NCBI RefSeq assembly: GCF_029714365.1
Contig: NZ_CP121660.1
Span: forward strand, 372,001-436,000
From: Sinorhizobium terangae
Lineage (GTDB): Bacteria; Pseudomonadota; Alphaproteobacteria; Rhizobiales; Rhizobiaceae
DNA: 64,000 nt
Reading direction: 5' to 3'
This document shows positions 1-64,000 of the stretch, piece by piece. The number at the start of each line of letters is the position of its first letter. The first letter of the stretch is position 1. The notes beneath the pieces were generated by a model, which saw only the letters and a program-made list of their open reading frames with translations, was not told the DNA's origin and did no database searches. The position numbers and the translations under genes are program-made.

Positions 1-258
1 CTCAAAGTGAGTTATCGTCAGAAGCTGCGTGAATGCGCACCGGAGGGGTTGGCCTTCGTCCATCTCCATGGAAGCGAGGCGGTGCTGGCGGAACGGATGC
101 AGCACCGCACCGGCCACTTCATGCCTGCGTCCTTGTTGAAGACCCAGCTCGCAACCCTGGAAGATCCGACCGGCGAGGCGAAGACCGTGACGGTCGACAT
201 CGACCAGTCGCTGGACGCAATCGTCGATGAGGCGCTTGGCGCCCTCGGCAGGATGTAG
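1..258 (+). CDS. gntK: Gluconokinase, C-terminal fragment
   Basis: This is the 3' end of a gene that starts before the window; the frame is open from base 1 to the TAG at 256-258, giving about 85 residues. Gluconokinase phosphorylates gluconate to 6-phosphogluconate with ATP, feeding the pentose phosphate or Entner-Doudoroff route in the cytoplasm. The visible part has the C-terminal signatures of the GntK family: a LKxxYRxxLR-like opening, then FVHLHGS, a LAERM stretch, GHFMPASLL and the SQLATLE-like motif (here TQLATLE). The P-loop lies outside the window. A GTG at base 7 could be mistaken for a start but sits inside the domain. The next gene begins about 345 bases away, so this is probably the end of its own transcription unit. 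Confidence 0.88.
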   Translation, partial: LKVSYRQKLRECAPEGLAFVHLHGSEAVLAERMQHRTGHFMPASLLKTQLATLEDPTGEAKTVTVDIDQSLDAIVDEALGALGRM

Positions 259-603
259 CGCGCGCTCATTGCTCGGGATTCGATGCCATCATCCGTCTCG
301 AATAGCGGCATCGCGTGGGCGCGACCCATGCCGGGTGCAAAGCATCGATCTGCCGTAGGTGAGCCTTCCCCTTTTCAAATCGTGCTTGGCTGCCAAGCTC
401 TTTGGAAGGAAATTAGCCGAGCGCGATGTTATCGTTCGCGGCAATGGCCGTGCGGCGTTACGATGCGGTGATTCATGAACCAAAGCGCGTCAGGAAAGAC
501 GCGCGGCGCTGTCGGCGATCGTGCATCGAGGAGGATGCCCGCGAGGCCTGTTTCTGCCGGCGATGAGGAGATCGCCGCCGGAGGCATGCGGAGGAGAAAA
601 GAC
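259..603. other. Intergenic gap upstream of the leucine-degradation operon
   Basis: This 345-base gap contains no gene I can support; the short open frames in it have no recognisable protein character. It should hold the promoter of the isovaleryl-CoA dehydrogenase operon. A strong ribosome binding site (AGGAGA) lies just before the ATG at 604. The isovaleryl-CoA dehydrogenase frame stays open upstream to about 475, but that stretch does not resemble the family, so I treat it as untranslated. No regulator gene of the LiuR/MerR type is next to the operon. Confidence 0.6.
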
Positions 604-1767
604 ATGTATCAAGGTGGACTGAGTTTCGCCCTCGGCGATGACATCGACGCGCTGCGCGACAGCGTACGCCGGTTTGCGAGCGAACGGATCGCGCCACTCG
701 CGGAAGAGACGGACCGGAGCAATGCGTTTCCCGCGCCCCTCTGGCGGGAGATGGGAGAGCTCGGCGTGCTCGGCATCACCGCCGACGAGGCCTATGGTGG
801 TGCCGGCATGGGATACCTCGCCCATTGCGTCGCGATGGAGGAAATCAGCCGCGCATCGGCCTCCGTCGGCCTAAGCTACGGCGCCCACTCCAATCTCTGC
901 GTCAACCAGATCAATCGCAACGGCAGCCCCGCGCAAAAGGCCAAATATCTGCCGAAGCTCATTTCCGGCGAACATGTCGGTGCGCTCGCCATGTCCGAAC
1001 CGGGTGCCGGCTCCGACGTGGTCTCGATGACGCTCAAGGCCGACAAGCGTGGCGACCGCTACGTGCTGAACGGCAACAAGATGTGGATCACCAATGGCCC
1101 GGACGCCGATGTACTGGTGGTCTATGCCAAGACCGATCCGGCCGCCGGCCCGCGCGGCATCACCGCCTTCCTCGTCGAAAGGGGTTTCGCCGGCTTCTCG
1201 ACCGGCCAGAAGCTCGACAAGCTCGGCATGCGCGGCTCCAACACCTGCGAACTCATATTCAGGGACTGCCAGGTGCCGGAGGAAAACGTGCTCGGCGCGG
1301 AAGGCCGCGGTGTCAACGTCCTGATGTCCGGCCTCGACTATGAGCGCGTGGTGCTGTCGGCCGGGCCGCTCGGCATCATGGCGGCTTGCCTCGATGTCGT
1401 CGTCCCCTATCTCCATGAACGCAAGCAGTTCGGCCAGCCGATCGGCGAGTTCCAGTTGATGCAGGGAAAGCTTGCCGACATGTACGTGACGATGAATGCG
1501 GCGCGCGCCTATGTCTATGCGGTGGCGGCAGCGTGCGACCGCGGCGAAACCGCGCGCAAGGATGCCGCCGGCTGCATCCTCTATGCGGCGGAAAAGGCGA
1601 CCGCACTGGCGCTCGAGGCGATCCAGGCGCTTGGGGGCAACGGCTACACCAACGACTACCCGGCCGGCCGCCTGCTGCGTGACGCCAAGCTCTACGAGAT
1701 CGGCGCCGGCACGAGCGAGATCCGCCGGATGCTGATCGGGCGCGAGCTGTTCGCGGAAACGAAATAG
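604..1767 (+). CDS. ivd: Isovaleryl-CoA dehydrogenase
   Basis: This FAD flavoprotein oxidises isovaleryl-CoA to 3-methylcrotonyl-CoA in leucine catabolism. The product is 387 residues, the normal length for the family. Acyl-CoA dehydrogenase signature 1 ([11 protein letters not shown]) is at about residues 129-139 and signature 2 ([13 protein letters not shown]) at about 341-353. Glu247 in the motif GLDYERVVL matches the catalytic glutamate position that separates isovaleryl-CoA dehydrogenases from most other acyl-CoA dehydrogenases, whose base lies near the C-terminus. The start at 604 is chosen because AGGAGA precedes it at the right distance and because the protein then begins as the family does. 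The following genes supply the later pathway steps, so substrate assignment is firm. Electrons would pass to ETF. Confidence 0.95.
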
Positions 1768-1790
1768 ACGAACGGCGACTGCCGTTCGTC
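1767..1790 (+). other. Perfect 10-bp hairpin after the ivd stop codon
   Basis: GACGAACGGC at 1767-1776 is followed by the loop GACT and the exact complement GCCGTTCGTC at 1781-1790. The stem begins at the last base of the ivd stop codon. No T-run follows, so it is not a classical terminator. In the short gap between ivd and mccB it could act as an mRNA-stabilising or processing element, or as a weak attenuator. Confidence 0.6.
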
Positions 1791-1825
1791 GCGCATCTTG
1801 GTCAAATCCCGTGCCTGAGGGCTTC

Positions 1826-3433
1826 ATGACAATCTTGAGATCGCATATCTCGGCATCCTCCGACCTCTACCAGAGCAACTACGCAGCGATGACGGATGCC
1901 ATCGCGACGGTCGAGGAGGCGGTGCGGCTCGCCGTCAGCGGCGGCGGCGAGAAGGCGCGGGAGCGCCATGTCAGTCGCGGCAAGCTGCTGCCGCGCGACA
2001 GGGTCGCTTCCCTGATCGATCCTGGCACGCCCTTTCTGGAGGTCGGCGCCACGGCCGCGCACGGTATGTACAACGGCGACGCGCCGGGTGCCGGGCTCAT
2101 TACCGGCATCGGCCGGATCGCCGGGCGCGAATGCATGATCGTCTGCAACGATCCGACCGTCAAAGGCGGCACCTATTACCCGATGACCGTCAAGAAGCAT
2201 CTGAGGGCGCAGGAAATTGCCGCCGAAAACCGGCTTCCCTGCGTCTACCTGGTCGATTCCGGCGGTGCCAACCTGCCGAACCAGGACGAGGTTTTTCCCG
2301 ATCGCGAGCATTTCGGCCGGATCTTCTACAACCAGGCGAACATGTCGGCTGCCGGCATCCCGCAGATCGCCGTCGTCATGGGTTCGTGCACGGCGGGCGG
2401 CGCCTACGTGCCGGCCATGTCCGACGAGGCGATCATCGTCGAGGGGCAGGGCACGATCTTCCTGGCCGGCCCTCCGCTGGTGCGGGCGGCGACCGGCGAA
2501 GTGGTCTCGGCAGAGGACCTCGGCGGCGCCGACGTCCACACGCGACTGTCGGGCGTTGCCGATCATCTGGCGCGCGACGATGCGCATGCACTGGCCTTGG
2601 CGCGGCGCACCGTATCGGGCTTGAACCGTGAAAAACCAATGTCGGTCGAGCTTCGCACGCCGGAGCCGCCCCTCTACGATCCGGAGGAAATCGCCGGGAT
2701 CGTGCCGGCCGACCTCAGAACGCCCTATGAGATCCGCGAGGTGATCGCCCGGATTGTCGACGGCTCCCGTTTCGACGAATTCAAGGCGCGTTTCGGAACC
2801 TCGCTCGTCTGCGGCTTCGCCCACATTCATGGCATACCGGTCGGCATCATCGCCAACAACGGCGTGCTGTTTTCAGAGTCGGCGCTGAAGGGAAGCCATT
2901 TCGTCGAACTCTGCGCGCAGCGCAGGATCCCGCTCGTTTTCCTGCAGAACATCACCGGCTTCATGGTCGGCCGCAAATACGAGACCGAAGGCATCGCCAA
3001 GCATGGCGCCAAACTCGTGACGGCGGTGGCCACAGTGAAGGTGCCAAAGGTCACCATGCTGGTCGGCGGATCGTTCGGGGCAGGCAACTACGGGATGTGC
3101 GGGCGAGCCTTTTCACCGCGCTTCCTCTGGACCTGGCCGAACAGCCGCATTTCGGTGATGGGCGGCGAACAGGCGGCGGGCGTGCTCTCGACGGTGCGCG
3201 GCGAAGCCTTGCGGCGCGCGGGCACGCCGTGGAACGAGGAGGAGGAGGCGCGTTTCCGCCAACCGGTGCTCGATCTTTTCGAGCGGCAAAGCCATCCGCT
3301 CTATGCCTCGGCGCGTCTTTGGGATGACGGCGTCGTCGATCCGCGCAAAAGCCGGGACGTGCTCGCATTGTCGCTGTCGGCGGCACTCAACGCCCCGATC
3401 GAGGACACACGTTTCGGATTGTTCAGGATGTAG
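1826..3433 (+). CDS. mccB: Methylcrotonyl-CoA carboxylase, carboxyltransferase (beta) subunit
   Basis: The beta subunit transfers the carboxyl group from carboxybiotin to 3-methylcrotonyl-CoA, making 3-methylglutaconyl-CoA. The 535-residue product has the two-lobed carboxyltransferase fold. The N-terminal half carries the ARERH-type CoA-site motif, GKLLPRDRV and [18 protein letters not shown]. The C-terminal half carries [29 protein letters not shown] and the [12 protein letters not shown] motif typical of MCC-beta. The ATG at 1826 is preceded by GAGGG; an in-frame GTG at 1811 is less likely. It lies between ivd and mccA, as in most liu operons, apart from the RidA gene inserted before mccA. 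Confidence 0.95.
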
Positions 3434-3445
3434 GGGAGGTGGGCC

Positions 3446-3829
3446 ATGAAACGCGACAATATCAACGCGATCAATGCACCGCAGCCGCGTGGCGGCTACT
3501 CGCAGGCCGTCAGTGTCGAAAATTTCCAACGCCTGCTCTTCGTCAGCGGCCAGATTCCGATGACCTCCGATGGCGTCCTGCCGGAAGGCTTCGAGGCGCA
3601 GGCACGCCAGGTCTGGCTGAACATTGAAGCTCAGCTCAAGGCCGCCGGCATGACCAAGGACAATATCGTCAAGGTGACGACCTACCTCGCCGACAGGAGC
3701 CATGTCCTCGCAAACCGCGAGGTCCGCAGCGACTACCTCGGTGCATTGGCACCGGCGATGACGCTTGTGATAGCCGGGCTCTTCGATTCCGGCTGGCTCC
3801 TGGAAGTCGACGTGGTAGCGGCAGAATAG
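3446..3829 (+). CDS. RidA/YjgF/YER057c family protein
   Basis: This 127-residue protein belongs to the small trimeric RidA family, whose best-known members hydrolyse reactive enamine/imine intermediates to keto acids and ammonia. Family features seen are the early NAPQPRGGYSQAV region, LLFVSGQIPM, a central stretch around IEAQLKAAGM, and the VKVTTYLAD segment. The C-terminal PAMTLVIAGL segment lacks the RxxVxV arginine that binds the substrate carboxylate in true RidA, so it may not have classical imine-deaminase activity. A GGAGG site precedes the ATG. It sits tightly between mccB and mccA and is surely co-transcribed with the leucine pathway, where no enamine intermediate is known. Its role there is undefined. 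Confidence 0.85.
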   Translation: MKRDNINAINAPQPRGGYSQAVSVENFQRLLFVSGQIPMTSDGVLPEGFEAQARQVWLNIEAQLKAAGMTKDNIVKVTTYLADRSHVLANREVRSDYLGALAPAMTLVIAGLFDSGWLLEVDVVAAE

Positions 3830-3846
3830 AAGCGGAACCGAGGGGC

Positions 3847-5835
3847 ATGTTTTCCAAACTCCTGATTGCCAATCGCGGCGAGATCGCCTGCCGCATCATT
3901 CGCACCGCCCGGCGGCTCGGCATCCGCACCGTTGCCGTCTATTCCGATGCGGATGGCGACGCGCTTCATGTGATGCTCGCCGACGAGGCGGTGCGGATCG
4001 GCCCCGCGAATGCCGCCGAAAGCTATCTTGCGATCGACCGCGTCATCGAGGCCGCAAGGGCCGTCGGCGCTGACGCCATCCATCCCGGCTATGGCTTCCT
4101 CTCCGAGAACGCCGATTTTGCCGAGGCGGTCGAAGCCGCCGGAATAGCTTTCGTGGGGCCGCCACCGGAAGCGATCCGGGCCATGGGGCTCAAAGATGCG
4201 GCCAAGGCGCTGATGGAGCAGTCCGGCGTGCCCGTCGTGCCGGGTTATCACGGCGACCATCAGGACCCCGAGTTCCTGGCAGCCCAGGCTGCGGAAATCG
4301 GCTATCCGGTGCTGATCAAGGCGCGCGCCGGCGGCGGCGGCAAGGGCATGCGGCGCGTGGAGCGGCGAGAGGATTTCGCTTCGGCGCTGGAATCCGCGCA
4401 GCGGGAAGCGCAGGCCTCCTTCGGCGACGGCGGGGTCCTGATCGAGAAATATCTGAACCGCCCCCGCCACATCGAGGTTCAGATTTTCGGGGATCGGCAC
4501 GGCAACATCGTTCATCTTTTCGAACGCGACTGCTCGTTGCAGCGGCGGCACCAGAAGGTGATCGAGGAGGCGCCGGCCCCGGGCATGACCGCCGAAGTGC
4601 GCCGCGCCATGGGTGACGCCGCGGTCAGGGCCGCGCATGCGATCGGCTATGTCGGCGCCGGCACAGTCGAATTCATAGCCGACGTGACCAACGGCCTCTG
4701 GCCGGACCATTTCTATTTCATGGAAATGAATACGCGGCTGCAGGTCGAACATCCGGTCACCGAGGCGGTCACCGGGCTCGATCTGGTCGAATGGCAGTTG
4801 CGCGTCGCAGCCGGCGAGCCGCTGCCGAAAAAGCAGGGCGAGATCAGCATAGACGGTTGGTCCTTTGAGGCACGAATCTATGCCGAGGATCCCACCCGCG
4901 GCTTCCTGCCGGCGACCGGCCGGCTGGCGCACTTGAGCTTTCCGGACAGCAACACGCGCATCGACTCCGGCGTGCAGCAGGGGGACTCGATAACGCCCTT
5001 TTACGATCCGCTGATTGCCAAGCTGATCGTGCATGCGGGGACACGGTCGGCAGCGCTCGCCCGGCTGAAGGCGGCCTTGAAGGAGGTCCAGATCGGCGGA
5101 ACTGTTACCAATCTCGATTTTCTCATCAGGCTGACGGACGAACAGGATTTTCGCGCCGGCAGGCCGGACACGGGACTGATCGACCGGACGGTCGAGCGGT
5201 TGGTGGCGCCGAGCGACCCGGGCGACGAAGCATTGGCGCTGGCCGCAATCGTCTCCACCGGCGTCCTCCGACCAATGACCTCCAGCGATCCGTGGGCCTC
5301 GCTCGGCTACTGGCAGATCTGGGGCGACGCCCACCGGACGGTTTCCATCGACCACGCGAACGGGCGCGCGGCCGTCACGCTCGCGTCGCGCGGACGCGAT
5401 CAGTTCGCCGTTCGTGCCGGGACGAGCACCTTGCCGGTGCTCGTGCTCGAACGCTTCGAAAACGGTGCGCGGCTGGAAGTGGCCGGGCAGAGGCGAACGC
5501 TTCGCTTCCTCCAGCAGGGCGAGATGCTGACATTGTTTCTCGATGGCCGGAACCTTGTGTTTCACCTGCCGGATGCGTTGTCCGGCGGACATGGCGGGGA
5601 GATTGCCGACGATGAACTCGTCGCGCCGATGCCTGGGCTCGTCAAGATGGTCCGTGTCGCCGCCGGGGAGACCGTCGCCAAGGGCCAGCCGCTGGTGGTG
5701 ATGGAGGCGATGAAGATGGAACTTACGCTTTCGGCTTCGCGGCAGGGAACGGTCGCGAGCGTGCACGTGGCCGAGGGCACGCAGGTCAGCGAAGGCACCG
5801 TCCTTGTAACGCTCAGTGAGGAGGCCGCACAATGA
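3847..5835 (+). CDS. mccA: Methylcrotonyl-CoA carboxylase, biotin-containing (alpha) subunit
   Basis: The alpha subunit carboxylates its own biotin using ATP and bicarbonate and hands the carboxyl group to MccB. At 662 residues it has the normal order: biotin carboxylase N-domain (FSKLLIANRGEIACRI at the start), ATP-grasp domain with the glycine-rich loop ARAGGGGKGM at about 159-168 and the EMNTRLQVEHPVTE motif, biotin carboxylase C-domain (FEARIYAEDP), a linker, and a C-terminal biotinyl domain. The biotinylated lysine is Lys623 in EAMKMEL. The stop codon overlaps the next start (ATGA), indicating translational coupling to hmgL. Long open frames on the opposite strand here are codon-bias shadows. 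Confidence 0.96.
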   Translation: MFSKLLIANRGEIACRIIRTARRLGIRTVAVYSDADGDALHVMLADEAVRIGPANAAESYLAIDRVIEAARAVGADAIHPGYGFLSENADFAEAVEAAGIAFVGPPPEAIRAMGLKDAAKALMEQSGVPVVPGYHGDHQDPEFLAAQAAEIGYPVLIKARAGGGGKGMRRVERREDFASALESAQREAQASFGDGGVLIEKYLNRPRHIEVQIFGDRHGNIVHLFERDCSLQRRHQKVIEEAPAPGMTAEVRRAMGDAAVRAAHAIGYVGAGTVEFIADVTNGLWPDHFYFMEMNTRLQVEHPVTEAVTGLDLVEWQLRVAAGEPLPKKQGEISIDGWSFEARIYAEDPTRGFLPATGRLAHLSFPDSNTRIDSGVQQGDSITPFYDPLIAKLIVHAGTRSAALARLKAALKEVQIGGTVTNLDFLIRLTDEQDFRAGRPDTGLIDRTVERLVAPSDPGDEALALAAIVSTGVLRPMTSSDPWASLGYWQIWGDAHRTVSIDHANGRAAVTLASRGRDQFAVRAGTSTLPVLVLERFENGARLEVAGQRRTLRFLQQGEMLTLFLDGRNLVFHLPDALSGGHGGEIADDELVAPMPGLVKMVRVAAGETVAKGQPLVVMEAMKMELTLSASRQGTVASVHVAEGTQVSEGTVLVTLSEEAAQ

Positions 5836-6701
5836 CATCCTCGGCAAGCCAGCATGTCACGATCGTCGAGATGGCGCCGCGCGACGGCCTCCAGAACGAG
5901 CCGCGGCTTGTCGATACCGATGACAAGATCCGGCTCGTCGACCTGCTCTCCGATTGCGGCTTCGAGCGTATCGAGGTGACGAGCTTCGTCAGCCCGAGAT
6001 GGGTGCCGCAGATGGCAGATGCCCCGGCGGTCATGGCCGGCATTGCGCGGCGCCCCGGCGTTCGCTACGCGGCGTTGACGCCGAACATCAGGGGCTTCGA
6101 TGCCGCACTCGCCGCCCGCGCTGACGAGGTGGCGGTCTTTGCCTCCGCCTCCGAAACTTTCTCCGAGAAGAACATCAACTGCTCGATTGCCGAGAGCATC
6201 GAGCGCTTCCGCCCGGTCGCGGAGGCAAGCCGGCACCATGGAATTCCGATGCGCGGCTATGTCAGCTGTGTCGTCGAGTGCCCTTACGAGGGACCGATCG
6301 CGCCGGAGGCCACTGCCCGCGTCGCACGCCTTCTTTCCGAGCTCGGCTGCTACGAGATCAGTCTCGGCGACACGATCGGGCGCGGCACGCCCGAAGCCGT
6401 CGATATCATGCTGGCGACGGTGCTTGGCGACGTCGACGCGGCGAAGCTTGCGGGGCATTTCCACGACACGTCCAGCCGGGCGCTGGAAAATATCGCGGTC
6501 GGCCTTGATCGCGGCCTGCGGGTGTTCGACGCCTCGACCGGAGGGCTCGGCGGTTGCCCCTATGCCCCGGGCGCCGCCGGTAACGTCGATACGCTTGCGG
6601 TGAATGCCTTCCTGCAGACGAAAGGATATTCGACCTGCCTCGACACTGCAAAGCTCGATCGCGCGGCGACCTTCGCCCGATCCTTGAGGAGTGCAGCATG
6701 A
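5832..6701 (+). CDS. hmgL: Hydroxymethylglutaryl-CoA lyase
   Basis: This enzyme cleaves 3-hydroxy-3-methylglutaryl-CoA to acetoacetate and acetyl-CoA, the last step of leucine breakdown. The 289-residue protein is a TIM-barrel lyase of the HMGL-like family. It opens with VEMAPRDGLQNE, which includes the metal-binding Asp and catalytic Arg, has the ExTSFVSP motif, the HFHDT metal site (as GHFHDTSSRAL), and the active-site signature GLGGCPYAPGAAGN with the catalytic Cys242. It overlaps mccA by four bases (ATGA) and overlaps the next gene in the same way, so the three form one coupled unit. Confidence 0.95.
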   Translation: MTSSASQHVTIVEMAPRDGLQNEPRLVDTDDKIRLVDLLSDCGFERIEVTSFVSPRWVPQMADAPAVMAGIARRPGVRYAALTPNIRGFDAALAARADEVAVFASASETFSEKNINCSIAESIERFRPVAEASRHHGIPMRGYVSCVVECPYEGPIAPEATARVARLLSELGCYEISLGDTIGRGTPEAVDIMLATVLGDVDAAKLAGHFHDTSSRALENIAVGLDRGLRVFDASTGGLGGCPYAPGAAGNVDTLAVNAFLQTKGYSTCLDTAKLDRAATFARSLRSAA

Positions 6702-7480
6702 CTGAGCAAACGATCCGGTGCACTGTCGACGAACGGGGCATCGCCCGGCTGACGCTCGCCCGTCCGGAAAAGCACAACGCGCTTTCCGCCGCGATGATCG
6801 GCGAACTCACGGATGCTGCGGTCCGGCTTGGCGATGACAAGGCGGTCCGTGTCGTCATCCTCGCCGGCGAGGGGAAGAGCTTTTGTGCAGGCGGCGATCT
6901 CGACTGGATGCGCCAGCAGTTCGACGCCGACCGGCAGGAGCGGATTGCCGAGGCGACGCGGCTGGCGATGATGTTCAAGGCGCTGAACGAAATGCCGAAG
7001 CCGCTGATCGCCCGCGTGCATGGCAATGCCTTTGGCGGCGGGATCGGGCTGATGAGCGTTTGCGACGCCGTCGTTGTGGCGGCGGGCGCAAAGTTCGGCC
7101 TGACGGAGGCAAGGCTCGGGCTGATCCCGGCTACGATCAGTCCCTATGTCGTTGCCAGGATCGGCGAGGGAAGGGCGCGACCGCTGTTCATGTCGGCACG
7201 GCTTTTCGGCGCGGAGGAGGCGCTTGCCGCCGGTCTTGCGACGGTCGTGGTCGATGGCGGGCACCTTGATGCCGCTGTCGATGCGGAAATCGCACCCTAT
7301 CTTGCCGCCGCGCCGCAAGCGGTCGGAAGGGCCAAACGCCTGGCGCGATCGCTTGGCATGCCCATCACTGATGCCGTCATCGCAGCGACGATCGAGCAGC
7401 TTGCCGACATCTGGGAAACGGAGGAAGCCCGGGAAGGGGTCTCCGCCTTCTTCGACCGGCGGGCGCCCTCCTGGCCGTGA
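6698..7480 (+). CDS. liuC: Enoyl-CoA hydratase/isomerase family, probable methylglutaconyl-CoA hydratase
   Basis: The 260-residue crotonase-fold protein most likely hydrates 3-methylglutaconyl-CoA to HMG-CoA, the only step of the pathway not covered by the preceding genes. It has LARPEKHNALS, the first oxyanion-hole motif SFCAGGDLDWM, and the second around VHGNAFGGGIGLMSVCD, followed by FGLTEARLGLIPATISPYV as in AUH/LiuC-like hydratases. The start overlaps the hmgL stop (ATGA). It is the last gene of the operon, and a RIME-like palindromic repeat begins three bases after its stop. The family is broad, so the substrate rests on gene context. Confidence 0.9.
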   Translation: MTEQTIRCTVDERGIARLTLARPEKHNALSAAMIGELTDAAVRLGDDKAVRVVILAGEGKSFCAGGDLDWMRQQFDADRQERIAEATRLAMMFKALNEMPKPLIARVHGNAFGGGIGLMSVCDAVVVAAGAKFGLTEARLGLIPATISPYVVARIGEGRARPLFMSARLFGAEEALAAGLATVVVDGGHLDAAVDAEIAPYLAAAPQAVGRAKRLARSLGMPITDAVIAATIEQLADIWETEEAREGVSAFFDRRAPSWP

Positions 7481-7482
7481 TG

Positions 7483-7590
7483 AGCTACTGCATCGCGCGT
7501 CTTATCAGACGCGCAAAGGGTGCTGTAGCACTTTGAATTGCTGCATGTTTTTATGCTTGAATCGGCCACGATTCAAGGAAACGTGCAGTA
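7483..7590. repeat. RIME-like palindromic intergenic repeat, full copy
   Basis: About 108 bases with two strong palindromes. The first is GCGCGTCT-TATC-AGACGCGC (7495-7514) and the second is CTTGAATCG-GCCA-CGATTCAAG (7556-7577), nested in an outer near-complement CTGCATGT/ACGTGCAG. Between them lie GTGCTGTAGCAC and TTTGAATTGCTGCATG. Length and two-palindrome structure fit the Rhizobium-specific intergenic mosaic elements (RIME1). A partial second copy is at 60503-60580, where the first stem is kept by paired base changes. Confidence 0.8.
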
Positions 7591-7664
7591 AGCTTGCGCT
7601 TGAAATGATCGCGGATTGAGCATACTTTATCCCTGCGCTGATCAAAACAGGATCGAGTTTTGCC

Positions 7665-8036
7665 ATGGTCGCCCTCAACCTGGACATTCCCGCCGCCCGC
7701 TTCGGGGAGGATCATTCCCCGTTCCTGTCGGCGCGCCTTGTCGCCGACCGTCTGGGCATAACGCTCGCCGAACTCGCCAAGCTGATTGGCGTCGCGCGGA
7801 ACACGCTGACAGCCAAGAGCGGCGCCCGCAAGGTCGATAGCGCCCTGAGCAGGGTCGTCCGCATCCTCGCCATGGCGTCCGAAATGGCGGGCGACGAGGC
7901 CCGCGCCGTCATCTGGTTCAAGCATCAGCCGATCCCCGGCTGGGCCGGAAAGACGGCGTTCGATCTCGTCGGTGAAGGCAAGGCCGACAAGGTGCTCGCT
8001 TATCTGGAAGCTGTTCGCGCCGGCGTCTACGCCTAG
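7665..8036 (+). CDS. Xre/MbcA/ParS-family antitoxin
   Basis: This 123-residue protein is the antitoxin partner of the RES-domain toxin encoded next. The N-terminal half has a Xre-like helix-turn-helix (LVADRLGITLAELAKLIGVARNTL, about residues 25-48). The C-terminal half is the DUF2384 toxin-binding domain, recognisable by WFKHQPIPGWAGKTAFDLV and the closing KVLAYLEAVRAGVYA. Antitoxins of this type block the RES active site and usually repress their own promoter. The gene order antitoxin-toxin on one strand is standard. Its stop codon lies inside a palindromic repeat that fills the junction with the toxin gene. Confidence 0.92.
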   Translation: MVALNLDIPAARFGEDHSPFLSARLVADRLGITLAELAKLIGVARNTLTAKSGARKVDSALSRVVRILAMASEMAGDEARAVIWFKHQPIPGWAGKTAFDLVGEGKADKVLAYLEAVRAGVYA

Positions 8037-8084
8037 AGCCGGATGAGGAAAGTGTGAGCGGTTTTCCGTCCGCATCCCGCTCCA
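8034..8084. repeat. Palindromic repeat at the antitoxin/toxin junction
   Basis: The arms TAGAGCCGGATG (8034-8045) and CATCCCGCTCCA (8073-8084) are near-perfect complements, with an inner GCGG...CCGC pair. The arrangement (GGATGAGGAAAGTGTGAGCGG, then GTCCGCATCCCGCTC) is one I recognise as a common dispersed intergenic palindrome of rhizobial genomes. The left arm contains the antitoxin stop codon. The interior contains a GAGGAAAG ribosome-binding sequence and a GTG that could start the toxin gene. Confidence 0.65.
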
Positions 8085-8605
8085 ACTTAGAGCAGCCGCC
8101 GCCTGCCGGGCCGATGCCACTCTGGCGCGCCTTCGTGCCGCGCTGGGCTCATGTCCCGCTTTCCGGCGAGGGTGCGGCGCGCTTCGGCGGCCGATGGAAT
8201 CCGGTCGGCATGCCGACCATCTACGCCGCGCGCGAACTTTCGACCGCCTGGGCCGAATACAACCAGGGTTTCGTGCAGCATCCGGCGCTGATCGTACGGC
8301 TCGAGCTTTACGATGCGCGGCTGGCTGATCTCACGGACGCCCATGTTCTTGAGGAGCTTGGCCTGACGGATGCCATCCACCGATGCGAATGGCGGGACGA
8401 CCTCGACAAAGGCGCAGTGCCGCAGACCCACAAGCTGCAGGCCGATCTCCTGGCCCGCGAATTTCACGGCGTGATCTACCCGTCTTTCATGTCGCCCGGC
8501 GGCACCTGCGTCGCGCTCTGGCGCTGGAACGGCGCGGGTGCGCCACGCCTTGAGGTCATCGATCCAGAAGGCAGGCTGCCGAAATCGCCAGCCTCCTGGC
8601 TTTAG
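8054..8605 (+). CDS. RES-domain toxin (NAD-consuming type)
   Basis: The protein is a RES-family toxin; characterised members degrade or transfer ADP-ribose from NAD+ and arrest growth unless bound by the Xre/ParS antitoxin encoded just upstream. The domain is complete: LSGEGAARFGGRWNPVG with the conserved Arg, IYAARELSTAWAEY with the conserved Glu, and IYPSFMSPGGTCVALWRW with the conserved Ser. Two starts are possible. GTG at 8054 has a good GAGG site and gives 183 residues, but both lie in a palindromic repeat. ATG at 8114 starts right at the domain (MPLWRAFVPRW, 163 residues) with a poor ribosome site. I give the longer form. The toxin appears intact. Confidence 0.88.
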   Translation: MSGFPSASRSNLEQPPPAGPMPLWRAFVPRWAHVPLSGEGAARFGGRWNPVGMPTIYAARELSTAWAEYNQGFVQHPALIVRLELYDARLADLTDAHVLEELGLTDAIHRCEWRDDLDKGAVPQTHKLQADLLAREFHGVIYPSFMSPGGTCVALWRWNGAGAPRLEVIDPEGRLPKSPASWL

Positions 8606-8642
8606 AGGGATTAGCCACCCGCATCCCGCGTCCGCGCAACGC

Positions 8643-9164
8643 TTACTTGGAGGACGGATCGGCGGTCTTGTTCAGGCGATATTTGAAGTCGCAATGGGAT
8701 GCGCCCTGCATCACCGTCTGCGTCCGCTCAAGCGCGATGCGCGGGTCATAGCCGGTGCAGAATACGCCGTCGCGGTTGCAGGACAAAAGATGCCCGATAT
8801 GTCCCAGACCCATTTCCCGATAGGTCTCGGCATAACGACAACGCAGCACATTGTAGTGGAACTCTTCGTCCGTCGCCTTGACGACCTCGATCGTCAGCGC
8901 GTCGTCCTGAGTCCAGAGATCCTGCAGTTCCTGAAACGTCCGCAGGCTGGTTCCGCCGGGCGTTTTTGCGGCAAAGGCCTTTCCGGCGTCGATGGCAGCG
9001 CGCGTGATCGCTGTATCGATAATGGATTGGGCGAGTTCCTCACCGATCTTCTCCCGCATGACCTCATAGATCGGCGCGATGATCCCCGCCTCGATCTTGC
9101 GTCTGGCAAGAATGCCGAGCTCTCCGTCCATTGCCGATCTTGAGTCGCTTTGTTTGTCGGTCAT
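8643..9164 (-). CDS. L-2-amino-thiazoline-4-carboxylate hydrolase-like protein
   Basis: This 173-residue protein resembles the ATC hydrolase family, whose named member opens the thiazoline ring of L-2-amino-thiazoline-4-carboxylate to N-carbamoyl-L-cysteine. The family is larger than this activity, so the substrate is open. Features seen are an amphipathic N-terminal helix region, a central FQELQDLWTQDDALTIEV segment, and a conserved C-terminal part rich in Cys and His (LRCRYAETYREMGLGHIGHLLSCNRD, then GYDPRIALERTQTVMQGASHCDF). AAAGGA precedes the ATG. It is the last gene of the minus-strand unit that starts with the sulfate transporter, 39 bases after the FAD oxidase, which suggests a role in sulfur compound use. 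Confidence 0.72.
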   Translation of the reverse strand: MTDKQSDSRSAMDGELGILARRKIEAGIIAPIYEVMREKIGEELAQSIIDTAITRAAIDAGKAFAAKTPGGTSLRTFQELQDLWTQDDALTIEVVKATDEEFHYNVLRCRYAETYREMGLGHIGHLLSCNRDGVFCTGYDPRIALERTQTVMQGASHCDFKYRLNKTADPSSK

Positions 9165-9203
9165 GTGCAGGTCCTTTCACTGGTGCAGGCGCCGCCTCTT
9201 GCG

Positions 9204-10571
9204 TTAGCGAAGCACCTTTCCGGGATTGAGGACGCCGTTCGGGTCGAGGGCATTCTTGATTCGGCGCATGACGTCCAGTTCGGCCGGGCTGCGGGACTGA
9301 TCGAGGAAGTCGCGCTTCAGCGTGCCGATGCCGTGTTCCGCGGAAATGGACCCGTGATACGCGGCGACAAGCGGGTAGACGACGCCATCGACCTGATGCG
9401 CGGTTTCTTGATCCGCGTCCGGAACGGAAAAGGCGATATGGAGATTGCTGTCGCCGACATGGCCGAAGAAGGAAACATGTGCCGACGGAAACCGGGCGGA
9501 AAGCACCTTGCCGCATTCCTCGGCGAAGCGGCCGATATCGCCGATCGGCAAGCTGACATCGAGATTGACGAGGGAAGGCAGCAACCTGTCCATGGCATGG
9601 CCTTCGCGCACGCGCCAGAAGCTCTGGGCCTCCTTCTCCGACTGGGCGATCAGCGCATCGCTGATCAATCCGTCTTCAAGGGCCTGTCCCAGGACAGCTT
9701 CGAACTGCTCGCGCTCGCCGTCATGTCCGCGGATGTCCTGCTCGATGATCGCGGCGAAAGCTGGAGCGGTTTCGAAGAATTGTCGTCCTTCCGCCTCGCA
9801 ATTGAAGCGGAAATAGCTTTCCCACATCGCCTCGAATGCGGATAGACCGGAAAGCGCCCGCTGAGCGCGTTTCAGGAAGGCGACGACGTCCGCGTAGCTG
9901 TCGAGCGCGCAGAGTGCCGTCAGCCGCCCGGCCGGCAAGGGGCGCAGGCGCAGCACGGCGCGGGTGATGATGCCGAGCGTGCCCTCCGACCCGACGAAGA
10001 ATTGACTGAGGTCGTAGCCGGTATTGTTCTTGATCATCTTGTTGAGCGAAGAGACTACCGTGCCGTCGGCGAGCACGACCTCGAGGCCGAGGACATTGTC
10101 GCGCGCGACGCCGTTGCGGATGACACGGATACCGCCGGCATTGGTGGCGAGGTTGCCGCCGATCTGGCATGAGCCGCGCGCGCCGAGATCGATCGGCAGC
10201 AGGAAGCCCGCGTCCTCGGCCGCGCGTTGCGCGACTTCAAGCGGTGTTCCGGCAAGCACCGTCATCGTCGCGGCCGCCGTATCGATCTCCTCAATACCGG
10301 AAAGCCGCTCCATCGAAATGACGATGTCGCCGCAGTCGGGGTTTGCGCCGCCGGCGAGCCCTGTCATGCCACCCTGCGGCACCACGCTTTGACGATGCGT
10401 GTTGCATATACTGAGCGCGGTCGCGACGTCGGCCGTGCTCGCCGGGCGAACCACGGCGCTTGGGAGGCTTCGCCCGGTAAGGCTCGCGTCGCTGCGATGG
10501 CGTTCGGTGATCCGGTCGCCGATCAGCACGGCATCGCCGAGGGTTCGGATGAGCTCTTCGATGACGGACAT
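9204..10571 (-). CDS. FAD-binding oxidoreductase, D-2-hydroxyacid dehydrogenase (GlcD/D2HGDH) type
   Basis: This 455-residue flavoprotein is of the PCMH-FAD/vanillyl-alcohol oxidase superfamily. It probably oxidises a D-2-hydroxy acid (lactate, glycolate, 2-hydroxyglutarate or similar). The FAD-binding half has VVPQGGMTGLAGGANP, IGGNLATNAGGIRVIRNGVARDN, and GYDLSQFFVGSEGTLGIIT. The C-terminal half has the GHVGDSNLHIAF metal-site motif and the AEHGIGTLKRDFL motif, then a closing KNALDPNGVLNPGKVL. Its ATG overlaps the cysA stop by one base (TAATG), so it is translationally coupled to the sulfate transporter. That linkage is unusual for this family and hints at a sulfur-containing hydroxy acid such as a sulfolactate-like compound, but that is only inference. 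Confidence 0.88.
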   Translation of the reverse strand: MSVIEELIRTLGDAVLIGDRITERHRSDASLTGRSLPSAVVRPASTADVATALSICNTHRQSVVPQGGMTGLAGGANPDCGDIVISMERLSGIEEIDTAAATMTVLAGTPLEVAQRAAEDAGFLLPIDLGARGSCQIGGNLATNAGGIRVIRNGVARDNVLGLEVVLADGTVVSSLNKMIKNNTGYDLSQFFVGSEGTLGIITRAVLRLRPLPAGRLTALCALDSYADVVAFLKRAQRALSGLSAFEAMWESYFRFNCEAEGRQFFETAPAFAAIIEQDIRGHDGEREQFEAVLGQALEDGLISDALIAQSEKEAQSFWRVREGHAMDRLLPSLVNLDVSLPIGDIGRFAEECGKVLSARFPSAHVSFFGHVGDSNLHIAFSVPDADQETAHQVDGVVYPLVAAYHGSISAEHGIGTLKRDFLDQSRSPAELDVMRRIKNALDPNGVLNPGKVLR

Positions 10572-11680
10572 TACGTGCCGGTGCGCGCCAGCTCGGCGGT
10601 CTGTGTCGCGACGGTCCTTTGAACCTCAGGCAGCTTCTCCTCCTTGCGGAAGAGCTTCCACTTCGTCGGCCGGAAGGCGACGCGGGTGTGGTCGGTGGAA
10701 GTCGCGCGTTCCGGCGGCAGTTCGATTTCCACCGAGGGCTGCGTCCGCCCAAGGTCTAGCTCGAGATGGCGCGTTCCGGCCACGCGGCGGCTGCCCGTCA
10801 CGAGGCCAGCCAGACAGCCGCCGCAGCCATCGATGAGCTCGACGTCATGCGGGCGGAAGTAGAGCGTCGCCTCTCCGTCCGGTTCGTCGGCGGCGCGCAG
10901 GCCGATCGGCCGGTCCTCGAACCAGATTTCACCGTTCGCAAGCGTTACGTTGAGGCTGTTCGACTGGCCAATGAATCCGTAGACGAAGGGCGAGACTGGA
11001 CGATCATAGATTTCGTCCGGCGTACCGACCTGCTCGATCGCGCCCTTGCTCATGACGACGATACGGTCGGCGAGTTCGAGGGCCTCCTCCTGGTCGTGCG
11101 TGACGAAGATCGTGGTGTGACCGGTTCGATCGTGGATTTCCCTGAGCCAGCGTCTGAGTTCCTTACGTACCTGCGCGTCGAGCGCTCCGAAGGGCTCATC
11201 GAGCAGCAGCACGTTAGGCTCGACCGCCATGGCGCGCGCGAGCGCCACGCGCTGGCGCTGGCCGCCGGAAAGCTGGGCCGGATAGCGCCGTTCGAGACCG
11301 GAGAGCTGTACCAGATCGAGAAGATCAAGGGCCCGGCGGCGGATTTCGGCCGCTGGCGGCCGCCTGTTGGCCGGCCGTACCTTGAGCCCGAAGGAGACGT
11401 TGTCGAGCACCGTCATGTGCCGGAAAAGGGCGTAGTGCTGGAAGACGAAGCCGATGTTTCGTTGCTGCACCGTTTTCTTCGACGCATCCTCGTCGCCGAA
11501 GAAGATCATGCCCTCGGTCGGGCTCTCGAGCCCGGCGACGAGGCGCAGCAACGTGGTCTTCCCCGAGCCGGACGGGCCAAGCAAGGCGATCAGTTCGCCG
11601 GACCGGATATCGAGCGAGACGTCGTCGAGCGCCGGGAAGCGGCCGAATTCCTTGCGTATTTTCTGGACGCGGACTTCCAT
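10571..11680 (-). CDS. cysA: Sulfate/thiosulfate ABC transporter, ATP-binding protein
   Basis: This 369-residue ATPase drives sulfate or thiosulfate import. It has Walker A GPSGSGKT at residues 35-42, Q-loop region [12 protein letters not shown], signature [15 protein letters not shown], Walker [15 protein letters not shown] and the switch His in VTHDQEEA. The sequence [14 protein letters not shown] is typical of CysA. Residues from about 240 on form the C-terminal regulatory TOBE-like domain. It follows cysW by 15 bases and is followed by an FAD oxidase with a one-base overlap. Confidence 0.94.
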
Positions 11681-11695
11681 GGATGTCTGGACCTT

Positions 11696-12583
11696 TCAAT
11701 GCCTGCGGCTGGCAGCGATCTCGTCGCTGTATCGAAGTTCAAGTGCCGTCTTCAAGACGAGCGTTACCAGCGCCAGGAGCGCAAGGAGTGCCGCCACTGC
11801 AAAGGCGGCGACGAAATTGTACTCATTATAGAGGATTTCCACTTGCAACGGCATGGTGTTCGTTTGTCCGCGAATGTGCCCCGACACGACCGAGACCGCA
11901 CCGAACTCTCCCATGGCGCGGGCGTTGCAGAGAAGCACGCCGTAAAGCAGGCCCCATTTGATGTTGGGCAGCGTCACATGCCAGAAGGTTTGCCAGCCCG
12001 TGGCGCCAAGCGACAATGCCGCTTCCTCGTCGCTGGTGCCCTGTTCCTGCATCAGCGGGATCAGTTCGCGCGCGACGAAGGGGAAGGTGACGAAGACAGT
12101 TGCGAGCACCAGCCCGGGCACGGCAAAGAGGATCTGGATGCCATACCTCTGCAGGATAGGGCCGAGCAGACTGTGCGACCCGAAGAGCAGCACGAAGACA
12201 AGGCCCGAAATCACTGGCGACACCGAGAAGGGCAGGTCGATCAACGTCGTCAGGAACGCCTTGCCCTTGAACTCGAACTTGGCGATCGCCCAAGCGGCCG
12301 CCACCCCGAAGACGAGATTGAGCGGCACGGCGATCGCAGCGACCAGCAGCGTCAACCGGATGGCGGAAAACGTCTCCGCATCACGTAGCGCCGAGACGAA
12401 CTCTGCCGGTCCCTTGCGGAACGCCTCGATAAACACCGTGGCAAGCGGCAGCAGCAGGAACAGCGCCACGAAACCGAGTGCAACCACGATCAGGATCGTA
12501 CGTGCGAGCCGGGTCTCCGAGGTTGCTGACTTGACCAGTGTTGACGGCGCCGTAATCGACGCGGAACCGACATCATGCGCCAT
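11696..12583 (-). CDS. cysW: Sulfate ABC transporter permease CysW
   Basis: This 295-residue inner membrane protein is one of two permeases of the sulfate importer. It has about six hydrophobic segments, the first near residues 28-50 after a polar N-terminus. The permease (EAA-like) loop is seen as [31 protein letters not shown], followed by [21 protein letters not shown], which is characteristic of CysW. Its start overlaps the end of cysT by eleven bases. The pair with CysT and the neighbouring cysA and sbp leaves little doubt about function. Confidence 0.94.
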
Positions 12584-13430
12584 AGCCGTATCTCCGTCTG
12601 CTCCAGGACTGGATCGTGTTGATGACCAGCAGCATGATGAACGAAAGGACCAGCATCACCGCGGCGATCGCGGTTGCCGCCGGGTAGTTGAACTCCTCCA
12701 GGCGAATGATGATCAGGAGCGGTGCGATCTCCGAGACGTAAGGCAGGTTGCCGGCGATGAATATGACGGAGCCGTATTCGCCGACGCCACGCGCGAAGGC
12801 GAGCGCGAAGCCCGTCAGCCCGGCCGGAAGAAGGCCCGGGAGCAGGACGCGGCTGATGGTCTGATAGCGGCTGGCGCCAAGCGTTGCGGCTGCTTCCTCC
12901 ACCTCCTTGTCGATTTCCTCCATGATCGGCTGAACCGTTCTGACGACGAAGGGCAGGCCGACGAAGACGAGGGCCACGACAATGCCGGCAGGCGTGAAGG
13001 CGATCTTGATGCCAAGGGGTTCGAGAAGCGAACCGATCCAGCCGTTCGGCGCATAGAGCGCCGTCAGCGCAATGCCGGCAACCGCGGTCGGCAGCGCGAA
13101 CGGCAGATCGACCATGGCGTCGATGACGCGCTTTCCGGGAAATTGGTAGCGCACGAGCACCCAGGCAAGCACGACACCGAAAACGAGATTGATGACGGCG
13201 GCCACGAAGGCCGTGCCGAAGCTGATCGTCAAGGCATTGACGGTGCGCTCGTCAGAGGCGAGCGCGAAGAATTTCGACCAGCCGAGGCCGCTTGAGCGCC
13301 AGATGAGGCCGGAAAGCGGAATGAGTACGATGAGGGTGAGCCATGACAGGGTGACGCCGAGCGCCAATCCGAAACCCGGAATGACGCTCGGCTGCCGAAA
13401 CTGCCATCGCCTGCTGCTGCGAAAGGCCAT
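12573..13430 (-). CDS. cysT: Sulfate ABC transporter permease CysT
   Basis: This 285-residue inner membrane permease is the CysT (CysU) partner of CysW. It has about six membrane spans, the family stretch [19 protein letters not shown], and the cytoplasmic loop [30 protein letters not shown] followed by [18 protein letters not shown], a hallmark of CysT. The N-terminus has the usual [21 protein letters not shown] first span. It begins six bases after the sbp stop, with a weak ribosome site, consistent with read-through translation from sbp. Confidence 0.94.
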
Positions 13431-13436
13431 GAAATA

Positions 13437-14462
13437 TTATTGTCCCGGCTTGTAGATCTGGTCGAAAATTCCGCCGTCGGCGAAGAATTTCGGCTGAGCT
13501 TCCTTCCAACCGCCGAATTCGTCAATAGTGACCAGCTTCACATCGGCGAAGCGCGCCGTGTCCTTGGGGTCGGCCAGCTCCGGCTTGAAGGGCCGGTAGT
13601 AGTGCTTGGCTGCCAGTTTCTGGCCGACGTCGCTGTAGAGATAGTTCAGATAGGCTTCCGCCACCTTCCGCGTGCCCTTGCTGTCGACATTGCCGTCCAC
13701 AAGTGCGACCGGCGGCTCGGCCTTGATCGAGATCGATGGCGTTACGATCTCGAAATTGTCAGGCCCGAGTTCCTCCAGCGAGAGATAGGCTTCGTTTTCC
13801 CAGGCGAGCAACACGTCGCCGAGGCCCCGCTGGACGAAGGTCGTCGTCGCGCCGCGTGCGCCGGTGTCGAGGACCGGCACGTGCTTGAACAACTGCGCGA
13901 CGTACTCCTGGGCCTTGCCATCGTCGCCGCCATTGGCAGCTCGTGCCCAGGCCCAGGCTGCAAGGAAGTTCCAGCGCGCACCACCCGAGGTCTTCGGGTT
14001 GGGGGTGATCACCTGGATATCTTCCTTGACGAGATCGCCCCAATCCTTGATGCCCTTGGGATTGCCCTTGCGAACGAGGAAAACGATGGTCGAGGTGTAG
14101 GGAGAGCTGTTGTTTTCGAAGCGGGTCTTCCAGTCGGCCGGAATTTTTCCGCTCTCCTTGGCGATCGCGTCGATATCGGCTTCAAGCGCCAGCGTAACGA
14201 CGTCCGCCTCGAGGCCGTCGATCACGGACCGAGCCTGCTTGCCAGAGCCGCCGTGGGAAGTCTGGATCGTCACCGTCTCGCCGGTATCGGCCTGCCATTT
14301 TTCGGCGAACGCCGCATTGAATTCCTTGTAGAGCTCCCGCGTGGGATCATAGGACACGTTCAGGATCGTTGTGTCCGCTTGAGCGAGGCCAACGGAGCCA
14401 AGCTGCAGACTGCCGACCACAAGCGCTAGTTTTACTATTCCGGTAAGTCTATTCGAGCCCAT
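13437..14462 (-). CDS. sbp: Periplasmic sulfate-binding protein
   Basis: This 341-residue periplasmic protein captures sulfate or thiosulfate for the CysTWA importer. A Sec signal peptide spans about residues 1-30 and ends AQA-DTT. The mature part starts ILNVSYDPTRELYKEFNAAF, then QTSHGGSGKQARSVIDGLEADVVTLAL, and later NPKTSGGARWNFLAAWAWA and VDGNVDSKGTRKVAEAYLNYLYS, all standard for Sbp/CysP. I chose the ATG at 14462 because GGAGGG sits five bases before it; an ATG at 14474 lacks such a site. It is the first gene of the transporter unit, and its promoter lies in the AT-rich gap up to 14700. Confidence 0.95.
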   Translation of the reverse strand: MGSNRLTGIVKLALVVGSLQLGSVGLAQADTTILNVSYDPTRELYKEFNAAFAEKWQADTGETVTIQTSHGGSGKQARSVIDGLEADVVTLALEADIDAIAKESGKIPADWKTRFENNSSPYTSTIVFLVRKGNPKGIKDWGDLVKEDIQVITPNPKTSGGARWNFLAAWAWARAANGGDDGKAQEYVAQLFKHVPVLDTGARGATTTFVQRGLGDVLLAWENEAYLSLEELGPDNFEIVTPSISIKAEPPVALVDGNVDSKGTRKVAEAYLNYLYSDVGQKLAAKHYYRPFKPELADPKDTARFADVKLVTIDEFGGWKEAQPKFFADGGIFDQIYKPGQ

Positions 14463-14700
14463 ATTGCCCTCCATCCTTTACCAAATAAAACTATCAATTT
14501 AATCGACTATCTCAACGCAAACTTATGACGCTCTGTCCCCCTTTCGTGAAATGTCCTGTCGTCAATCGGGTCTTTGCGGAAATTCTTTTCTCGCTTGGTT
14601 CTCCTGCGGTTGGGCGCGGCCGCAAAATAGCACAGCATATTAGGAAGGTGCCATATATCCAAAGCCGCCGGATTCGCCTCCGCCGCCAGGCTATCGCAGA

Positions 14701-15624
14701 TCAGGCAGCGTCTGGTTGCGGTAGATGGTCCGATCCGATGAGGGCGCCGGGCTGCTCGATGACGCGTGCAGCGACCTTTGCGGCGAAGGCCGCGGCGTCG
14801 CGACAGGGCTGTCCCCTGAGGTGCATAGCCAAAAACGCCCCGTTGAAGCTGTCGCCGGCGCTGGTCGTGTCCCTGACAGGGTTTGCAGGATGGGCAGGAA
14901 CATGCGTGACCGGGCCGGCGCTCATGATCCTAATCCCGTTCTCGCCGTCCTTGACCGCGACAAGCTCCGCTCCGAGATCGCGGTAGCGCTTCGCCGTTGC
15001 TTCGGGATTGGCGTCCCCAAAATGACTGTGCTCGTCGTCGAAGCTCGGGAAGATCATTGTTGCCACGCGAGCGCCGTCGGAAACCGCAGCACACATCGTC
15101 TCGGTGTTTTCCCAAAGCCGTGGCCGCAGATTCGGATCGAACGCGACGGTCTTTCCCAACTCGCGCGCCCGGCGGATCTCCGCAAGCAGGCGGCTCCGAT
15201 CGCCGGGCGAGAGGATCGCAAGTGTGATGCCGGAGAAATAGACGAGCGCGGCGTCATCGATTGCCGCGCGCAGTCGGTCTCCATCTTCGGCCAGCAGCTT
15301 TGCCGCCGATGTGTCCCGCCAGTATTGAAAGCTGCGCTCGCCGTCCTTCAGGTGGATCATGTACATGCCGGGATTGCGCCCCTCGATGCGGCGCACATGA
15401 TCGCTGGCGATGCCGGCGCCGTTCATGAAGGAGAGCATTTCGTCGGAAAGCCTGTCTGTTCCAAGTGCCGTGAAGTAGCTTACCCGCCAGTCGTTGCCGA
15501 GAAAGGCGCGGGCATACCACGCCGTATTGAAGCTATCGCCCGCGAAACCCTTCTTGAGATGGCCGTCGCCGGCCTGTGAAAGTTCGATCATGCATTCGCC
15601 GATCGAGAGAAATGTCTTTGGCAT
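14701..15624 (-). CDS. kdgK: Sugar kinase, probable 2-dehydro-3-deoxygluconate kinase
   Basis: This 307-residue PfkB/ribokinase-fold enzyme most resembles KDG kinase, which phosphorylates 2-keto-3-deoxygluconate. It opens FLSIGECMIELSQ and has GFAGDSFNTAWYARAFLG, the YFSGITLAIL and FDPNLRPRLW stretches typical of KdgK, and the C-terminal signature DTTSAGDSFNGAFLA that contains the catalytic Asp. The start at 15624 is set by alignment with the family. The frame extends upstream to 15795 but that stretch is not protein-like. The gene stands alone between sbp and the divergent CorC-like gene. Together with the partial gluconokinase at the window start it suggests use of hexonates or uronates. 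Confidence 0.88.
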   Translation of the reverse strand: MPKTFLSIGECMIELSQAGDGHLKKGFAGDSFNTAWYARAFLGNDWRVSYFTALGTDRLSDEMLSFMNGAGIASDHVRRIEGRNPGMYMIHLKDGERSFQYWRDTSAAKLLAEDGDRLRAAIDDAALVYFSGITLAILSPGDRSRLLAEIRRARELGKTVAFDPNLRPRLWENTETMCAAVSDGARVATMIFPSFDDEHSHFGDANPEATAKRYRDLGAELVAVKDGENGIRIMSAGPVTHVPAHPANPVRDTTSAGDSFNGAFLAMHLRGQPCRDAAAFAAKVAARVIEQPGALIGSDHLPQPDAA

Positions 15625-15888
15625 CGGGTAGTGTCCCATGAGTGGGGAGGCAGGTATCGGTGATGATAAGGCGCGAAGCGGCCGTCCATGTATCCTAGAA
15701 AAGTTCCCGGGTGCAAATCTAGTGTGAAATCGAAAGGGATGCCCGTGCGCGGCCCGGGTGTTTTTGGCCGCGTTCGTCCATCCATCCAAACCCACGACAC
15801 GCGGATATCTCGTCTGCCTCCGGCGGCAAGAGCGTGATACGCTTGGTGACCTTCAACAGTCCGAGGCGTTACCGCCCGAAGGGAGATC

Positions 15889-17205
15889 ATGTCCGGTTCC
15901 GATGGCAGTATTCTCGATTTTCTCGGGGTATTGGCCGTGTTTCTGCTTGTCGGTGCGAACGGCTTCTTCGTCGCTGCCGAGTTTTCGCTCGTTTCCGTCC
16001 GCCGCAGCCGCGTGGCTGAACTGGTAGCGCAAAAGCGCATGAATGCGAGCGCGCTCCAGCATGCCGTCGAAAATCTCGATGCCAACCTGGCGGCCACCCA
16101 GCTTGGGATCACGATATCGTCCCTGGCACTGGGATGGGTCGGTGAACCGGCGCTCGCCCATCTGGTCGAGCCGTTGCTGACGGTCTTGCCCGCGGCCTGG
16201 GCATCAGTCGGATCACACGCCATTTCCGTCGCGGTTTCGTTCGTCATCATCACTGCGCTGCATATCGTGCTCGGCGAACTGGCACCGAAGAGCCTCGCCT
16301 TGCAGCGAAGCGAGGGCACGGCGCTCGCCGTCGTCCGCCCGCTCGCGCTGTTTCTCTTCCTGCTGCGCCCCGCGATCCTCGCCCTCAACGGCCTCGGCAA
16401 TCTCGTGCTTCGATTGATCGGTCTGCGACCAGGTGCCGGCGAGGCATCGCTGCATTCCCCGACGGAGCTGAAGCTCCTTGTCGCCGAAAGCCAGGAGGCC
16501 GGACTTCTCGATGCCGCCCAGCAGGAACTGGTGGAGCGGATATTCAGCATCGGCGACCGAAGGATTTCCGACATCATGACGCCGCGGATCGAGGTCGACT
16601 GGATCGACGCCGACGACAGCCAGGAAGAGATCCTGAGGACGATCAGGGAATGTCACCACGAGCAGCTCCTGATCGGCCGGGGCAACATCGACTATCCGTT
16701 GGGCATGGTGCTCAAGAAGGACCTGCTTGACCAGTTGCTCGATCAGCAACCGCTTGACGTCCTCAGCATTATTCGGGAGCCGTTGATCCTGCATGAGTCG
16801 ACAGCCGTCTTCCGTGTGCTCGAGAAGTTCAAGAGCGCCCCCGTCCGGTTGGCCGCGATCATTGACGAGTACGGGAGCCTCGAGGGGATTGTCACCCAGA
16901 CCGACCTGCTGGAGGCGATTGCCGGCGACCTGCCGGACACGGAAGCCGTCGAGCCGGATATCATCGTGCGCGAGGACGGCAGCATGCTGATCGAGGGCAT
17001 GATGGCCGCTCATGACGCTTTCGAGAGGCTGGGATTCCACGATCGGCCGGAGGGCGACTTCCACACGATCGCCGGCTTTGCGCTTCAGGTGCTCGGCCAT
17101 CTCCCGCATGTGGGCGAGAGCTTCGATTTCGAGGGCTGGCGCTTCGAAGTCGTCGACATGGACGGCATGCGCATCGACAAGCTTCTCGCGTCGCGAATTG
17201 GCTGA
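15889..17205 (+). CDS. Hemolysin/CorC family membrane protein with CBS domains
   Basis: This 438-residue inner membrane protein has the CNNM (DUF21)-CBS-CorC_HlyC order. The N-terminal part has about four hydrophobic segments (residues 8-30, 55-75, 95-130 and 150-180), with ANGFFVAAEFSLVSVRRSRV and TQLGITISSLALGW as in the family. The paired CBS domains follow, starting around ISDIMTPRIEVDWIDADD, and contain IIDEYGSLEGIVTQTDLLEAIAGD. The C-terminal CorC_HlyC domain ends VVDMDGMRIDKLL. Members are linked to Mg2+/Co2+ or Na+ transport; hemolysis is not implied. GGAG lies just before the ATG. It converges with the gene at 17237 across a 31-base gap. Confidence 0.92.
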   Translation: MSGSDGSILDFLGVLAVFLLVGANGFFVAAEFSLVSVRRSRVAELVAQKRMNASALQHAVENLDANLAATQLGITISSLALGWVGEPALAHLVEPLLTVLPAAWASVGSHAISVAVSFVIITALHIVLGELAPKSLALQRSEGTALAVVRPLALFLFLLRPAILALNGLGNLVLRLIGLRPGAGEASLHSPTELKLLVAESQEAGLLDAAQQELVERIFSIGDRRISDIMTPRIEVDWIDADDSQEEILRTIRECHHEQLLIGRGNIDYPLGMVLKKDLLDQLLDQQPLDVLSIIREPLILHESTAVFRVLEKFKSAPVRLAAIIDEYGSLEGIVTQTDLLEAIAGDLPDTEAVEPDIIVREDGSMLIEGMMAAHDAFERLGFHDRPEGDFHTIAGFALQVLGHLPHVGESFDFEGWRFEVVDMDGMRIDKLLASRIG

Positions 17206-17236
17206 CAGGCCTCTTGGGCGGGCACGCCGCGAACGC

Positions 17237-18295
17237 TCAGAGAACGCGGCCGCGCGCGACGATGGGCCAGATCGACTTCACCTCATTGCCTTCGACGATA
17301 TGCACCGCGTCGACCATGTTGGTCACCACGCAGGCGTGGTTCGGGACGATGCGCAACTTGTCGCCGACCTTCAAGCTGATCGGACCGTCGGAGACGAGCC
17401 TGCCGTGCTCTTCCGAAAGCTGGTCGATCCTGATGTCATCGCGCCCGAGAACGTGGCCGTAGCCGGAAAGACCGAGAAGGTCGGAGGTCAGGACCTTGCT
17501 GCCGGCGTCGATGATCGCCCTGTTTTCGGCGGGAACCGAGACCACCGTTGCAAGCACCGTCAGCGCGCAATTGTCCCACGTCGCGACACCGCGGGCAACG
17601 AGCGAGCGATCGTTGTAGATGTAGGTTCCCGGACGGTGCTCGGTCGCGACCGACGCGCCGGCCGCCTCCATCATGTTCGGTGTGCCGCCGGATGTGACGG
17701 TCGGCACGTCGATGCCGTCCGCTTCGATCAGCCGCTTCGCCTCGCTCATGAAGGCTTGAACGCGCTCCGTTCCGCCGACTGGCGGATAGGTCATCAGCCC
17801 GCCGAAGTGCAATCCGGGTGCATCGGCTATGCGCCGGGCGAGGCTCGCGGCCTCGGCCGGTGTCGCCACGCCGCAACGATCGGCGCCGGTGTTGCATTCG
17901 ACAAGCACGGTCAGCGGTTCGTTTTCGCGGGCGAAGCGGGCCGACAGGCCGTCGATTACGGTCGGGTTGTCGGCGACCACGCTGAGGATGACGCGTTTGT
18001 TGAGCTCAGCGAGGCGCGCGAGCTTCTCCGCTCCGAGGATGTTGTAGGTGATCAGCACATCTTTGATCTGCGCGCTGCCCTCGACCATCGCCTCCGCCTC
18101 GGTGACTTTCTGGCAGGTTATGCCGATCGCTCCGGCCTCAAGCTGCAGTTCGGCCATCTGCGGAAGCTTGTGCGTCTTTATGTGCGGCCGCACCCGAATG
18201 CCGTGGCGATTCGCGTAGTCCTGGAACGCGCGAATATTGCGGCGGGCGATCTCGATATCGACCAGCACCGCGGGCGTTTCGATCGGCAGGGTCAT
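17237..18295 (-). CDS. Zinc-type D-serine dehydratase-like (DSD1 family) PLP enzyme
   Basis: This 352-residue enzyme has an alanine-racemase-like PLP barrel and a C-terminal D-serine-dehydratase-like domain. The PLP lysine lies in PHIKTHK (about residue 40-43). The C-terminal metal pair is His320-Ala-Cys322 in PNHACVV. As I know the family, HxC marks zinc-dependent D-serine/D-threo-hydroxyaspartate dehydratases, while D-threonine aldolases have HxD. It is therefore more likely a dehydratase of a D-3-hydroxy amino acid than an aldolase. It is transcribed away from the amino acid ABC transporter across a shared promoter region, and a RidA gene follows that transporter, which fits an enamine-releasing enzyme. 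Confidence 0.85.
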   Translation of the reverse strand: MTLPIETPAVLVDIEIARRNIRAFQDYANRHGIRVRPHIKTHKLPQMAELQLEAGAIGITCQKVTEAEAMVEGSAQIKDVLITYNILGAEKLARLAELNKRVILSVVADNPTVIDGLSARFARENEPLTVLVECNTGADRCGVATPAEAASLARRIADAPGLHFGGLMTYPPVGGTERVQAFMSEAKRLIEADGIDVPTVTSGGTPNMMEAAGASVATEHRPGTYIYNDRSLVARGVATWDNCALTVLATVVSVPAENRAIIDAGSKVLTSDLLGLSGYGHVLGRDDIRIDQLSEEHGRLVSDGPISLKVGDKLRIVPNHACVVTNMVDAVHIVEGNEVKSIWPIVARGRVL

Positions 18296-18353
18296 ACGGC
18301 TGGCTTCCTCTCTCAGACAACGGCGGATGGGCGGCGAACTTAGCCGATCCGGC

Positions 18354-18382
18354 TTGACAAGTTATGACCCAAGGCATTTGAT
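18354..18382 (+). promoter_or_regulatory. Predicted sigma-70-type promoter and palindrome for the amino acid transporter
   Basis: TTGACA at 18354-18359 is followed after 17 bases by TTTGAT at 18377-18382, a good -35 and a fair -10 match. The start codon of the binding protein is about 80 bases downstream. TGACC (18365-18369) and GGTCA (18384-18388) form an inverted repeat across the -10 region and could be an operator, perhaps for the IclR protein at 22021. Confidence 0.5.
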
Positions 18383-18464
18383 AGGTCAATCCGGTATTCA
18401 GGACGCATGTCCATTATATTGGATAACAGAAAATCACCGGGAACTGACAAAGGGGAGATCTCCG

Positions 18465-19307
18465 ATGATCAAGACATTTCATGCGACTGCGGGCCTCATA
18501 ATCGCCACACTGGCAGCGGCGCCGGGCTTCGCGCAGCAGCCGACAAGCAAACTCGACGAAGTGCTTGCGCGCGGCCATCTGGTGCTCGGAACCGGCAGCA
18601 CGAATGCGCCTTGGCACTTCAAAAGCGCCGACGACAAGCTGCAGGGCTTCGACGTCGATATGGGCCGCATTATCGCCAAGGCGCTGTTCGGGGATCCGGA
18701 GAAGATCGAATTCGTCAATCAGTCGTCCGATGCCCGTATTCCGAACATCACCACCAACAAGGTCGACATCACCTGCCAATTCATGACGGTCACGGGCGAG
18801 CGCGCCCAGCAGATCGCCTTCACCATTCCTTATTATCGCGAAGGCGTGGGCCTGATGCTGAAGGCGGACGGCAAGTATGCCGACTACAAGGCGCTCAAGG
18901 AGGCTGGTTCCTCGGTCACGATTTCGGTGCTGCAGAACGTCTATGCCGAGGATATGGTCCACGCCGCCCTGCCGGAGGCAACGGTCGATCAGTATGAATC
19001 TGTTGACCTGATCTATCAGGCGCTTGAATCGGGACGTGCCGATGCTGCCGCCACCGACCAGTCCTCGCTTGCCTGGTACATGACCCAGAACCCGGAGCGC
19101 TATAAGGATGCCGGTTATGGCTGGAATCCGCAGACCTACGCCTGTGGCGTCAAGCGCGGCGACCAAGACTGGTTGAACTTCGTCAACACGGCATTGCACG
19201 AGGCGATGACAGGTGTCGAATTCGACTTCTATGCCAAGTCGTTCAAGACCTGGTTCGGCAAGGATCTGACCACGCCGCAGATCGGTTTCCCGGTCGAATA
19301 CAAATGA
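18465..19307 (+). CDS. Polar amino acid ABC transporter, substrate-binding protein
   Basis: This 280-residue periplasmic protein belongs to solute-binding family 3. A signal peptide covers about residues 1-23 (ending GFAQQ). The mature protein has the family start LDEVLARGHLVLGTGSTNAPWHF, then GFDVDMGRIIAKALFG and the PYYREGVGLML segment. The set of a binding protein, two permeases and an ATPase is complete and in order. Ligand is not readable from the motifs; context with a D-serine-dehydratase-like gene suggests a hydroxy amino acid. The ATG at 18465 is preceded by AGGGGAG; the open frame upstream overlaps the divergent gene and is not coding. Confidence 0.92.
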   Translation: MIKTFHATAGLIIATLAAAPGFAQQPTSKLDEVLARGHLVLGTGSTNAPWHFKSADDKLQGFDVDMGRIIAKALFGDPEKIEFVNQSSDARIPNITTNKVDITCQFMTVTGERAQQIAFTIPYYREGVGLMLKADGKYADYKALKEAGSSVTISVLQNVYAEDMVHAALPEATVDQYESVDLIYQALESGRADAAATDQSSLAWYMTQNPERYKDAGYGWNPQTYACGVKRGDQDWLNFVNTALHEAMTGVEFDFYAKSFKTWFGKDLTTPQIGFPVEYK

Positions 19308-19372
19308 ACCCTTCGCCGAGGCGGCCCCAGCGGGGCTGCCTCTCGCCCTGCTTTCAATAATGGCTGGCGCGC

Positions 19373-20035
19373 ATGACTTACTCACTGAATTTCGCGGCCG
19401 TCTGGCGCTCGTTCGACCTTCTTCTGGAAGGACTTGCGCTCAGTCTCGGCCTCGCCTTCGCGGCAATCCTTGCCGGTTGCGTCATCGGATTGATTGCGGC
19501 TTTCGGGCTCGTTTCCAAGACTGTCGCGTTGCGCAAACCTGCCGGACTCTATGTCACGATCATCCGTAACACGCCGATCCTCGTCCTCGTTCTTTTCAGC
19601 TATTTCGCTCTTCCGGAACTTGGTGTCCGCCTCGGCAAGATCGAAAGCTTTGTGTTGACGCTGGCGATCTACTCCGGCGCCTATCTTGCCGAGGTGTTCC
19701 GTGGGGGCCTCATCGCCGTGCCGCCCGGCCAGCGCGAGGCGGGCCTTGCGATTGGGCTGACGGAGATGCAGATCCGCACCTCGATCATCATCCCCCTGAT
19801 GCTGCGCAACGTCCTGCCGTCGCTTGGCAGCACCATGATCTCGCTTTTCAAGGACACCTCGCTCGCTGCGGCAATCGCCGTACCGGAACTCACGTTCGAG
19901 GCACGCAAGATCAATGTCGAGACCTTTCGGGTCATCGAGACCTGGATCGTGGCGAGTTGCCTCTATGTCGCAACTTGTTCGCTCCTTGCCGCGCTGATGC
20001 GTGTCGTCGAGCGGCGTCTGGCCGTTCCGAGGTGA
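19373..20035 (+). CDS. Amino acid ABC transporter permease (HisM/GlnP type), first
   Basis: This 220-residue inner membrane permease belongs to the HisMQ/GltJK group. It has about five hydrophobic segments and the amino-acid permease motif FRGGLIAVPPGQREAGLAIGLTEMQIRTSIIIP. The earlier VTIIRNTPILVLVLFSYF segment is also family-typical. It follows the binding protein by 65 bases and precedes the second permease by five. Paired permeases of similar size form the heterodimeric channel. Confidence 0.92.
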   Translation: MTYSLNFAAVWRSFDLLLEGLALSLGLAFAAILAGCVIGLIAAFGLVSKTVALRKPAGLYVTIIRNTPILVLVLFSYFALPELGVRLGKIESFVLTLAIYSGAYLAEVFRGGLIAVPPGQREAGLAIGLTEMQIRTSIIIPLMLRNVLPSLGSTMISLFKDTSLAAAIAVPELTFEARKINVETFRVIETWIVASCLYVATCSLLAALMRVVERRLAVPR

Positions 20036-20040
20036 CCATC

Positions 20041-20700
20041 ATGGATTTCGCATTTCTCGATCAACTCTGGCTTGCCCGGCTGCCGCTCATCAAGGGGCTC
20101 GGCGTGTCGATTTCCATATCGTTCCTGTCGATCGCGGTCGGCACTGTGCTCGGCATTTTCGTCGGGCTGGCGCTGACCTATGGCTACAAGCCGATGCAAT
20201 GGCTGGTGCGCGGCTATACCGACTTCATCCGCGGCACGCCGGTCCTGGTACTGGTGCTGGCGAGCTATTACGTGCTGAGCACCGTCGGCGTTGAACTCGG
20301 ACCGTTCCAGGCGGGCATCCTTGCGCTCGCCGTCTTCTGCAGTTCGCATGTTGGCGAGCTGGTGCGCGGTGCATTGCAGTCGATTCCCAAGGGACAGACG
20401 GAGGCTGCAAAAGCGATCGGGCTCACGTTCTCGCAGACCTTCGCTTATGTGCTTGGGCCCCAGGCATTGCGCCAGGCGCTGCCTGCCTGGGTCAATACGG
20501 CAGCCGAGATGGTCAAGGCGTCGACGCTGCTCTCGATCATCGGCGTCGGCGAATTGCTGCTGCGTACGCAGGAGCTAATCTCTCGCACTTTCATGAGCCT
20601 CGAATTCTATTTTTTCGCGGGCTTTCTCTATTTTGTCATCAACTACAGCATCGAGCGCTTCGGTCGCTATGTCGAGCGCAAGACCGCTGTTCCGTCGTGA
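20041..20700 (+). CDS. Amino acid ABC transporter permease (HisQ/GlnP type), second
   Basis: This 219-residue permease is the partner of the preceding one. It has [20 protein letters not shown], typical of the family, and the EAA loop [41 protein letters not shown]. The start at 20041 gives the usual short N-terminus; the frame stays open further upstream but that overlaps the first permease. Five bases separate the two genes. The stop lies 13 bases before the ATPase gene. Confidence 0.92.
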
Positions 20701-20713
20701 GGCTTCGCATCCG

Positions 20714-21484
20714 ATGACCAACAATCTTCTTGAAATCCGCGACCTTCACAAGCGCTACGGCACGGTTGAAGTACTGAAGGGCGTCGACTGCACCATGCGG
20801 CAGGGTGAGGTGATCAGCATCATCGGCTCGAGCGGCTCCGGCAAAACGACAATGCTTCGCTGCATCAACATGCTGGAGGAGTTCCAGGGCGGGACGATCA
20901 GCATCGACGGCGAGGAAATCGGCTATGAGATGGTCAACGGCGTCCGCCGCCGCAAGCGGGAAAAGGATATCGCACGCCAACGCGCACTCACCGGTATGGC
21001 CTTTCAACAGTTCAACCTTTTCCCGCATATGACTGCCGCCGGCAACGTCGCGCTCGGCCTCGTCAAGGTCAAGAGGATGAGCCGTGACGAGGCGAAGGCG
21101 ATCGCGGAGAAGTGGCTTGACCGCGTCGGGCTGCTGTCGCGCAAGGATCATTATCCTGGTCAGCTTTCCGGCGGCCAGCAGCAGCGCGTAGCAATCGCTC
21201 GCGCCATCGCGATGAACCCGAAGCTGATGCTCTTCGACGAGGTCACTTCGGCGCTGGACCCTGAATTGGTCAACGAAGTGCTGCAAGTGATCAAGGGGCT
21301 CGCCGAGGACGGGATGAGCATGCTCCTCGTCACCCATGAGATGCGCTTCGCCTACGAGGTTTCGTCGCGGGTAATCTTCATGAATCAGGGCCGCATCGGC
21401 GAAGAAGGCAATCCGCGCGAGATGTTCCTGAAACCGAAGACCGAGCGCCTGACAGATTTTCTGAAAACTTCATCGTTCAACTGA
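20714..21484 (+). CDS. Amino acid ABC transporter ATP-binding protein
   Basis: This 256-residue ATPase energises the amino acid importer. Walker A GSSGSGKT is at residues 38-45, the Q-loop at [13 protein letters not shown], the signature at [20 protein letters not shown], Walker B at [14 protein letters not shown] and the switch His at LVTHEM. The close sequence agreement with GlnQ/HisP proteins is clear. The start at 20714 has TGAGG upstream, and longer upstream starts would lie inside the permease gene. The RidA gene starts 56 bases after its stop. Confidence 0.94.
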
Positions 21485-21539
21485 AGGGCCGGTTCAACCG
21501 GAGACCGATAATCGAAATGCAGAATTGGAGTGAAGTGCT

Positions 21540-21923
21540 GTGACGATTAAGCGTTATGGAACGGGCGAAACCGGTGCGGGAAAGCAGGCTTTGCCATTTG
21601 CACGCGCCGTCGAGGCAGACGGTTGGCTATACGTCTCGGGACAGGTCGCCATGGAGGCCGGCGAGATCATCGACGGCGGCATCATTGCCGAAAGCCGCAA
21701 GGCGATCGAAAACATGATCGCGATCCTGCATGAGGCGGGCTACGGCGTTGAAGACGTCGTGCGTGTCGGCGTCTGGCTCGATGACCCGCGCGACTTCTGG
21801 AGCTTTAATGGGATCTACGCGCAATACTTCGGTGAGAACCCGCCGGCACGCGCCTGCGTACAGTCACGCATGATGGTCGACTGTAAGGTCGAAGTTGACT
21901 GCGTCGCCTACAAGGCTAAATGA
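21540..21923 (+). CDS. RidA family protein linked to the amino acid transporter
   Basis: This 127-residue RidA-like protein would act in the cytoplasm on reactive enamine or imine intermediates. It has FARAVEADGWLYVSGQVAM, the AIENMIAILHEAGYGVEDVVRVGVWLDD stretch, and a C-terminal ARACVQSRMMVDCKVEVDCVAY. The canonical RxxVxV substrate arginine appears here as the R in ARACVQS, so imine deaminase activity is plausible. The start is GTG at 21540, with GGAG about ten bases before. It is the last gene downstream of the ABC transporter and lies just before the IclR gene. With the D-serine-dehydratase-like enzyme it forms a sensible pair: one releases the enamine and the other hydrolyses it. Confidence 0.88.
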   Translation: MTIKRYGTGETGAGKQALPFARAVEADGWLYVSGQVAMEAGEIIDGGIIAESRKAIENMIAILHEAGYGVEDVVRVGVWLDDPRDFWSFNGIYAQYFGENPPARACVQSRMMVDCKVEVDCVAYKAK

Positions 21924-21947
21924 GGTGAACTTGGCGTCGGGTTTGCG

Positions 21948-21999
21948 GAGCGGGTGAAGTGAGTGCGGATTTCTGCCCGCATGGTTTTCACTCGTGCTC
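21948..21999. repeat. Imperfect inverted repeat before the IclR gene
   Basis: GAGC...GTGAA...TGCGG on the left is mirrored by CCCGCAT...TTCAC...GCTC on the right, around ATTTCTG. It lies in the gap between the RidA gene and the IclR start. It resembles the palindromic repeats common in rhizobial gaps, but could also be a terminator-like structure or an operator. Confidence 0.4.
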
Positions 22000-22020
22000 C
22001 GGCACCGCAGGAGAATGGCT

Positions 22021-22842
22021 ATGGCTGATGCGGTAGATACGGTCAACCGGAGGGCACGGGGTCTCGACCGGGCATTCGAAATCCTCGACTTTTTGCGCCT
22101 GCAACGCCAGCCCCTGCGCCCGAACGAAATCGCCCAGGGTATCGGCGCCCCGCGCTCTTCCGTCTACGAGCTCGTCAACCTGCTGATCCGGCAGGGCGTA
22201 ATCGAGTATCGGGGCGAAGATGGCCGTGTCTTTCTCGGGCGCAAGCTCTATTTCCTCGGTGCGGCCTACGCCGAGCAATTCGATCTTATGCGCGAGTGCG
22301 AACATCTGTTGGCGAGGATCGCCGAGGAGACGCGGGAGACCGCGCAGATGTGCCAACTGGAAGGCAACAAATATGCCGTCGTTCTGATGAACGAGGGAAG
22401 CCGCCCCTTCCGCATCTCCACCAATATCGGCGAGCCGGTCGCCATTCCGTGGACCGCGTCTGGTCGTCTGCTGGTCGACCACATGAGCGACGAGCAGATA
22501 CTGGATTTCATTCCGGCCGAAGATTTCGTGCTGCCGACGGGCAAGCGCCTCGATCCATCCGATTTCATCGGCCAGGTCCGGGAAGCCAAGAAGGACGGCT
22601 ATTTCACCTTCAACAGCATCGTCGACAGCTTTACCCATTGCTTTGCCGTGCCGGTGTACGACGCTGAAGGAATTTGCATCGCGACGCTCTGCCTCGTCGC
22701 TCCCAAGGAAGACGGCTTGCGCAATCGTGATGCTTATCTTCGCGTATTGATCGGTGCGGCGGCGGAACTTTCCGAGAAGCTTGGCTATAGCCAGGACGGA
22801 CCGCCGGTTCGGATAGCAACCCGGGCAGCCACTGGCTATTAA
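22021..22842 (+). CDS. IclR-family transcriptional regulator
   Basis: This 273-residue DNA-binding protein probably controls the neighbouring amino acid transporter. The N-terminal winged helix-turn-helix spans about residues 12-70 (GLDRAFEILDFL, then LRPNEIAQGIGAPRSSVYELVNLLIRQGVIEY). The C-terminal ligand-binding domain has the usual IclR layout, including VGxP-like IPWTASGRLLVDHM and FAVPVYDAEGICIATLCLVAP. The ATG at 22021 is preceded by AGGAGA seven bases upstream; two earlier in-frame starts (21994 GTG, 22015 ATG) have poor spacing. It converges with the sugar ABC ATPase gene. Confidence 0.92.
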   Translation: MADAVDTVNRRARGLDRAFEILDFLRLQRQPLRPNEIAQGIGAPRSSVYELVNLLIRQGVIEYRGEDGRVFLGRKLYFLGAAYAEQFDLMRECEHLLARIAEETRETAQMCQLEGNKYAVVLMNEGSRPFRISTNIGEPVAIPWTASGRLLVDHMSDEQILDFIPAEDFVLPTGKRLDPSDFIGQVREAKKDGYFTFNSIVDSFTHCFAVPVYDAEGICIATLCLVAPKEDGLRNRDAYLRVLIGAAAELSEKLGYSQDGPPVRIATRAATGY

Positions 22843-22900
22843 AGTCCAGGTTCGTTGCAGACCGCCATTATTGCCGACGGTCTCGGCGGTTCTCACGCCG

Positions 22901-23977
22901 TCAGCAACGAGCGCCCGTTTCGGGATCGAAGAGATGCAGCGCCGCCTCATCGAAGGAGAAGAGTTGCTGTGACCCGGCGCCAAAACGCGTGCGCGGCGGA
23001 AGGCAGGCGGTGATCGTCTGTTCGCCGAGCTTTGCCGTCGTGACCAGCTCCGGTCCCGTCAGTTCCATGACCTCGACGTGCGCCTTGAAGTGGACGCCCG
23101 GCGCGTCGGCGCTTGCGAGCCGCAGCGCCTCCGGCCGTATGCCGATCTTGACGCGCCGGCCCGCCGCCGCGGCACTTCTGAGAACTGCGGGCAGCGGAAG
23201 CATCTCCTCGGAGCCGCTTATCTTCAGAGCCTTGTCAGCCACTTCCGCGTCGAGAATGTTCATCGGCGGCGAACCGACGAAACCGGCGACGTAGAGCGAT
23301 GCCGGCCGGTCGTAGATTTCCTCGGGCGTGCCGAGTTGTTCGATGCGGCCGTCGCGCATGACGGCAATGCGGGTCGCAAGCGTCATCGCCTCGATCTGGT
23401 CGTGGGTCACGTAGACGATGGTCGTCTTCAGCATCTGATGCAGCCGCTTCAGTTCGGTGCGCATCTCCATGCGCAGCTTTGCGTCGAGGTTCGACAGCGG
23501 CTCGTCGAAAAGAAAGACCTGCGGATTGCGCACCAGCGCCCGCCCGATTGCAACGCGCTGGCGCTGGCCGCCGGAAAGCTGGCTCGGCTTGCGGTCGAGA
23601 AGATTTTCGATCTGAAGAAGCCGTGCCGTCTCGCGCACCGCCGTTTCGCGCTCGGCCGCCGGCACCTTGCGCATCTCAAGGCCGAAGCCGATGTTGCGGG
23701 CGACGCTCAAGTTCGGATAGAGCGCGTAGGACTGGAACACCATGGCGATGTCCCTGTCCTTTGGATGCAGGCCCAGGATCGAGCGTTCGCCGATGCGGAT
23801 GTCGCCGCGGCTTGGCTCTGCAAGCCCGGCGATGATGTTCAGGAGGGTGGACTTGCCGCAGCCGGAGGAGCCGAGGAGCACCAGGAACTCGCCGCTTTCA
23901 AGCGCGATGTCGATGCCTTTCAGCGTCTCCACCTCGCCGTAGCGCTTGTGGATGTCGCGGATTTCGAGTGCGCTCAT
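22901..23977 (-). CDS. Sugar ABC transporter ATP-binding protein (UgpC/MsmK type)
   Basis: This 358-residue ATPase belongs to the carbohydrate uptake CUT1 group. Walker A GSSGCGKS is at residues 36-43, Q-loop [15 protein letters not shown], signature [19 protein letters not shown], Walker [17 protein letters not shown] and switch [13 protein letters not shown]. The C-terminal third is a TOBE/regulatory domain ([12 protein letters not shown]). It is the last gene of a six-gene unit, and its ATG overlaps the stop of the PfkB kinase gene (ATGA). Confidence 0.94.
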
Positions 23978-24909
23978 TTCCTGGTCTCCTCAACGAAGGC
24001 CGAAAGGGGTTTGCCATAGCTGCGCGGCAGCGTGGAGATAGCCTCGGAGGCGACGGTGACGCCGACCCTCAGGCAGGTTTCGAGCGGCAAATCGGCGGCA
24101 AGCGCGGCCAGGAAGCCGGCATTGAAGACATCGCCGGCGCCGATCGTGTCGACGACGTCGACACGAGGCGCGGGAACCGAATATTCCGCGCCGGTCTTGT
24201 CGAGGGCAAGCGCACCATGGGCCCCCCGCTTGACGACGACGATCGCTTCGGACGGCATCTCTGCCTTCAGCTGACGGGCGGCCTCGCGGGGGTCAGTCTC
24301 GCCGGTCAGCGTGGTCGTCTCGACCTCGTTGAAGAGCGCGCAATGGCAGCGCTTCAGCCAGTCGAGGGTCTTGCGCTCGTTCGCCTCGGTCCAGCCGCCG
24401 AGCGGCCAGCCAGTGTCGAGCGCGACCGCAATGTCATGCGCATCCGCCCAGTCAAATAATTCGTCATAGGCGTGTGTCAGGGCGTCGGTCAGGAACGAGC
24501 CCGCAAGCAGCGCAAAGCCGCCGCGAAGGCGCTCGCCGTCAAGCATCGTGCGAACTTCGTCGAAGCTGAAGAGCGGCAGGTGGCCGCGCGTGGTGAAGAA
24601 CGTGCGCTCGCCGTCCGGGTGGGTAATCCCCACCGATAGCGTCGTGCCCACGGTTTCGACCGGCCATTCCCGCGCGCGCACGCCGAAGGCCTCCTTCAGC
24701 CAGGTGCCGAACTGGTCATTGCCGACATTCGCGGCAATCGCGTAGCCGACGCCGAGCGAGTCCCAGGCAAGTGCGCTATTGCCGGCGCAGCCGCCGACGC
24801 GCAGCTCGTCATGATCGACGATGATCTCCGTGCCAGCCTTCGGCCACGGCTCGGCCGGCCCGAGGATCAGGTCGATGTTGACGTTGCCGATGACTGCAAG
24901 CGGGCGCAT
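23974..24909 (-). CDS. PfkB-family carbohydrate kinase
   Basis: This 311-residue ribokinase-fold enzyme phosphorylates a sugar or sugar derivative. It opens [16 protein letters not shown] and has the di-glycine region [17 protein letters not shown] (PfkB signature 1 area) and the C-terminal [17 protein letters not shown], with the catalytic Asp in GAGD. The start at 24909 is set by the family N-terminus. It lies between the SIS gene and the transporter ATPase. A PfkB kinase plus a SIS-domain enzyme in a transporter operon is the pattern of the Frl (fructosyl-amino acid) or amino sugar pathways. The exact substrate cannot be read from the sequence. Confidence 0.88.
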
Positions 24910-24913
24910 GGCG

Positions 24914-25933
24914 TCATTCGCTCCGGGTGATCTTGGTGGAGCGCACCGGCGTGCCGGCATTGTCGACGCGCGCATCCGCGAAGGCGAGCATCAACGACTG
25001 TGCAACCGGCAACATGGCAAAGACCGCCGCCAGGCCTGCGGCGCGCTCGAAACGGATGGTCGTGACCCCTTCGACCAGCGGTTCGCCGGACGCATCGAAG
25101 ACGATCACGGGAGAGCCCGCTTCTGCAGCGGAGCTCGCCATCGCGGCCACGAGACCTGCCGTTGGGTCGCTGGCGCGGAAGAGTACGACCCCGACAGATG
25201 GGCCGAGCATCTCCATCGGGCCGTGGCGAAGCTGTCCGCCTTCTAGCGAGAAGCAGGGAAGGCGCGACAGCTCGGTAAGTCCGAGCGCGATCGCCTCGGC
25301 AAGGCCCTGCAACCTGCGGCCGGAGGTGACCACCGCGCGCGCGCCGGCGAGTGCGGCAAGCGCTTCGTCGATCGCCGGGGCTTCCGGCTCGCGAAGTGCG
25401 TGAAGCGCGCCGGCCGGGTCATCCCCGAGGGCGGCCAGGACTGAAAGATGCAGCGCGAAACTGATCGTCAGGCTGCGGGTCGCGGCAAACGCCTGCTCCG
25501 TGCCGCCGGCGCCGATCAGCGATGGCGCGGTGCGCGCCAGAAAGGAATTGCCTTCCAGCGTCAGTCCGAACGTATCGGCCGTGCCGCCATTGGTCTCCTT
25601 GAACCAGCGCAGCACCTCGGCGCTTTCGCCCGATTGAGAGGTGATCAGGACGGTCTTCCCCTCGATTGGCAACGGCTGGCCGAGCTGTTCGGAAAGCGGG
25701 ATCGCCACGGCTTCGATGCCGAGTGCCCGATAGAGCGGCTCGACGGCGCGCCCGACCGCATGCGAGCCGCCCATCCCCAGGAGCAGGAGGCGGCCTGTCG
25801 ATCTCAGCGACGCGGCAATTTTCCGCGCCAGAGCAGCCGACTGTTCATAGGAGGCGATGGCATCGGCATGCTGGCGCGCCATTTCCTTGTCGATCGCGAT
25901 GAGCCCGGCGGGCCTTTGCTTGGAAGCCTTCAT
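24914..25933 (-). CDS. SIS-domain sugar isomerase/deglycase (GlmS/AgaS/FrlB-like)
   Basis: This 339-residue protein has two SIS (sugar isomerase) domains and no glutaminase domain. The first contains LLLLGMGGSHAVGRAVEPLYRALG and the phosphosugar-site motif LITSQSGESAEV. The second contains RAVVTSGRRLQGLAEAIALGLTELS and EGGQLRHGPMEML, matching the E-x-x-HGP motif of GlmS, AgaS and FrlB. It likely acts on the product of the PfkB kinase, either an amino sugar phosphate or a 6-phospho-fructosyl amino acid. The ATG at 25933 follows AAAGGA well; an ATG at 25939 overlaps the upstream stop (ATGA) but lacks spacing to that site. Confidence 0.87.
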   Translation of the reverse strand: MKASKQRPAGLIAIDKEMARQHADAIASYEQSAALARKIAASLRSTGRLLLLGMGGSHAVGRAVEPLYRALGIEAVAIPLSEQLGQPLPIEGKTVLITSQSGESAEVLRWFKETNGGTADTFGLTLEGNSFLARTAPSLIGAGGTEQAFAATRSLTISFALHLSVLAALGDDPAGALHALREPEAPAIDEALAALAGARAVVTSGRRLQGLAEAIALGLTELSRLPCFSLEGGQLRHGPMEMLGPSVGVVLFRASDPTAGLVAAMASSAAEAGSPVIVFDASGEPLVEGVTTIRFERAAGLAAVFAMLPVAQSLMLAFADARVDNAGTPVRSTKITRSE

Positions 25934-25935
25934 GA

Positions 25936-26781
25936 TCATCCTTTGACGCCGCCGCTGGTGAGCCCGGAAATCAGGGCCCGTTGCATGACAAGACCGATCA
26001 GCACCGGGGGCAGGGCGGCAAGCACACCGGCGGTGGCGATCAATCCGTAGTCGGAGACACGGCCGCCGGCGAGGTCCGCTATGGCGACAGTCAGCGTCTT
26101 GGCGCGCAGGTCGGAGGTGAAGAGCAGCGCGTAGAAGAATTCGTCCCAGGCGAGTAGGAAGGCAAAGAGCGCGGAGGTCGCCATCACCGGGGCGGCAAGC
26201 GGCAGTGTCAGTAGCCTGAGGATCTGGTCGAGCCGTGCGCCGTCGATCATGGCGGCGCTTTCAATCTCCCTCGGTATCGAATCGAAGCCCGATTTCAAGA
26301 GCCAGGTGGTGAAGGGTGCGAGGATGGTGAGATAGACGAGCGCCAATCCGAACACCGAGTTGAGCAGGCCGAAATAGGCAAGCCCCATATAGAGCGGCAC
26401 CGCGAGCGCGACGGGCGGCAACATATAGGTGGCGATCACCGCATAGAGTGACCAGGAGACCGTGGCCGTGCGCGACACCGCCCAGGCGGCGGGAATGGCG
26501 ACGGTAACCGCGGCGAGTGTCGCCATGCCGGCGACCTTCAGGCTGTTGAGCAGCGAGGCGACGAAGGCGGCGCCGGCGCTGTTCTCGATCGTCGACAGCA
26601 GGGCGCGGTAGCGCGAAAGATCGATCTCGTCCGGCCACCAGTTGAGCGGCTTGGCGGCAAGGTCGGCGGCCGACGAGATGCTCATGACGAAGAGCCAGGC
26701 GAGTGGCGCCAGGATGACGATCGTAAGCAGCAGCGCGCTCAGATAGACGAAGGCGATGAAGAGCCGGTTCTGGCGTTCCAT
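25936..26781 (-). CDS. Sugar ABC transporter permease (MalG type)
   Basis: This 281-residue CUT1 permease has about six membrane spans. The MalG-like motif is ESAAMIDGARLDQILRLLTLPLAAPVMATSALFAFLLAWDEFFYALLF. The N-terminus shows the usual first span after a short positive stretch (MERQNRLF). The ATG at 26781 overlaps the stop of the other permease (TGATG). The long open frame that continues upstream on the same frame covers the partner permease and is not coding. Confidence 0.93.
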   Translation of the reverse strand: MERQNRLFIAFVYLSALLLTIVILAPLAWLFVMSISSAADLAAKPLNWWPDEIDLSRYRALLSTIENSAGAAFVASLLNSLKVAGMATLAAVTVAIPAAWAVSRTATVSWSLYAVIATYMLPPVALAVPLYMGLAYFGLLNSVFGLALVYLTILAPFTTWLLKSGFDSIPREIESAAMIDGARLDQILRLLTLPLAAPVMATSALFAFLLAWDEFFYALLFTSDLRAKTLTVAIADLAGGRVSDYGLIATAGVLAALPPVLIGLVMQRALISGLTSGGVKG

Positions 26782-27662
26782 CACGATGCTCCCGCCGCCT
26801 TGCGAAGCAGCGCCGCATAGGCAACCGCGAGAATGGTCACGAGCAGCGTGACGATGAGCGCGAGCGATGCGCCGGAACCCGCCCGTTGGAAGGAGAAGGC
26901 CTCCTGATAGACGAGGATCGAGAGCGTGCGCGTGCTGTTTGCCGGTCCGCCGCGCGTCATCACCCAGATGATGTCGAAGACCTTGAAGGCCTCGATCGTG
27001 CGCAGCACCAGCGCCACCAGCAGCGGGCCTGCGAGATAGGGCATGATCACGTAGCGAAAGCGATTGAGCGGGCCCGCGCCGTCGACAAGTGCAGCCGCAG
27101 CGATGTCGCGGGGGACCGCCTGAAGTGCAGCGAGCGCGATCAGCGCCACCAGCGGAAAATTCTTCCAGCAATCGGCGACGATCAGCGCCGCCAATGCCAG
27201 ACCTGGCTCGCCGAGCCACGAGCGATAGCTGTCGAGAAGGCCGAGCTGCGTGAGCGCCGCATTGAGGGCGCCGTATTCCGGATTGTAAATCAACCGCCAG
27301 AGCGTGGCGTTGACCACCGTCGGCAGCGCCCAAGGCAGGATCATCAAGGCTCTGAGCGCCGTGCGTCCGCGAAATTGCTGGTTGAGCAGGAGCGCGGCGA
27401 GCACGCCCAGCACCATTTCGGCGGCGACGGACACGACCGCAAACCATGTGGTTGTGATCAGCGCCCGCTGGAAGTTCGACCCGCCGACCATTTTTGCGTA
27501 GTTGTCGAGGCCGACGAAACCGCCAGCAGTGCCGACGAGTTTCGCATCGGTGAAGGAGAGCCGCACCGTATCGACCAATGGCCAGCCGATGACGGCGATC
27601 ATGACCACGAGCAGCGGCAGCATCAGGAGCCACGCGCGTGTTGTTATCCAGGTACCGGGCAT
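26781..27662 (-). CDS. Sugar ABC transporter permease (MalF type)
   Basis: This 293-residue CUT1 permease is the MalF-like partner. It has about six spans, first one at residues 12-30, the periplasmic loop FVGLDNYAKMVGGSNFQRAL typical of the family, and the cytoplasmic EAA loop AAALVDGAGPLNRFRYVIMPYLAGPLL. The segment IWVMTRGGPANSTRTLSILVYQEAF is a hallmark of sugar permeases. It is 133 bases downstream of the binding-protein gene. Confidence 0.93.
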   Translation of the reverse strand: MPGTWITTRAWLLMLPLLVVMIAVIGWPLVDTVRLSFTDAKLVGTAGGFVGLDNYAKMVGGSNFQRALITTTWFAVVSVAAEMVLGVLAALLLNQQFRGRTALRALMILPWALPTVVNATLWRLIYNPEYGALNAALTQLGLLDSYRSWLGEPGLALAALIVADCWKNFPLVALIALAALQAVPRDIAAAALVDGAGPLNRFRYVIMPYLAGPLLVALVLRTIEAFKVFDIIWVMTRGGPANSTRTLSILVYQEAFSFQRAGSGASLALIVTLLVTILAVAYAALLRKAAGAS

Positions 27663-27795
27663 CGGATGAAGACCCTTGCGGCCGTCAGGGCCGTTTCATG
27701 CGATTCATATGTTTCGGTTGTGCCGAGGGCTTCCAAGAGGCCGCAGGTGTAGGTCACGTTCCGAGCGACCGGCCCGGAACGTGACGCTGGCCTTC

Positions 27796-29034
27796 TCAGA
27801 GGCCGCTGTTCTCGGCAGCCGTCTTCAAGGCGTCTTCGGCGGAAGTCTGGCCGAGCAGCGCCTCCTGGATTGCCTGTTGCAGGGCAGTCGAAAGCTCCTG
27901 ATACTTCGGCGTCGTCGGCCGCGGATACATGGCCGCGAGGCCAAGCTTGGCCGCCGCGATCAGCTCTTCCTGGCCTTTCGTCACGCTGGCGTCCTCGTAG
28001 GACGAGGCCCAGATCGGCAGGCTGAGCTTCGCATACGCGTTCTGCGTCGGCTGCGAGGTCATGTGGACGATGTATTTCCATGCCTCTTCCGGATGCTGGC
28101 TGGTCGAGGTGATGCCGAGGCCCATCGAACCGTTGACGGCCGAAACCTCGCTCTTGCCGGCGACGCCCGGAGCCGGCACGACGCCGACCTTGCCGGCCAC
28201 CTTGCTTTCCTTGGGATCGTTGGCAAGGTTGTACATATAGGTCCAGTTGAGCGCGAAGGCGGCCTCGCCGTTCTGGAACACCTTGCGCACATCCTCCTCA
28301 AGGAATTCCTTGGAGTTCGGATTTGTGAGCCCGGAGGTGTAGCTCGTCACCATGTAGTTCAGCGCATCGAGACCGCCGCCGGTGGTAAAGGCGGGCTTGC
28401 CGCCGTCGATGAACTTGCCGCCATAGGCGCTGACCAGCGTCGTGTAATCGCAGATCGCGGCTTCGGCTTGCGACCAGCTCCAGGCGATCGGTGTTGCGAG
28501 CAGTCCCTTGTCCTTGATCGTCTTTGCCTGTTCGGCAAGCTCGTCCCAGGTCTTCGGTGGTGCGGTGATGCCGGCCTTTTCCAGGATCTCCTTGTTGTAG
28601 AAGAGATATTTGGTGTCGAGGATCCACGGCATGCCATAGCGCTTGCCATCATATTCGACCGTGGTCCAGGCGCCCGGCAGGACGCCTTTCTTCATCTCGT
28701 CGGTGATGCGGTCGGTGACATCGACGAGCACCTTGTTGGTGGCGTATTCGGCCGGCCAGATGACATCAAAGAGAACGACGTCGTAACCGCCGCCGGAGCC
28801 CTGCGCCAGCACGGTCTTGTCATGCAGCCCTTCATAGGGGACGAATTCGAGGTTGACCTTTATATCCGGATTCGCCTTGGTGAAGGCCTCCGTCATGGCG
28901 CGGACATCGGCCTCGCTATAGGCGGCCTGAGCCATGAATAGCGCGTTCAGCGTCGTTTCCGCATAGGCCTGGTCGCTGAAGGATATTCCGACAAGGGCGG
29001 CGCCAAGCAATGCGTTGCGCGTGGATTTCAACAT
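27796..29034 (-). CDS. Sugar ABC transporter, substrate-binding protein (family 1)
   Basis: This 412-residue periplasmic protein is a family 1 extracellular solute-binding protein. A signal peptide spans about residues 1-26 (ending QAYAET). The mature part includes AFTKANPDIKVNLEFVPYEGLHDK, GGYDVVLFDVIWPAEYA, GMPWILDTKYLFYNKEIL and a later ALNWTYMYNLANDP. The ATG at 29034 has GGAGG five bases upstream; an ATG at 29046 does not. It leads the operon and would be the first target of the divergently encoded ROK regulator. The pocket ligand is unknown; the operon suggests an amino sugar or fructosyl amino acid. Confidence 0.92.
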   Translation of the reverse strand: MLKSTRNALLGAALVGISFSDQAYAETTLNALFMAQAAYSEADVRAMTEAFTKANPDIKVNLEFVPYEGLHDKTVLAQGSGGGYDVVLFDVIWPAEYATNKVLVDVTDRITDEMKKGVLPGAWTTVEYDGKRYGMPWILDTKYLFYNKEILEKAGITAPPKTWDELAEQAKTIKDKGLLATPIAWSWSQAEAAICDYTTLVSAYGGKFIDGGKPAFTTGGGLDALNYMVTSYTSGLTNPNSKEFLEEDVRKVFQNGEAAFALNWTYMYNLANDPKESKVAGKVGVVPAPGVAGKSEVSAVNGSMGLGITSTSQHPEEAWKYIVHMTSQPTQNAYAKLSLPIWASSYEDASVTKGQEELIAAAKLGLAAMYPRPTTPKYQELSTALQQAIQEALLGQTSAEDALKTAAENSGL

Positions 29035-29196
29035 TGTTGCCTCCATAACCGATCTTTCAGCTCCGGGCGCTCATCGGCGCGCCGGATGCGGTGAACCCCG
29101 CCGCGAACGCGGCGGCCGTCGACAAATCAATCGGAGCGTTTGCGGCAGCATAGCACCGCCGCCTTCGTTCCCCCGAGGTTTCTTGCGACCTCCTAT

Positions 29197-29217
29197 TAAG
29201 TCAATTGTCTTGACTTA
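29197..29217. promoter_or_regulatory. Perfect 8-bp inverted repeat, candidate ROK operator
   Basis: TAAGTCAA (29197-29204), a five-base spacer and TTGACTTA (29210-29217) form a perfect palindrome in the gap between the ROK regulator and the divergent sugar transporter operon. Each arm also contains TTGACT, which could serve as a -35 element in either direction. Position and symmetry suit an operator bound by the ROK protein. Confidence 0.55.
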
Positions 29218-29259
29218 TTTCTTCGCCAATATTCTAACAGTGTCAAGCGGGATTTGTGG

Positions 29260-30489
29260 ATGAACGAGATGCGCTCCATCCGGGCCAAGAGCGGGACCAA
29301 TCAGGAGGGGACCAGCGCGCACAATCGCCGCGTGATGATCGATGCCTTGCGGTTGAATGGGCAATTGTCGCGCGCCGATCTGGCGCGGGCGACGGCGCTT
29401 ACCAAGCAGACCGTTTCAAACATCATCGAGGAGCTCGAAAGCGACGGCCTGGTTACGTCCCTCGCCGCCGTGCGCAGGGGCCGGGGGCAGCCGTCAACGC
29501 CCTATCGTCTGGTCCCCGAAGGCGCCTTCGCGATCGGCCTGCAGATCGACCGGCACGTCACGCGTACGATCGCGGTCGATCTGGTCGGCACCGTGCTCGC
29601 GCGGGGCGAGGCGAACCTGCCTGCCGGTGGCCCGGAGACGGGAGTTAAGACCATCCTGGATTTGATCGCCAGGACCCGTCGTGACCTGGCGGCGATCGCG
29701 CCTGAATCCGAGGATCGCTTCGTCGGCCTCGGCGTGGCGATGCCCGGGCCGTTCGGCATCGATGCGGACGCTGACGATCCCTGGATGATGGCGGCCTGGC
29801 AGAATTTCCCTCTCCTGGAAACACTGTCAGTTGGCACCGGTCTTGACGTGCGCTTGCAGAACGATGCAGCCGCGGCCGCGACGGCCGAGAAGATGGTTGG
29901 CGCGGCGCACGGGGTCGATCAGGCGATCTGCATCTATCTTGGCTATGGCCTCGGGGCCGGGCTGATCCTCAACGGCGAGCTCTATCGCGGCGCCAACGGC
30001 AATGCCGGCGAGATCGGCATGATCTTGAGCCAGCCGCGCGCGGCTTCCGGCATTGAGCGTGCCCCGCTCGAACACCGCGCTTCGATTGCATCGCTCAGCA
30101 AGATCCTTGGTCTCGATCCCGCCGATCCCGATCTTTATCGCCGGATCGACGAGAGCGCCGGCGCACCGGACGCACGCGTCACCGCATGGGTCGGCGACGT
30201 GTCCTTCGAGCTGCGGGCGGCTGTTCAGGCGCTGGAGAGCATTTTTGATCCGCAAACCATCATCCTGTGTGGCGGCATGCCGCCGGGCCTCGCCCGCCTG
30301 CTGATCGAGGCCATCCATCCGTTGCTGCCTTCGATCGCCGAGCATCGCGCACGCAACATGCCGCGCCTGCAACTGGGCTTTACGGATCCCTGGGCGGTGG
30401 CCATCGGTGCCGCTGCCGAGCCGATCAGCCGGACTTTCGATCCTCGTTTTTCCGCGATCCTGAAGACACGCACGGCGGGTGCGGTCTGA
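29260..30489 (+). CDS. ROK-family transcriptional regulator
   Basis: This 409-residue protein has an N-terminal winged helix-turn-helix (RVMIDALRLNGQLSRADLARATALTKQTVSNIIEELESDGL, about residues 24-65) and a C-terminal ROK sugar-kinase-like domain. The latter has an ATP-site-like GLGVAMPGPFG, the DVRLQNDAAAAATAEKMVGAAHG region, and ICIYLGYGLGAGLILNGELYRGANGNAGEIGM. The cysteine-rich zinc motif of many ROK proteins (CxCGxxGCxE) is absent after that segment. It is probably a repressor of the divergent sugar operon, responding to the transported sugar or its phosphate. I prefer the ATG at 29260; TTG at 29254 and ATG at 29269 are alternatives. Confidence 0.9.
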   Translation: MNEMRSIRAKSGTNQEGTSAHNRRVMIDALRLNGQLSRADLARATALTKQTVSNIIEELESDGLVTSLAAVRRGRGQPSTPYRLVPEGAFAIGLQIDRHVTRTIAVDLVGTVLARGEANLPAGGPETGVKTILDLIARTRRDLAAIAPESEDRFVGLGVAMPGPFGIDADADDPWMMAAWQNFPLLETLSVGTGLDVRLQNDAAAAATAEKMVGAAHGVDQAICIYLGYGLGAGLILNGELYRGANGNAGEIGMILSQPRAASGIERAPLEHRASIASLSKILGLDPADPDLYRRIDESAGAPDARVTAWVGDVSFELRAAVQALESIFDPQTIILCGGMPPGLARLLIEAIHPLLPSIAEHRARNMPRLQLGFTDPWAVAIGAAAEPISRTFDPRFSAILKTRTAGAV

Positions 30490-30538
30490 CTGGAATAGGA
30501 CGAGGCCGACGTCTCGCACCCGCCTCGCGAAGAGCAGG

Positions 30539-30568
30539 ATTGCTATTATTACTTGAAATAATAGCAAT
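30539..30568. promoter_or_regulatory. Perfect 12-bp AT-rich inverted repeat upstream of cysD
   Basis: ATTGCTATTATT (30539-30550), loop ACTTGA, and AATAATAGCAAT (30557-30568) are exact complements. It lies 50 bases after the ROK gene and about 145 bases before cysD. It has no following T-run, so it is a poor terminator in either direction and a better operator candidate, perhaps for a regulator of sulfate activation. Confidence 0.6.
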
Positions 30569-30711
30569 ATGGCGCTTAAATGCCGCCTAGTCGGCGGGAC
30601 AATGTTTATCTGCTGGACTCATTATTTGGTCGCGCCTGCAAACCCGTGGCGGCGGCAACTTTTTTATCGCATACAAGAATTTATATTATTTAAAATCAGA
30701 GGGATTGCGAC

Positions 30712-31611
30712 ATGTCTCTTCCCCATCTTCGGCGGCTTGAAGCCGAAGCAATTCATGTTATTCGAGAAGTCGTTGCAACGTTTTCCAACCCGGTCGTGCT
30801 TTACTCCATTGGCAAGGACTCATCGGTCTTGCTGCACTTGGCGATGAAGGCGTTCTATCCGGCCAAGCCGCCCTTTCCCTTTCTCCATGTGGACACCAAA
30901 TGGAAGTTCCGGGAGATGATCGAGTTTCGCGACCGGATGGCACGCGAGCTTGGGTTCAACCTTCTGGTGCATGTCAATCAGGACGGGATCGATCAGGGCA
31001 TTGGGCCGTTCACGCACGGATCCAATATCCATACCCACGTCATGAAGACGATGGCGCTCAGGCAGGCGCTGGAGAAATACGGGTTCGACGCGGCGCTCGC
31101 AGGAGCACGGCGCGACGAGGAGAAGTCGCGGGCCAAGGAGCGCATCTTCTCCATCCGCAGCGCCCAGCACGGCTGGGACCCCAAGCGCCAGCGCCCCGAG
31201 ATGTGGAAGACCTACAACACGCGGGTCGGCCAGGGCGAGACGATGCGGGTCTTCCCGCTTTCCAATTGGACCGAGTTCGACATCTGGCAGTATATCCTGC
31301 GCGAGAACATACCGATCGTGCCGCTCTATTTCGCAGCCCGGCGGCCGGTGGTGAAGCGCGACGGCATGCTGATCATGGTGGATGATCACCGCATGCCGAT
31401 CCAGCCCGACGAGGCGGTCGAGGAGCGCCTGGTGCGTTTCCGCACGCTTGGCTGCTACCCACTGACCGGGGCGGTTGAATCCGAGGCTGCCACGCTTCCG
31501 GACATATTGCGGGAAATGCTCACGGTGCGCACGTCCGAACGGCAGAGTCGCCTGATCGACACGGACGAGGTCGGGGCGATGGAGAAAAAGAAGCGGGAGG
31601 GGTACTTCTGA
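30712..31611 (+). CDS. cysD: Sulfate adenylyltransferase, small subunit (CysD/NodP)
   Basis: CysD makes adenosine 5'-phosphosulfate from ATP and sulfate together with the CysN GTPase. The 299-residue length equals that of NodP. The PP-loop appears as SIGKDSS (residues 32-38). Family stretches include [42 protein letters not shown] and the C-terminal [26 protein letters not shown]. The stop overlaps the next start (TGATG). There are no nodulation genes nearby, so a cell-surface or general sulfation role is likelier than Nod-factor sulfation. A sulfotransferase gene lies 26 kb downstream. Confidence 0.95.
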
Positions 31612-33512
31612 TGTCGTATCTTCAAACCATGCCGCCGCATGACATCGAGGCGCATCTGGCCGAGCACGACAACAAGTCGATCCTGAGATTCATCACCTGC
31701 GGCTCTGTCGACGACGGCAAGTCGACCCTGATCGGACGCTTGCTTTACGATGCGAAGCTGATCTTCGAGGATCAGTTGGCAAATCTCGGCCGCGTCGGCA
31801 GTCCAGGCGCCGCCAACGGGAAGGAGATCGATCTGGCCCTGCTTCTCGATGGGCTCGAGGCCGAGCGTGAACAGGGCATCACAATTGATGTCGCCTACCG
31901 CTATTTCGCCACGTCGAAGCGCAAGTTCATCGTCGCCGATACGCCCGGCCACGAGGAATATACGCGCAACATGGTGACCGGCGCTTCGACCGCGGATCTC
32001 GCCATCATCCTGATCGACAGCCGCCAGGGTATTCTGCAGCAGACACGGCGCCATTCATATATCGCGTCGCTGCTCGGCATCCGGCATGTCGTGCTGGCGG
32101 TCAACAAGATCGACCTGGTCGATTTCCGCCAGCAGGTATTCGACGAGATCGTCGAAGACTACCTGGTCTTTGCCAAGGAACTCGGCTTTGCCAGTATCCG
32201 GCCGATCCCGATTTCCGCCCGTTACGGCGACAATGTCATCTCGGCTTCCGCGAACACGCCCTGGTACAAGGGGCCGGCTCTGCTTGATTATCTGGAGACG
32301 GTTGAACTCGACCCGACCGATCGGGAGAAGCCGTTCCGTTTCCCGGTCCAAATGGTCATGCGGCCGAATGCGGATTTCCGCGGCTATGCCGGACAGGTTG
32401 CGTCCGGCAGGATCTCGGTCGGCGATCCGGTGGTCGTCGCGAAATCCGGGCAACGCTCATCGGTCAAGGCGATCGTCACCTATGACGGCAACCTCAAGAC
32501 GGCGGGGGAGGGCGAGGCTGTAACGCTCATGCTTTCGGACGAAGTCGACGCCTCGCGCGGCAACATGCTCGTCGCCCCCGGCTCGCGACCATTCGTGGCG
32601 GACCAGTTCCAGGCGCATGTTATCTGGTTCGACGCCAATGCGATGATGCCCGGGCGCAGCTATATCCTCAGGACCGAGACGGACAGCGTCAGCGCGACCG
32701 TCACGACGCTCAAGCACCAGGTCAACATCAACAGCTTCATCCGCGAGGCGGCGAAGTCGCTGCAGATGAACGAAGTGGGCGTGTGCAACATCTCGACGCA
32801 GACGCCGATCGCCTTCGATGCCTACAATGACAACCGGTCGACAGGCAATTTCATCTTCGTCGATCGGGTGACGAACGCAACCGTCGGCGCCGGGATGATC
32901 GACTTCCCGCTGCGCCGCGCCGACAACGTCCATTGGCATGCGCTCGAGGTGAACAAGGGCGCGCGCAGCGCGATGAAGAACCAGCGCCCTGCCGTGCTTT
33001 GGTTCACCGGCCTTTCCGGTTCCGGCAAGTCGACGATCGCGAACACGCTGGACCGGATCCTGCATGCGCGCGGCAAGCACACCTATCTGCTCGACGGCGA
33101 CAACGTGCGCCACGGGCTCAATCGGGACCTCGGCTTTACCGAGGAGGATCGCGTCGAGAACATCCGTCGCGTGGCCGAGGTCGCCAAACTCATGGCCGAT
33201 GCCGGCCTGATCGTGCTCGTCTCCTTCATTTCTCCGTTCCGCGACGAACGCCGCATGGCGCGAGAACTGATGGACGAGCGCGAGTTCATCGAGATATTCG
33301 TCGATACCCCGCTCGATGAGTGTGCGCGGCGCGATCCGAAAGGGCTCTACGAGAAGGCACTCGCCGGCAAGATCGCGAACTTCACCGGCGTGTCCTCGCC
33401 CTATGAGGCCCCGGAGAATCCGGAATTGCATCTGCGGACGGTCGGCCATGAGCCGATCGATCTGGCGCTTGAGATCGAGGAATTCCTCGACCGGCTGATG
33501 GAGGACAAATGA
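31611..33512 (+). CDS. cysNC: Bifunctional sulfate adenylyltransferase subunit 1/APS kinase (CysN-CysC, NodQ-like)
   Basis: This 633-residue fusion makes PAPS. The N-terminal GTPase part (to about residue 440) has G1 GSVDDGKST at 31-39, the effector-region Thr in [12 protein letters not shown]3 DTPGH and G4 NKID, followed by the elongation-factor-like beta barrels. The C-terminal APS kinase has Walker A GLSGSGKS at 467-474, then [17 protein letters not shown] and [16 protein letters not shown]. The domain order is that of NodQ and other rhizobial CysN-C fusions. It overlaps cysD by one base and cysQ by four (ATGA), so the three are translated together. Confidence 0.96.
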
Positions 33513-34318
33513 CGCCCCTTTGCGAAGTGCTTGAACGCATTGCGCTCGACGCCGGAGCGGCGATTCTCGATGTTTATGACGCCGGCCCCAATGTTTCCTA
33601 CAAGGACGACCAGTCGCCCGTCACCGAGGCGGACGAACGAGCCGAAGCCATCATCCTCGACAGGCTGGCGGCCGCCTTTCCGCACACTCCCGTCGTTGCC
33701 GAAGAGGCGGTGGCGTCGGGTCGCGTTCCCGACATCAGCAGCGGCTGCTTCTTTCTGGTCGACCCGCTCGACGGGACGAAGGAGTTCATCAACCGACGCA
33801 ACGACTTCACCGTCAACATCGCTCTCATCGAGGGGAATGTGCCGATCGCGGGCATAGTCTATGCGCCTGCGCAGCGCTGCGCCTATGTCGCCGATGCTGG
33901 CCGGGCGCAAAAGCTTCTCCTTTGCCAAGATTGGAAGGTCGAGCAGAGGCAGGCGATCCGGGTGCGGACGCGCGGCGCCGCGCTGACGGCCGTTGCCAGC
34001 CGCTCGCACGGAAGTTTCGAGACCGAGGCGTTCCTAGCCGGTCACGGCGTGACCGACTTTGCGTCGGTCGGGTCTTCGCTGAAGTTCTGCCTGCTCGCCG
34101 AAGGCAAGGCCGACGTCTATCCGCGCTTTGGCCGAACGATGGAGTGGGACACGGCGGCCGGCGATGCGGTGCTGAAGGCCGCGGGCGGATCGGTGGTGCG
34201 GTTGGATGGCTCGCGCCTGCTCTATGGCAAGACGAGGCAGGACAGCGATAGCGACTTTGCAAACCCGCATTTCATCGCCTGGGCGGACATGTCCACCGCT
34301 CCGCCTGTCCAATGCTGA
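33509..34318 (+). CDS. cysQ: 3'(2'),5'-bisphosphate nucleotidase CysQ
   Basis: CysQ removes the 3'-phosphate of PAP, the product left by sulfotransferases, and may also tune PAPS levels. The 269-residue protein belongs to the inositol monophosphatase superfamily. It has [15 protein letters not shown] (metal site region), VVAEEAV, and the [12 protein letters not shown] motif with the metal-binding aspartates; the C-terminal metal Asp is in [17 protein letters not shown]. The overlap with cysNC (ATGA) shows that PAPS synthesis and PAP removal are expressed together, which is expected where a PAPS-dependent sulfotransferase is active. Confidence 0.93.
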
Positions 34319-34402
34319 AGGCCCATGGCCCTCACGTATTTGGCCGGAGAATCGACAGTTGGTACGTCCACCGGGAATATTTGGCGAAGGGCACGGTAAA
34401 GC

Positions 34403-35143
34403 ATGGACGGGCAAGGGAAAACGCGCACTGGCAAGCCTGTGTTCTGTCGTTTTCGGGATCTCAGCCGAGAGCACTTGAATGTCGAGCTGCAGGTCCACAC
34501 CAGCTGGACCGATGGGCAGGCGACGGCGCTTGAGATCCTGCAAACGGCCAAGCAACGCGGTCTCGCTGAGCTTGCCTTCACGGAGCACGTCCGAGAAGAC
34601 ACCTCGTGGTTTCCTGACTTCAAGGCCGAGATTCTCTCCGCTGCGCGCCGGTTTGATGATTTGCGCGTCTATGTCGGCTGTGAAACGAAAGCCATGGACG
34701 ACAATGGCCGGCTGGATGTGTCGCAGTCCGTGCTTGACGCGTGCGACATCGTTCTCGGCGTCGTTCACCGATTCCCGGACGGCCACGGCGGTTATCTGGA
34801 TTTCAAACAACTGTCATTCGATGAGACGTCCGAAATCGAATTCCGGCTGTCGATGGGAATGATCGCAAGTGCGCCGATCGACGTGCTTGGTCACCCGGGT
34901 GGCATGAGCCTGAGGCGGCATGGCCGGTTTCCGGAGTCATATTTTCGCGCGTTGATGACGGCGACGCTCGAGCGGGGGATCGCGATCGAGATCAACTCCT
35001 CGTATCTCGTCGATATGCCGGCATTTCTGGCCTTGTGCGAAGAGGTCAACCCGTTTGTTTCGATCGGTTCTGATGCGCACAAGTTGAGCGAATTGGGCCG
35101 CTGCAGGGATCAGCTCATTGAACTGGGGGTAGGGCGATCATGA
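34403..35143 (+). CDS. PHP-domain phosphoesterase-like protein
   Basis: This 246-residue protein has the polymerase-and-histidinol-phosphatase (PHP) fold, usually a trinuclear metal phosphoesterase. Motifs in order are VELQVHTSWTDG (residues 27-38), FTEHVRED, the CETK segment, VVHRFPDG, DVLGHPGG, and the closing SIGSDAHKL. The first histidine of the usual HxH is Gln30 (QVH), so one metal ligand is changed; the rest of the site is present. The substrate is unknown. Its stop overlaps the ATP-grasp start (ATGA), and it follows cysQ by 84 bases. The N-terminal start is uncertain because the ribosome site is weak. Confidence 0.8.
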   Translation: MDGQGKTRTGKPVFCRFRDLSREHLNVELQVHTSWTDGQATALEILQTAKQRGLAELAFTEHVREDTSWFPDFKAEILSAARRFDDLRVYVGCETKAMDDNGRLDVSQSVLDACDIVLGVVHRFPDGHGGYLDFKQLSFDETSEIEFRLSMGMIASAPIDVLGHPGGMSLRRHGRFPESYFRALMTATLERGIAIEINSSYLVDMPAFLALCEEVNPFVSIGSDAHKLSELGRCRDQLIELGVGRS

Positions 35144-36132
35144 AGGTGTTCATCACGGGTGCAGGCGCCCTCCTTGGGCAAGGCATCATTCGCGCCTTGC
35201 GGCGTTCGACCCTGAAGGCGACGATAATCGTCGGCGACCCGAGCCCGCTCTCGGCCGGCCTGTACTGGGGCGATGTCGCCTACCTCGTCCCGATGGCGAA
35301 GGACCCTGAATATCTGGACAGCCTGGGCGAGCTGCTGCGTGCCGAGCGGCCCGACATCCTCATCCCCGGAACCGATGTGGAGCTGCCAATCCTTGCAGCG
35401 AACCGCGAGATGATCGAGAGGGCCTACGGAACCAAGGTGATCATCAGTTCGCCGCATGTGGTCTCGATCGCGAACGACAAATGGCTCACCTCCGAGTTCC
35501 TCCGGGAGCGGAGACTGGGGTTCGTTCCTTCGTGTTTGCCGGGTGATGAGGAGACGCTGATCGAACGGTGCGGCTTTCCCCTCGTCGTCAAGCCCCGGGT
35601 CGGCGCCAGGTCAATCGGCTTCAGCGTCGTACGCAACCGGGAGCAATTGAGGCGAGCCATAGCCGAGCAGCCCGACATCGTTATCCAGAAATATGTCGGC
35701 TCGGATGCGACCGAGTATACCGCCGGCACGCTGACCTTCGATGGAAAATGCCGCGCGACAATCGTCATGCGAAGAGACCTTCGGGACGGCAACACCTACA
35801 GGGCCTTTGCCGAGCCCTTTCCCGCCTTGAACAAGGCAATGGCAGAGGCAGCCGACGCTCTTGGCGCCTATGGTCCGGCGAACTTTCAGTTTCGTCTGGA
35901 CGATGGCTTTCCCCGCATTTTCGAGATCAATGCGCGGTTTTCGGGCACCACGGCAGTCCGGATCCATGCAGGGTTCAACGAGGTGGAGATGTCGATCCGG
36001 CATATCCTTTTTGGCGAGCCAGTCGAGCAGCCGGACATCATGCCGGTGACGATATTGCGGCACTGGTCGGAGACCGTCGTAAGACCCGGCGAATTGATCA
36101 CGGCCACCGGGCGGCTGCAGGAAGAAGTCTAG
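35140..36132 (+). CDS. ATP-grasp enzyme of unknown substrate (carbamoyl-phosphate-synthase-like)
   Basis: This 330-residue protein has a Rossmann-like pre-domain (MKVFITGAGALLGQGIIRAL) and an ATP-grasp domain. The ATP-grasp part includes NDKWLTSEFLRERRLGFVPS, FPLVVKPRVGARSIGFSVV, VIQKYVGSDATEYTAGTL and the metal/ATP end motif FQFRLDDGFPRIFEINARFSGTT. This layout is that of PylC/CarB-like carboxylate-amine or carboxylate-thiol ligases, which go through an acyl phosphate. It is coupled to the PHP gene by an ATGA overlap and is followed by an SDR gene. No operon of this exact set is familiar to me. It could modify a small molecule or a sugar residue. Confidence 0.82.
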   Translation: MKVFITGAGALLGQGIIRALRRSTLKATIIVGDPSPLSAGLYWGDVAYLVPMAKDPEYLDSLGELLRAERPDILIPGTDVELPILAANREMIERAYGTKVIISSPHVVSIANDKWLTSEFLRERRLGFVPSCLPGDEETLIERCGFPLVVKPRVGARSIGFSVVRNREQLRRAIAEQPDIVIQKYVGSDATEYTAGTLTFDGKCRATIVMRRDLRDGNTYRAFAEPFPALNKAMAEAADALGAYGPANFQFRLDDGFPRIFEINARFSGTTAVRIHAGFNEVEMSIRHILFGEPVEQPDIMPVTILRHWSETVVRPGELITATGRLQEEV

Positions 36133-36165
36133 GCGGCCAGCACGGGAAGGCGAGGTTCGACACAG

Positions 36166-37101
36166 ATGCAGCTCGTTGTTACCGGCGCGACAGGCTTTAT
36201 CGCTTCGAGACTGATCGGTCAGGCACTTTCAAAAGGGTACCAGGTCATCGCCCTTGCGCGCGACCCGGATCGTGTGACGTGGAGAAAAAGCTCTCGTTTG
36301 CAGATCGAGAAATGGTCGATTGGTGACCCATTGCCGGCGGTGACGCAAGCGGACGCGGTTTTCCATCTTGCCGCTTATATTCCAGCCGATTTCAGCGATC
36401 CGCGTCAGGCCGCGAGATGCTTCGAGGTCAACACCAACGGTGCCTTGCGGTTCGCGATGGATGCCGCCTCGCAGGGCGTGAAGCGGTTTGTGTTTTTCGG
36501 ATCGGGACAGGTTTACACGCCCGCTTCCGAGTCGGCGTCGGAGACAAGCGCCGCCTTTCCCGTGCATCGCGCCAGTTATTACCTGGCGAGCAAGCTCTCG
36601 GCGGAAATTTGCCTGCTGGCTTTCGGAACGGCAAACACCATGCCGGTAACGGTGCTTCGCCTCGCATCCGTTTATGGTCCCGGTATGCATGGCTCGGGGA
36701 TGATACCGACGTTCATCCGCACGCTCGGGAGTGGGCGCCCTGTGGCCATACGGGATGGGGGACGATATCGCGTCGATCTTGTCTACGTCGACGACGTCAT
36801 CTCGCTTGCTCTGGCGGCGGTCGAGAAGGAACAGGCGGGGATATTTAATGCGGGCAGCGGCCAGGCCTGCAGGTCGCTGGAAGCGGCAGAAATCATCGCC
36901 GACGCGCTTGGAGCGGACCCGGATCTCGTCAACGTTGAAGGCGCGAGGTCGGATGAGACCATGATGGGTTTTGCTGCTTTGAACGTGGCAAAGGCGGTTG
37001 ACCAGTTAGGATACATCCCGCGCTCTTTCCGCCAAGGCATTGAAGCATGGAAAGCAGAGACAGGGTTTTCGGACTTCCAGAGCGCCAGCAGTCAAGAATA
37101 G
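36166..37101 (+). CDS. NAD-dependent epimerase/dehydratase (extended SDR)
   Basis: This 311-residue protein is an extended short-chain dehydrogenase of the nucleotide-sugar epimerase type. It has the Rossmann motif VVTGATGFIASRLI (TGxxGxxxS/A) at the N-terminus, VFHLAAYIPADF, the FGSGQVY region with the active-site Ser/Tyr equivalents, and YxxxK as YYLASK. The RLASVYGPGM and VDLVYVDDVISLAL stretches are also typical. Substrate cannot be told; a nucleotide-sugar role would suit the adjacent polysaccharide genes. GAGG lies about ten bases before the ATG. It ends before a strong hairpin. Confidence 0.87.
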   Translation: MQLVVTGATGFIASRLIGQALSKGYQVIALARDPDRVTWRKSSRLQIEKWSIGDPLPAVTQADAVFHLAAYIPADFSDPRQAARCFEVNTNGALRFAMDAASQGVKRFVFFGSGQVYTPASESASETSAAFPVHRASYYLASKLSAEICLLAFGTANTMPVTVLRLASVYGPGMHGSGMIPTFIRTLGSGRPVAIRDGGRYRVDLVYVDDVISLALAAVEKEQAGIFNAGSGQACRSLEAAEIIADALGADPDLVNVEGARSDETMMGFAALNVAKAVDQLGYIPRSFRQGIEAWKAETGFSDFQSASSQE

Positions 37102-37148
37102 TGCTCCGCTCGAAGCTGAGGCGAGGACCGGGTGAGGCCCTGAACGGC

Positions 37149-37182
37149 GAACGGGAAGTCGCCGTGTGGCGACTTCCCGTTC
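37149..37182. terminator. Strong 15-bp hairpin between convergent genes
   Basis: GAACGGGAAGTCGCC (37149-37163), loop GTGT, and GGCGACTTCCCGTTC (37168-37182) pair perfectly. It sits between the convergent SDR gene and the RTX gene. The T-run is weak (CTTTTTCC about ten bases further), so it may act as a bidirectional terminator or as a stabilising 3' end. Confidence 0.7.
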
Positions 37183-37238
37183 AAGCGTACCGCTTTTTCC
37201 GAATTTTCCTGTTGTTCAGAGCTTCCTGCCGATCTGCA

Positions 37239-38402
37239 TCAGGCGAAGAGGAAGTCGCTTCTCGAAAAATTGGCGGCGCTGAGGGTGCCGTTGGGGTCGT
37301 CCACGAGAATCGAAAACGCGTGACCGGCAGAGTCGTGACCCTTTATCAGCACGTCGCCGCCGGAGGTGTCGTAGGCATACACGGTCCCATTGGCGCCGGA
37401 GCTGGAATACTGGGTAACCCCGAGTTTTTCGATAACCAGGAAATCGACGCCATCCTGGAAATCCATGACGGTGTCTTGGCCACTAAGCGCCGGCGTCGCC
37501 TTGAAGACGAAGCGGTCGGAATCCGCTCCGCCCCATAGGATATCGCTTCCAGCTTCGCCAAGGAGAACGTCGCTCCCCGCATCGCCGCGAACCGTGTCGT
37601 TGCCATCACCACCAAAAACGGTGTCGTTGCCGATGCCACCGTCGAGGACGTCGTCCCCGGCTTCGCCCGAGATGGCATCATTGCCGGCGTCCCCGTACGC
37701 GAGATCGTTCCCGGCGCCGACCTCGATCCTGTCAGCGCCGGCTCCGCCATGGGCCTCGTCTATGCCGGTTTCCGAGTCGAGAATGTCATTCCCGTCCCCG
37801 CCGTCCAGGTAGTTGTTCCCATCGCCACCATCAACGATGTCATCGCCGATGCCGCCATCGACCCGGTCATTGCCGGACTGGCCTTTGAGAACGTCGTTGC
37901 CCTCTTCACCGTAGATCTTGTCATTGCCGGCGCCGCCGCCGACCGCCTGCTGCGTGACCTTTCCGGTCGCCGGATTTACGCGATTGTTGAACCCGTCATT
38001 TCCTGAGCCGGCGTAGATGATATCATCACCCTCGCCCGCATCGATGTATTCCTCGCCTGCGCCGCCAAAGATCTTGTCGTGTCCGCGACCGCCAAGGATC
38101 TGGTCATGGCCGTCGCCGCCATCCAGGATGTCGCTGCCATCGCCGCCGTCAAAGATGTCGTTTCCTAGTCCGCCCTTGAGTGTGTCGTTACCCAAGCCGC
38201 CGGCAAAGCGATCGTTTCCGTCGTCACCGTCGGCATAGTCGTCGCCGTCGCCGCCGACAATGTAATCGTTACCAAGGCCGCCGAAGATCTTGTCGTTGCC
38301 TGCTCCGCCGTCGAGATAGTCATCGCCGGCATAGCCCCAAAGCTCGTCGTCGCTGAGAGCGCCGCGGATCGTGTCGGACAGACTGGTTCCTTTAAAAATC
38401 AT
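37239..38402 (-). CDS. RTX calcium-binding protein, type I secreted
   Basis: This 387-residue protein is almost wholly RTX nonapeptide repeats (GGxGxDxxx), starting near residue 20. More than twenty near-consensus copies form parallel beta-roll blocks that bind calcium outside the cell. One insert (NNRVNPATGKVTQQA, about residue 145) breaks the array. The C-terminus (FVFKATPALSGQDTVMDFQDG, then a hydrophobic end) resembles the serralysin-type secretion domain recognised by ABC-type secretion systems. The start at 38402 has AGGAG six bases upstream; ATGs at 38405 and 38408 are too close. No type I secretion genes are in the window. Its position next to the polysaccharide genes hints at a role in the surface matrix. 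Confidence 0.88.
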   Translation of the reverse strand: MIFKGTSLSDTIRGALSDDELWGYAGDDYLDGGAGNDKIFGGLGNDYIVGGDGDDYADGDDGNDRFAGGLGNDTLKGGLGNDIFDGGDGSDILDGGDGHDQILGGRGHDKIFGGAGEEYIDAGEGDDIIYAGSGNDGFNNRVNPATGKVTQQAVGGGAGNDKIYGEEGNDVLKGQSGNDRVDGGIGDDIVDGGDGNNYLDGGDGNDILDSETGIDEAHGGAGADRIEVGAGNDLAYGDAGNDAISGEAGDDVLDGGIGNDTVFGGDGNDTVRGDAGSDVLLGEAGSDILWGGADSDRFVFKATPALSGQDTVMDFQDGVDFLVIEKLGVTQYSSSGANGTVYAYDTSGGDVLIKGHDSAGHAFSILVDDPNGTLSAANFSRSDFLFA

Positions 38403-38663
38403 CATCATCTCCTAGCTGTTGCAGGAGGGCCGATAATTTGAGAATGGGGCGCAAAAGTGATCCCAGCCTCAAAGACGCCCATCGACGCAGAAGACGCAGT
38501 ATTTTACAGTGGAAAAGTTAATGATACTACTTATCTTAGAATATTTCAACGCTCCTCAACTGCGCTCAAGACGGGAAAAGCGAACATCATTTCTTTAAGA
38601 TTCAGCAATTTTACCGGGAAATGCAATGAATCGATGGACGATGATTGCATGCGAGAGTCTGCT

Positions 38664-39776
38664 TTAATGCATTAGAAACTCTGCATATTTTTCCCTGATC
38701 GCATTGATCGCATACTCGTTTTCGACCCGCTCTCGGGCGGTGCGCGCATAGCGGGCATATTCGGTCGGCGAGAGGTCAAGGATTTCGCGGATCGCCTTGG
38801 CGAGTGCCTCGGGGTTGCGTGCAGGTACGGCAATGCCGGCCTTTCCCGCGACGGCGGCGGCATCGCCGACGTCCGTCGTGACGATCGGCTTGGCATAGCT
38901 CATCGCTTCTGCAATCACGTTGGGAAAACCCTCGGTCCTCGAAGACAGCACCAAGGCGTCGATGCTGCGGTAGTAGGAAGGCATGTCGGAGATCTCACCC
39001 TTGAGATCGACGGCATGTTCCGGCAAACCCGCTTCCGCCATCAGGTCGACGACAGCGCGGTTGTCGCGGGAAACCCCATTGCCCGCCGCAGAAAAGAGTG
39101 CGTGCGGATGCGTGTCGCGAACAGCGGCCACGGCTTTGAAGAATGTGCCGTGATCCTTCTGCGGATGAAATCGACCGACGATGCCGATCCGGCGGGCGGT
39201 TGTCGCCTCTGGGGGACCGATCCGCGGCAACTCGAAGCCGTTCGGAATGACAACCATGTTCCGGTTTACATAGCCGTAAGCCCGATGTAGCTCCAGGGCG
39301 CGCGTGCTGTTGTAGATGATGCCGGCCGGTTGGTTCGACAGCAGCTTTGCGCCCGCAATTGCGAGGCGTGAACTGCGCGTAAGCGAAGCGGGATCATCCA
39401 GGGACTGGCGAATGTTCCAGTAAACCGGTGCTTCACACCTGGCCATGCGCGCGGCGATCATGCCGGCGATCATCGCGTGGTACATCCAGCACAGGATTGC
39501 GTCGGGCCGCTCCTTGCGGATGAGTTGCGCGAGCGTGAGGACTGCGCCCGGAAGGGCGGCGAGGGAGCCGGCCGCCAGCGGCACATAGATAACTCTCGGA
39601 TTGTTGGCGAGATTGCGATTGCGATCCGACACGCCGATGAGCGAAACGACGATGATGCGCTCGTCGGTCGCACCGCGCAGGAGACGCGCCAGCATGGTCT
39701 CGGCGCCGGCGCTGGCGGTGAAGTTGGTAATGACATGCATCATCATCGCGGCGGCTCTGTGTTCGGCGATGCCCAT
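38664..39776 (-). CDS. Glycosyltransferase, family 4-like
   Basis: This 370-residue enzyme has the GT-B fold of family 4. The N-terminal acceptor domain begins MMMHVITNFTASAGAETML. The C-terminal nucleotide-sugar domain has RRIGIVGRFHPQKDH and the E-x7-E motif in SSRTEGFPNVIAEAM. It would add a sugar to a lipid-linked oligosaccharide at the cytoplasmic face of the inner membrane. The donor is unknown. A 42-base gap separates it from the next glycosyltransferase upstream, so the two are likely one unit. The downstream end falls in a 255-base gap before the RTX gene. Confidence 0.9.
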   Translation of the reverse strand: MGIAEHRAAAMMMHVITNFTASAGAETMLARLLRGATDERIIVVSLIGVSDRNRNLANNPRVIYVPLAAGSLAALPGAVLTLAQLIRKERPDAILCWMYHAMIAGMIAARMARCEAPVYWNIRQSLDDPASLTRSSRLAIAGAKLLSNQPAGIIYNSTRALELHRAYGYVNRNMVVIPNGFELPRIGPPEATTARRIGIVGRFHPQKDHGTFFKAVAAVRDTHPHALFSAAGNGVSRDNRAVVDLMAEAGLPEHAVDLKGEISDMPSYYRSIDALVLSSRTEGFPNVIAEAMSYAKPIVTTDVGDAAAVAGKAGIAVPARNPEALAKAIREILDLSPTEYARYARTARERVENEYAINAIREKYAEFLMH

Positions 39777-39818
39777 GCGTCTCTCAACGGGTAGATCAAC
39801 TGCGTCATGGAACTCGCG

Positions 39819-41045
39819 TCACTCGGTTAAGCGCATGCCGGCGAACAGCGTCCGATTGATCATGTGCACGTCGAATTTGGTCTCTGCGAGCTCCCGCGAG
39901 CGCTTGCCCATCTTTTCCGCCAAGTCCGGATCGCGGGCAAAGGACGCCATCGCATCGGCGAGCGCGACGATGTCGAGCGGCTTCACCGTCATGCCGTTCA
40001 CACCCGGCTGCACCGTGTCGCGGCAGCCCGGCAGGTCCGTCGTAATCACCGGCCTTCCGATCGCCAGCGCCTCGAGGATGCTCCGGGGAATACCTTCCCG
40101 GTAGTAGGAAGGCAGGACGAAAACATTGCAGGCTGACAGACAGGGCCGCACGTCATTGGTGGTGCCGAGATATTCGAGGATCCCTTCGCCCACCCAGCCT
40201 TCGATTTCCTCGCGCGAGATTGCCGTCGGATTGCAATCGAAATGGCCGAGCAGCTGGAACCTGGCTTCAGGAAAAGTGCGCCGCACGATCCGCGCGGCTT
40301 CGATATATTCGACGACGCCTTTGTCGCGCAGCAACCGTGCAATCATGAGGAAGACAGGCCCGCCGCGGGGCGCTCGCGCGTAGGCGAAATGCTTCAAATC
40401 GACGCCGGACCCTGAAATCATCGTCGGTGATATGCCGTCTCCAAGCATCCGGTAGCGGCGAATGTCCTCGGCATCGGCGTCGTTATAGACAAACACAACC
40501 CTCGCGCGCTTGAGCGCCGATCGATATAGCCGGACGCATAGCTGGCGAACGGCCAAAGCTTTGAACGAGCGACCGCCGGCGTCGGAGAAGACGTGGCCGA
40601 GACCCGTGACGAGGAAACACCGCTCCTTGATTCCGAGCGTCCGGGCGGCGAGGCCCGCATAGATGATCGGCTTCATCGTATAGGGAAGGACCATGTCCGG
40701 CTTCAGCCGCTTGAAGTGTTGCCGCAGCGACCAAAAGGTGCGGATGTCTTCAAGCGGGTTAAGACCGGTCCGGGCCATCGGAATGCGAACGAAGCGAACA
40801 CCGATTTCAGCGAGCTCCCGCTCCACTCGCTGGTCGTTTTCGGGAGCGAAGGCGATGACGTCATGGCCGGCGGCGACCATCCGTCTCAGCAATTCGAGCC
40901 GAAAGATCACGAGAGATGCCGTCAAGCTGGCGACGACGGCAATCACGCGTTTCTGCCGGGGCGGGTATGCTGCGTCGGCGGGTCTTGCCGACTGGCCCGC
41001 AATTTGTTCGGTTGCGGTGCGCGAAACCTGCTCAACAAGGTTCAA
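39819..41045 (-). CDS. Glycosyltransferase, family 4 (PglA/EpsD-like)
   Basis: This 408-residue GT-B enzyme resembles the family 4 transferases that act early on undecaprenyl-diphosphate sugars. After about 30 polar residues the fold starts RVIAVVASLTASLVIFRLELL; further on are DMVLPYTMKPIIYAGLAAR, FLVTGLGHVFSD, the donor domain ARLLRDKGVVEYIEAARIV, and LPSYYREGIPRSILEALAIGRPVI with the E-x7-E motif. The start is a TTG at 41045 with a strong GGGAGG site six bases upstream. A downstream ATG is far inside the protein, so this uncommon start is well supported. Confidence 0.9.
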   Translation of the reverse strand: MNLVEQVSRTATEQIAGQSARPADAAYPPRQKRVIAVVASLTASLVIFRLELLRRMVAAGHDVIAFAPENDQRVERELAEIGVRFVRIPMARTGLNPLEDIRTFWSLRQHFKRLKPDMVLPYTMKPIIYAGLAARTLGIKERCFLVTGLGHVFSDAGGRSFKALAVRQLCVRLYRSALKRARVVFVYNDADAEDIRRYRMLGDGISPTMISGSGVDLKHFAYARAPRGGPVFLMIARLLRDKGVVEYIEAARIVRRTFPEARFQLLGHFDCNPTAISREEIEGWVGEGILEYLGTTNDVRPCLSACNVFVLPSYYREGIPRSILEALAIGRPVITTDLPGCRDTVQPGVNGMTVKPLDIVALADAMASFARDPDLAEKMGKRSRELAETKFDVHMINRTLFAGMRLTE

Positions 41046-41260
41046 GACCTACCTCCCGGATTCGACTCCACCTCGAGCATTGAGACGAGTATCCGCGCCT
41101 GGCTCTCCTGCTTCGCGGCGTGGCCGTATTCGCAGCCAGGGGAGTGGTGCGCGTCCCGGCCTGCAAAATCTGACCGCGACATCGTTTCTGAGCAAGGCAG
41201 CATCGCAGGCACCACATCTCAATTGCACGATCCGCCCTGACCAATCGCGCCCGTTATCCC

Positions 41261-43471
41261 TTAACTGCCCGGAGAGCGGAACTCTGCGCGGGTGCCCTTG
41301 CGGCAGCCGGATCGCGATCCGCGCGCCTTGGCCTTGATGTGGTCCTTCGGCCGCCGCGGCAGGCGCTTACTCGCGGCCGCGGGCTTGCGATCAGCATCGT
41401 GCACATATCGTGGGAGCAGCTCGCGCATGACCGCCACGACGTCCGCCTCGTTGCCCCGCTCCGAATGGCGCTGCAGGCGTGCGAAGGCGTCCCTCAGCGT
41501 CGGCAATGGGATAGGCTCCGGAACGGCTCCGAGGACACCCGGGACCGGCGAGTTGATGCGCTTGTCGGTTTCGTCGAACAGCTCTTCGAAGAGCTTTTCG
41601 CCCGGGCGGCAACCGATGATCTTGATTTCGATATCCTGATCCGGCGTGAAACCGGCCAGCCGGATCATGCGGCGGGCGATATTGATGATCTTGATCGGCT
41701 CGCCCATGTCGAGGACGAAGATCTCGCCCTGTCCGAGCTGTTTCTCGAAACCGTAAGCGGAAGCCTGCAAAGTCAATTCGACGGCCTCGCGGATCGTCAT
41801 GAAGAAGCGTGTCATGTTCGGATCGGTTACCGTCAGCGGCCCGCCCCTGGCCAACTGGCGCTTGAAGAGCGGGATCAGCGAACCGCTCGACCCCAGCACG
41901 TTCCCGAAACGAACCGTCATGAAACGCGGCCCCCGGCCGGTCTCGAGACCGTTCAGGTCGAGCGCTTGGCAATAGAGTTCCGCCAGGCGTTTTGTCGCGC
42001 CCATGACGCTCGTCGAATTGACGACCTTGTCGGTCGAGATCTGAACCATGGCGAGCGTGCCGTATTTCTTCGCTGCATTGGCGACGTTCATGGTGCCGAT
42101 GACATTGGTGAGTACGCCCTCGCAGGGATTCAACTGCACCATGGGCACATGTTTCAGCGCCGCTGCATGAAAGACCAGCTCGGGTCGATGCTGAGCGAAG
42201 ATCTCCTCGACCCTCTGACTGCGGCGGACACTGCAGAGGTAACTCCACCGGGATACGGCCGGGAAGTTCTCGTTCAGGGCCATGTCGATCGCGTAAAGAT
42301 TGTATTCTGTGTTGTCGATCAGCACGAGTTCCGCCGGTTCGCAGGCGGCGACCTGCGTCGTCAGTTCGCTGCCGATCGAACCTCCTGCCCCGGTGATGAG
42401 CACGCGCCGGCCGCGAACGAGGCGCCCGATTGCCTCGCGGTCGAGCGACGCCTGGGGCCGCTCCAGGAGGTCGGTCAGTTCGATGGACCGCAGCTCGTAG
42501 GGGTTGTCGCCCTTTGCGCGCTTGAGTTCGGTCATCTGCGACAGGCGCGAGACAGCGATCCCAAGTCTTTCGGCGGACCGCAGGAGGTTATCCGATGCCT
42601 CCTCGCCGAACGCCGCGGGGGCTTCCGTGAAGACTACGTGACGCGGCTGCCTGTTGAGCTGCTGCAAATCCGCCACCACCTGCTCGAAATCCTCGATGCG
42701 TCCCGCAATCGGTACGCCGCGCAGGCTCATGCCGATCTGGTCCTCATTCCTGTCAAGGCAGGCAACCGGCACATAGGTGGCGTTGGGATCGCGTGCGAGC
42801 GCCCGCAAATAGAGGTCGGCCGCGTCGCCGGCGCCGACGAGCAACAACGGTATGCGGTGATCGTTATCTGCCCCTTTGTTGCGTCCGTTCCTGAAAACGG
42901 GCCGCGCCAGCGGGATCTCCTCAGCGCGAAAACTCAGCCGTGCTGCGGCAAGGAATGCGATCAGTAGCAGTGACTGCATCGGCACGACGGTCCGTGGAAT
43001 GTCAGTCAGCCTCGTGGAGAAGAATAGGAGCGAAACAAGCAGCAGGGATGTCAGGAGTACCGCGCGAAGTATGATGAAAAGGTCAGAAATGGAACCGTAC
43101 TTCCAGTTTCGGCTGTAGAGTCCGGACAAGGGAAAAACGAGTGCGCAGATGATGAGGTACTGTGCGCCCGACCATAACAGGACGGAGGCGGTTTCCGGTC
43201 TCGTCTTGAGCTCGGCCACGCCGTAGCGCAACAACAGGGCCACGGCGAGCGCAATGGCCGCTGATCCGAGATCGGCGAGGTACAGGGTAGAACATTTGTG
43301 AACGCTGCGAACAGCGCCGCGGATGCGTCGACTGCCTATGTCGACCGCCGCACCCCATACCGCCAACAGCATCTTGGCGGTGCTTTTTCCCGCCTCTTCT
43401 CTCCGCAATTTCGATGGCAGCATCAAGAAACGATCGCGAACTGCCTTAGCAGCGGTGTGTATACGCAGCAT
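41261..43471 (-). CDS. Membrane-bound nucleotide-sugar 4,6-dehydratase (WbpM/CapD/FlaA1 type)
   Basis: This 736-residue protein is of the long WbpM/PglF class that converts UDP-GlcNAc to a 4-keto-6-deoxy sugar, a precursor of diamino and amino sugars. Four membrane spans lie in about residues 65-185. A second Rossmann domain follows (LLLVGAGDAADLYLRAL). The dehydratase domain starts RVLITGAGGSIGSELT near residue 356. The active site reads STDKVVNSTSVMGATKR, with Met where soluble enzymes have Tyr, the S-M-K triad of the membrane class. The C-terminal tail of about 40 residues is very basic. The start at 43471 has AGGAAGGGG upstream; an earlier in-frame start is less likely. Confidence 0.93.
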   Translation of the reverse strand: MLRIHTAAKAVRDRFLMLPSKLRREEAGKSTAKMLLAVWGAAVDIGSRRIRGAVRSVHKCSTLYLADLGSAAIALAVALLLRYGVAELKTRPETASVLLWSGAQYLIICALVFPLSGLYSRNWKYGSISDLFIILRAVLLTSLLLVSLLFFSTRLTDIPRTVVPMQSLLLIAFLAAARLSFRAEEIPLARPVFRNGRNKGADNDHRIPLLLVGAGDAADLYLRALARDPNATYVPVACLDRNEDQIGMSLRGVPIAGRIEDFEQVVADLQQLNRQPRHVVFTEAPAAFGEEASDNLLRSAERLGIAVSRLSQMTELKRAKGDNPYELRSIELTDLLERPQASLDREAIGRLVRGRRVLITGAGGSIGSELTTQVAACEPAELVLIDNTEYNLYAIDMALNENFPAVSRWSYLCSVRRSQRVEEIFAQHRPELVFHAAALKHVPMVQLNPCEGVLTNVIGTMNVANAAKKYGTLAMVQISTDKVVNSTSVMGATKRLAELYCQALDLNGLETGRGPRFMTVRFGNVLGSSGSLIPLFKRQLARGGPLTVTDPNMTRFFMTIREAVELTLQASAYGFEKQLGQGEIFVLDMGEPIKIINIARRMIRLAGFTPDQDIEIKIIGCRPGEKLFEELFDETDKRINSPVPGVLGAVPEPIPLPTLRDAFARLQRHSERGNEADVVAVMRELLPRYVHDADRKPAAASKRLPRRPKDHIKAKARGSRSGCRKGTRAEFRSPGS

Positions 43472-43832
43472 GAAGGCCCCTTCCTGAAAAACTGTCAGCC
43501 TCACCGTCCGGCTCAACGACCTGCACCTTTCCCCCACAAACTAGATGGTGGCCGAAGGTTGCGGTCTATTGGTCTTGTCCCGTTGACTGGCTCGGGAGGC
43601 TAGATAAATTAACTTCAACAAAATATAAGCGACCGCGACTAATTAGGTCACGGTGCAAAATGTCCTTGGCATATTCGAATTCTGTAATAAAAAAGCATGT
43701 AATTAACTGGTTGTAAATAGTCTAGGACGGATCCCTCCAATTATAGTTTTCTGACAAACGGCTCGCTGGGTGTTTGGTCGTTTCCCTCCAGGCGAACGGC
43801 TCGCAAGAAACGGCAAAGCCCCGCATTGGCGG
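43472..43832. other. AT-rich gap upstream of the 4,6-dehydratase gene
   Basis: This 361-base gap has a clearly AT-rich stretch at about 43600-43740, in contrast with its neighbours. It should hold the promoter for the minus-strand 4,6-dehydratase gene. I see no protein-like frame and no clear terminator for the GtrA gene. Confidence 0.5.
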
Positions 43833-44393
43833 TCAGATGCGAAATGTCAACGTTCGATTCAAATAGTAGTTGACGGGGAAGATCGCTCCGAGCGTGACGA
43901 TCTGGGCCGCGATATAGGGCAGCACAGCCAAAAGGCTGTTGAAGAGAACGGCGTTCGCCGCCAGCGTGCAGAGCGCCAGCACGACAAAACGTGGCGCCGC
44001 CACGGTGTGCTTCGATTTCGACCTGAATGTCACACGGTGCTGAAGACTATAGTTGACCATGACCGAGATCGAGAGCGCCAACGTTGACGCCACCACGGCG
44101 TTCATATCGGCCAGTTCTATGAACAAGGTGAGCAGGCACACTTGCAGCAGCGCCGCGCAACCCCCGACAAGCGCGTATCTCAGCACGCGCACGGCAAAAA
44201 CAGCTCTCAGAAACCCCGTCAAAAGAGATAATTGCCGCATGATGTCGGGCCCAAGGCGAGGTGTTGCGCTGGCATGAGGTTCACCAGACCGGTGGCCCAT
44301 CGATTGCAGCCGAGAACCCGGCGGTGGCGCCCCTTCGTCCGAGGCGCAGTCGCGCAATTCCGCGACGTCAGGCAGGCTCCGTCTGCTAAGCAT
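43833..44393 (-). CDS. GtrA-family membrane protein
   Basis: GtrA-like proteins have four membrane spans and are thought to flip or present undecaprenyl-phosphate-linked sugars for glycan modification. The hydrophobic part begins near the ATG at 44240 ([32 protein letters not shown]) and ends with [15 protein letters not shown], typical of the family (NyxxnrxwtF). The ATG at 44393 has a good GAGG site and gives 186 residues, adding a polar, Gly/Pro/Arg-rich stretch of about 50 residues that is unusual for the family; starting at 44240 gives 135 residues, the standard length. It overlaps the end of the UDP-xylose synthase-like gene by eight bases when the longer start is used. Confidence 0.82.
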
Positions 44394-45387
44394 GATGTGC
44401 CTCGTACAGGGCACCGAGATCCGTGCGGGAACTGGGGCGCATCAGGAGCTCGTTGAAGTGGTTGATCGTTTTCAGCAGGCCCTCCTTCAGGCCGATCTTG
44501 GGTGCCCATTCGAGCTGTTCTTTTGCTCGCGAGATATCCGGGCGCCGTCTGCAAGGATCGTCCTGGGGCAATGGCCGGTACACGATGCGCGACCTGGATC
44601 CGGTAAGATCGATGATCAGTTCCGCCAGTTCGCGCATGGAAATTTCGTTGGGGTTGCCGATATTGATGGGGCCGGTCACATCAAACGGCGAATCCATCAA
44701 ACGCAGCAAGGCGGCAACGGTGTCGTCGACGTAACAGAAGGACCGGGTCTGCGAGCCGTTCCCGTGGACGGTTATGTCGGCATCGAGCAGTGCCTGGACG
44801 ATGAAGCTCGAAACAACGCGGCCATCACTCGGATGCGTCCGAGGCCCATAGGTATTGAAGATGCGCGCAACTTTGATCGCCGTTTGGTGCTGCCGCCTGT
44901 AATCGAAGAATAGGGCTTCGGCGCAACGTTTGCCTTCATCGTAGCAAGACCGAGGCCCGATAGGATTGACGTTGCCCCAGTAATCCTCGGTCTGCGGGTG
45001 AACGGAGGGGTCTCCATAGACTTCCGACGTGGAGGCCTGAAGAACATTGATCTTCAGCCGCTTGGCGAGGCCGAGCATGTTTATCGCCCCTTGCACGCTC
45101 GTCCGCGTGGTCTTCACCGGGTCGAACTGGTAGTGCACCGGGGAAGCCGGGCAGGCAAGATTGAAGATCTTGTCCACCTCCACATAGAGGGGCATCGTCA
45201 CATCGTGCCTCAGCAGCTCGAAGCGCGGATGGGAAAGGAGTTCCTCCACGTTCGCGCGCGACCCGGTAAAGAAATTGTCGACGCACAGAACGTCCGCTCC
45301 GCCTTCGATCAATCGCTCGCAAAGATGCGACCCGATGAAGCCGCACCCTCCAGTCACCAATACGCGATTAGTAAATTGACGCGCCAT
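44386..45387 (-). CDS. UDP-glucuronate decarboxylase-like (UXS) SDR
   Basis: This 333-residue extended SDR closely resembles UDP-xylose synthase, which decarboxylates UDP-glucuronate. Features include [48 protein letters not shown], the YxxxK as SCYDEGKR, and [23 protein letters not shown]. The stretch [11 protein letters not shown] and [15 protein letters not shown] is typical of the UXS group. It would supply UDP-xylose (or the 4-keto intermediate) for the polysaccharide. The start at 45387 has GAGG eight bases upstream; the frame is open further but that part is not protein-like. Confidence 0.9.
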
Positions 45388-45511
45388 TACGCTTACCTCA
45401 TCTGAAGCGGCTTGCAGCGGGATTGCAGTACCAGGCTCCTGCCAGCGACCGAAAGTCTGAGCCCACATCCACGCCCCAACGCAAACGCGCTCTAAAGCTT
45501 CATGGAGCCCA

Positions 45512-46651
45512 TCACCGGGCCAACCCTCTTTTCGCCAACTCGGCGGCTGCATGCTCGAACCGGTCGTCCGCCTTCTGCTCTTCTGCCCAGGCGATCAGAT
45601 CCTCGATGCCGGATTCGAGCTCGACGGTAGGCTTGTAGCCGAGGCATCGCTGGATCTTGCTTATGTCGGCGTAGCAATGCCGGACGTCCCCCTCCCTGAA
45701 CTTGTTCTCGATCTGGGGAGCGATATCGCGCCGCATGTTCCGGGCGAGGATGATCGCGACGTCCTTAATCGACGTCGGGCGACCGGTGCCCACATTGAAG
45801 ACATGGCCATTCGCCTCGTCCTTTGCCAGGGCAAGCGAAATAGCCTGTACGATGTCCTTTACATGCACGAAATCTCGCGTCTGGTTGCCATCTTCGAAAA
45901 CGACCGGACTATTGTTGTTCAGCAGACGGGAAGAGAAGATCGCAGCGACCCCGGTATAGGGATTGCCCAGCGACTGTCGAGGACCGTAGATGTTGAAGAA
46001 GCGCAGCGCCACTGCGGGAATGTCGTAGGCTCTGCCGACGACCAAGCACATTTCCTCCTGATCCCTCTTGGAAATGGCGTAGATCGACGTCGGCAGGACC
46101 GGCTTCGTCTCGCTGGTCGGTATCGGCGTTGCGGTTCGATCACAGATCGGACACCGCACCTCCCAATCGCCACGCCGCATTTGCTCCCCCTCACGAAGAG
46201 TCGGCGTGATATCGCCGCAATGGCTGCACCGTGCTCCACCTTCGCCGTAAATCGACATCGACGACGCAACGACCAGCTTCTTTACGCTGTGCTTGCGGGA
46301 GGCCAGCAGTTCCAGAAGGACCGCGGTTCCAACCGTATTGTGATCGACATAACGATGGATCTCGTACATCGACTGGCCGACCCCCACCTGCGCGGCGAGA
46401 TGGACAACGGCGTCAACGTCCTTCAAAGCAGCGTCGAGTTGGGCAGGGTTGCGAGTGTCACCGAAAATGATCTCGACTCCCTTCACAGGTAATCCGCTCG
46501 GCTGCAACAGGGAGTCAAGGTTGCCTCGGGATCCAGAATGAACTTGGGGTTCGTAATTATCAAAAATTCGTATGTCGTGTCCGGATTTGTGAAGGTTCTC
46601 GCATAAGAATGAGCCGACAAAGCCTGCACCCCCTGTGACGAGTATCTTCAT
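45512..46651 (-). CDS. Nucleotide-sugar 4-epimerase-like SDR with a four-cysteine insert
   Basis: This 379-residue extended SDR has [14 protein letters not shown] at the N-terminus, [10 protein letters not shown], and the active-site pair Tyr191/Lys195 in YAISK. Between them is an insert with Cys142, Cys145, Cys167 and Cys170 (CSHC...CPIC), which probably binds zinc. Such an insert, with WE-x-CP and [21 protein letters not shown], is what I recall for the dTDP-L-rhamnose 4-epimerases (WbiB type) that make dTDP-6-deoxy-L-talose. No dTDP-rhamnose genes are in the window, so the donor could come from elsewhere. GGGAG lies seven bases before the ATG. Confidence 0.85.
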
Positions 46652-46687
46652 GACATCGCTCCCTATGTTTAAAGAAAATTGCTATCT

Positions 46688-47416
46688 CTAAAATTCGTAT
46701 TTGCCTCGGTAATTCTGCCATACGATCTTCAGTACATCAAAACCGTACTGTACCGGTTTCAGGTGCGATTTTTCATCAGCGTATCGTGTCGGTATCGCGA
46801 TTTCCTTGATACGTAACTTGCGCTTACCCGCCATCATGATCATTTCACCATCAAAATGGAATGTATCGCTGAGGCGAACGAAGGGAATAGCTTCCAGGCA
46901 CCGGCGGGAATAGAGCATGTAACCGCTGTGGTATTCACTTACCCGAAGGCCGTAAGCGAGATTTTCTATCGCAGTCAGCGCTTTGTTGGCGATGTACTTG
47001 TACATCGGCATGCCGCCCTTCAGAGCGCCACGCTCGAGCATGCGCGAACCGATAACGACGTCAGCCTCGTCCCGTTCCAGGGGCGCAAGCAAACGTGGCA
47101 GCAGCTCCGGTGCATATTGCCCATCGGCGTGCAGGAGCGCCGCGATATCCGCACCTTGATCCAATGCGTGAGAAAAACCGGTCTTCTGCGCCTGGGCGTA
47201 GCCCTTGTTCTGAGGATGGTCGATTACTTCGACGTTTGGCCGTGAACGAGCAATTCTGCGTGCGATGTCGCCAGTGCCGTCGGAGCTGCCGTCATTGACG
47301 ACGACAATTCGGACGTCTTTCTCGTAAATTTCCCTCGGGATTCTCTCAAACACGCTTTCGAGTGTCAGAGCAGCCTGATATGCGGGGATAACAATAAAAA
47401 TTTTCTTCTCAAACAT
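46688..47416 (-). CDS. Glycosyltransferase, family 2 (DPM1-like)
   Basis: This 242-residue enzyme has the GT-A fold of family 2. It begins KIFIVIPAYQAALTLESVFERI, has VVVNDGSSDGTGDIA, GYAQAQKTGFSHAL and ALLHADGQYAPELLPRLL, where HADG is the DXD-type metal site. The GVxxSEYHSGYMLYSRR region and the length without membrane spans fit the dolichol-phosphate-mannose-synthase-like group, which loads sugars on polyprenyl phosphate. It may work with GtrA (44 kb) and the polytopic transferase next to it. The start at 47416 is set by the family N-terminus. Confidence 0.9.
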   Translation of the reverse strand: MFEKKIFIVIPAYQAALTLESVFERIPREIYEKDVRIVVVNDGSSDGTGDIARRIARSRPNVEVIDHPQNKGYAQAQKTGFSHALDQGADIAALLHADGQYAPELLPRLLAPLERDEADVVIGSRMLERGALKGGMPMYKYIANKALTAIENLAYGLRVSEYHSGYMLYSRRCLEAIPFVRLSDTFHFDGEMIMMAGKRKLRIKEIAIPTRYADEKSHLKPVQYGFDVLKIVWQNYRGKYEF

Positions 47417-47500
47417 GACGGTCCGTACTCCCGTTACATTCCTTTCGGTGCACCAATCCTGTAAGCCAATGTCCAATTTCGGCCATGCTCGGCCGGCTCT

Positions 47501-49096
47501 TCACGGCGAAACCTGCAACTCGGTTGCGCGGCCTGCCGAGCGATAGATCCGCCCGTCAGCAAGAGTTTCTTCCTCGATCAGCGGAATGGACTTAAGAAGG
47601 TCGTTCTCGCTGATCAGGTAGTCTCGCCAGTCCACGCCATAGATGAAGACGACGTAGGCGTTGCCTTCCGCAAGACGGCGACGCATGGCGTCCATCTGTT
47701 GCGCAAAAGGCATGCTTGCCTCGTCCCGGCCAGAAAGATGATTGAAGCGGCGGGGTAGGTACGCCGCGCTGTGCCTCAAGCGGAATTCGATCAGGTCCGG
47801 CGCGTTCGAATAGATTGCAGCAGTCGCAGGCAATTTTGCCACGGATGTAAGCACGGGCGACGTGGACCACATTTTGTGAGCGTATCCTTGGCCCGATTCA
47901 TAAGTTGCCGCAGTGAACACTGTCGTTCGGACGAGGTTCGAGGCCCCGATCACAGCTGCGAGCCCGGCAAGGACAATTCCGAGTTTGCGGTGGCGCACAA
48001 CACCAGACCTGCTCGCTCCGAAGGAAGTCATGGCAGCGAGTGCGAGGAAAACATAGAGCGGCAGGAGAAACCGTCCGGTGAGGCTCAGTCGATACTGAAT
48101 CATGACGGACTGTATCAGGAACAGCAGATACAAGATCGAAAGGAGACTGAATACGACGGGCACAAGCGCATGCGGTCGTGCGCGTTGGGCGTAGGATAGG
48201 CGCAACCATGCGAGTGCGTAGTTCACGGCAACGAAGACGACGACAACACTGGCGAACGCAAGGAACAAGAGGCGAATGACCGGCCCGGCCGCGGATGGCA
48301 GGAGCATCGTCGCTAGGGCGCCCACCGTCCGAATCCAGTACGCCAGATCGGTGTTGCCCAGCAGTTCCAACGAACGTCCAGTCGAATCCCCGGACGTCAA
48401 CTCACTCGCGACCAGCCATGATCCGAAAACGGCACCGCACGCTCCGGCCATCACAGCGCAATCGACCAGCCGTTTCGCAAGGCTCCCGCCGCCGGCGCAG
48501 AGCCTCAAGATTGCAAAAGTCAGCAGGAGGGGAGCGGCAGCAAACCGCGTCAGCATCGCGAGGCCCACAATCGCCCCCACAAGTGCGGCAGTTGCGACGC
48601 GGTTGTCTTGCATCGCCCTGAAAAACACGAGGGCGGAGGCGAGGGTCAATGCGATAAACAACGGCTCCGTCATTGCCACCGAGTGAAATTCGACGAAGAC
48701 CGGATGGCCAACGATCAGGGCCGTTCCCAATGCAGCCCAGATCGGGGTCAACTGCGCGAGAAGCAGCAATCGGAGAACCAACACCGTATTGACGACATAA
48801 AGAAACCAGTTGAGCCACCAGGCCGCCGCCACGATATCGACGTGAGCAAGCGACATGAATTGCAGTATCCATGTATAGAGAGGAGCGAAATGACGCGCGC
48901 TTCCAACGCGCATGTATGCGACCGAGTCGGGCAGAATTCCTATTCCGCGTGACGTCGTTGCAAGGAACAGCACGGAGACTGCCAATGAAAGGACGATAGC
49001 CGCGACGAGTTGCGCCCTCGCATGGACGGGAGCCAGTGCATCGTTGGCGGTTGCCGCCGAACCGGATTGCACTCGCAGTTGTTGTTCTCGCTTCAT
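47501..49096 (-). CDS. Polytopic membrane glycosyltransferase (GT39/ArnT-like)
   Basis: This 531-residue inner membrane protein has about ten to twelve hydrophobic segments and a periplasmic C-terminal domain of roughly 130 residues. It resembles the polyprenyl-phosphate-sugar-dependent GT-C transferases: near the start comes GILPDSVAYMRVG with the catalytic Asp expected in the first periplasmic loop, then membrane spans with FVEFHSVAMTEPLFIALTLASAL and AMLTRFAAAPLLL. It would use the lipid-phosphate sugar from a family 2 enzyme such as the one just downstream. The start is unsure: ATG at 49096 (MKREQQ) or ATG at 49141, both with weak ribosome sites. Confidence 0.8.
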   Translation of the reverse strand: MKREQQLRVQSGSAATANDALAPVHARAQLVAAIVLSLAVSVLFLATTSRGIGILPDSVAYMRVGSARHFAPLYTWILQFMSLAHVDIVAAAWWLNWFLYVVNTVLVLRLLLLAQLTPIWAALGTALIVGHPVFVEFHSVAMTEPLFIALTLASALVFFRAMQDNRVATAALVGAIVGLAMLTRFAAAPLLLTFAILRLCAGGGSLAKRLVDCAVMAGACGAVFGSWLVASELTSGDSTGRSLELLGNTDLAYWIRTVGALATMLLPSAAGPVIRLLFLAFASVVVVFVAVNYALAWLRLSYAQRARPHALVPVVFSLLSILYLLFLIQSVMIQYRLSLTGRFLLPLYVFLALAAMTSFGASRSGVVRHRKLGIVLAGLAAVIGASNLVRTTVFTAATYESGQGYAHKMWSTSPVLTSVAKLPATAAIYSNAPDLIEFRLRHSAAYLPRRFNHLSGRDEASMPFAQQMDAMRRRLAEGNAYVVFIYGVDWRDYLISENDLLKSIPLIEEETLADGRIYRSAGRATELQVSP

Positions 49097-49786
49097 GTAG
49101 CCGCCGCTCCCATTTCTGGTGCGTTCGTTTGGCTTCAACATGCTGACAGGGGGTAGAATTCACCCCGCAAAGGACTTTGTTCTTTGCCACAACCGGAACC
49201 CCGGTCAGGCAGAGTGACAGCCATCGATCGAAATCTTCGCTAAGCCCCCGTCATGCACGTGATATGCCCGCGAACTTAAAAAATACTGGCGCTCCATTGG
49301 CCAAGCGCGTAAATCAGTCCTTGAAAGCGATTTTGTTATGCAATTACACAGGCGCGGCTCTAAAGTGCCCGCTCAACGGGTTTGATAATCGCATAGTCAT
49401 GAGGCAATGTCGACTACCTAATATTCGACGGCCTAATGGACGACCCAATATATCCTAGCCGAGGCTGTGGTTCGACAGCAGCTGCGGCGTGTGCTCAGGA
49501 AAGCTTCGCGCCATTGTTTCACTGTGCAGTTGCTGGGCAGGCCGTCGATCATGCTTGGGCTTCCCCAATTTCGGGAGACTCCATCGACAAAACTCGCTAT
49601 ATTTTGCTGCGCAAGAAAATTCCCATACTAAATCTTATTCTCAGTCATTTTATGTGAATTCATGTACAGAGATAAACTCTTATCAGCCGAAGCCGTCAGA
49701 ACATAGACGACCAAATCCGCCGCCTGATTGCGGCGATCGGCAAGCGCGCCTCTTACTGAACGGTTTGCGAGAGGGGACAAGGCGTC
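49097..49786. other. Gap between divergent genes, AT-rich
   Basis: This stretch of about 690 bases separates the divergent genes at 49096 (minus) and 49787 (plus), so it should contain two promoters. It is more AT-rich than its neighbours, mainly in 49590-49700. Short open frames on both strands (for example 49436-49657) have no protein-like composition or ribosome sites. I see no repeat of clear type. Confidence 0.5.
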
Positions 49787-51118
49787 ATGATAAAGCGGCA
49801 TTTCGGACTTGTGGTGTGTGCGCTTCTGGGTCTGTACCTGTTGTCCAGTCCCATCTACGCTCTGCTGCATTACCAACTGTTCGCAGCTGAGACCCCGCAT
49901 TTCATCCGTTACGTGCTGACCCCGGGCCTGCTGGCGGCAGCCTTCTTCGCCGTGGGCCTGTTTGCGAAGCCGCGCTTTTCCTCACTTGTCGGTATCTGTG
50001 GCTCGAGCGTGTTGCTAGCCCTCTTCCTCTTCGAGGCGATGCATACGGTCTCGGTCGTGTCCGTCCGGTTGGGTATGCTTGGCCAACTGAGCGAAGCGCA
50101 GGCCGAAACGCTCAAGCGCAACAAGAACGTGGTTCCGGGCTTCACACTTCGTGGACTGAACCGGCTTTCCGGCACCGACCAACTTTCCGAGGCGCTGTTG
50201 TCGGGCTTTCCGTCGACGCAAGTGGTGCTGTGCACGTCCGAAAGCGGCGTCGTCAGCTATACCGCAGACCGGTACGGCTTCAATAATCCCGACGACGTGT
50301 ATAACCATCCGCTGGACCTGATGCTGCTCGGAGATTCGTTCGTCGAGGGCTTCTGCTTGCCCCCGGGCGAGGACCTTGCGTCGAGATTGCGGGCGGGCGG
50401 CCTTAGCACCGCGAGCATAGGTATTAGAGGAAGCGGTCCCCTGGTCGAACTTGCAACGCTCGGCCGTTTTGGCAAAATTTTTCGACCCCGTCAGGTGATG
50501 ATGGTCTTCTTCGAAGGAAATGACTGGGAGAATTTGGAGCGCGAACTTGCAGTGCCGTGGCTTCGCACGGCGATATCGCCGGATGCGGACTATGGTTCGC
50601 AGACGACCGCGCAAGAAACCATGCGCCAGGCCCGAAACATTTTGGCGGAGCGCCAGAGCAGCCCTGTGACGAGTGTCCAGCTCTTCACGAAAACGGCCTT
50701 GCTTCGCAATTTTGTCGCCCTGCAACAAACTCTCACGAGGCTAGGGTTGGTCTATCCAAAGATTACCCCAAGTAACCCGGATTTCAGACGAATATTGCAT
50801 CGAGCGAAAGCACTCACCGAGAGCTGGGGCGGCTCCTTTACACTCGTCTACGTACCCAGGATCGACCGTTTCATCGGACCCTTTTCGTCGGACGGGCCCT
50901 TCGACCCGCTGAGGAGGGAGGTCCTCGATGCTGCCGCGGCCGAAGGCATCATGACTATTGATATCCTCGAGGCCCTTCGCGCCCACCCCGAACCGCTTCT
51001 CATGTATGCGCCAGATGCCCATTTCAGCCGTGATGGGGCCAGGTTCGCAGCTAAGGAGATCATTCGTCGCATGGCGCCGATGCCGCAAGACACGCAGAAA
51101 ACGGTAGAGAACAAGTGA
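49787..51118 (+). CDS. Membrane-anchored SGNH/GDSL-like hydrolase
   Basis: This 443-residue protein has about three hydrophobic segments at the N-terminus (residues 7-28, 43-60 and 68-88) and a C-terminal SGNH domain facing the periplasm. The catalytic blocks are GDSFVEG (Ser), an SIGIRGSGPLVELATL stretch with the oxyanion-hole Gly, FFEGNDWEN (Asn) and APDAHFSRDGARFAAKEI (Asp and His). Proteins of this design add or remove acyl groups, often acetyl, on polysaccharides. It starts a plus-strand segment inside the sugar cluster and is followed by a convergent formyltransferase gene. Confidence 0.83.
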   Translation: MIKRHFGLVVCALLGLYLLSSPIYALLHYQLFAAETPHFIRYVLTPGLLAAAFFAVGLFAKPRFSSLVGICGSSVLLALFLFEAMHTVSVVSVRLGMLGQLSEAQAETLKRNKNVVPGFTLRGLNRLSGTDQLSEALLSGFPSTQVVLCTSESGVVSYTADRYGFNNPDDVYNHPLDLMLLGDSFVEGFCLPPGEDLASRLRAGGLSTASIGIRGSGPLVELATLGRFGKIFRPRQVMMVFFEGNDWENLERELAVPWLRTAISPDADYGSQTTAQETMRQARNILAERQSSPVTSVQLFTKTALLRNFVALQQTLTRLGLVYPKITPSNPDFRRILHRAKALTESWGGSFTLVYVPRIDRFIGPFSSDGPFDPLRREVLDAAAAEGIMTIDILEALRAHPEPLLMYAPDAHFSRDGARFAAKEIIRRMAPMPQDTQKTVENK

Positions 51119-51182
51119 CCTGCGGATCGCGCGAAGCGTTCCAGCGTTTATTGCCGGCGCCGAGCCTGTGTCATCAAGGCGC

Positions 51183-52088
51183 TTATCCTCGGAGTTTGCT
51201 GTGTACCGGCGGACGCTTGCCGGTGGCCGAGGCCCAAGCCAGGACATCGATGCATTCACCATCGCCACATAAGACGACGAAACCGCGTTCCGAATGGCAT
51301 TGAACCTGGCCTGCCAGTCCGATAAAGCGACCGGCGCTTTCAATCTTTACGGCTGTGTCGATGCGGATCCTCTCGCCGTTATAAACGCAAAACGCGCCGG
51401 GGTAAGGGGCGCCAACTGCACGGATAAGGCGGAGCACCGAGGCGGCTGAAGCATTCCAGTCGATCAGGCCGTCCTCTGCTGTACGCTTCGCACAGTAGCT
51501 TGCCTGCTCATGGTCCTGCTTCGTGTGCGGTGCGTTACCGGTCTCAACCAGCGCAACCGCCTCGACTACCATCTCGGCGAGATTTGCTGTGTGCCTGGCA
51601 TAGAGGCTGCGTGCGGTTTCGTCGGCCGCGACCGCGAACAGCCTCTGAAGCAGAATGGGACCAGAGTCGACCCCTTCATCCAACCAGAACAGCGTCGAGC
51701 CGGTCACATCTTCATCCCTTATTATCGTCCAGGGAATGACCGCCCGACCACGCAGACGTGGCAACGCCGCCGGATGGAACCCGATGGTGCCCTCCCGCGC
51801 AAGGTCCCGAAAAGGCTGCCGGCAGACTTGCGACCAGCCAATGACAAGCGTGAGATCAGGCTCGACCGATGCCATTGTCTCCAGGACTGCAGGACTGTTG
51901 ATGTCTGTGGTGTAGCAAACCGCGCTTCCGGCCGCCCGCGCCAGATTTCCTATATCGGCAAAATCGGAATGGCGTCCTGCCGCCTCGGGGGGCAGCGTAA
52001 TCACAAGCACAGGAACCCGCCCAGCCTGGATGAGCGCTTCTAAAGCGATTTTGGAGCTTTCGACGGAACCAACGAAAACGATACGCAT
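51183..52088 (-). CDS. Sugar N-formyltransferase-like protein
   Basis: This 301-residue protein has the N10-formyl-tetrahydrofolate formyltransferase fold (as in methionyl-tRNA and sugar N-formyltransferases). The Rossmann start is RIVFVGSVESSKIALEAL, and the C-terminal part (VLRLIRAVGAPYPGAFCVYNG) is the OB-like Formyl_trans_C type. The active-site loop reads GFHPAALPRLRGRAVIPW. His105 and Asp141 (DEGVDSGPIL) are present, but the asparagine that normally sits two residues before the His is Gly103. In a polysaccharide cluster it more likely formylates an amino sugar than tRNA. No sugar aminotransferase lies in the window. The start at 52088 is from the family N-terminus. Confidence 0.82.
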   Translation of the reverse strand: MRIVFVGSVESSKIALEALIQAGRVPVLVITLPPEAAGRHSDFADIGNLARAAGSAVCYTTDINSPAVLETMASVEPDLTLVIGWSQVCRQPFRDLAREGTIGFHPAALPRLRGRAVIPWTIIRDEDVTGSTLFWLDEGVDSGPILLQRLFAVAADETARSLYARHTANLAEMVVEAVALVETGNAPHTKQDHEQASYCAKRTAEDGLIDWNASAASVLRLIRAVGAPYPGAFCVYNGERIRIDTAVKIESAGRFIGLAGQVQCHSERGFVVLCGDGECIDVLAWASATGKRPPVHSKLRG

Positions 52089-52589
52089 GATCCGAGAATG
52101 GCCAAAGTAATGAACAACGCGGGACGTCCTAACCGGACGGGCAATATGCAACGTGATGTACAATTAAGTCATTGAACACTGTAAGAACAGCGCTGTCCAG
52201 CGCAGAAGTGCCCAGTTTCTTCGCGATCGGAACTCCTCGAACTCCTTTCCCTGTCGACTAGCTTTGCCGCAGCTGGTGACCAGGTATCTGCTGTGCGAAG
52301 AGCGTCGGCTTGCGGGGCGGCAGACCGCAGCAGTGCCATTCGAAGCCGTCAGCAATGGAGAGACAGCTCAAGTCAATCCTTGCGAATAATGCGCCGCGCG
52401 CTATTCTGAGGCCGTCACGGGAGCGCCTTTAAGCCCTTCGCCGCACAGGACGCCGGACGTGAAGCCGATTAGGCGTGACACCGATGTCGTAAAATGCGAT
52501 GCTAACAACTTCAAACTGAGTTATTGCGCCGTATTGAATATTTTACTAAGCTAACCGAATAGAGAAAAATTTTATTTTTGAAGGTTTCC
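52089..52589. other. Gap upstream of the co-polymerase gene
   Basis: About 500 bases without a gene that I can support. The last 100 bases before the co-polymerase start are strongly AT-rich and probably hold its promoter. A 63-codon frame on the minus strand (52164-52355) lacks any recognisable feature. Confidence 0.5.
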
Positions 52590-54590
52590 ATGACGACATT
52601 CGTTCCGGATGGCAGCCTATCTGCTCGCGCTCATTACCGAGAAAGTGTTGAATTTGCCGCTCAGAGGAGTGGGCATACGATAGGCCTTTTAGATGTTTGG
52701 GCCCTGATCAAGAGGCGTATTTGGCTTATCGCGTCAGTGGTTCTCTTCTGCACTTTGCTGGCTGCGATTGCATCGTACACGCTTCCCGAAACCTATACCG
52801 CCAGTTCAGAAGTGGTGCTGGAACGGAAAGATGTTCGGCCGTTTGCCACCGACGCATCCTTGACGTCGCTTGAGCGCGATCGCTCGGCGGCTGAAACCGA
52901 GATGGACGTTCTGCAATCACGGGAATTTGCCGGTCGTATTGTCGATCGATTGAATCTCATCGATGATCCGAACTTCAACCCGTTTGCCCGCAGCGGCAAA
53001 AGGCCGGAAAGCCTCGGCGACCGGCTGGCCAGATATTTCGCGGGGATCATCGGAGCCCAGAGGCCGCGTGATTCCGTTAGGCCTCCGCCGGATGAAAGAA
53101 CGCAACGGGATCGCGCGATCTCCGCGGTACTGTCCCAGTTTACTGTCAGCCGGACTGGCGAGAGCCTCGCCGTAAGAATCACTGTAACAAACAACAATCC
53201 TAAAGTTGCTCAAGAACTCGCAAATACGATTGCCAGCCTCTACGTCGAAGCGTCGCTCGAATTCAAGCAGTATGAGCGGATTGCAGACAAGGAACGTGCG
53301 CTAAACACCGGTGGCGCCGTTGCTTTTCTTCGTCAGAGCATGACGCAACCGCTCTTGATAACGTTGCGGAATGAAGAGGCCCGGTTACAGCAGAATCGAG
53401 CCGAGCTCGCCGCCAAGTTTGGCAAGAACCATCCTCAGATGATCGATGCAGATTCGCAAATCGCGGGTGTTCGCAATATGATCGAAGACGAGGTTCAGCG
53501 TATTTTGTCGGACCTCGAGGCCGAATCTCTAAAGCCGAGTGCACGGATTGTGTCAGCGGCGGAGGTTCCAAATTCACCATCATTTCCTAAGCCCAATATT
53601 ATTATCCCGGCGGCATTTACCGGATCCACTTTGCTGGCCTTTTTGCTCGCGCTCCTTTTGGAGACAGCCGACACGCGAATCCGGAGCGGGCAACGAACCT
53701 CGCAACTTTTGCGGTTGCCCAACCTGGGCTACATACCAAAGGTTCCGAAGCATCTGCCCGGCACCAAGCGGTCCTCGTGCATTCCAGACTGGAGCAACTT
53801 TACGTGTGCCGAGGCAGAGCGGTCAGTCTATATGGCCTGCCGCTATTCTGAGGTGAAACAACCGCATCGCGTTGTCATGGTGACCTCTTGCCTTCAGGAC
53901 GTTGCGAACGCCTCGACGGCTTGGGGTATCGCAACTGCCGCTGCAGCAGACGGGCGCCCTACCGTGTTCGTCAATCTCGATTTCCATCAACACAACGTTC
54001 CGTATCTGAAAAGCGTGGAACGCTCGCCGGAATTGATTGAACGCTATCTTAGAAATGAAGCTTCCCTGGCGGACGTGGTGCAGACAATTCCGACTTTGCC
54101 TGCTTTTGGCTTCATTGACGCGACGCCCGTAATGATGGAGCCATTCAGATCGCTAGACTCCGAAAAACTCTGTGAGCTGATATTGGCCCTCAGACAGAAC
54201 GGGTACGAATTCATTGTGCTTCACGCTCCGCCGGTCCTCACCTCTGGGGATGCAAACTGGCTCTCGCCTTTTGTTGATGGGGTGATTTTGCTGGTGTCTT
54301 GGGGCAAGACTACAGAAGAGCAGTTGCTCGATAGTGTGTCGCAGCTCCGGATGAATCATGCGCCTTTGATCGGCACTGTAATTCACCAGGTCAATCCCGA
54401 AGTTCACAAGAGCCATCACTACGGAGGCTTTGTCATAACTTCCAAACGCATTCCGGCGGCCGGCGGTTGGATTCAAAATCGTCGCAGAAATGGCGAAACT
54501 TTCAGTGGCGCCGATACAGAATTAGAAGTGAACACCGCTCCCACGCCTCCGGCGCGAGACTCGCTCAATTCTTCATCGCACGTCCGTTAG
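52590..54590 (+). CDS. Wzz/ExoP-type polysaccharide co-polymerase with degenerate BY-kinase domain
   Basis: This 666-residue inner membrane protein should set chain length and help export of the polysaccharide. The first membrane span is at about residues 43-64 and the second at about 337-360, with a large periplasmic coiled-coil part between them, as in PCP-2a proteins. The cytoplasmic domain is shaped like a BY-kinase, but Walker A (normally GEGKST) is replaced by the stretch from Asp437 to Thr443 (DVANAST), and the Walker A' and Walker B aspartates are weak (VFVNLDFHQ, FIVLHAPP). The C-terminal tail has no tyrosine cluster. It is probably inactive as a kinase. The ATG at 52590 has AAGG five bases upstream. 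It is followed by glycosyltransferase and polymerase genes. Confidence 0.87.
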   Translation: MTTFVPDGSLSARAHYRESVEFAAQRSGHTIGLLDVWALIKRRIWLIASVVLFCTLLAAIASYTLPETYTASSEVVLERKDVRPFATDASLTSLERDRSAAETEMDVLQSREFAGRIVDRLNLIDDPNFNPFARSGKRPESLGDRLARYFAGIIGAQRPRDSVRPPPDERTQRDRAISAVLSQFTVSRTGESLAVRITVTNNNPKVAQELANTIASLYVEASLEFKQYERIADKERALNTGGAVAFLRQSMTQPLLITLRNEEARLQQNRAELAAKFGKNHPQMIDADSQIAGVRNMIEDEVQRILSDLEAESLKPSARIVSAAEVPNSPSFPKPNIIIPAAFTGSTLLAFLLALLLETADTRIRSGQRTSQLLRLPNLGYIPKVPKHLPGTKRSSCIPDWSNFTCAEAERSVYMACRYSEVKQPHRVVMVTSCLQDVANASTAWGIATAAAADGRPTVFVNLDFHQHNVPYLKSVERSPELIERYLRNEASLADVVQTIPTLPAFGFIDATPVMMEPFRSLDSEKLCELILALRQNGYEFIVLHAPPVLTSGDANWLSPFVDGVILLVSWGKTTEEQLLDSVSQLRMNHAPLIGTVIHQVNPEVHKSHHYGGFVITSKRIPAAGGWIQNRRRNGETFSGADTELEVNTAPTPPARDSLNSSSHVR

Positions 54591-54793
54591 AACCGTTCTC
54601 ACAAGAATTTGGTCTCGCCTTTGATCGGCCGATAGCAGGCCGCATAGCTTGGGGACGATGGGGCAGGTGAGCCGGTGCGAATGCGCGCAGAAATATCTAA
54701 AAATATATTAAGGCCATTAGGAAAGAAAAGAAAAGAACCTTACTTCCATAATCACCTTGCATTTGAGAAGTGCTCGCATGGAGAATGATTAGC

Positions 54794-55993
54794 ATGACGA
54801 AATGCGGCCAGAAGGCAGTTGTATGTTTCCCCTTCATAGGAGATTTTGTCGGCGGAAGCCATATGTCCGCACTTGGATTGATACGAAATCTTCCCGATTC
54901 CCGTTTTTTGCCGTTGGTTGTTCTTCATGATGTGGACGGGCCAGTTGCAGAACTTTTTCGCCGCGAGGGGATCGACTTTGAAGCCGCTCCCGTCATAAAC
55001 CGTTTGGAGCGGGCGGGCGCGCGCAATGGCGCCGCAGCCGTGAACGTCGCGCGAAGCCTTCCTGCGCTTGTGAGCTTTCTGAGAGCGAGAAATGCCGCAA
55101 TAGTGCATACAAATGACGGCCGTGCGCATCTCGTCTGGGGACTTGCAGCACGACTCGCAGGATCCAAGCATCTCTGGCATCACCGCGGCGATGCATATTC
55201 GTTCGGATTGCGACGCGTCGCTCCCTGGCTCCCCAGTCGTGTCGTGGCTGTATCAAAATTTGCGTCGCCTCGACCTGGCCTTTTTTCGGCAGCAGGCAAG
55301 TGCAGTGTCGTTCATAGCCCATTCGACGTGATGAAGATGGTCTGCGTCGAACGCGAAGCCGCTCGGAGCAATGTTGTAGCGGCAATTGGTTGTTCGCCCG
55401 AGACAAAGCTCCTCGGATATGTGGGAACCCTGGTGGACCGCAAGCGGCCTATCTTGTTTGTAGAAGCTTTGGCTGCCCTAAAGCGGTTGGCGCCGCAAGT
55501 GAAGTTTGCAGGACTGTTTTTCGGGAACGCACTTAATGGGCTCGACGACGCTGCAAGATCGCGAGCCGAAGCACTTGGAGTTGCGGATTGCATTCACTTT
55601 ATGGGCTTTCGGTATCCGAGCGAACCCTGGATCGCGGGGCTCGATGCCCTTCTGGTAACAGCCGTCAACGAACCTCTGGGAAGAACTCTTGTCGAAGCGA
55701 TGTTGCTGGGCACACCAGTGATTGCGGCCGACTCAGGTGGAAATCCAGAAGTCGTCGAAGATGGCGAGACCGGCATGCTCGTTCGCCCGGATGATCCGGA
55801 TGAGTTCGCCAAAGCCTGTTTAACTCTGTTCAACAATTCTGCCTGCCACGAACACATCGTGGAGACAGCACGCGTCGAAGCGCGGGCGCGCTTCAGTGTC
55901 GAGCGGCACGTGCATGCAATTACATCAGTCTACGAGGAACTCATAGGTATCAATGGATTCAGCGCTTCGCGAGCGCAGGTCGATAATCCGTGA
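54794..55993 (+). CDS. Glycosyltransferase, family 4-like
   Basis: This 399-residue GT-B enzyme has AVVCFPFIGDFVGGSHMSALGLIRNL as the acceptor-domain start, IVHTNDGRAHLVWGLAARL, and the donor domain KLLGYVGTLVDRKRPILFVEAL with the E-x7-E motif in VNEPLGRTLVEAMLLGTPVI. It would add a sugar to the growing lipid-linked unit at the inner membrane. Codon use is less GC-biased than in the first 37 kb. Start choice among GTG 54770, ATG 54785 and ATG 54794 is uncertain; I took the last because GGAG lies about ten bases upstream. It sits between the co-polymerase and polymerase genes. Confidence 0.88.
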   Translation: MTKCGQKAVVCFPFIGDFVGGSHMSALGLIRNLPDSRFLPLVVLHDVDGPVAELFRREGIDFEAAPVINRLERAGARNGAAAVNVARSLPALVSFLRARNAAIVHTNDGRAHLVWGLAARLAGSKHLWHHRGDAYSFGLRRVAPWLPSRVVAVSKFASPRPGLFSAAGKCSVVHSPFDVMKMVCVEREAARSNVVAAIGCSPETKLLGYVGTLVDRKRPILFVEALAALKRLAPQVKFAGLFFGNALNGLDDAARSRAEALGVADCIHFMGFRYPSEPWIAGLDALLVTAVNEPLGRTLVEAMLLGTPVIAADSGGNPEVVEDGETGMLVRPDDPDEFAKACLTLFNNSACHEHIVETARVEARARFSVERHVHAITSVYEELIGINGFSASRAQVDNP

Positions 55994-56042
55994 TCGATCG
56001 GGTATCTTGTACGAAGCGACAGTTACAGCGTCGGAGGGAGGC

Positions 56043-57434
56043 GTGACAGAGGCCGCTCAACCATATACCGGGGGCCATTCCCGCAATTTGCACATTCGCT
56101 TGGCGGCGATTGAGCGCGCTGTCGTCTACGTGGCTGTTTTTTTGGCGCCGTACGCGACGTTGCGGTTTTCTGATCTTTTCTTTACGTTTAGCGATTTCTT
56201 CTTTTGCTTGAGCCTTTTCCTTCTATTGATCAGCGGACGGATCTTAAACAAACCGCTCGAGCAGGCAACGACACTTTGGCTTGTCGCGTTCATGCTTCTG
56301 TTCGTCGGGATGATGATTGGCAGCCTTTTCCATAACAGTCCTGATCGAGGACTGATTGTGACGGCGCAGTATCTCTTCGCCTACCTGTTTTTGATGATGA
56401 TCCTGGTCCGAAACGATCCAAAGGAAGCGTATCGGCTGGCCGCGATCTTCCTGGCAAGCATAATTCTCATCGATATTCATGGTATATTTACATTCTACGC
56501 GGTCGGGTATGTACCAGGAGAAGGAAGGGGCGTGGTGACGGGCGGGAAGCGCCTGGCGACCGTGCTGCGAAATCCGAATCTGGCCGCGGCGATGAACGGG
56601 CTGACAATGCCAATTCTTCTCTTTTTCTGGTCTTCAGGCCGACTCAAGTCTTACTTGGCCTTGCCGATAGTTGCACTGTTCATCGTTACAGTTGTTCTGA
56701 CAAGCTCCAACAGCGGGCTGTTTGTGATGGCGATTTGCTTGACCGTTTTCGTTGCGTTCATTTCAACCCCTCGATTGCTGTTACGCCTGACACTTGGAGC
56801 GGCCATTCTTCTTGGAGCGTTGGCGCTATTTGGCAGCAAAGATATGCTGCCCCGAGCGTTCCAAACGCGCGTTTTGGACGCTATTTCCTCCGGCGACATC
56901 TCAGAAGCCGGAACCTTCGTTTCAAGAGCAGCACTTATGGAAGAAGCTGTTCAGATGATCTCCGATGAGCAGATTTGGTTCGTAGGAGTTGGAGCCGACC
57001 AATTCCGAGAGAGAAGTGTGCAAACTGCGCCCGTTCACAACCTTTATCTTCTTCTTTGGGTTGAAGGCGGATTGCTCGCGCTTGTCGGCTGGATGTTGTT
57101 TTCGGGTGTCGCTGTACTGCTTGCGGTGGGAATCCGAAGAGACGGTGGAGATAAACACGTACTTGCCGCGATGGTGACAACTGTCATTGTCTTTCTCACG
57201 ATCGCTTTGTTCAATCCGCACATGTATGCGAGATATTGGACAATACCAGTTTTTTTGTGCCTTGGACTCGGCCTTGCACAACTGCGGCGGGCTATACCCA
57301 CGCGCCCCGGCGGGTCGCGGGCAAGATACGTTCAGCACAAGACACAAACACCGATCCGCTCCGCCACTAAAGTCGGGCAGAAAAGCGTCCTTCACCGCAT
57401 CTCTAAGGTTGGCGAAGACAGGAGAATGAAGTAA
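56043..57434 (+). CDS. O-antigen polymerase/ligase-like membrane protein (Wzy/WaaL type)
   Basis: This 463-residue protein has about ten to twelve hydrophobic segments and a large periplasmic loop after residue 300 (FVSRAALMEEAVQMI...FVGVGADQF...APVHNLYLLLWVEGG), the pattern of the Wzy_C/O-antigen ligase superfamily, which polymerises or ligates lipid-linked repeat units. The GTG at 56043 has GGAGG five bases upstream and starts after the previous gene. An ATG at 55953 would overlap that gene by 41 bases. Base composition is distinctly AT-rich around 56120-56250. The C-terminal tail is basic and cytoplasmic. Confidence 0.85.
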   Translation: MTEAAQPYTGGHSRNLHIRLAAIERAVVYVAVFLAPYATLRFSDLFFTFSDFFFCLSLFLLLISGRILNKPLEQATTLWLVAFMLLFVGMMIGSLFHNSPDRGLIVTAQYLFAYLFLMMILVRNDPKEAYRLAAIFLASIILIDIHGIFTFYAVGYVPGEGRGVVTGGKRLATVLRNPNLAAAMNGLTMPILLFFWSSGRLKSYLALPIVALFIVTVVLTSSNSGLFVMAICLTVFVAFISTPRLLLRLTLGAAILLGALALFGSKDMLPRAFQTRVLDAISSGDISEAGTFVSRAALMEEAVQMISDEQIWFVGVGADQFRERSVQTAPVHNLYLLLWVEGGLLALVGWMLFSGVAVLLAVGIRRDGGDKHVLAAMVTTVIVFLTIALFNPHMYARYWTIPVFLCLGLGLAQLRRAIPTRPGGSRARYVQHKTQTPIRSATKVGQKSVLHRISKVGEDRRMK

Positions 57435-57838
57435 CCTCGCCCATAGTCGCGGTAACTCGGACTGTTGCTGACGATCAAGCGTTTATTATTGAGATGTTTT
57501 TTCTTATTTCATCGCGGCCGCTCGGGGCCGTCGTTCAGGCGTTGATCCGATTGTCAAACGAGGTTGTGATCACTTTGTTCCTGCCAACTTAATGCGGGAC
57601 AGCGCCGGGCGTAACGATTGGGAGGACAGTCGATGTCCTGGATCGTTAGTGACAATGATAGGGATCTTCCTTCGATACCGGAGGTCAATGGCCAAGCATA
57701 TTGGGTTGTTGGGCAGTTCGCCGGAGCAGTGATTAGTTGGCGAGCGTGACCCTTGTTCCACCGCGCATACACACCCGCACAAGACGAAAGCCAGACTCAA
57801 CCTCAAGATAAAGCACTAGGAGATGGAAGGCTTATAGG
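57435..57838. other. Gap upstream of the sulfotransferase gene with an imperfect hairpin
   Basis: This 404-base gap has no convincing gene; minus-strand frames near 57554-57806 lack recognisable features. An imperfect hairpin lies at 57613-57647: AACGAT...AGGACA pairs with TGTCCT...ATCGTT around GTCGA. It may belong to the leader of the sulfotransferase gene, which has AGG sequences before its ATG. Confidence 0.45.
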
Positions 57839-58762
57839 ATGCCCACGCAAGCAACGCGCATCGTTTATATCGCAGGTTACGGACGTAGCGGGTCAACCCT
57901 TCTCGATATTGCCTTGGGACAACATCCTGTGGTGGTGGGCGCGGGGGAGATAACGTGTCTCACGCGGCACGTGTGGCGCCGGAATGAATATTGTGCGTGC
58001 GGCCATCCAATTCGCGATTGTGCCGTCTGGAGCACAGTCTTGCAAAAGTGGTCGAAGGATAGCGATCCGACGTTCATGTCAGAATATTGCGCACTTCAAA
58101 AGAAATTTGAAGGCTTGCCGGTATTCTTTAAAGTACTTAGTGGCATTGGTCTCGGAAGGCAGTTTTCGCCATATGCACTTCATACAAAGCGTCTATTTGA
58201 TGAGATGCTGTCGTCGTCGGGCAAGCAGATGGTTGTCGACTCTTCGAAGTTGCCGGGGAGAGCGATGGCGCTTGCGCAGATCCCGGGAGTTGACATGCGC
58301 GTCATCCACCTGGTGCGCGACGGGCGCGGTGTGGCTTGGTCGCTGCTCAAGGGCTATCAGCGTGACGAAAAATCAGGATTGCAGAAGGAAATCAAGCCAA
58401 AGTCGGTATTCAGGACCGCTTTGCGATGGAGCATCGTGAATCTCGCAGTCGAATACCTCCTGCGAAAACTGGGCCCACAAAAGGTCATGCGAGTAAGATA
58501 CGAGGATTTTGCATCTGATCCTGTCGGGATCATGCAGCAAATCGGGACATTTCTTGAGCTTGATCTAAGCCAGATCGGTTCAACTCTTCAAAGCGGCGGT
58601 TCCATGGGGCCAGGACACCAAGTCGCAGGGAACCGATTACGCATGAATGCATCGATCGCACTCAATAAAGATGAGACGTGGCGAACACGCATGCCATCCG
58701 GTCAGCAAGCTTCCTTTCAGCGATTGGGCGGTTGGATGCTCAGGCGCTACGGCTATCTTTGA
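57839..58762 (+). CDS. PAPS-dependent sulfotransferase
   Basis: This 307-residue enzyme transfers sulfate from PAPS to an acceptor, probably a sugar hydroxyl. The 5'-phosphosulfate loop is GYGRSGST at residues 13-20, and the 3'-phosphate site is RDGRGVAWS at about 160-168. The CACGHPIRDCAVW segment is typical of this bacterial sulfotransferase group. No membrane span or signal peptide is seen, so it would act in the cytoplasm on a precursor. PAPS would come from CysD/CysNC at 30.7-33.5 kb and the PAP product would be removed by CysQ. The surrounding polysaccharide genes make a sulfated surface glycan the likely product. The base composition is AT-richer than average. Confidence 0.9.
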   Translation: MPTQATRIVYIAGYGRSGSTLLDIALGQHPVVVGAGEITCLTRHVWRRNEYCACGHPIRDCAVWSTVLQKWSKDSDPTFMSEYCALQKKFEGLPVFFKVLSGIGLGRQFSPYALHTKRLFDEMLSSSGKQMVVDSSKLPGRAMALAQIPGVDMRVIHLVRDGRGVAWSLLKGYQRDEKSGLQKEIKPKSVFRTALRWSIVNLAVEYLLRKLGPQKVMRVRYEDFASDPVGIMQQIGTFLELDLSQIGSTLQSGGSMGPGHQVAGNRLRMNASIALNKDETWRTRMPSGQQASFQRLGGWMLRRYGYL

Positions 58763-58861
58763 GAAATGCGGATTATGTCTTCGGCGAAAGTCATCGCCCC
58801 TGCGCTGGCAATTGCACTCGGGCAAGATTGAATTTCAGCTTCGATTTGGTGGCATGAGAGC

Positions 58862-60346
58862 ATGAAGGTAAATATTCGGTCGCGTAGTGTAAGCGTATTT
58901 CCTTTCACGGTCGCCCGCTTCTTGATGTTGGCGGGGCTGCTCTGCGCATTGTGTATCGGGCATCCAGGGGAGGCTGTTGCCCAGACCGCAACGGCGCTCG
59001 AGGGGCCTCTTTCACCCAAGCTTCCCGACGGTAGACAACGCGCCTTTCCCACGGCCGAAGGCTTCGGTGCCGGCTCCCTTGGCGGCCGAGGGGGGAAGGT
59101 GATCTATGTCGTCAACACGAAAGAATCCGGTCCAGGTTCCCTGCGTGACTGCATCGAAGCGTCCGGGCCGCGCATTTGCATCTTTCGCACGGGCGGTACC
59201 ATTGTTCTCCGCGAGCGATCATTGGTTGTTCGAAATCCATTTTTGACCATTGCCGGAGAGACGGCACCGGGCGGAGGCATCGCGATCCGCAACGGTCGGA
59301 CACAAATACGTCCTTCAATCGAAATCGTGACCAACGACGTGATCATAAGACACGTTCGCCTGCGCGCTGGTCCACATACGCGTAAAGCCTGCTGTTCCGG
59401 GAGCCTCGGAATGTACACCGAGGCGGCGAGAAACATCATGCTCGATCATATCTCTGCCAGTTGGGGATCGGATGAGACGATCGATTCAGAAGATGCCAGC
59501 AATTTCACGTGGCAGTGGGGAATTACGAGCGAGCCGCTCCTGATAGGTGGGCCGGGGAAAGAGAATCGCGCGCGCAATATGTTGTTTACCAAGGGTGGCA
59601 ACGTCTCTGTGCACCACTCGCTTTTTGCTCTCGGCAAATACAGAAATCCGCAGATCAAAATGAAAAATGCCGGAGCGGTTGCCGATGTTGTGAATAATGT
59701 ATTTTTCTCGCCAGAGTGGCAGTACGTCGTGAGCTTTGGCGATGAATGGGCGCATATCCAGGCGAACGTCGTCGGCAATTACAAGATCGCAGGAGAGAAG
59801 TTGCGAAACGACCACATGGTGCATCTCTTCAATGAAAGCGGGCTTGGTCACTCGATTTACGTCAAGGACAACTATGACGAACCCTACCGGACTGAATCCG
59901 GGCAGGATGACAGCTTGGTTTTGGCCGAGGGCCAGAGGCGATTTGTTGTGGCGGCACCATTCGACGCGCCCCAGATCCGCACCTCCGCGCCGATGAGTGC
60001 CTACGAAGATGTCCTGGCGAATGCCGGCGCGACAAAGCCGGAACGCGATGCCGTCGACCGACGCATTATTGAGGACGTCAAAAATCGCCGCGGACGATTG
60101 CTCGAAACAGATCCGGAGGACGTCGGGGGATGGCCGGACCTTGCCGCTGGGGTGCCTTACCAAGACAGTGATATGGACGGCATTTCAGACGATTGGGAAG
60201 TCAAGAATGGCATGGATGCGGCAGATGCCAATGATGGCCCGCAAGATGCGGACAATGACGGATGGACAAACCTGGAGGAGTTTCTCCATTTCATGGCCGG
60301 TGATAGCGGAGGCGGCGACGTCAAATTGCCCTTGGATGAAGAATGA
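58862..60346 (+). CDS. Secreted pectate-lyase-like beta-helix protein with calcium-binding C-terminus
   Basis: This 494-residue exported protein has a signal peptide (about residues 1-40, ending AVAQT). The catalytic part is a right-handed beta-helix of the pectate lyase superfamily: AFPTAEGFGAGSLGGRGGKVIYV, GSLRDCIEASGPRICIFRTGGTI, ITIAGETAPG-like LTIAGETAPGGGI, and HVRLRAGPH with LDHISASWGSDETID, where the acidic residues bind calcium. The C-terminus carries DSDMDGISDDWE and DADNDGWTNLEE, two thrombospondin-3/EF-hand-like calcium loops. In a polysaccharide cluster it may trim or depolymerise the cluster's own glycan or act on plant pectin. Confidence 0.88.
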   Translation: MKVNIRSRSVSVFPFTVARFLMLAGLLCALCIGHPGEAVAQTATALEGPLSPKLPDGRQRAFPTAEGFGAGSLGGRGGKVIYVVNTKESGPGSLRDCIEASGPRICIFRTGGTIVLRERSLVVRNPFLTIAGETAPGGGIAIRNGRTQIRPSIEIVTNDVIIRHVRLRAGPHTRKACCSGSLGMYTEAARNIMLDHISASWGSDETIDSEDASNFTWQWGITSEPLLIGGPGKENRARNMLFTKGGNVSVHHSLFALGKYRNPQIKMKNAGAVADVVNNVFFSPEWQYVVSFGDEWAHIQANVVGNYKIAGEKLRNDHMVHLFNESGLGHSIYVKDNYDEPYRTESGQDDSLVLAEGQRRFVVAAPFDAPQIRTSAPMSAYEDVLANAGATKPERDAVDRRIIEDVKNRRGRLLETDPEDVGGWPDLAAGVPYQDSDMDGISDDWEVKNGMDAADANDGPQDADNDGWTNLEEFLHFMAGDSGGGDVKLPLDEE

Positions 60347-60502
60347 TTTGGTTGCGGCCTAAGATCCTCTCCTTATTCGCTGCAACATCGCCCTTTCTGA
60401 CAGTGATTTTCCGATTATGCTGCAGTGGATCTTGGTATACGCAAATGTTTGAAAAGGCGCGTTGAGGGCGCGCGGAGACGCTTATGAGTACAGGTGATGA
60501 TA

Positions 60503-60580
60503 TCTACAGAACCGCGCGTCCAATCGGACGCGCAAAGGCCGCTGTAGTACTTTGAATTGCTGCATGATTTTGTCCTGAAG
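60503..60580. repeat. RIME-like palindromic repeat, truncated copy
   Basis: This copy keeps the first palindrome (GCGCGTCC-AATC-GGACGCGC, 60514-60533) and the shared CTGTAG-ACTTTGAATTGCTGCATG stretch, but the second palindrome of the 7483-7590 copy is missing. The stem differs from the other copy by paired changes (GTCT/AGAC versus GTCC/GGAC). It ends about 15 bases before the ATG at 60596. Confidence 0.75.
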
Positions 60581-60595
60581 ACGGATTAGCAAGCC

Positions 60596-61447
60596 ATGAC
60601 CGTGAGTGCCAGCAAGTTCTATTCATCAAGCGCCGATACGATCGATTCGGCGTCGGAATCTGCCTTCTTCGCCAAGCTGAAGATGCGAAACGGCACCTTT
60701 AAGCTGACGCGGCCTTCGCGCTTTCGTGAGCTGGAAGTCGCGTTTCGGCCGCTTATCGAGCAGCGCACGCGCTCGCTTCACGAAGTGCTGGATGTGGGGG
60801 TTTCCACGGGGTTGACGACTGTGGAACTCGCCAGCTTCTTGAAGGGGTGTGGCGCTGCTGCCCGCATCACGGCAACGGATCTCTTCATCGAGGCGCACAT
60901 CGTTGAACTGGGGCCGGGCCTTAAAATTCTGTGCGATCCGGAGGGGTGGCCGCTGCAATATGACGTCTCGGGCATCATAATTCGTCCATGGGTCCGAAGG
61001 CTGGACTACGTGACGCTGGCTTTCATTCCACTTGTCCTTGGCCGCAAGCTGCTTCGCCCGCGCCTGCGTTCGCGCATAAGGGCCGGGATGAGCAGGCCAG
61101 TGAAAATGATTACCCGATCATTGCCATCGAATGGGGAAATAGAATTCGAAGAAAATGATATCATGCGTCGGTCACAGCACTTTGTCCGGCGGTTTGATCT
61201 GGTGCGTGCCGCCAACATTCTGAATACAAACTATTTTTCCCCGGATCAGATCCGGACCGCAATTGGGAATATCCATTCCTATCTCCGCGGTCCGGGTGCC
61301 TTGGTCATGATTGCGCGCACGAACCGCGCGCAGGAGAATGCCGGCACGCTGTTTGAACTCAAGGAGGACGGCTCGTTCGCCGTACTGGAGCGCGTGGGCG
61401 GGGGATCAGAGATCGAAAAGCTCGTGCTGGATTTCCGCGCCTCCTGA
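60596..61447 (+). CDS. SAM-dependent methyltransferase-like protein
   Basis: This 283-residue protein has a class I methyltransferase-like start: LHEVLDVGVSTGLTTVELASFL (motif I variant DVGVSTG), then a RITATDLFIEAHIVEL segment where motif II is expected. The rest is less typical: a basic, hydrophobic middle (RPWVRRLDYVTLAFIPLVLGRKLLRP), and a late FDLVRAANILNTNYFSPDQI which matches motif IV/V of other bacterial proteins of this type. Substrate is unknown. It is preceded by a truncated RIME-like repeat whose end nearly touches the ATG; no clear ribosome site is seen. It lies between the pectate-lyase-like gene and the second RTX gene. Confidence 0.7.
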   Translation: MTVSASKFYSSSADTIDSASESAFFAKLKMRNGTFKLTRPSRFRELEVAFRPLIEQRTRSLHEVLDVGVSTGLTTVELASFLKGCGAAARITATDLFIEAHIVELGPGLKILCDPEGWPLQYDVSGIIIRPWVRRLDYVTLAFIPLVLGRKLLRPRLRSRIRAGMSRPVKMITRSLPSNGEIEFEENDIMRRSQHFVRRFDLVRAANILNTNYFSPDQIRTAIGNIHSYLRGPGALVMIARTNRAQENAGTLFELKEDGSFAVLERVGGGSEIEKLVLDFRAS

Positions 61448-61554
61448 ACTTAGGCACGTCTGCAGCAATGGCTGTTTGCTCCGCCCCGTTTTGCCGCGCC
61501 AGCACGGATCGAAAAATAAACTCCGCCTCTGACGCATGGGTCCAGCAGCGCTCG

Positions 61555-64000
61555 TTACACGACGAGTATATCTCCTGATGTCAGGCCCGGATGCGTCGAC
61601 AGTGCGGCGAACTTCACGGCTGTGGCACCGGAAAGACTGCCGTCGGCATCGTAATAGAGCGAGCCGGTGACCGTATCATAGATGATCCTGGTGTTCGTAT
61701 CCTGCGCCGTGGTTGCCCCGGCCGCGGCGTAGAATTGCGCGCTGGCGAGAAAGCCGGGGTTCAGCGCCGTGAAGACGCTTGCGGACAGGGCGAGCGTATC
61801 CTCCGGGGCAAAATCCGAGATCGTGTCCACATTCGTCGCTCCCAGGGCGAAATCGAACTGGAAGGTGTCGGCCCCCGAGCCCCCGAACAGGGCATCGCTT
61901 CCGCCGCCGCCCGAAAGGAGATTGGCGGTCCCGTCGCCATTGAGAGTGTCGTTGCCGGTCCCGCCCCAGACATTCTCGATGTTGCGGACCGTATCCTCGG
62001 CCACGCCTCCAACCGTGACGGTCGCAGTCGTGGCGCCATTGAGGGTGACGGAGACCGACGCGCTCTTGTCGCGATAGCTTGCCGTGTCGACGCCCGCGCC
62101 GCCATCGAGCGTGTCCACTCCGCCGCCACCTGTGAGCAGGTCCTTGTTGTCATTGCCGTCGAGCCGGTTAGCGAGATCGTCACCAGTCAGCGTGTCATTG
62201 CCCTTACCACCAAACACGTTCTCGATGTTGCGGATGGTGTCTTCAGCGGTGTTCCCAACGAAAACAAAACTGTCGCTCGATCCGTTGAGGGTCACCCGGA
62301 CTGCGGCGCTCTTCTCGCGATAGTCTGCGGTGTCGGCGCCCGCGCCACCGTCGATGAAATCAGATCCAAGCGCGCCCCGGAACAGATTGTTTGCGGCATC
62401 GCCGACGAGCGTGTCGTTGCCGGATCCCGATAAAATATTCTCGATGCCTCTGACGGTGTCCTCGGCTATGCCGCCGACGAAGACGCTCGCATTGGCCGTG
62501 CCGTTGAGACTGACGTTGATTGCATCGGTCTTCTCCAGGTAGTCGGCCGTATCCGCGCCGTCGCCGCCGTCCAGCACGTCCTTGCCCAGGCCGCCCTTCA
62601 GGGTGTCGCCGCCATCATTGCCGAGCAGTGCATTGGCCTGGCTGTCACCGGTGAGTGTATCACCGGCGGAGCCACCGGAGATATTCTCGAAGTTCTGGAT
62701 CGTGTCTTCGATCACGCCGTTGACCTTGACGGTCACGGCGTTGGCGCCGTCGAGCGTAACAGCTATGGACTTCGTCTTGTCCCTATAGTCGGCTGTGTCG
62801 ATACCCGCTCCGCCGTCGAGACTATCGGTGCCCCCGCCACCGCGCAGCGTATTGCTGCCGGCGTCGCCCGTCAGGACGTCTGCGCCGGCACCCCCGAATA
62901 CGTTCTCGATGTTGCGCACCGTGTCCTCGGCAACGCCGCCGACTGTTGCGATGGCGTTGGCCGTCCCCGCCAGCGCCAGGACCACCGCGGCGGTCTTGTC
63001 ACTGAAATCGATCGTATCGGAACCAATACCTCCGTCGATGACGTCGAGGCCACCTGCACCCTTGAGAAGGTCGCCGCCCGCGCCGCCATTGATGACGTTC
63101 GCTTGCGCGTCGCCGGTGATGACGTCTGAGACGGCGCCACCTGTTACATTCTCGATGTTGCGGATGGTGTCCTCTGCGATACCGCCGACGAGGACTGTTG
63201 AGTTGTTGGAGCCGTTGAGCGTGACCGCGATCTGCTTGGTCGACGCGGAATAATCCACGGTGTCGCTGCCGCCCGCCCCATCGAGTACGTTCGCAGAACC
63301 GTCGCCTGCGAGGACGTCGTTACCCGAGCCGCCGATGATGTTCTCAATGTTGCGAAGCGTATCCTCCGCAACGCCGCCGACGGACACCGTGACGGCGTTC
63401 GCGCCGGCCAAACTGACGACCACGGACGCCGTTTTGTCGCTATAATCGGCCGTATCGACGCCGGCACCACCATCCAATACGTCTGCACCGAGGCCGCCGC
63501 GGAAGGTGTTCGCGGCCGCATCGCCGGTGAGTTGATCGTTGCCCGATCCGCTGATGATGTTCTCGATGTTGCGGACCGTGTCCTCTGCCGTTCCGCCAAT
63601 AGTCGCGACGGCGTTGGTAGCACCGTTGAGTGAGATGACAACGGATTGAGTCTTGTCGCTGAAATCGGCGGTGTCGCTGCCGTCACCGCCATCCAACACG
63701 TCGGCACCGAGACCCCCGCGGAACGTGTTGGCGGCAGTATCGCCCGTGAGCGTGTCGCCCGCCGATCCGCCGACGATGCTTTCGATTTTCGCAATCGTGT
63801 CCTCGGCGACTCCGCCTACGGTTACAGTGGCCAGACCGCTGCCGTTCAACGTCACGGCGATGGCGGCTGTCTTGTCGCTGTAATCGGCGGTGTCGATGTC
63901 CTCGCCGCCGTCCAGGATATCGGCCCCGTCGCCGCCCCGCAGCCAATCATTGCCGCGCGCGCCCGAAAGCTTGTTGGCGCCGGCATCGCCCGTGAGCGTG
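61555..64000 (-). CDS. Large RTX calcium-binding protein, C-terminal part
   Basis: Only the C-terminal 815 or so residues are in the window; the frame stays open past base 64000, so the start is outside. The region is built from nine long units, each ending in GGxGxDxLxGD-type nonapeptides. The C-terminal 104 residues (DTFQFDFALG, then VDTISDFAPEDTLALSASVF and a hydrophobic ILVV end) resemble the terminal domain of type I secreted RTX proteins. Calcium binding outside the cell is expected; function may be adhesion or matrix building. No secretion genes are seen here. Confidence 0.88.
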   Translation of the reverse strand, partial: TLTGDAGANKLSGARGNDWLRGGDGADILDGGEDIDTADYSDKTAAIAVTLNGSGLATVTVGGVAEDTIAKIESIVGGSAGDTLTGDTAANTFRGGLGADVLDGGDGSDTADFSDKTQSVVISLNGATNAVATIGGTAEDTVRNIENIISGSGNDQLTGDAAANTFRGGLGADVLDGGAGVDTADYSDKTASVVVSLAGANAVTVSVGGVAEDTLRNIENIIGGSGNDVLAGDGSANVLDGAGGSDTVDYSASTKQIAVTLNGSNNSTVLVGGIAEDTIRNIENVTGGAVSDVITGDAQANVINGGAGGDLLKGAGGLDVIDGGIGSDTIDFSDKTAAVVLALAGTANAIATVGGVAEDTVRNIENVFGGAGADVLTGDAGSNTLRGGGGTDSLDGGAGIDTADYRDKTKSIAVTLDGANAVTVKVNGVIEDTIQNFENISGGSAGDTLTGDSQANALLGNDGGDTLKGGLGKDVLDGGDGADTADYLEKTDAINVSLNGTANASVFVGGIAEDTVRGIENILSGSGNDTLVGDAANNLFRGALGSDFIDGGAGADTADYREKSAAVRVTLNGSSDSFVFVGNTAEDTIRNIENVFGGKGNDTLTGDDLANRLDGNDNKDLLTGGGGVDTLDGGAGVDTASYRDKSASVSVTLNGATTATVTVGGVAEDTVRNIENVWGGTGNDTLNGDGTANLLSGGGGSDALFGGSGADTFQFDFALGATNVDTISDFAPEDTLALSASVFTALNPGFLASAQFYAAAGATTAQDTNTRIIYDTVTGSLYYDADGSLSGATAVKFAALSTHPGLTSGDILVV
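61870..63894 (-). repeat. Nine tandem 64-, 73- or 82-residue units in the RTX protein
   Basis: Each unit starts DTADYxDK, then a beta-rich V-x-V-x-LNG-xxNA stretch, VGGVAEDTxRNIENI, and one to three RTX nonapeptides. From the N-terminal side, lengths are 73, 73, 64, 82, 73, 82, 73, 82 and 73 residues; they differ by exactly nine, one nonapeptide. The repeat is therefore a domain-level duplication with gain or loss of single RTX turns. Confidence 0.88.

Follow-up and report, generated by a model that had tools for sequence, protein, structure and literature searches.

In Sinorhizobium terangae, the genes for a PHP-type phosphoesterase, an ATP-grasp ligase and an SDR make up a genuine unit: they remain neighbors in distant genomes, whether or not sulfate-activation genes accompany them, and gene fusions support the grouping. 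We lean, if only slightly, towards the view that this trio is a module for sugar N-acylation of a surface polysaccharide. The three genes are located in the 64,000-nucleotide stretch of DNA analyzed here (the window) as follows:

34403..35143, + strand: PHP-type phosphoesterase, 246 amino acids (S. meliloti SMb21226, a tag inferred from gene order)
35140..36132, + strand: ATP-grasp ligase, 330 amino acids (S. meliloti SMb21227)
36166..37101, + strand: extended SDR of the NAD-dependent epimerase/dehydratase family, 311 amino acids (S. meliloti SMb21228)

All three open reading frames occur in a row, as had been predicted from the DNA alone, and the predicted coupling of the first two by an ATGA overlap is confirmed by the PHP stop at 35143 and the ATP-grasp start at 35140; the SDR gene starts 33 nucleotides after the ATP-grasp stop. 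The PHP protein belongs to the PHP superfamily, since it matches the Pfam family PF02811 above the gathering score (46 bits; cut-off 26.4) and has the PHP fold. The ATP-grasp protein is above the Pfam cut-off for PF15632, PF21360 (PylC-like_N) and PF02655, and is a member of NCBIfam NF009402 ('carbamoyl phosphate synthase-like protein', PRK12767-type; 453 bits, curated cut-off 218), while the SDR matches PF01370 with 149 bits and carries a glycine-rich NAD motif and YxxxK. The genes are real because the PHP protein is conserved in the genus (76-90% identity in the 20 other genus genomes that have it), the order of the trio is identical on S. meliloti pSymB, and the AlphaFold models have high mean pLDDT (95.8 for the PHP protein and 93.3 for the ATP-grasp).

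The orthologous cluster in S. meliloti, nodP2-SMb21248, consists of cysD/nodP2 and nodQ2, followed by cysQ, PHP, ATP-grasp and SDR. The available portion of PMC5498481 proposes that this cluster makes an unknown sulfated polysaccharide, names that polysaccharide among the candidate signals that control root infection, and describes SMb21228 as a sugar epimerase; in that portion, the PHP and ATP-grasp genes are given no role and the structure of the product is not known. The SMb21227 protein is increased in a phbC phaR strain at low phosphate (log2 2.81; PMC12542648, Table 2). The original prediction, that no described pathway is known with this gene set, has to be divided: the cluster is in print for S. 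meliloti, whereas no description of the PHP and ATP-grasp genes as a unit was found in the open-licence literature (including the available parts of PMC12419801 and PMC8976061), and a prior mention may exist elsewhere.

The trio was also predicted to follow cysD, cysNC and cysQ, and all three genes are indeed upstream, each above its curated cut-off. They are context and lie outside the unit:

30712..31611, + strand: cysD/nodP-type sulfate adenylyltransferase subunit 2 (TIGR02039, 529 bits, cut-off 397)
31611..33512, + strand: cysNC/nodQ-type sulfate adenylyltransferase/APS kinase (NF004035, 1051 bits, cut-off 715)
33509..34318, + strand: cysQ 3'(2'),5'-bisphosphate nucleotidase (TIGR01331, 283 bits, cut-off 229)

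The gap between cysQ and the PHP gene is 84 nucleotides. The suggested association with these PAPS genes holds as adjacency in this genome but not as membership of the unit: apart from the 14 Sinorhizobium-type loci, just a single Elusimicrobia locus (L053) has sulfate-activation genes with the trio, and no cysD match was found in loci L042-L063, so that cysDNC was rejected as a part of the unit. The set in L053 differs, comprising an ATP sulfurylase, an APS kinase and an inositol-phosphatase-family CysQ-like gene, 6-10 kb upstream. Because of these L053 genes, a looser link of the trio to sulfated sugars may exist.

Our scan of contigs used three peptide patterns and was confined to PHP-bearing loci, so that it can overlook more remote forms and under-samples ATP-grasps without PHP. 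Within this scope, an ATP-grasp gene comes immediately after PHP, in the same orientation and within 60 nucleotides, in 28 of 36 loci from ten phyla. The SDR is the next gene in 24 of these 28 loci and is not in the other four, and its distant members show 24-31% identity. The expectation that the trio would recur as a unit in distant genomes is thus borne out, and the genes stay together both with and without cysDNC. Six of the seven distant third-gene SDRs (L049, L051-L053, L055 and L056) score 78-109 bits to the window SDR, more than any of seven unrelated-locus SDRs in the comparison (44-71 bits); the SDR of L054 scores only 61 bits. In the L050 pair, one of the 28, the ATP-grasp is very divergent (22%).

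The family is rare in the sampled genomes. PHP is present in 21 of 60 genomes of relatives, all within the genus (21 of 32 genus genomes, the source genome included), and in one of 385 class genomes, namely the source itself; ATP-grasp is present in three of 398 phylum genomes (source included) and in two of 385 class genomes (the source and an alphaproteobacterium, G125). PHP is not strictly needed, since ATP-grasp and SDR occur without an adjoining PHP in G125 and on two phage contigs. The gene order in G125 is sugar transferase, ATP-grasp, SDR, calcineurin-like phosphoesterase, PIG-L and formyltransferase; no PHP match was found in this genome, in a search run without a positive control, and among 121 relatives of G125 that were searched only G125 itself matched. 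Another type of phosphoesterase is therefore found in the same setting, in this one genome. In L045, PHP is located beside a formyltransferase and a search without a control genome found no ATP-grasp of this family. Short Nitrososphaerales contigs (L059-L062) carry PHP and ATP-grasp genes that are more distant, and in L059 the two are separated by a gene of 558 amino acids that has no Pfam or NCBIfam match.

The search for fused proteins admitted longer proteins only, and its 69 matches, classed by profiles, include: 47 PHP-ATP-grasp fusions (one of them, P0305, with a partial PHP); five fusions of a sugar transferase with ATP-grasp; 13 ATP-grasps with another or no second match (PF13480 in seven of the 13); two PolX proteins; one other protein; and one ATP-grasp-SDR protein (P0306). 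The last looks frameshifted at the joint, may represent two adjacent genes, and for that reason was left out as evidence. The few named sources of single-chain PHP-ATP-grasp proteins are candidate-phyla bacteria and one Nanoarchaeota MAG. A midpoint-rooted tree was built from 43 chosen rows, including 15 of the 66 ATP-grasp-bearing fusion proteins (P0241-P0306), and places the transferase-ATP-grasp fusion at two separate positions. The link to PHP may be ancestral, a tentative view given the chosen subset of rows, the midpoint root and some weak inner forks.

The putative active sites are well conserved. The ATP-grasp residues K114, K151, Q250, E262, N264 and R266, which we take to be the catalytic lysines, metal ligands and arginine by comparison with carbamoyl phosphate synthetase, are kept in 88 of 88 sequences. 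Of nine positions in PHP that are presumably the metal ligands of active PHP enzymes, eight are invariant in 43 of 43 aligned sequences; at the ninth, the first His of the HxH motif, 29 sequences have Gln and 14 have His. This Gln distinguishes the PHP relatives from HisK/HisJ-type histidinol phosphatases and YcdX, as does a score far below the HisJ-family cut-off (TIGR01856, 21.1 bits against 90.2), on which orthology to HisJ was rejected. Orthology of the ATP-grasp to CarB (TIGR01369, 21.5 bits, curated cut-off 1027) and to the 3-methylornithine-lysine ligase PylC (TIGR03909, 22.6 bits, curated cut-off 248.3) was likewise rejected. In model comparisons, PylC, an amide ligase, is the second-nearest ATP-grasp fold.

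CpsB and YwqE, which act in capsule regulation, share the PHP fold, and a Wzz-type chain-length gene, of a kind often fused to a BY-kinase, is present in the S. meliloti cluster and in L042. These points would fit a PHP that is a CpsB/YwqE-type tyrosine phosphatase controlling an export BY-kinase, with its link to ATP-grasp reduced to mere co-location in polysaccharide islands. However, the PHP model has Z scores of 11.8-12.4 to CpsB/YwqE compared to 18.5-20.7 to HisK, PolX and YcdX, and Pfam lists no kinase domain in the 47 PHP-ATP-grasp fusions; we consider such a role very improbable.

The unit is part of a larger set (DegT, PIG-L, formyltransferase, sugar transferase and 4,6-dehydratase) that lies mostly outside 34403..37101 and partly past the end of the window. 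Island genes within the window include:

38664..39776, - strand: GT4-type glycosyltransferase (PF13692, 104 bits), island context
39819..41045, - strand: GT4-type glycosyltransferase (PF00534, 97 bits), island context
41261..43537, - strand: PglF/FlaA1-type sugar 4,6-dehydratase (PF02719, 361 bits), proposed 4-keto sugar source
51183..52088, - strand: formyltransferase of the Fmt/ArnA type (PF00551 and PF02911 over cut-off), same island

Matches to the 4,6-dehydratase occur in 13 of 14 Sinorhizobium-type loci and also, with 34-36% identity, close to the PHP-ATP-grasp pair in L048, L049 and L056. The formyltransferase is 51% identical to one that L042 encodes in a row with PHP and ATP-grasp. 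Across the 22 loci L042-L063, tblastn found DegT in 11, a sugar transferase in 10, PIG-L in seven and formyltransferase in six. The same replicon of the source genome (G000) carries the DegT (84%, C2:454542) and PIG-L (76%, C2:453778) relatives roughly 18 kb after the window ends, and the part of the island past that end also has a PF02397 transferase. In L040, an unbroken run of genes comprises a sugar transferase, PIG-L, DegT, a formyltransferase encoded on the opposite strand, cysD-cysNC-cysQ and the trio.

Some neighbors could also be read in the reverse sense, with ATP-grasp activating a uronic or nonulosonic carboxylate of the sugar and joining it to an amine or amino acid, and PHP dephosphorylating the amine donor or the product. 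ATP-grasp chemistry allows the sugar to be on either side. An asparagine-synthetase-like amidotransferase is encoded between cysQ and PHP in L031, L033, L034, L035 and L039 (by Pfam in L031, L035 and L039), and in four loci (L051, L052, L053 and L055) the pair lies among NeuB-, HisH- and WbpG-like genes of amino nonulosonic acid islands (named by NCBIfam in L052 only). A UDP-glucose dehydrogenase family gene adjoins the set in L042 (Pfam) and has relatives in L043 and L045, but these are just three of 22 loci, all Rhizobium-type, and the recurrent DegT, PIG-L and formyltransferase genes make or use amines; we consider this reverse amide unlikely.

The original prediction also allowed that the unit builds a small molecule, which finds little support. 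PylC, PurK and other ATP-grasps with folds near that of our model make free metabolites, and ten neighbor-gene queries gave zero matches in L059-L062, as might be expected of a free ligand or signal whose genes are only parked in sugar islands. The presence of the sugar transferase fusion in two places in the tree and the repeated proximity of sugar-nucleotide genes argue against this, and we regard it as distinctly improbable.

An amide decoration is the best-supported form of the carboxyl-linked sugar modification suggested originally, now with the PAPS genes outside the unit. The reading as N-acylation draws on the adjacency of PHP, ATP-grasp and SDR, the fusions, the DegT, PIG-L, formyltransferase and sugar transferase neighbors, the calcineurin-like phosphoesterase in the same setting in G125, the PylC fold, and the four loci in which the pair lies among amino nonulosonic acid genes. 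The proposed substrates, step order and SDR role are as follows. The PglF-type dehydratase and DegT aminotransferase would yield a 4-amino-4,6-dideoxy sugar linked to a nucleotide, and/or an amine would be exposed by the PIG-L deacetylase. ATP-grasp would then convert a small carboxylic acid (a hydroxy or amino acid) to an acyl phosphate and form an amide with the amine; PHP would remove phosphate from a phospho-acid to yield the acid, or dephosphorylate the product after ligation; the SDR would modify the sugar or the acyl part; and the sugar transferase would place the decorated sugar on a lipid carrier. Several points run counter to N-acylation: the island formyltransferase could acylate the same amine, L045 has PHP without an ATP-grasp of this family, L050 is divergent, ATP-grasp and SDR occur without an adjoining PHP, the SDR is variably placed, and many polysaccharide islands contain DegT and 4,6-dehydratase genes.

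The closest analogue, judged by its description, is Neisseria PglB2, in which the acylating domain is an ATP-grasp. This domain N-acylates a 4-amino sugar and is tied to a sugar transferase, with a 4,6-dehydratase and an aminotransferase acting upstream, resembling the transferase-ATP-grasp fusions found here, but the available part of PMC6959607 mentions no PHP or SDR partner. A PglB2-type gene set is present in G000, with the dehydratase in the window and DegT and the PF02397 transferase in the island past its end.

More speculatively, PHP and ATP-grasp could together constitute a single, widespread and undescribed machine for acylation, each providing one half, in which a phosphorylated small acid is coupled to an amino sugar and loses its phosphate in a channeled reaction. 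The single-chain fusions would then represent the complete enzyme, and the rhizobial trio a divided version that serves a sulfated polysaccharide related to symbiosis. If the N-acylation reading itself is correct, the trio would provide an enzymatic means of adding N-acyl groups to amino sugars, one that recurs in bacteria and reaches phage contigs, candidate phyla and archaea, with PHP beside or fused to a PRK12767-type ATP-grasp as its genome signature. Within the 'carbamoyl phosphate synthase-like protein' family, one branch would gain a function, and steps would be added to the making of the nodP2-SMb21248 polysaccharide of S. meliloti.

The original prediction placed genes for a PHP phosphoesterase-like protein, an ATP-grasp ligase and an extended SDR in a row behind cysD-cysNC-cysQ, and all three open reading frames are found there:

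30712-31611, plus strand: cysD, upstream of the trio
31611-33512, plus strand: cysNC, upstream of the trio
33509-34318, plus strand: cysQ, directly before the PHP gene
34403-35143, plus strand: PHP, PF02811 domain match
35140-36132, plus strand: ATP-grasp, PylC-like_N plus ATP-grasp models; NF009402
36166-37101, plus strand: SDR, PF01370 domain match

The window lies on contig 2 (C2) of a 6.63 Mb genome. The ATP-grasp clearly belongs to NF009402 (453 bits against a cut-off of 218), a family that carries one name only, 'carbamoyl phosphate synthase-like protein'. A gene for an RTX-repeat calcium-binding protein adjoins the trio (37239-38408, minus strand); by gene order it is SMb21229 in S. meliloti.

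PHP matches occur in 21 of 60 related genomes, every one in the same genus (21 of its 32 genomes, the window's own included). Among 85 plasmid records with a PHP match, 73 show 80-90% identity and 74 are named Sinorhizobium; in S. meliloti pSymB the gene order is identical from cysD through to the 4,6-dehydratase. Sampling of the class detected PHP in 1 of 385 genomes (the window's own), and sampling of the phylum detected the ATP-grasp in 3 of 398, again including its own. Since the family is both rare and patchy, its distribution suggests spread by horizontal transfer.

Scanning GTDB species contigs with the PHP alignment, via three peptide patterns, gave 36 loci: 14 Sinorhizobium-type (L028-L041; L028, Sinorhizobium terangae, is 98.7-100% identical to the window proteins over ten genes), four Rhizobium-type (L042-L045) and 18 from cyanobacteria, Caldithrix, Bipolaricaulota, Paenibacillus, a deltaproteobacterium, Acidobacteriota, Elusimicrobia, an unplaced proteobacterium, Omnitrophota, Chloroflexi, an alphaproteobacterium, Nitrososphaerales and a clostridium. 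The proposed recurrence of the trio in distant genomes is borne out: the ATP-grasp starts within 60 nt of PHP on the same strand in 28 of 36 loci (14 of 22 without the closely related Sinorhizobium-type loci), and an SDR is next within 300 nt in 24 of these 28. The 28 include L050, with a very divergent ATP-grasp (22%). Elsewhere, one gene separates the pair (L057), a PHP fragment lies 2.6 kb from the ATP-grasp (L058), ATP-grasps occur in other arrangements (L059-L062, 25-27% identity), or no ATP-grasp match is present in the locus (L045, L063). In Ferirhizobium (L045:8990-10756) the PHP gene adjoins a formyltransferase, and a search of that genome, run with no control genome alongside, gave no ATP-grasp match. 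On four Nitrososphaerales contigs a protein of about 560 residues stands between a distant PHP (before) and ATP-grasp (after); the L059 copy had no match in Pfam and NCBIfam searches:

L059:3121-4797, L060:3599-5284, L061:799-2487, L062:2974-4653: ~560-aa protein

Of the 14 Sinorhizobium-type loci, 12 match the RTX-repeat protein (L032 and L041 do not).

The trio does not depend on company from sulfate-activation genes. Matches to cysNC and cysQ lie directly or one gene upstream in all 14 Sinorhizobium-type loci, and cysD in 13 (L036 begins inside cysNC at a contig end; cysD is split in two pieces in L034). Beyond these, among the 36 loci, such genes occur only in L053 from Elusimicrobia, which is why the trio is not considered tied to them; it stays together with cysDNC in Sinorhizobium-type loci and without it in others. 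L053, a NeuB-type island, is a second, unrelated pairing, with ATP sulfurylase, APS kinase and an inositol-phosphatase-family CysQ-like gene (L053:257-4176) 6-10 kb upstream of the trio. In five Sinorhizobium-type loci, L031 (gene at 7998-9959), L033, L034, L035 and L039, an asparagine-synthetase-like amidotransferase gene separates cysQ from PHP, with Pfam matches obtained for L031, L035 and L039; Calothrix locus L047 holds a relative.

Sugar-nucleotide genes recur as neighbours. Raw tblastn matches in the 22 loci L042-L063 include a DegT aminotransferase (11), sugar transferase (10), PIG-L (7) and formyltransferase (6). In Rhizobium loci L042-L044 the order is sugar transferase, formyltransferase, PIG-L, DegT, PHP, ATP-grasp, SDR. 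L040 combines this arrangement with the Sinorhizobium type: sugar transferase, PIG-L, DegT and formyltransferase (opposite strand), followed by cysD, cysNC, cysQ, PHP, ATP-grasp and SDR. In L051, L052, L053 and L055 the pair lies amid NeuB-, HisH- and WbpG-like genes, with a NeuC-like gene in three of the four (L052 by NCBIfam: NeuB 464 bits, NeuC 435, WbuX 364). The island of the window genome holds the same relatives:

51183-52088: formyltransferase
C2:453778-454437, past the window end: PIG-L relative, 76%
C2:454542-455696, past the window end: DegT relative, 84%

The latter two span 81778-83696 in window numbering, and a PF02397 sugar transferase adjoins them. By eye, CDP-glucose-pathway-like genes (cytidylyltransferase, 4,6-dehydratase, aminotransferase) lie in the same island at C2:439560-442792, past the window end.

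Fusions were sought with an 812-residue query joining sugar transferase, ATP-grasp and PHP, scored over residues 237-812, a design that excludes proteins of a single domain by their length. The 69 matches comprise 47 PHP-ATP-grasp fusions of 448-605 residues (in one of them the PHP is partial), five sugar transferase (PF02397)-ATP-grasp fusions, 13 ATP-grasps with another or no recognised part, one apparently frameshifted ATP-grasp-SDR fusion and three other proteins. Five of the 47 carry a source name: Nanoarchaeota, Peregrinibacteria, Gribaldobacteria, Patescibacteria and Minisyncoccia. The GNAT domain PF13480 is listed in seven of the 13 and confirmed in one (P0242); pfam13480 proteins have been termed aminoacyl-tRNA-dependent peptide ligases (PMC8976061). 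Eight putative metal-site positions of PHP are invariant in 43 of 43 aligned sequences and kept in 46 or 47 of the 47 fusions (exceptions: a gap or one D-to-E), with either Gln or His in place of the first His of the HxH motif. In the ATP-grasp, seven positions are invariant in 88 of 88.

Forms without PHP also exist. G125, an alphaproteobacterium of a different family from the window's host, has in a row a sugar transferase, ATP-grasp (60%), SDR (39%), calcineurin-like phosphoesterase (PF12850, PF00149), PIG-L and formyltransferase, and its genome gave no match to the PHP alignment in a search run with no positive control. Such a swap of one phosphoesterase fold for another, a single case, would suggest that the task of PHP is to remove phosphate. 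Two IMG/VR phage contigs of about 62 kb carry an ATP-grasp (50-52%), SDR, DegT aminotransferase and further SDR with no PHP adjacent, and L080 has a terminase large subunit (phrog_36964) nearby:

L079:9770-14725, L080:9935-14664: phage ATP-grasp-SDR-DegT-SDR region

In a maximum-likelihood tree of 43 ATP-grasps (midpoint root, several inner forks weak), PHP-linked and PHP-fused members are found throughout the core group; PHP-less forms (G125 with two transferase fusions, the GNAT fusions, the two phage contigs) nest beside the rhizobial branch, and transferase fusions fall at two separate places.

We lean modestly towards a mechanism in which the ATP-grasp would link a small acid as an amide to an amino sugar, PHP would remove a phosphate before or after this ligation, and the SDR would adjust the sugar or acyl part before the decorated sugar is handed over to a sugar transferase. 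Conserved active-site residues, adjacency, fusions and neighbours are what the sequences show; every substrate and the order of steps we infer. The GNAT-type fusion partners hint at a possible amino acid as acyl group in some relatives. Among described systems, Neisseria PglB2 comes closest; its C-terminal domain we take to be an ATP-grasp. This distinct domain has been proposed to add a glycerol moiety instead of acetyl (PMC6959607).

The corresponding S. meliloti genes lie in a ~30 kb cluster, nodP2 (SMb21223) to SMb21248, with seven Clr-induced genes, for which an uncharacterised sulfated polysaccharide was proposed as product (PMC5498481). PHP is probably SMb21226, judging from gene order. 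The SMb21227 protein, named ATP-grasp, is up (log2 2.81) in phbC phaR versus phbC at low phosphate and is reported as not detected in TY (PMC12542648). No earlier description of the trio as a unit was found in the parts of the literature searched. The trio is real and conserved, and its proposed chemistry is a variant of known ATP-grasp acylation, no new kind of system; in Sinorhizobium, the sulfate genes and the trio serve one putative polysaccharide.
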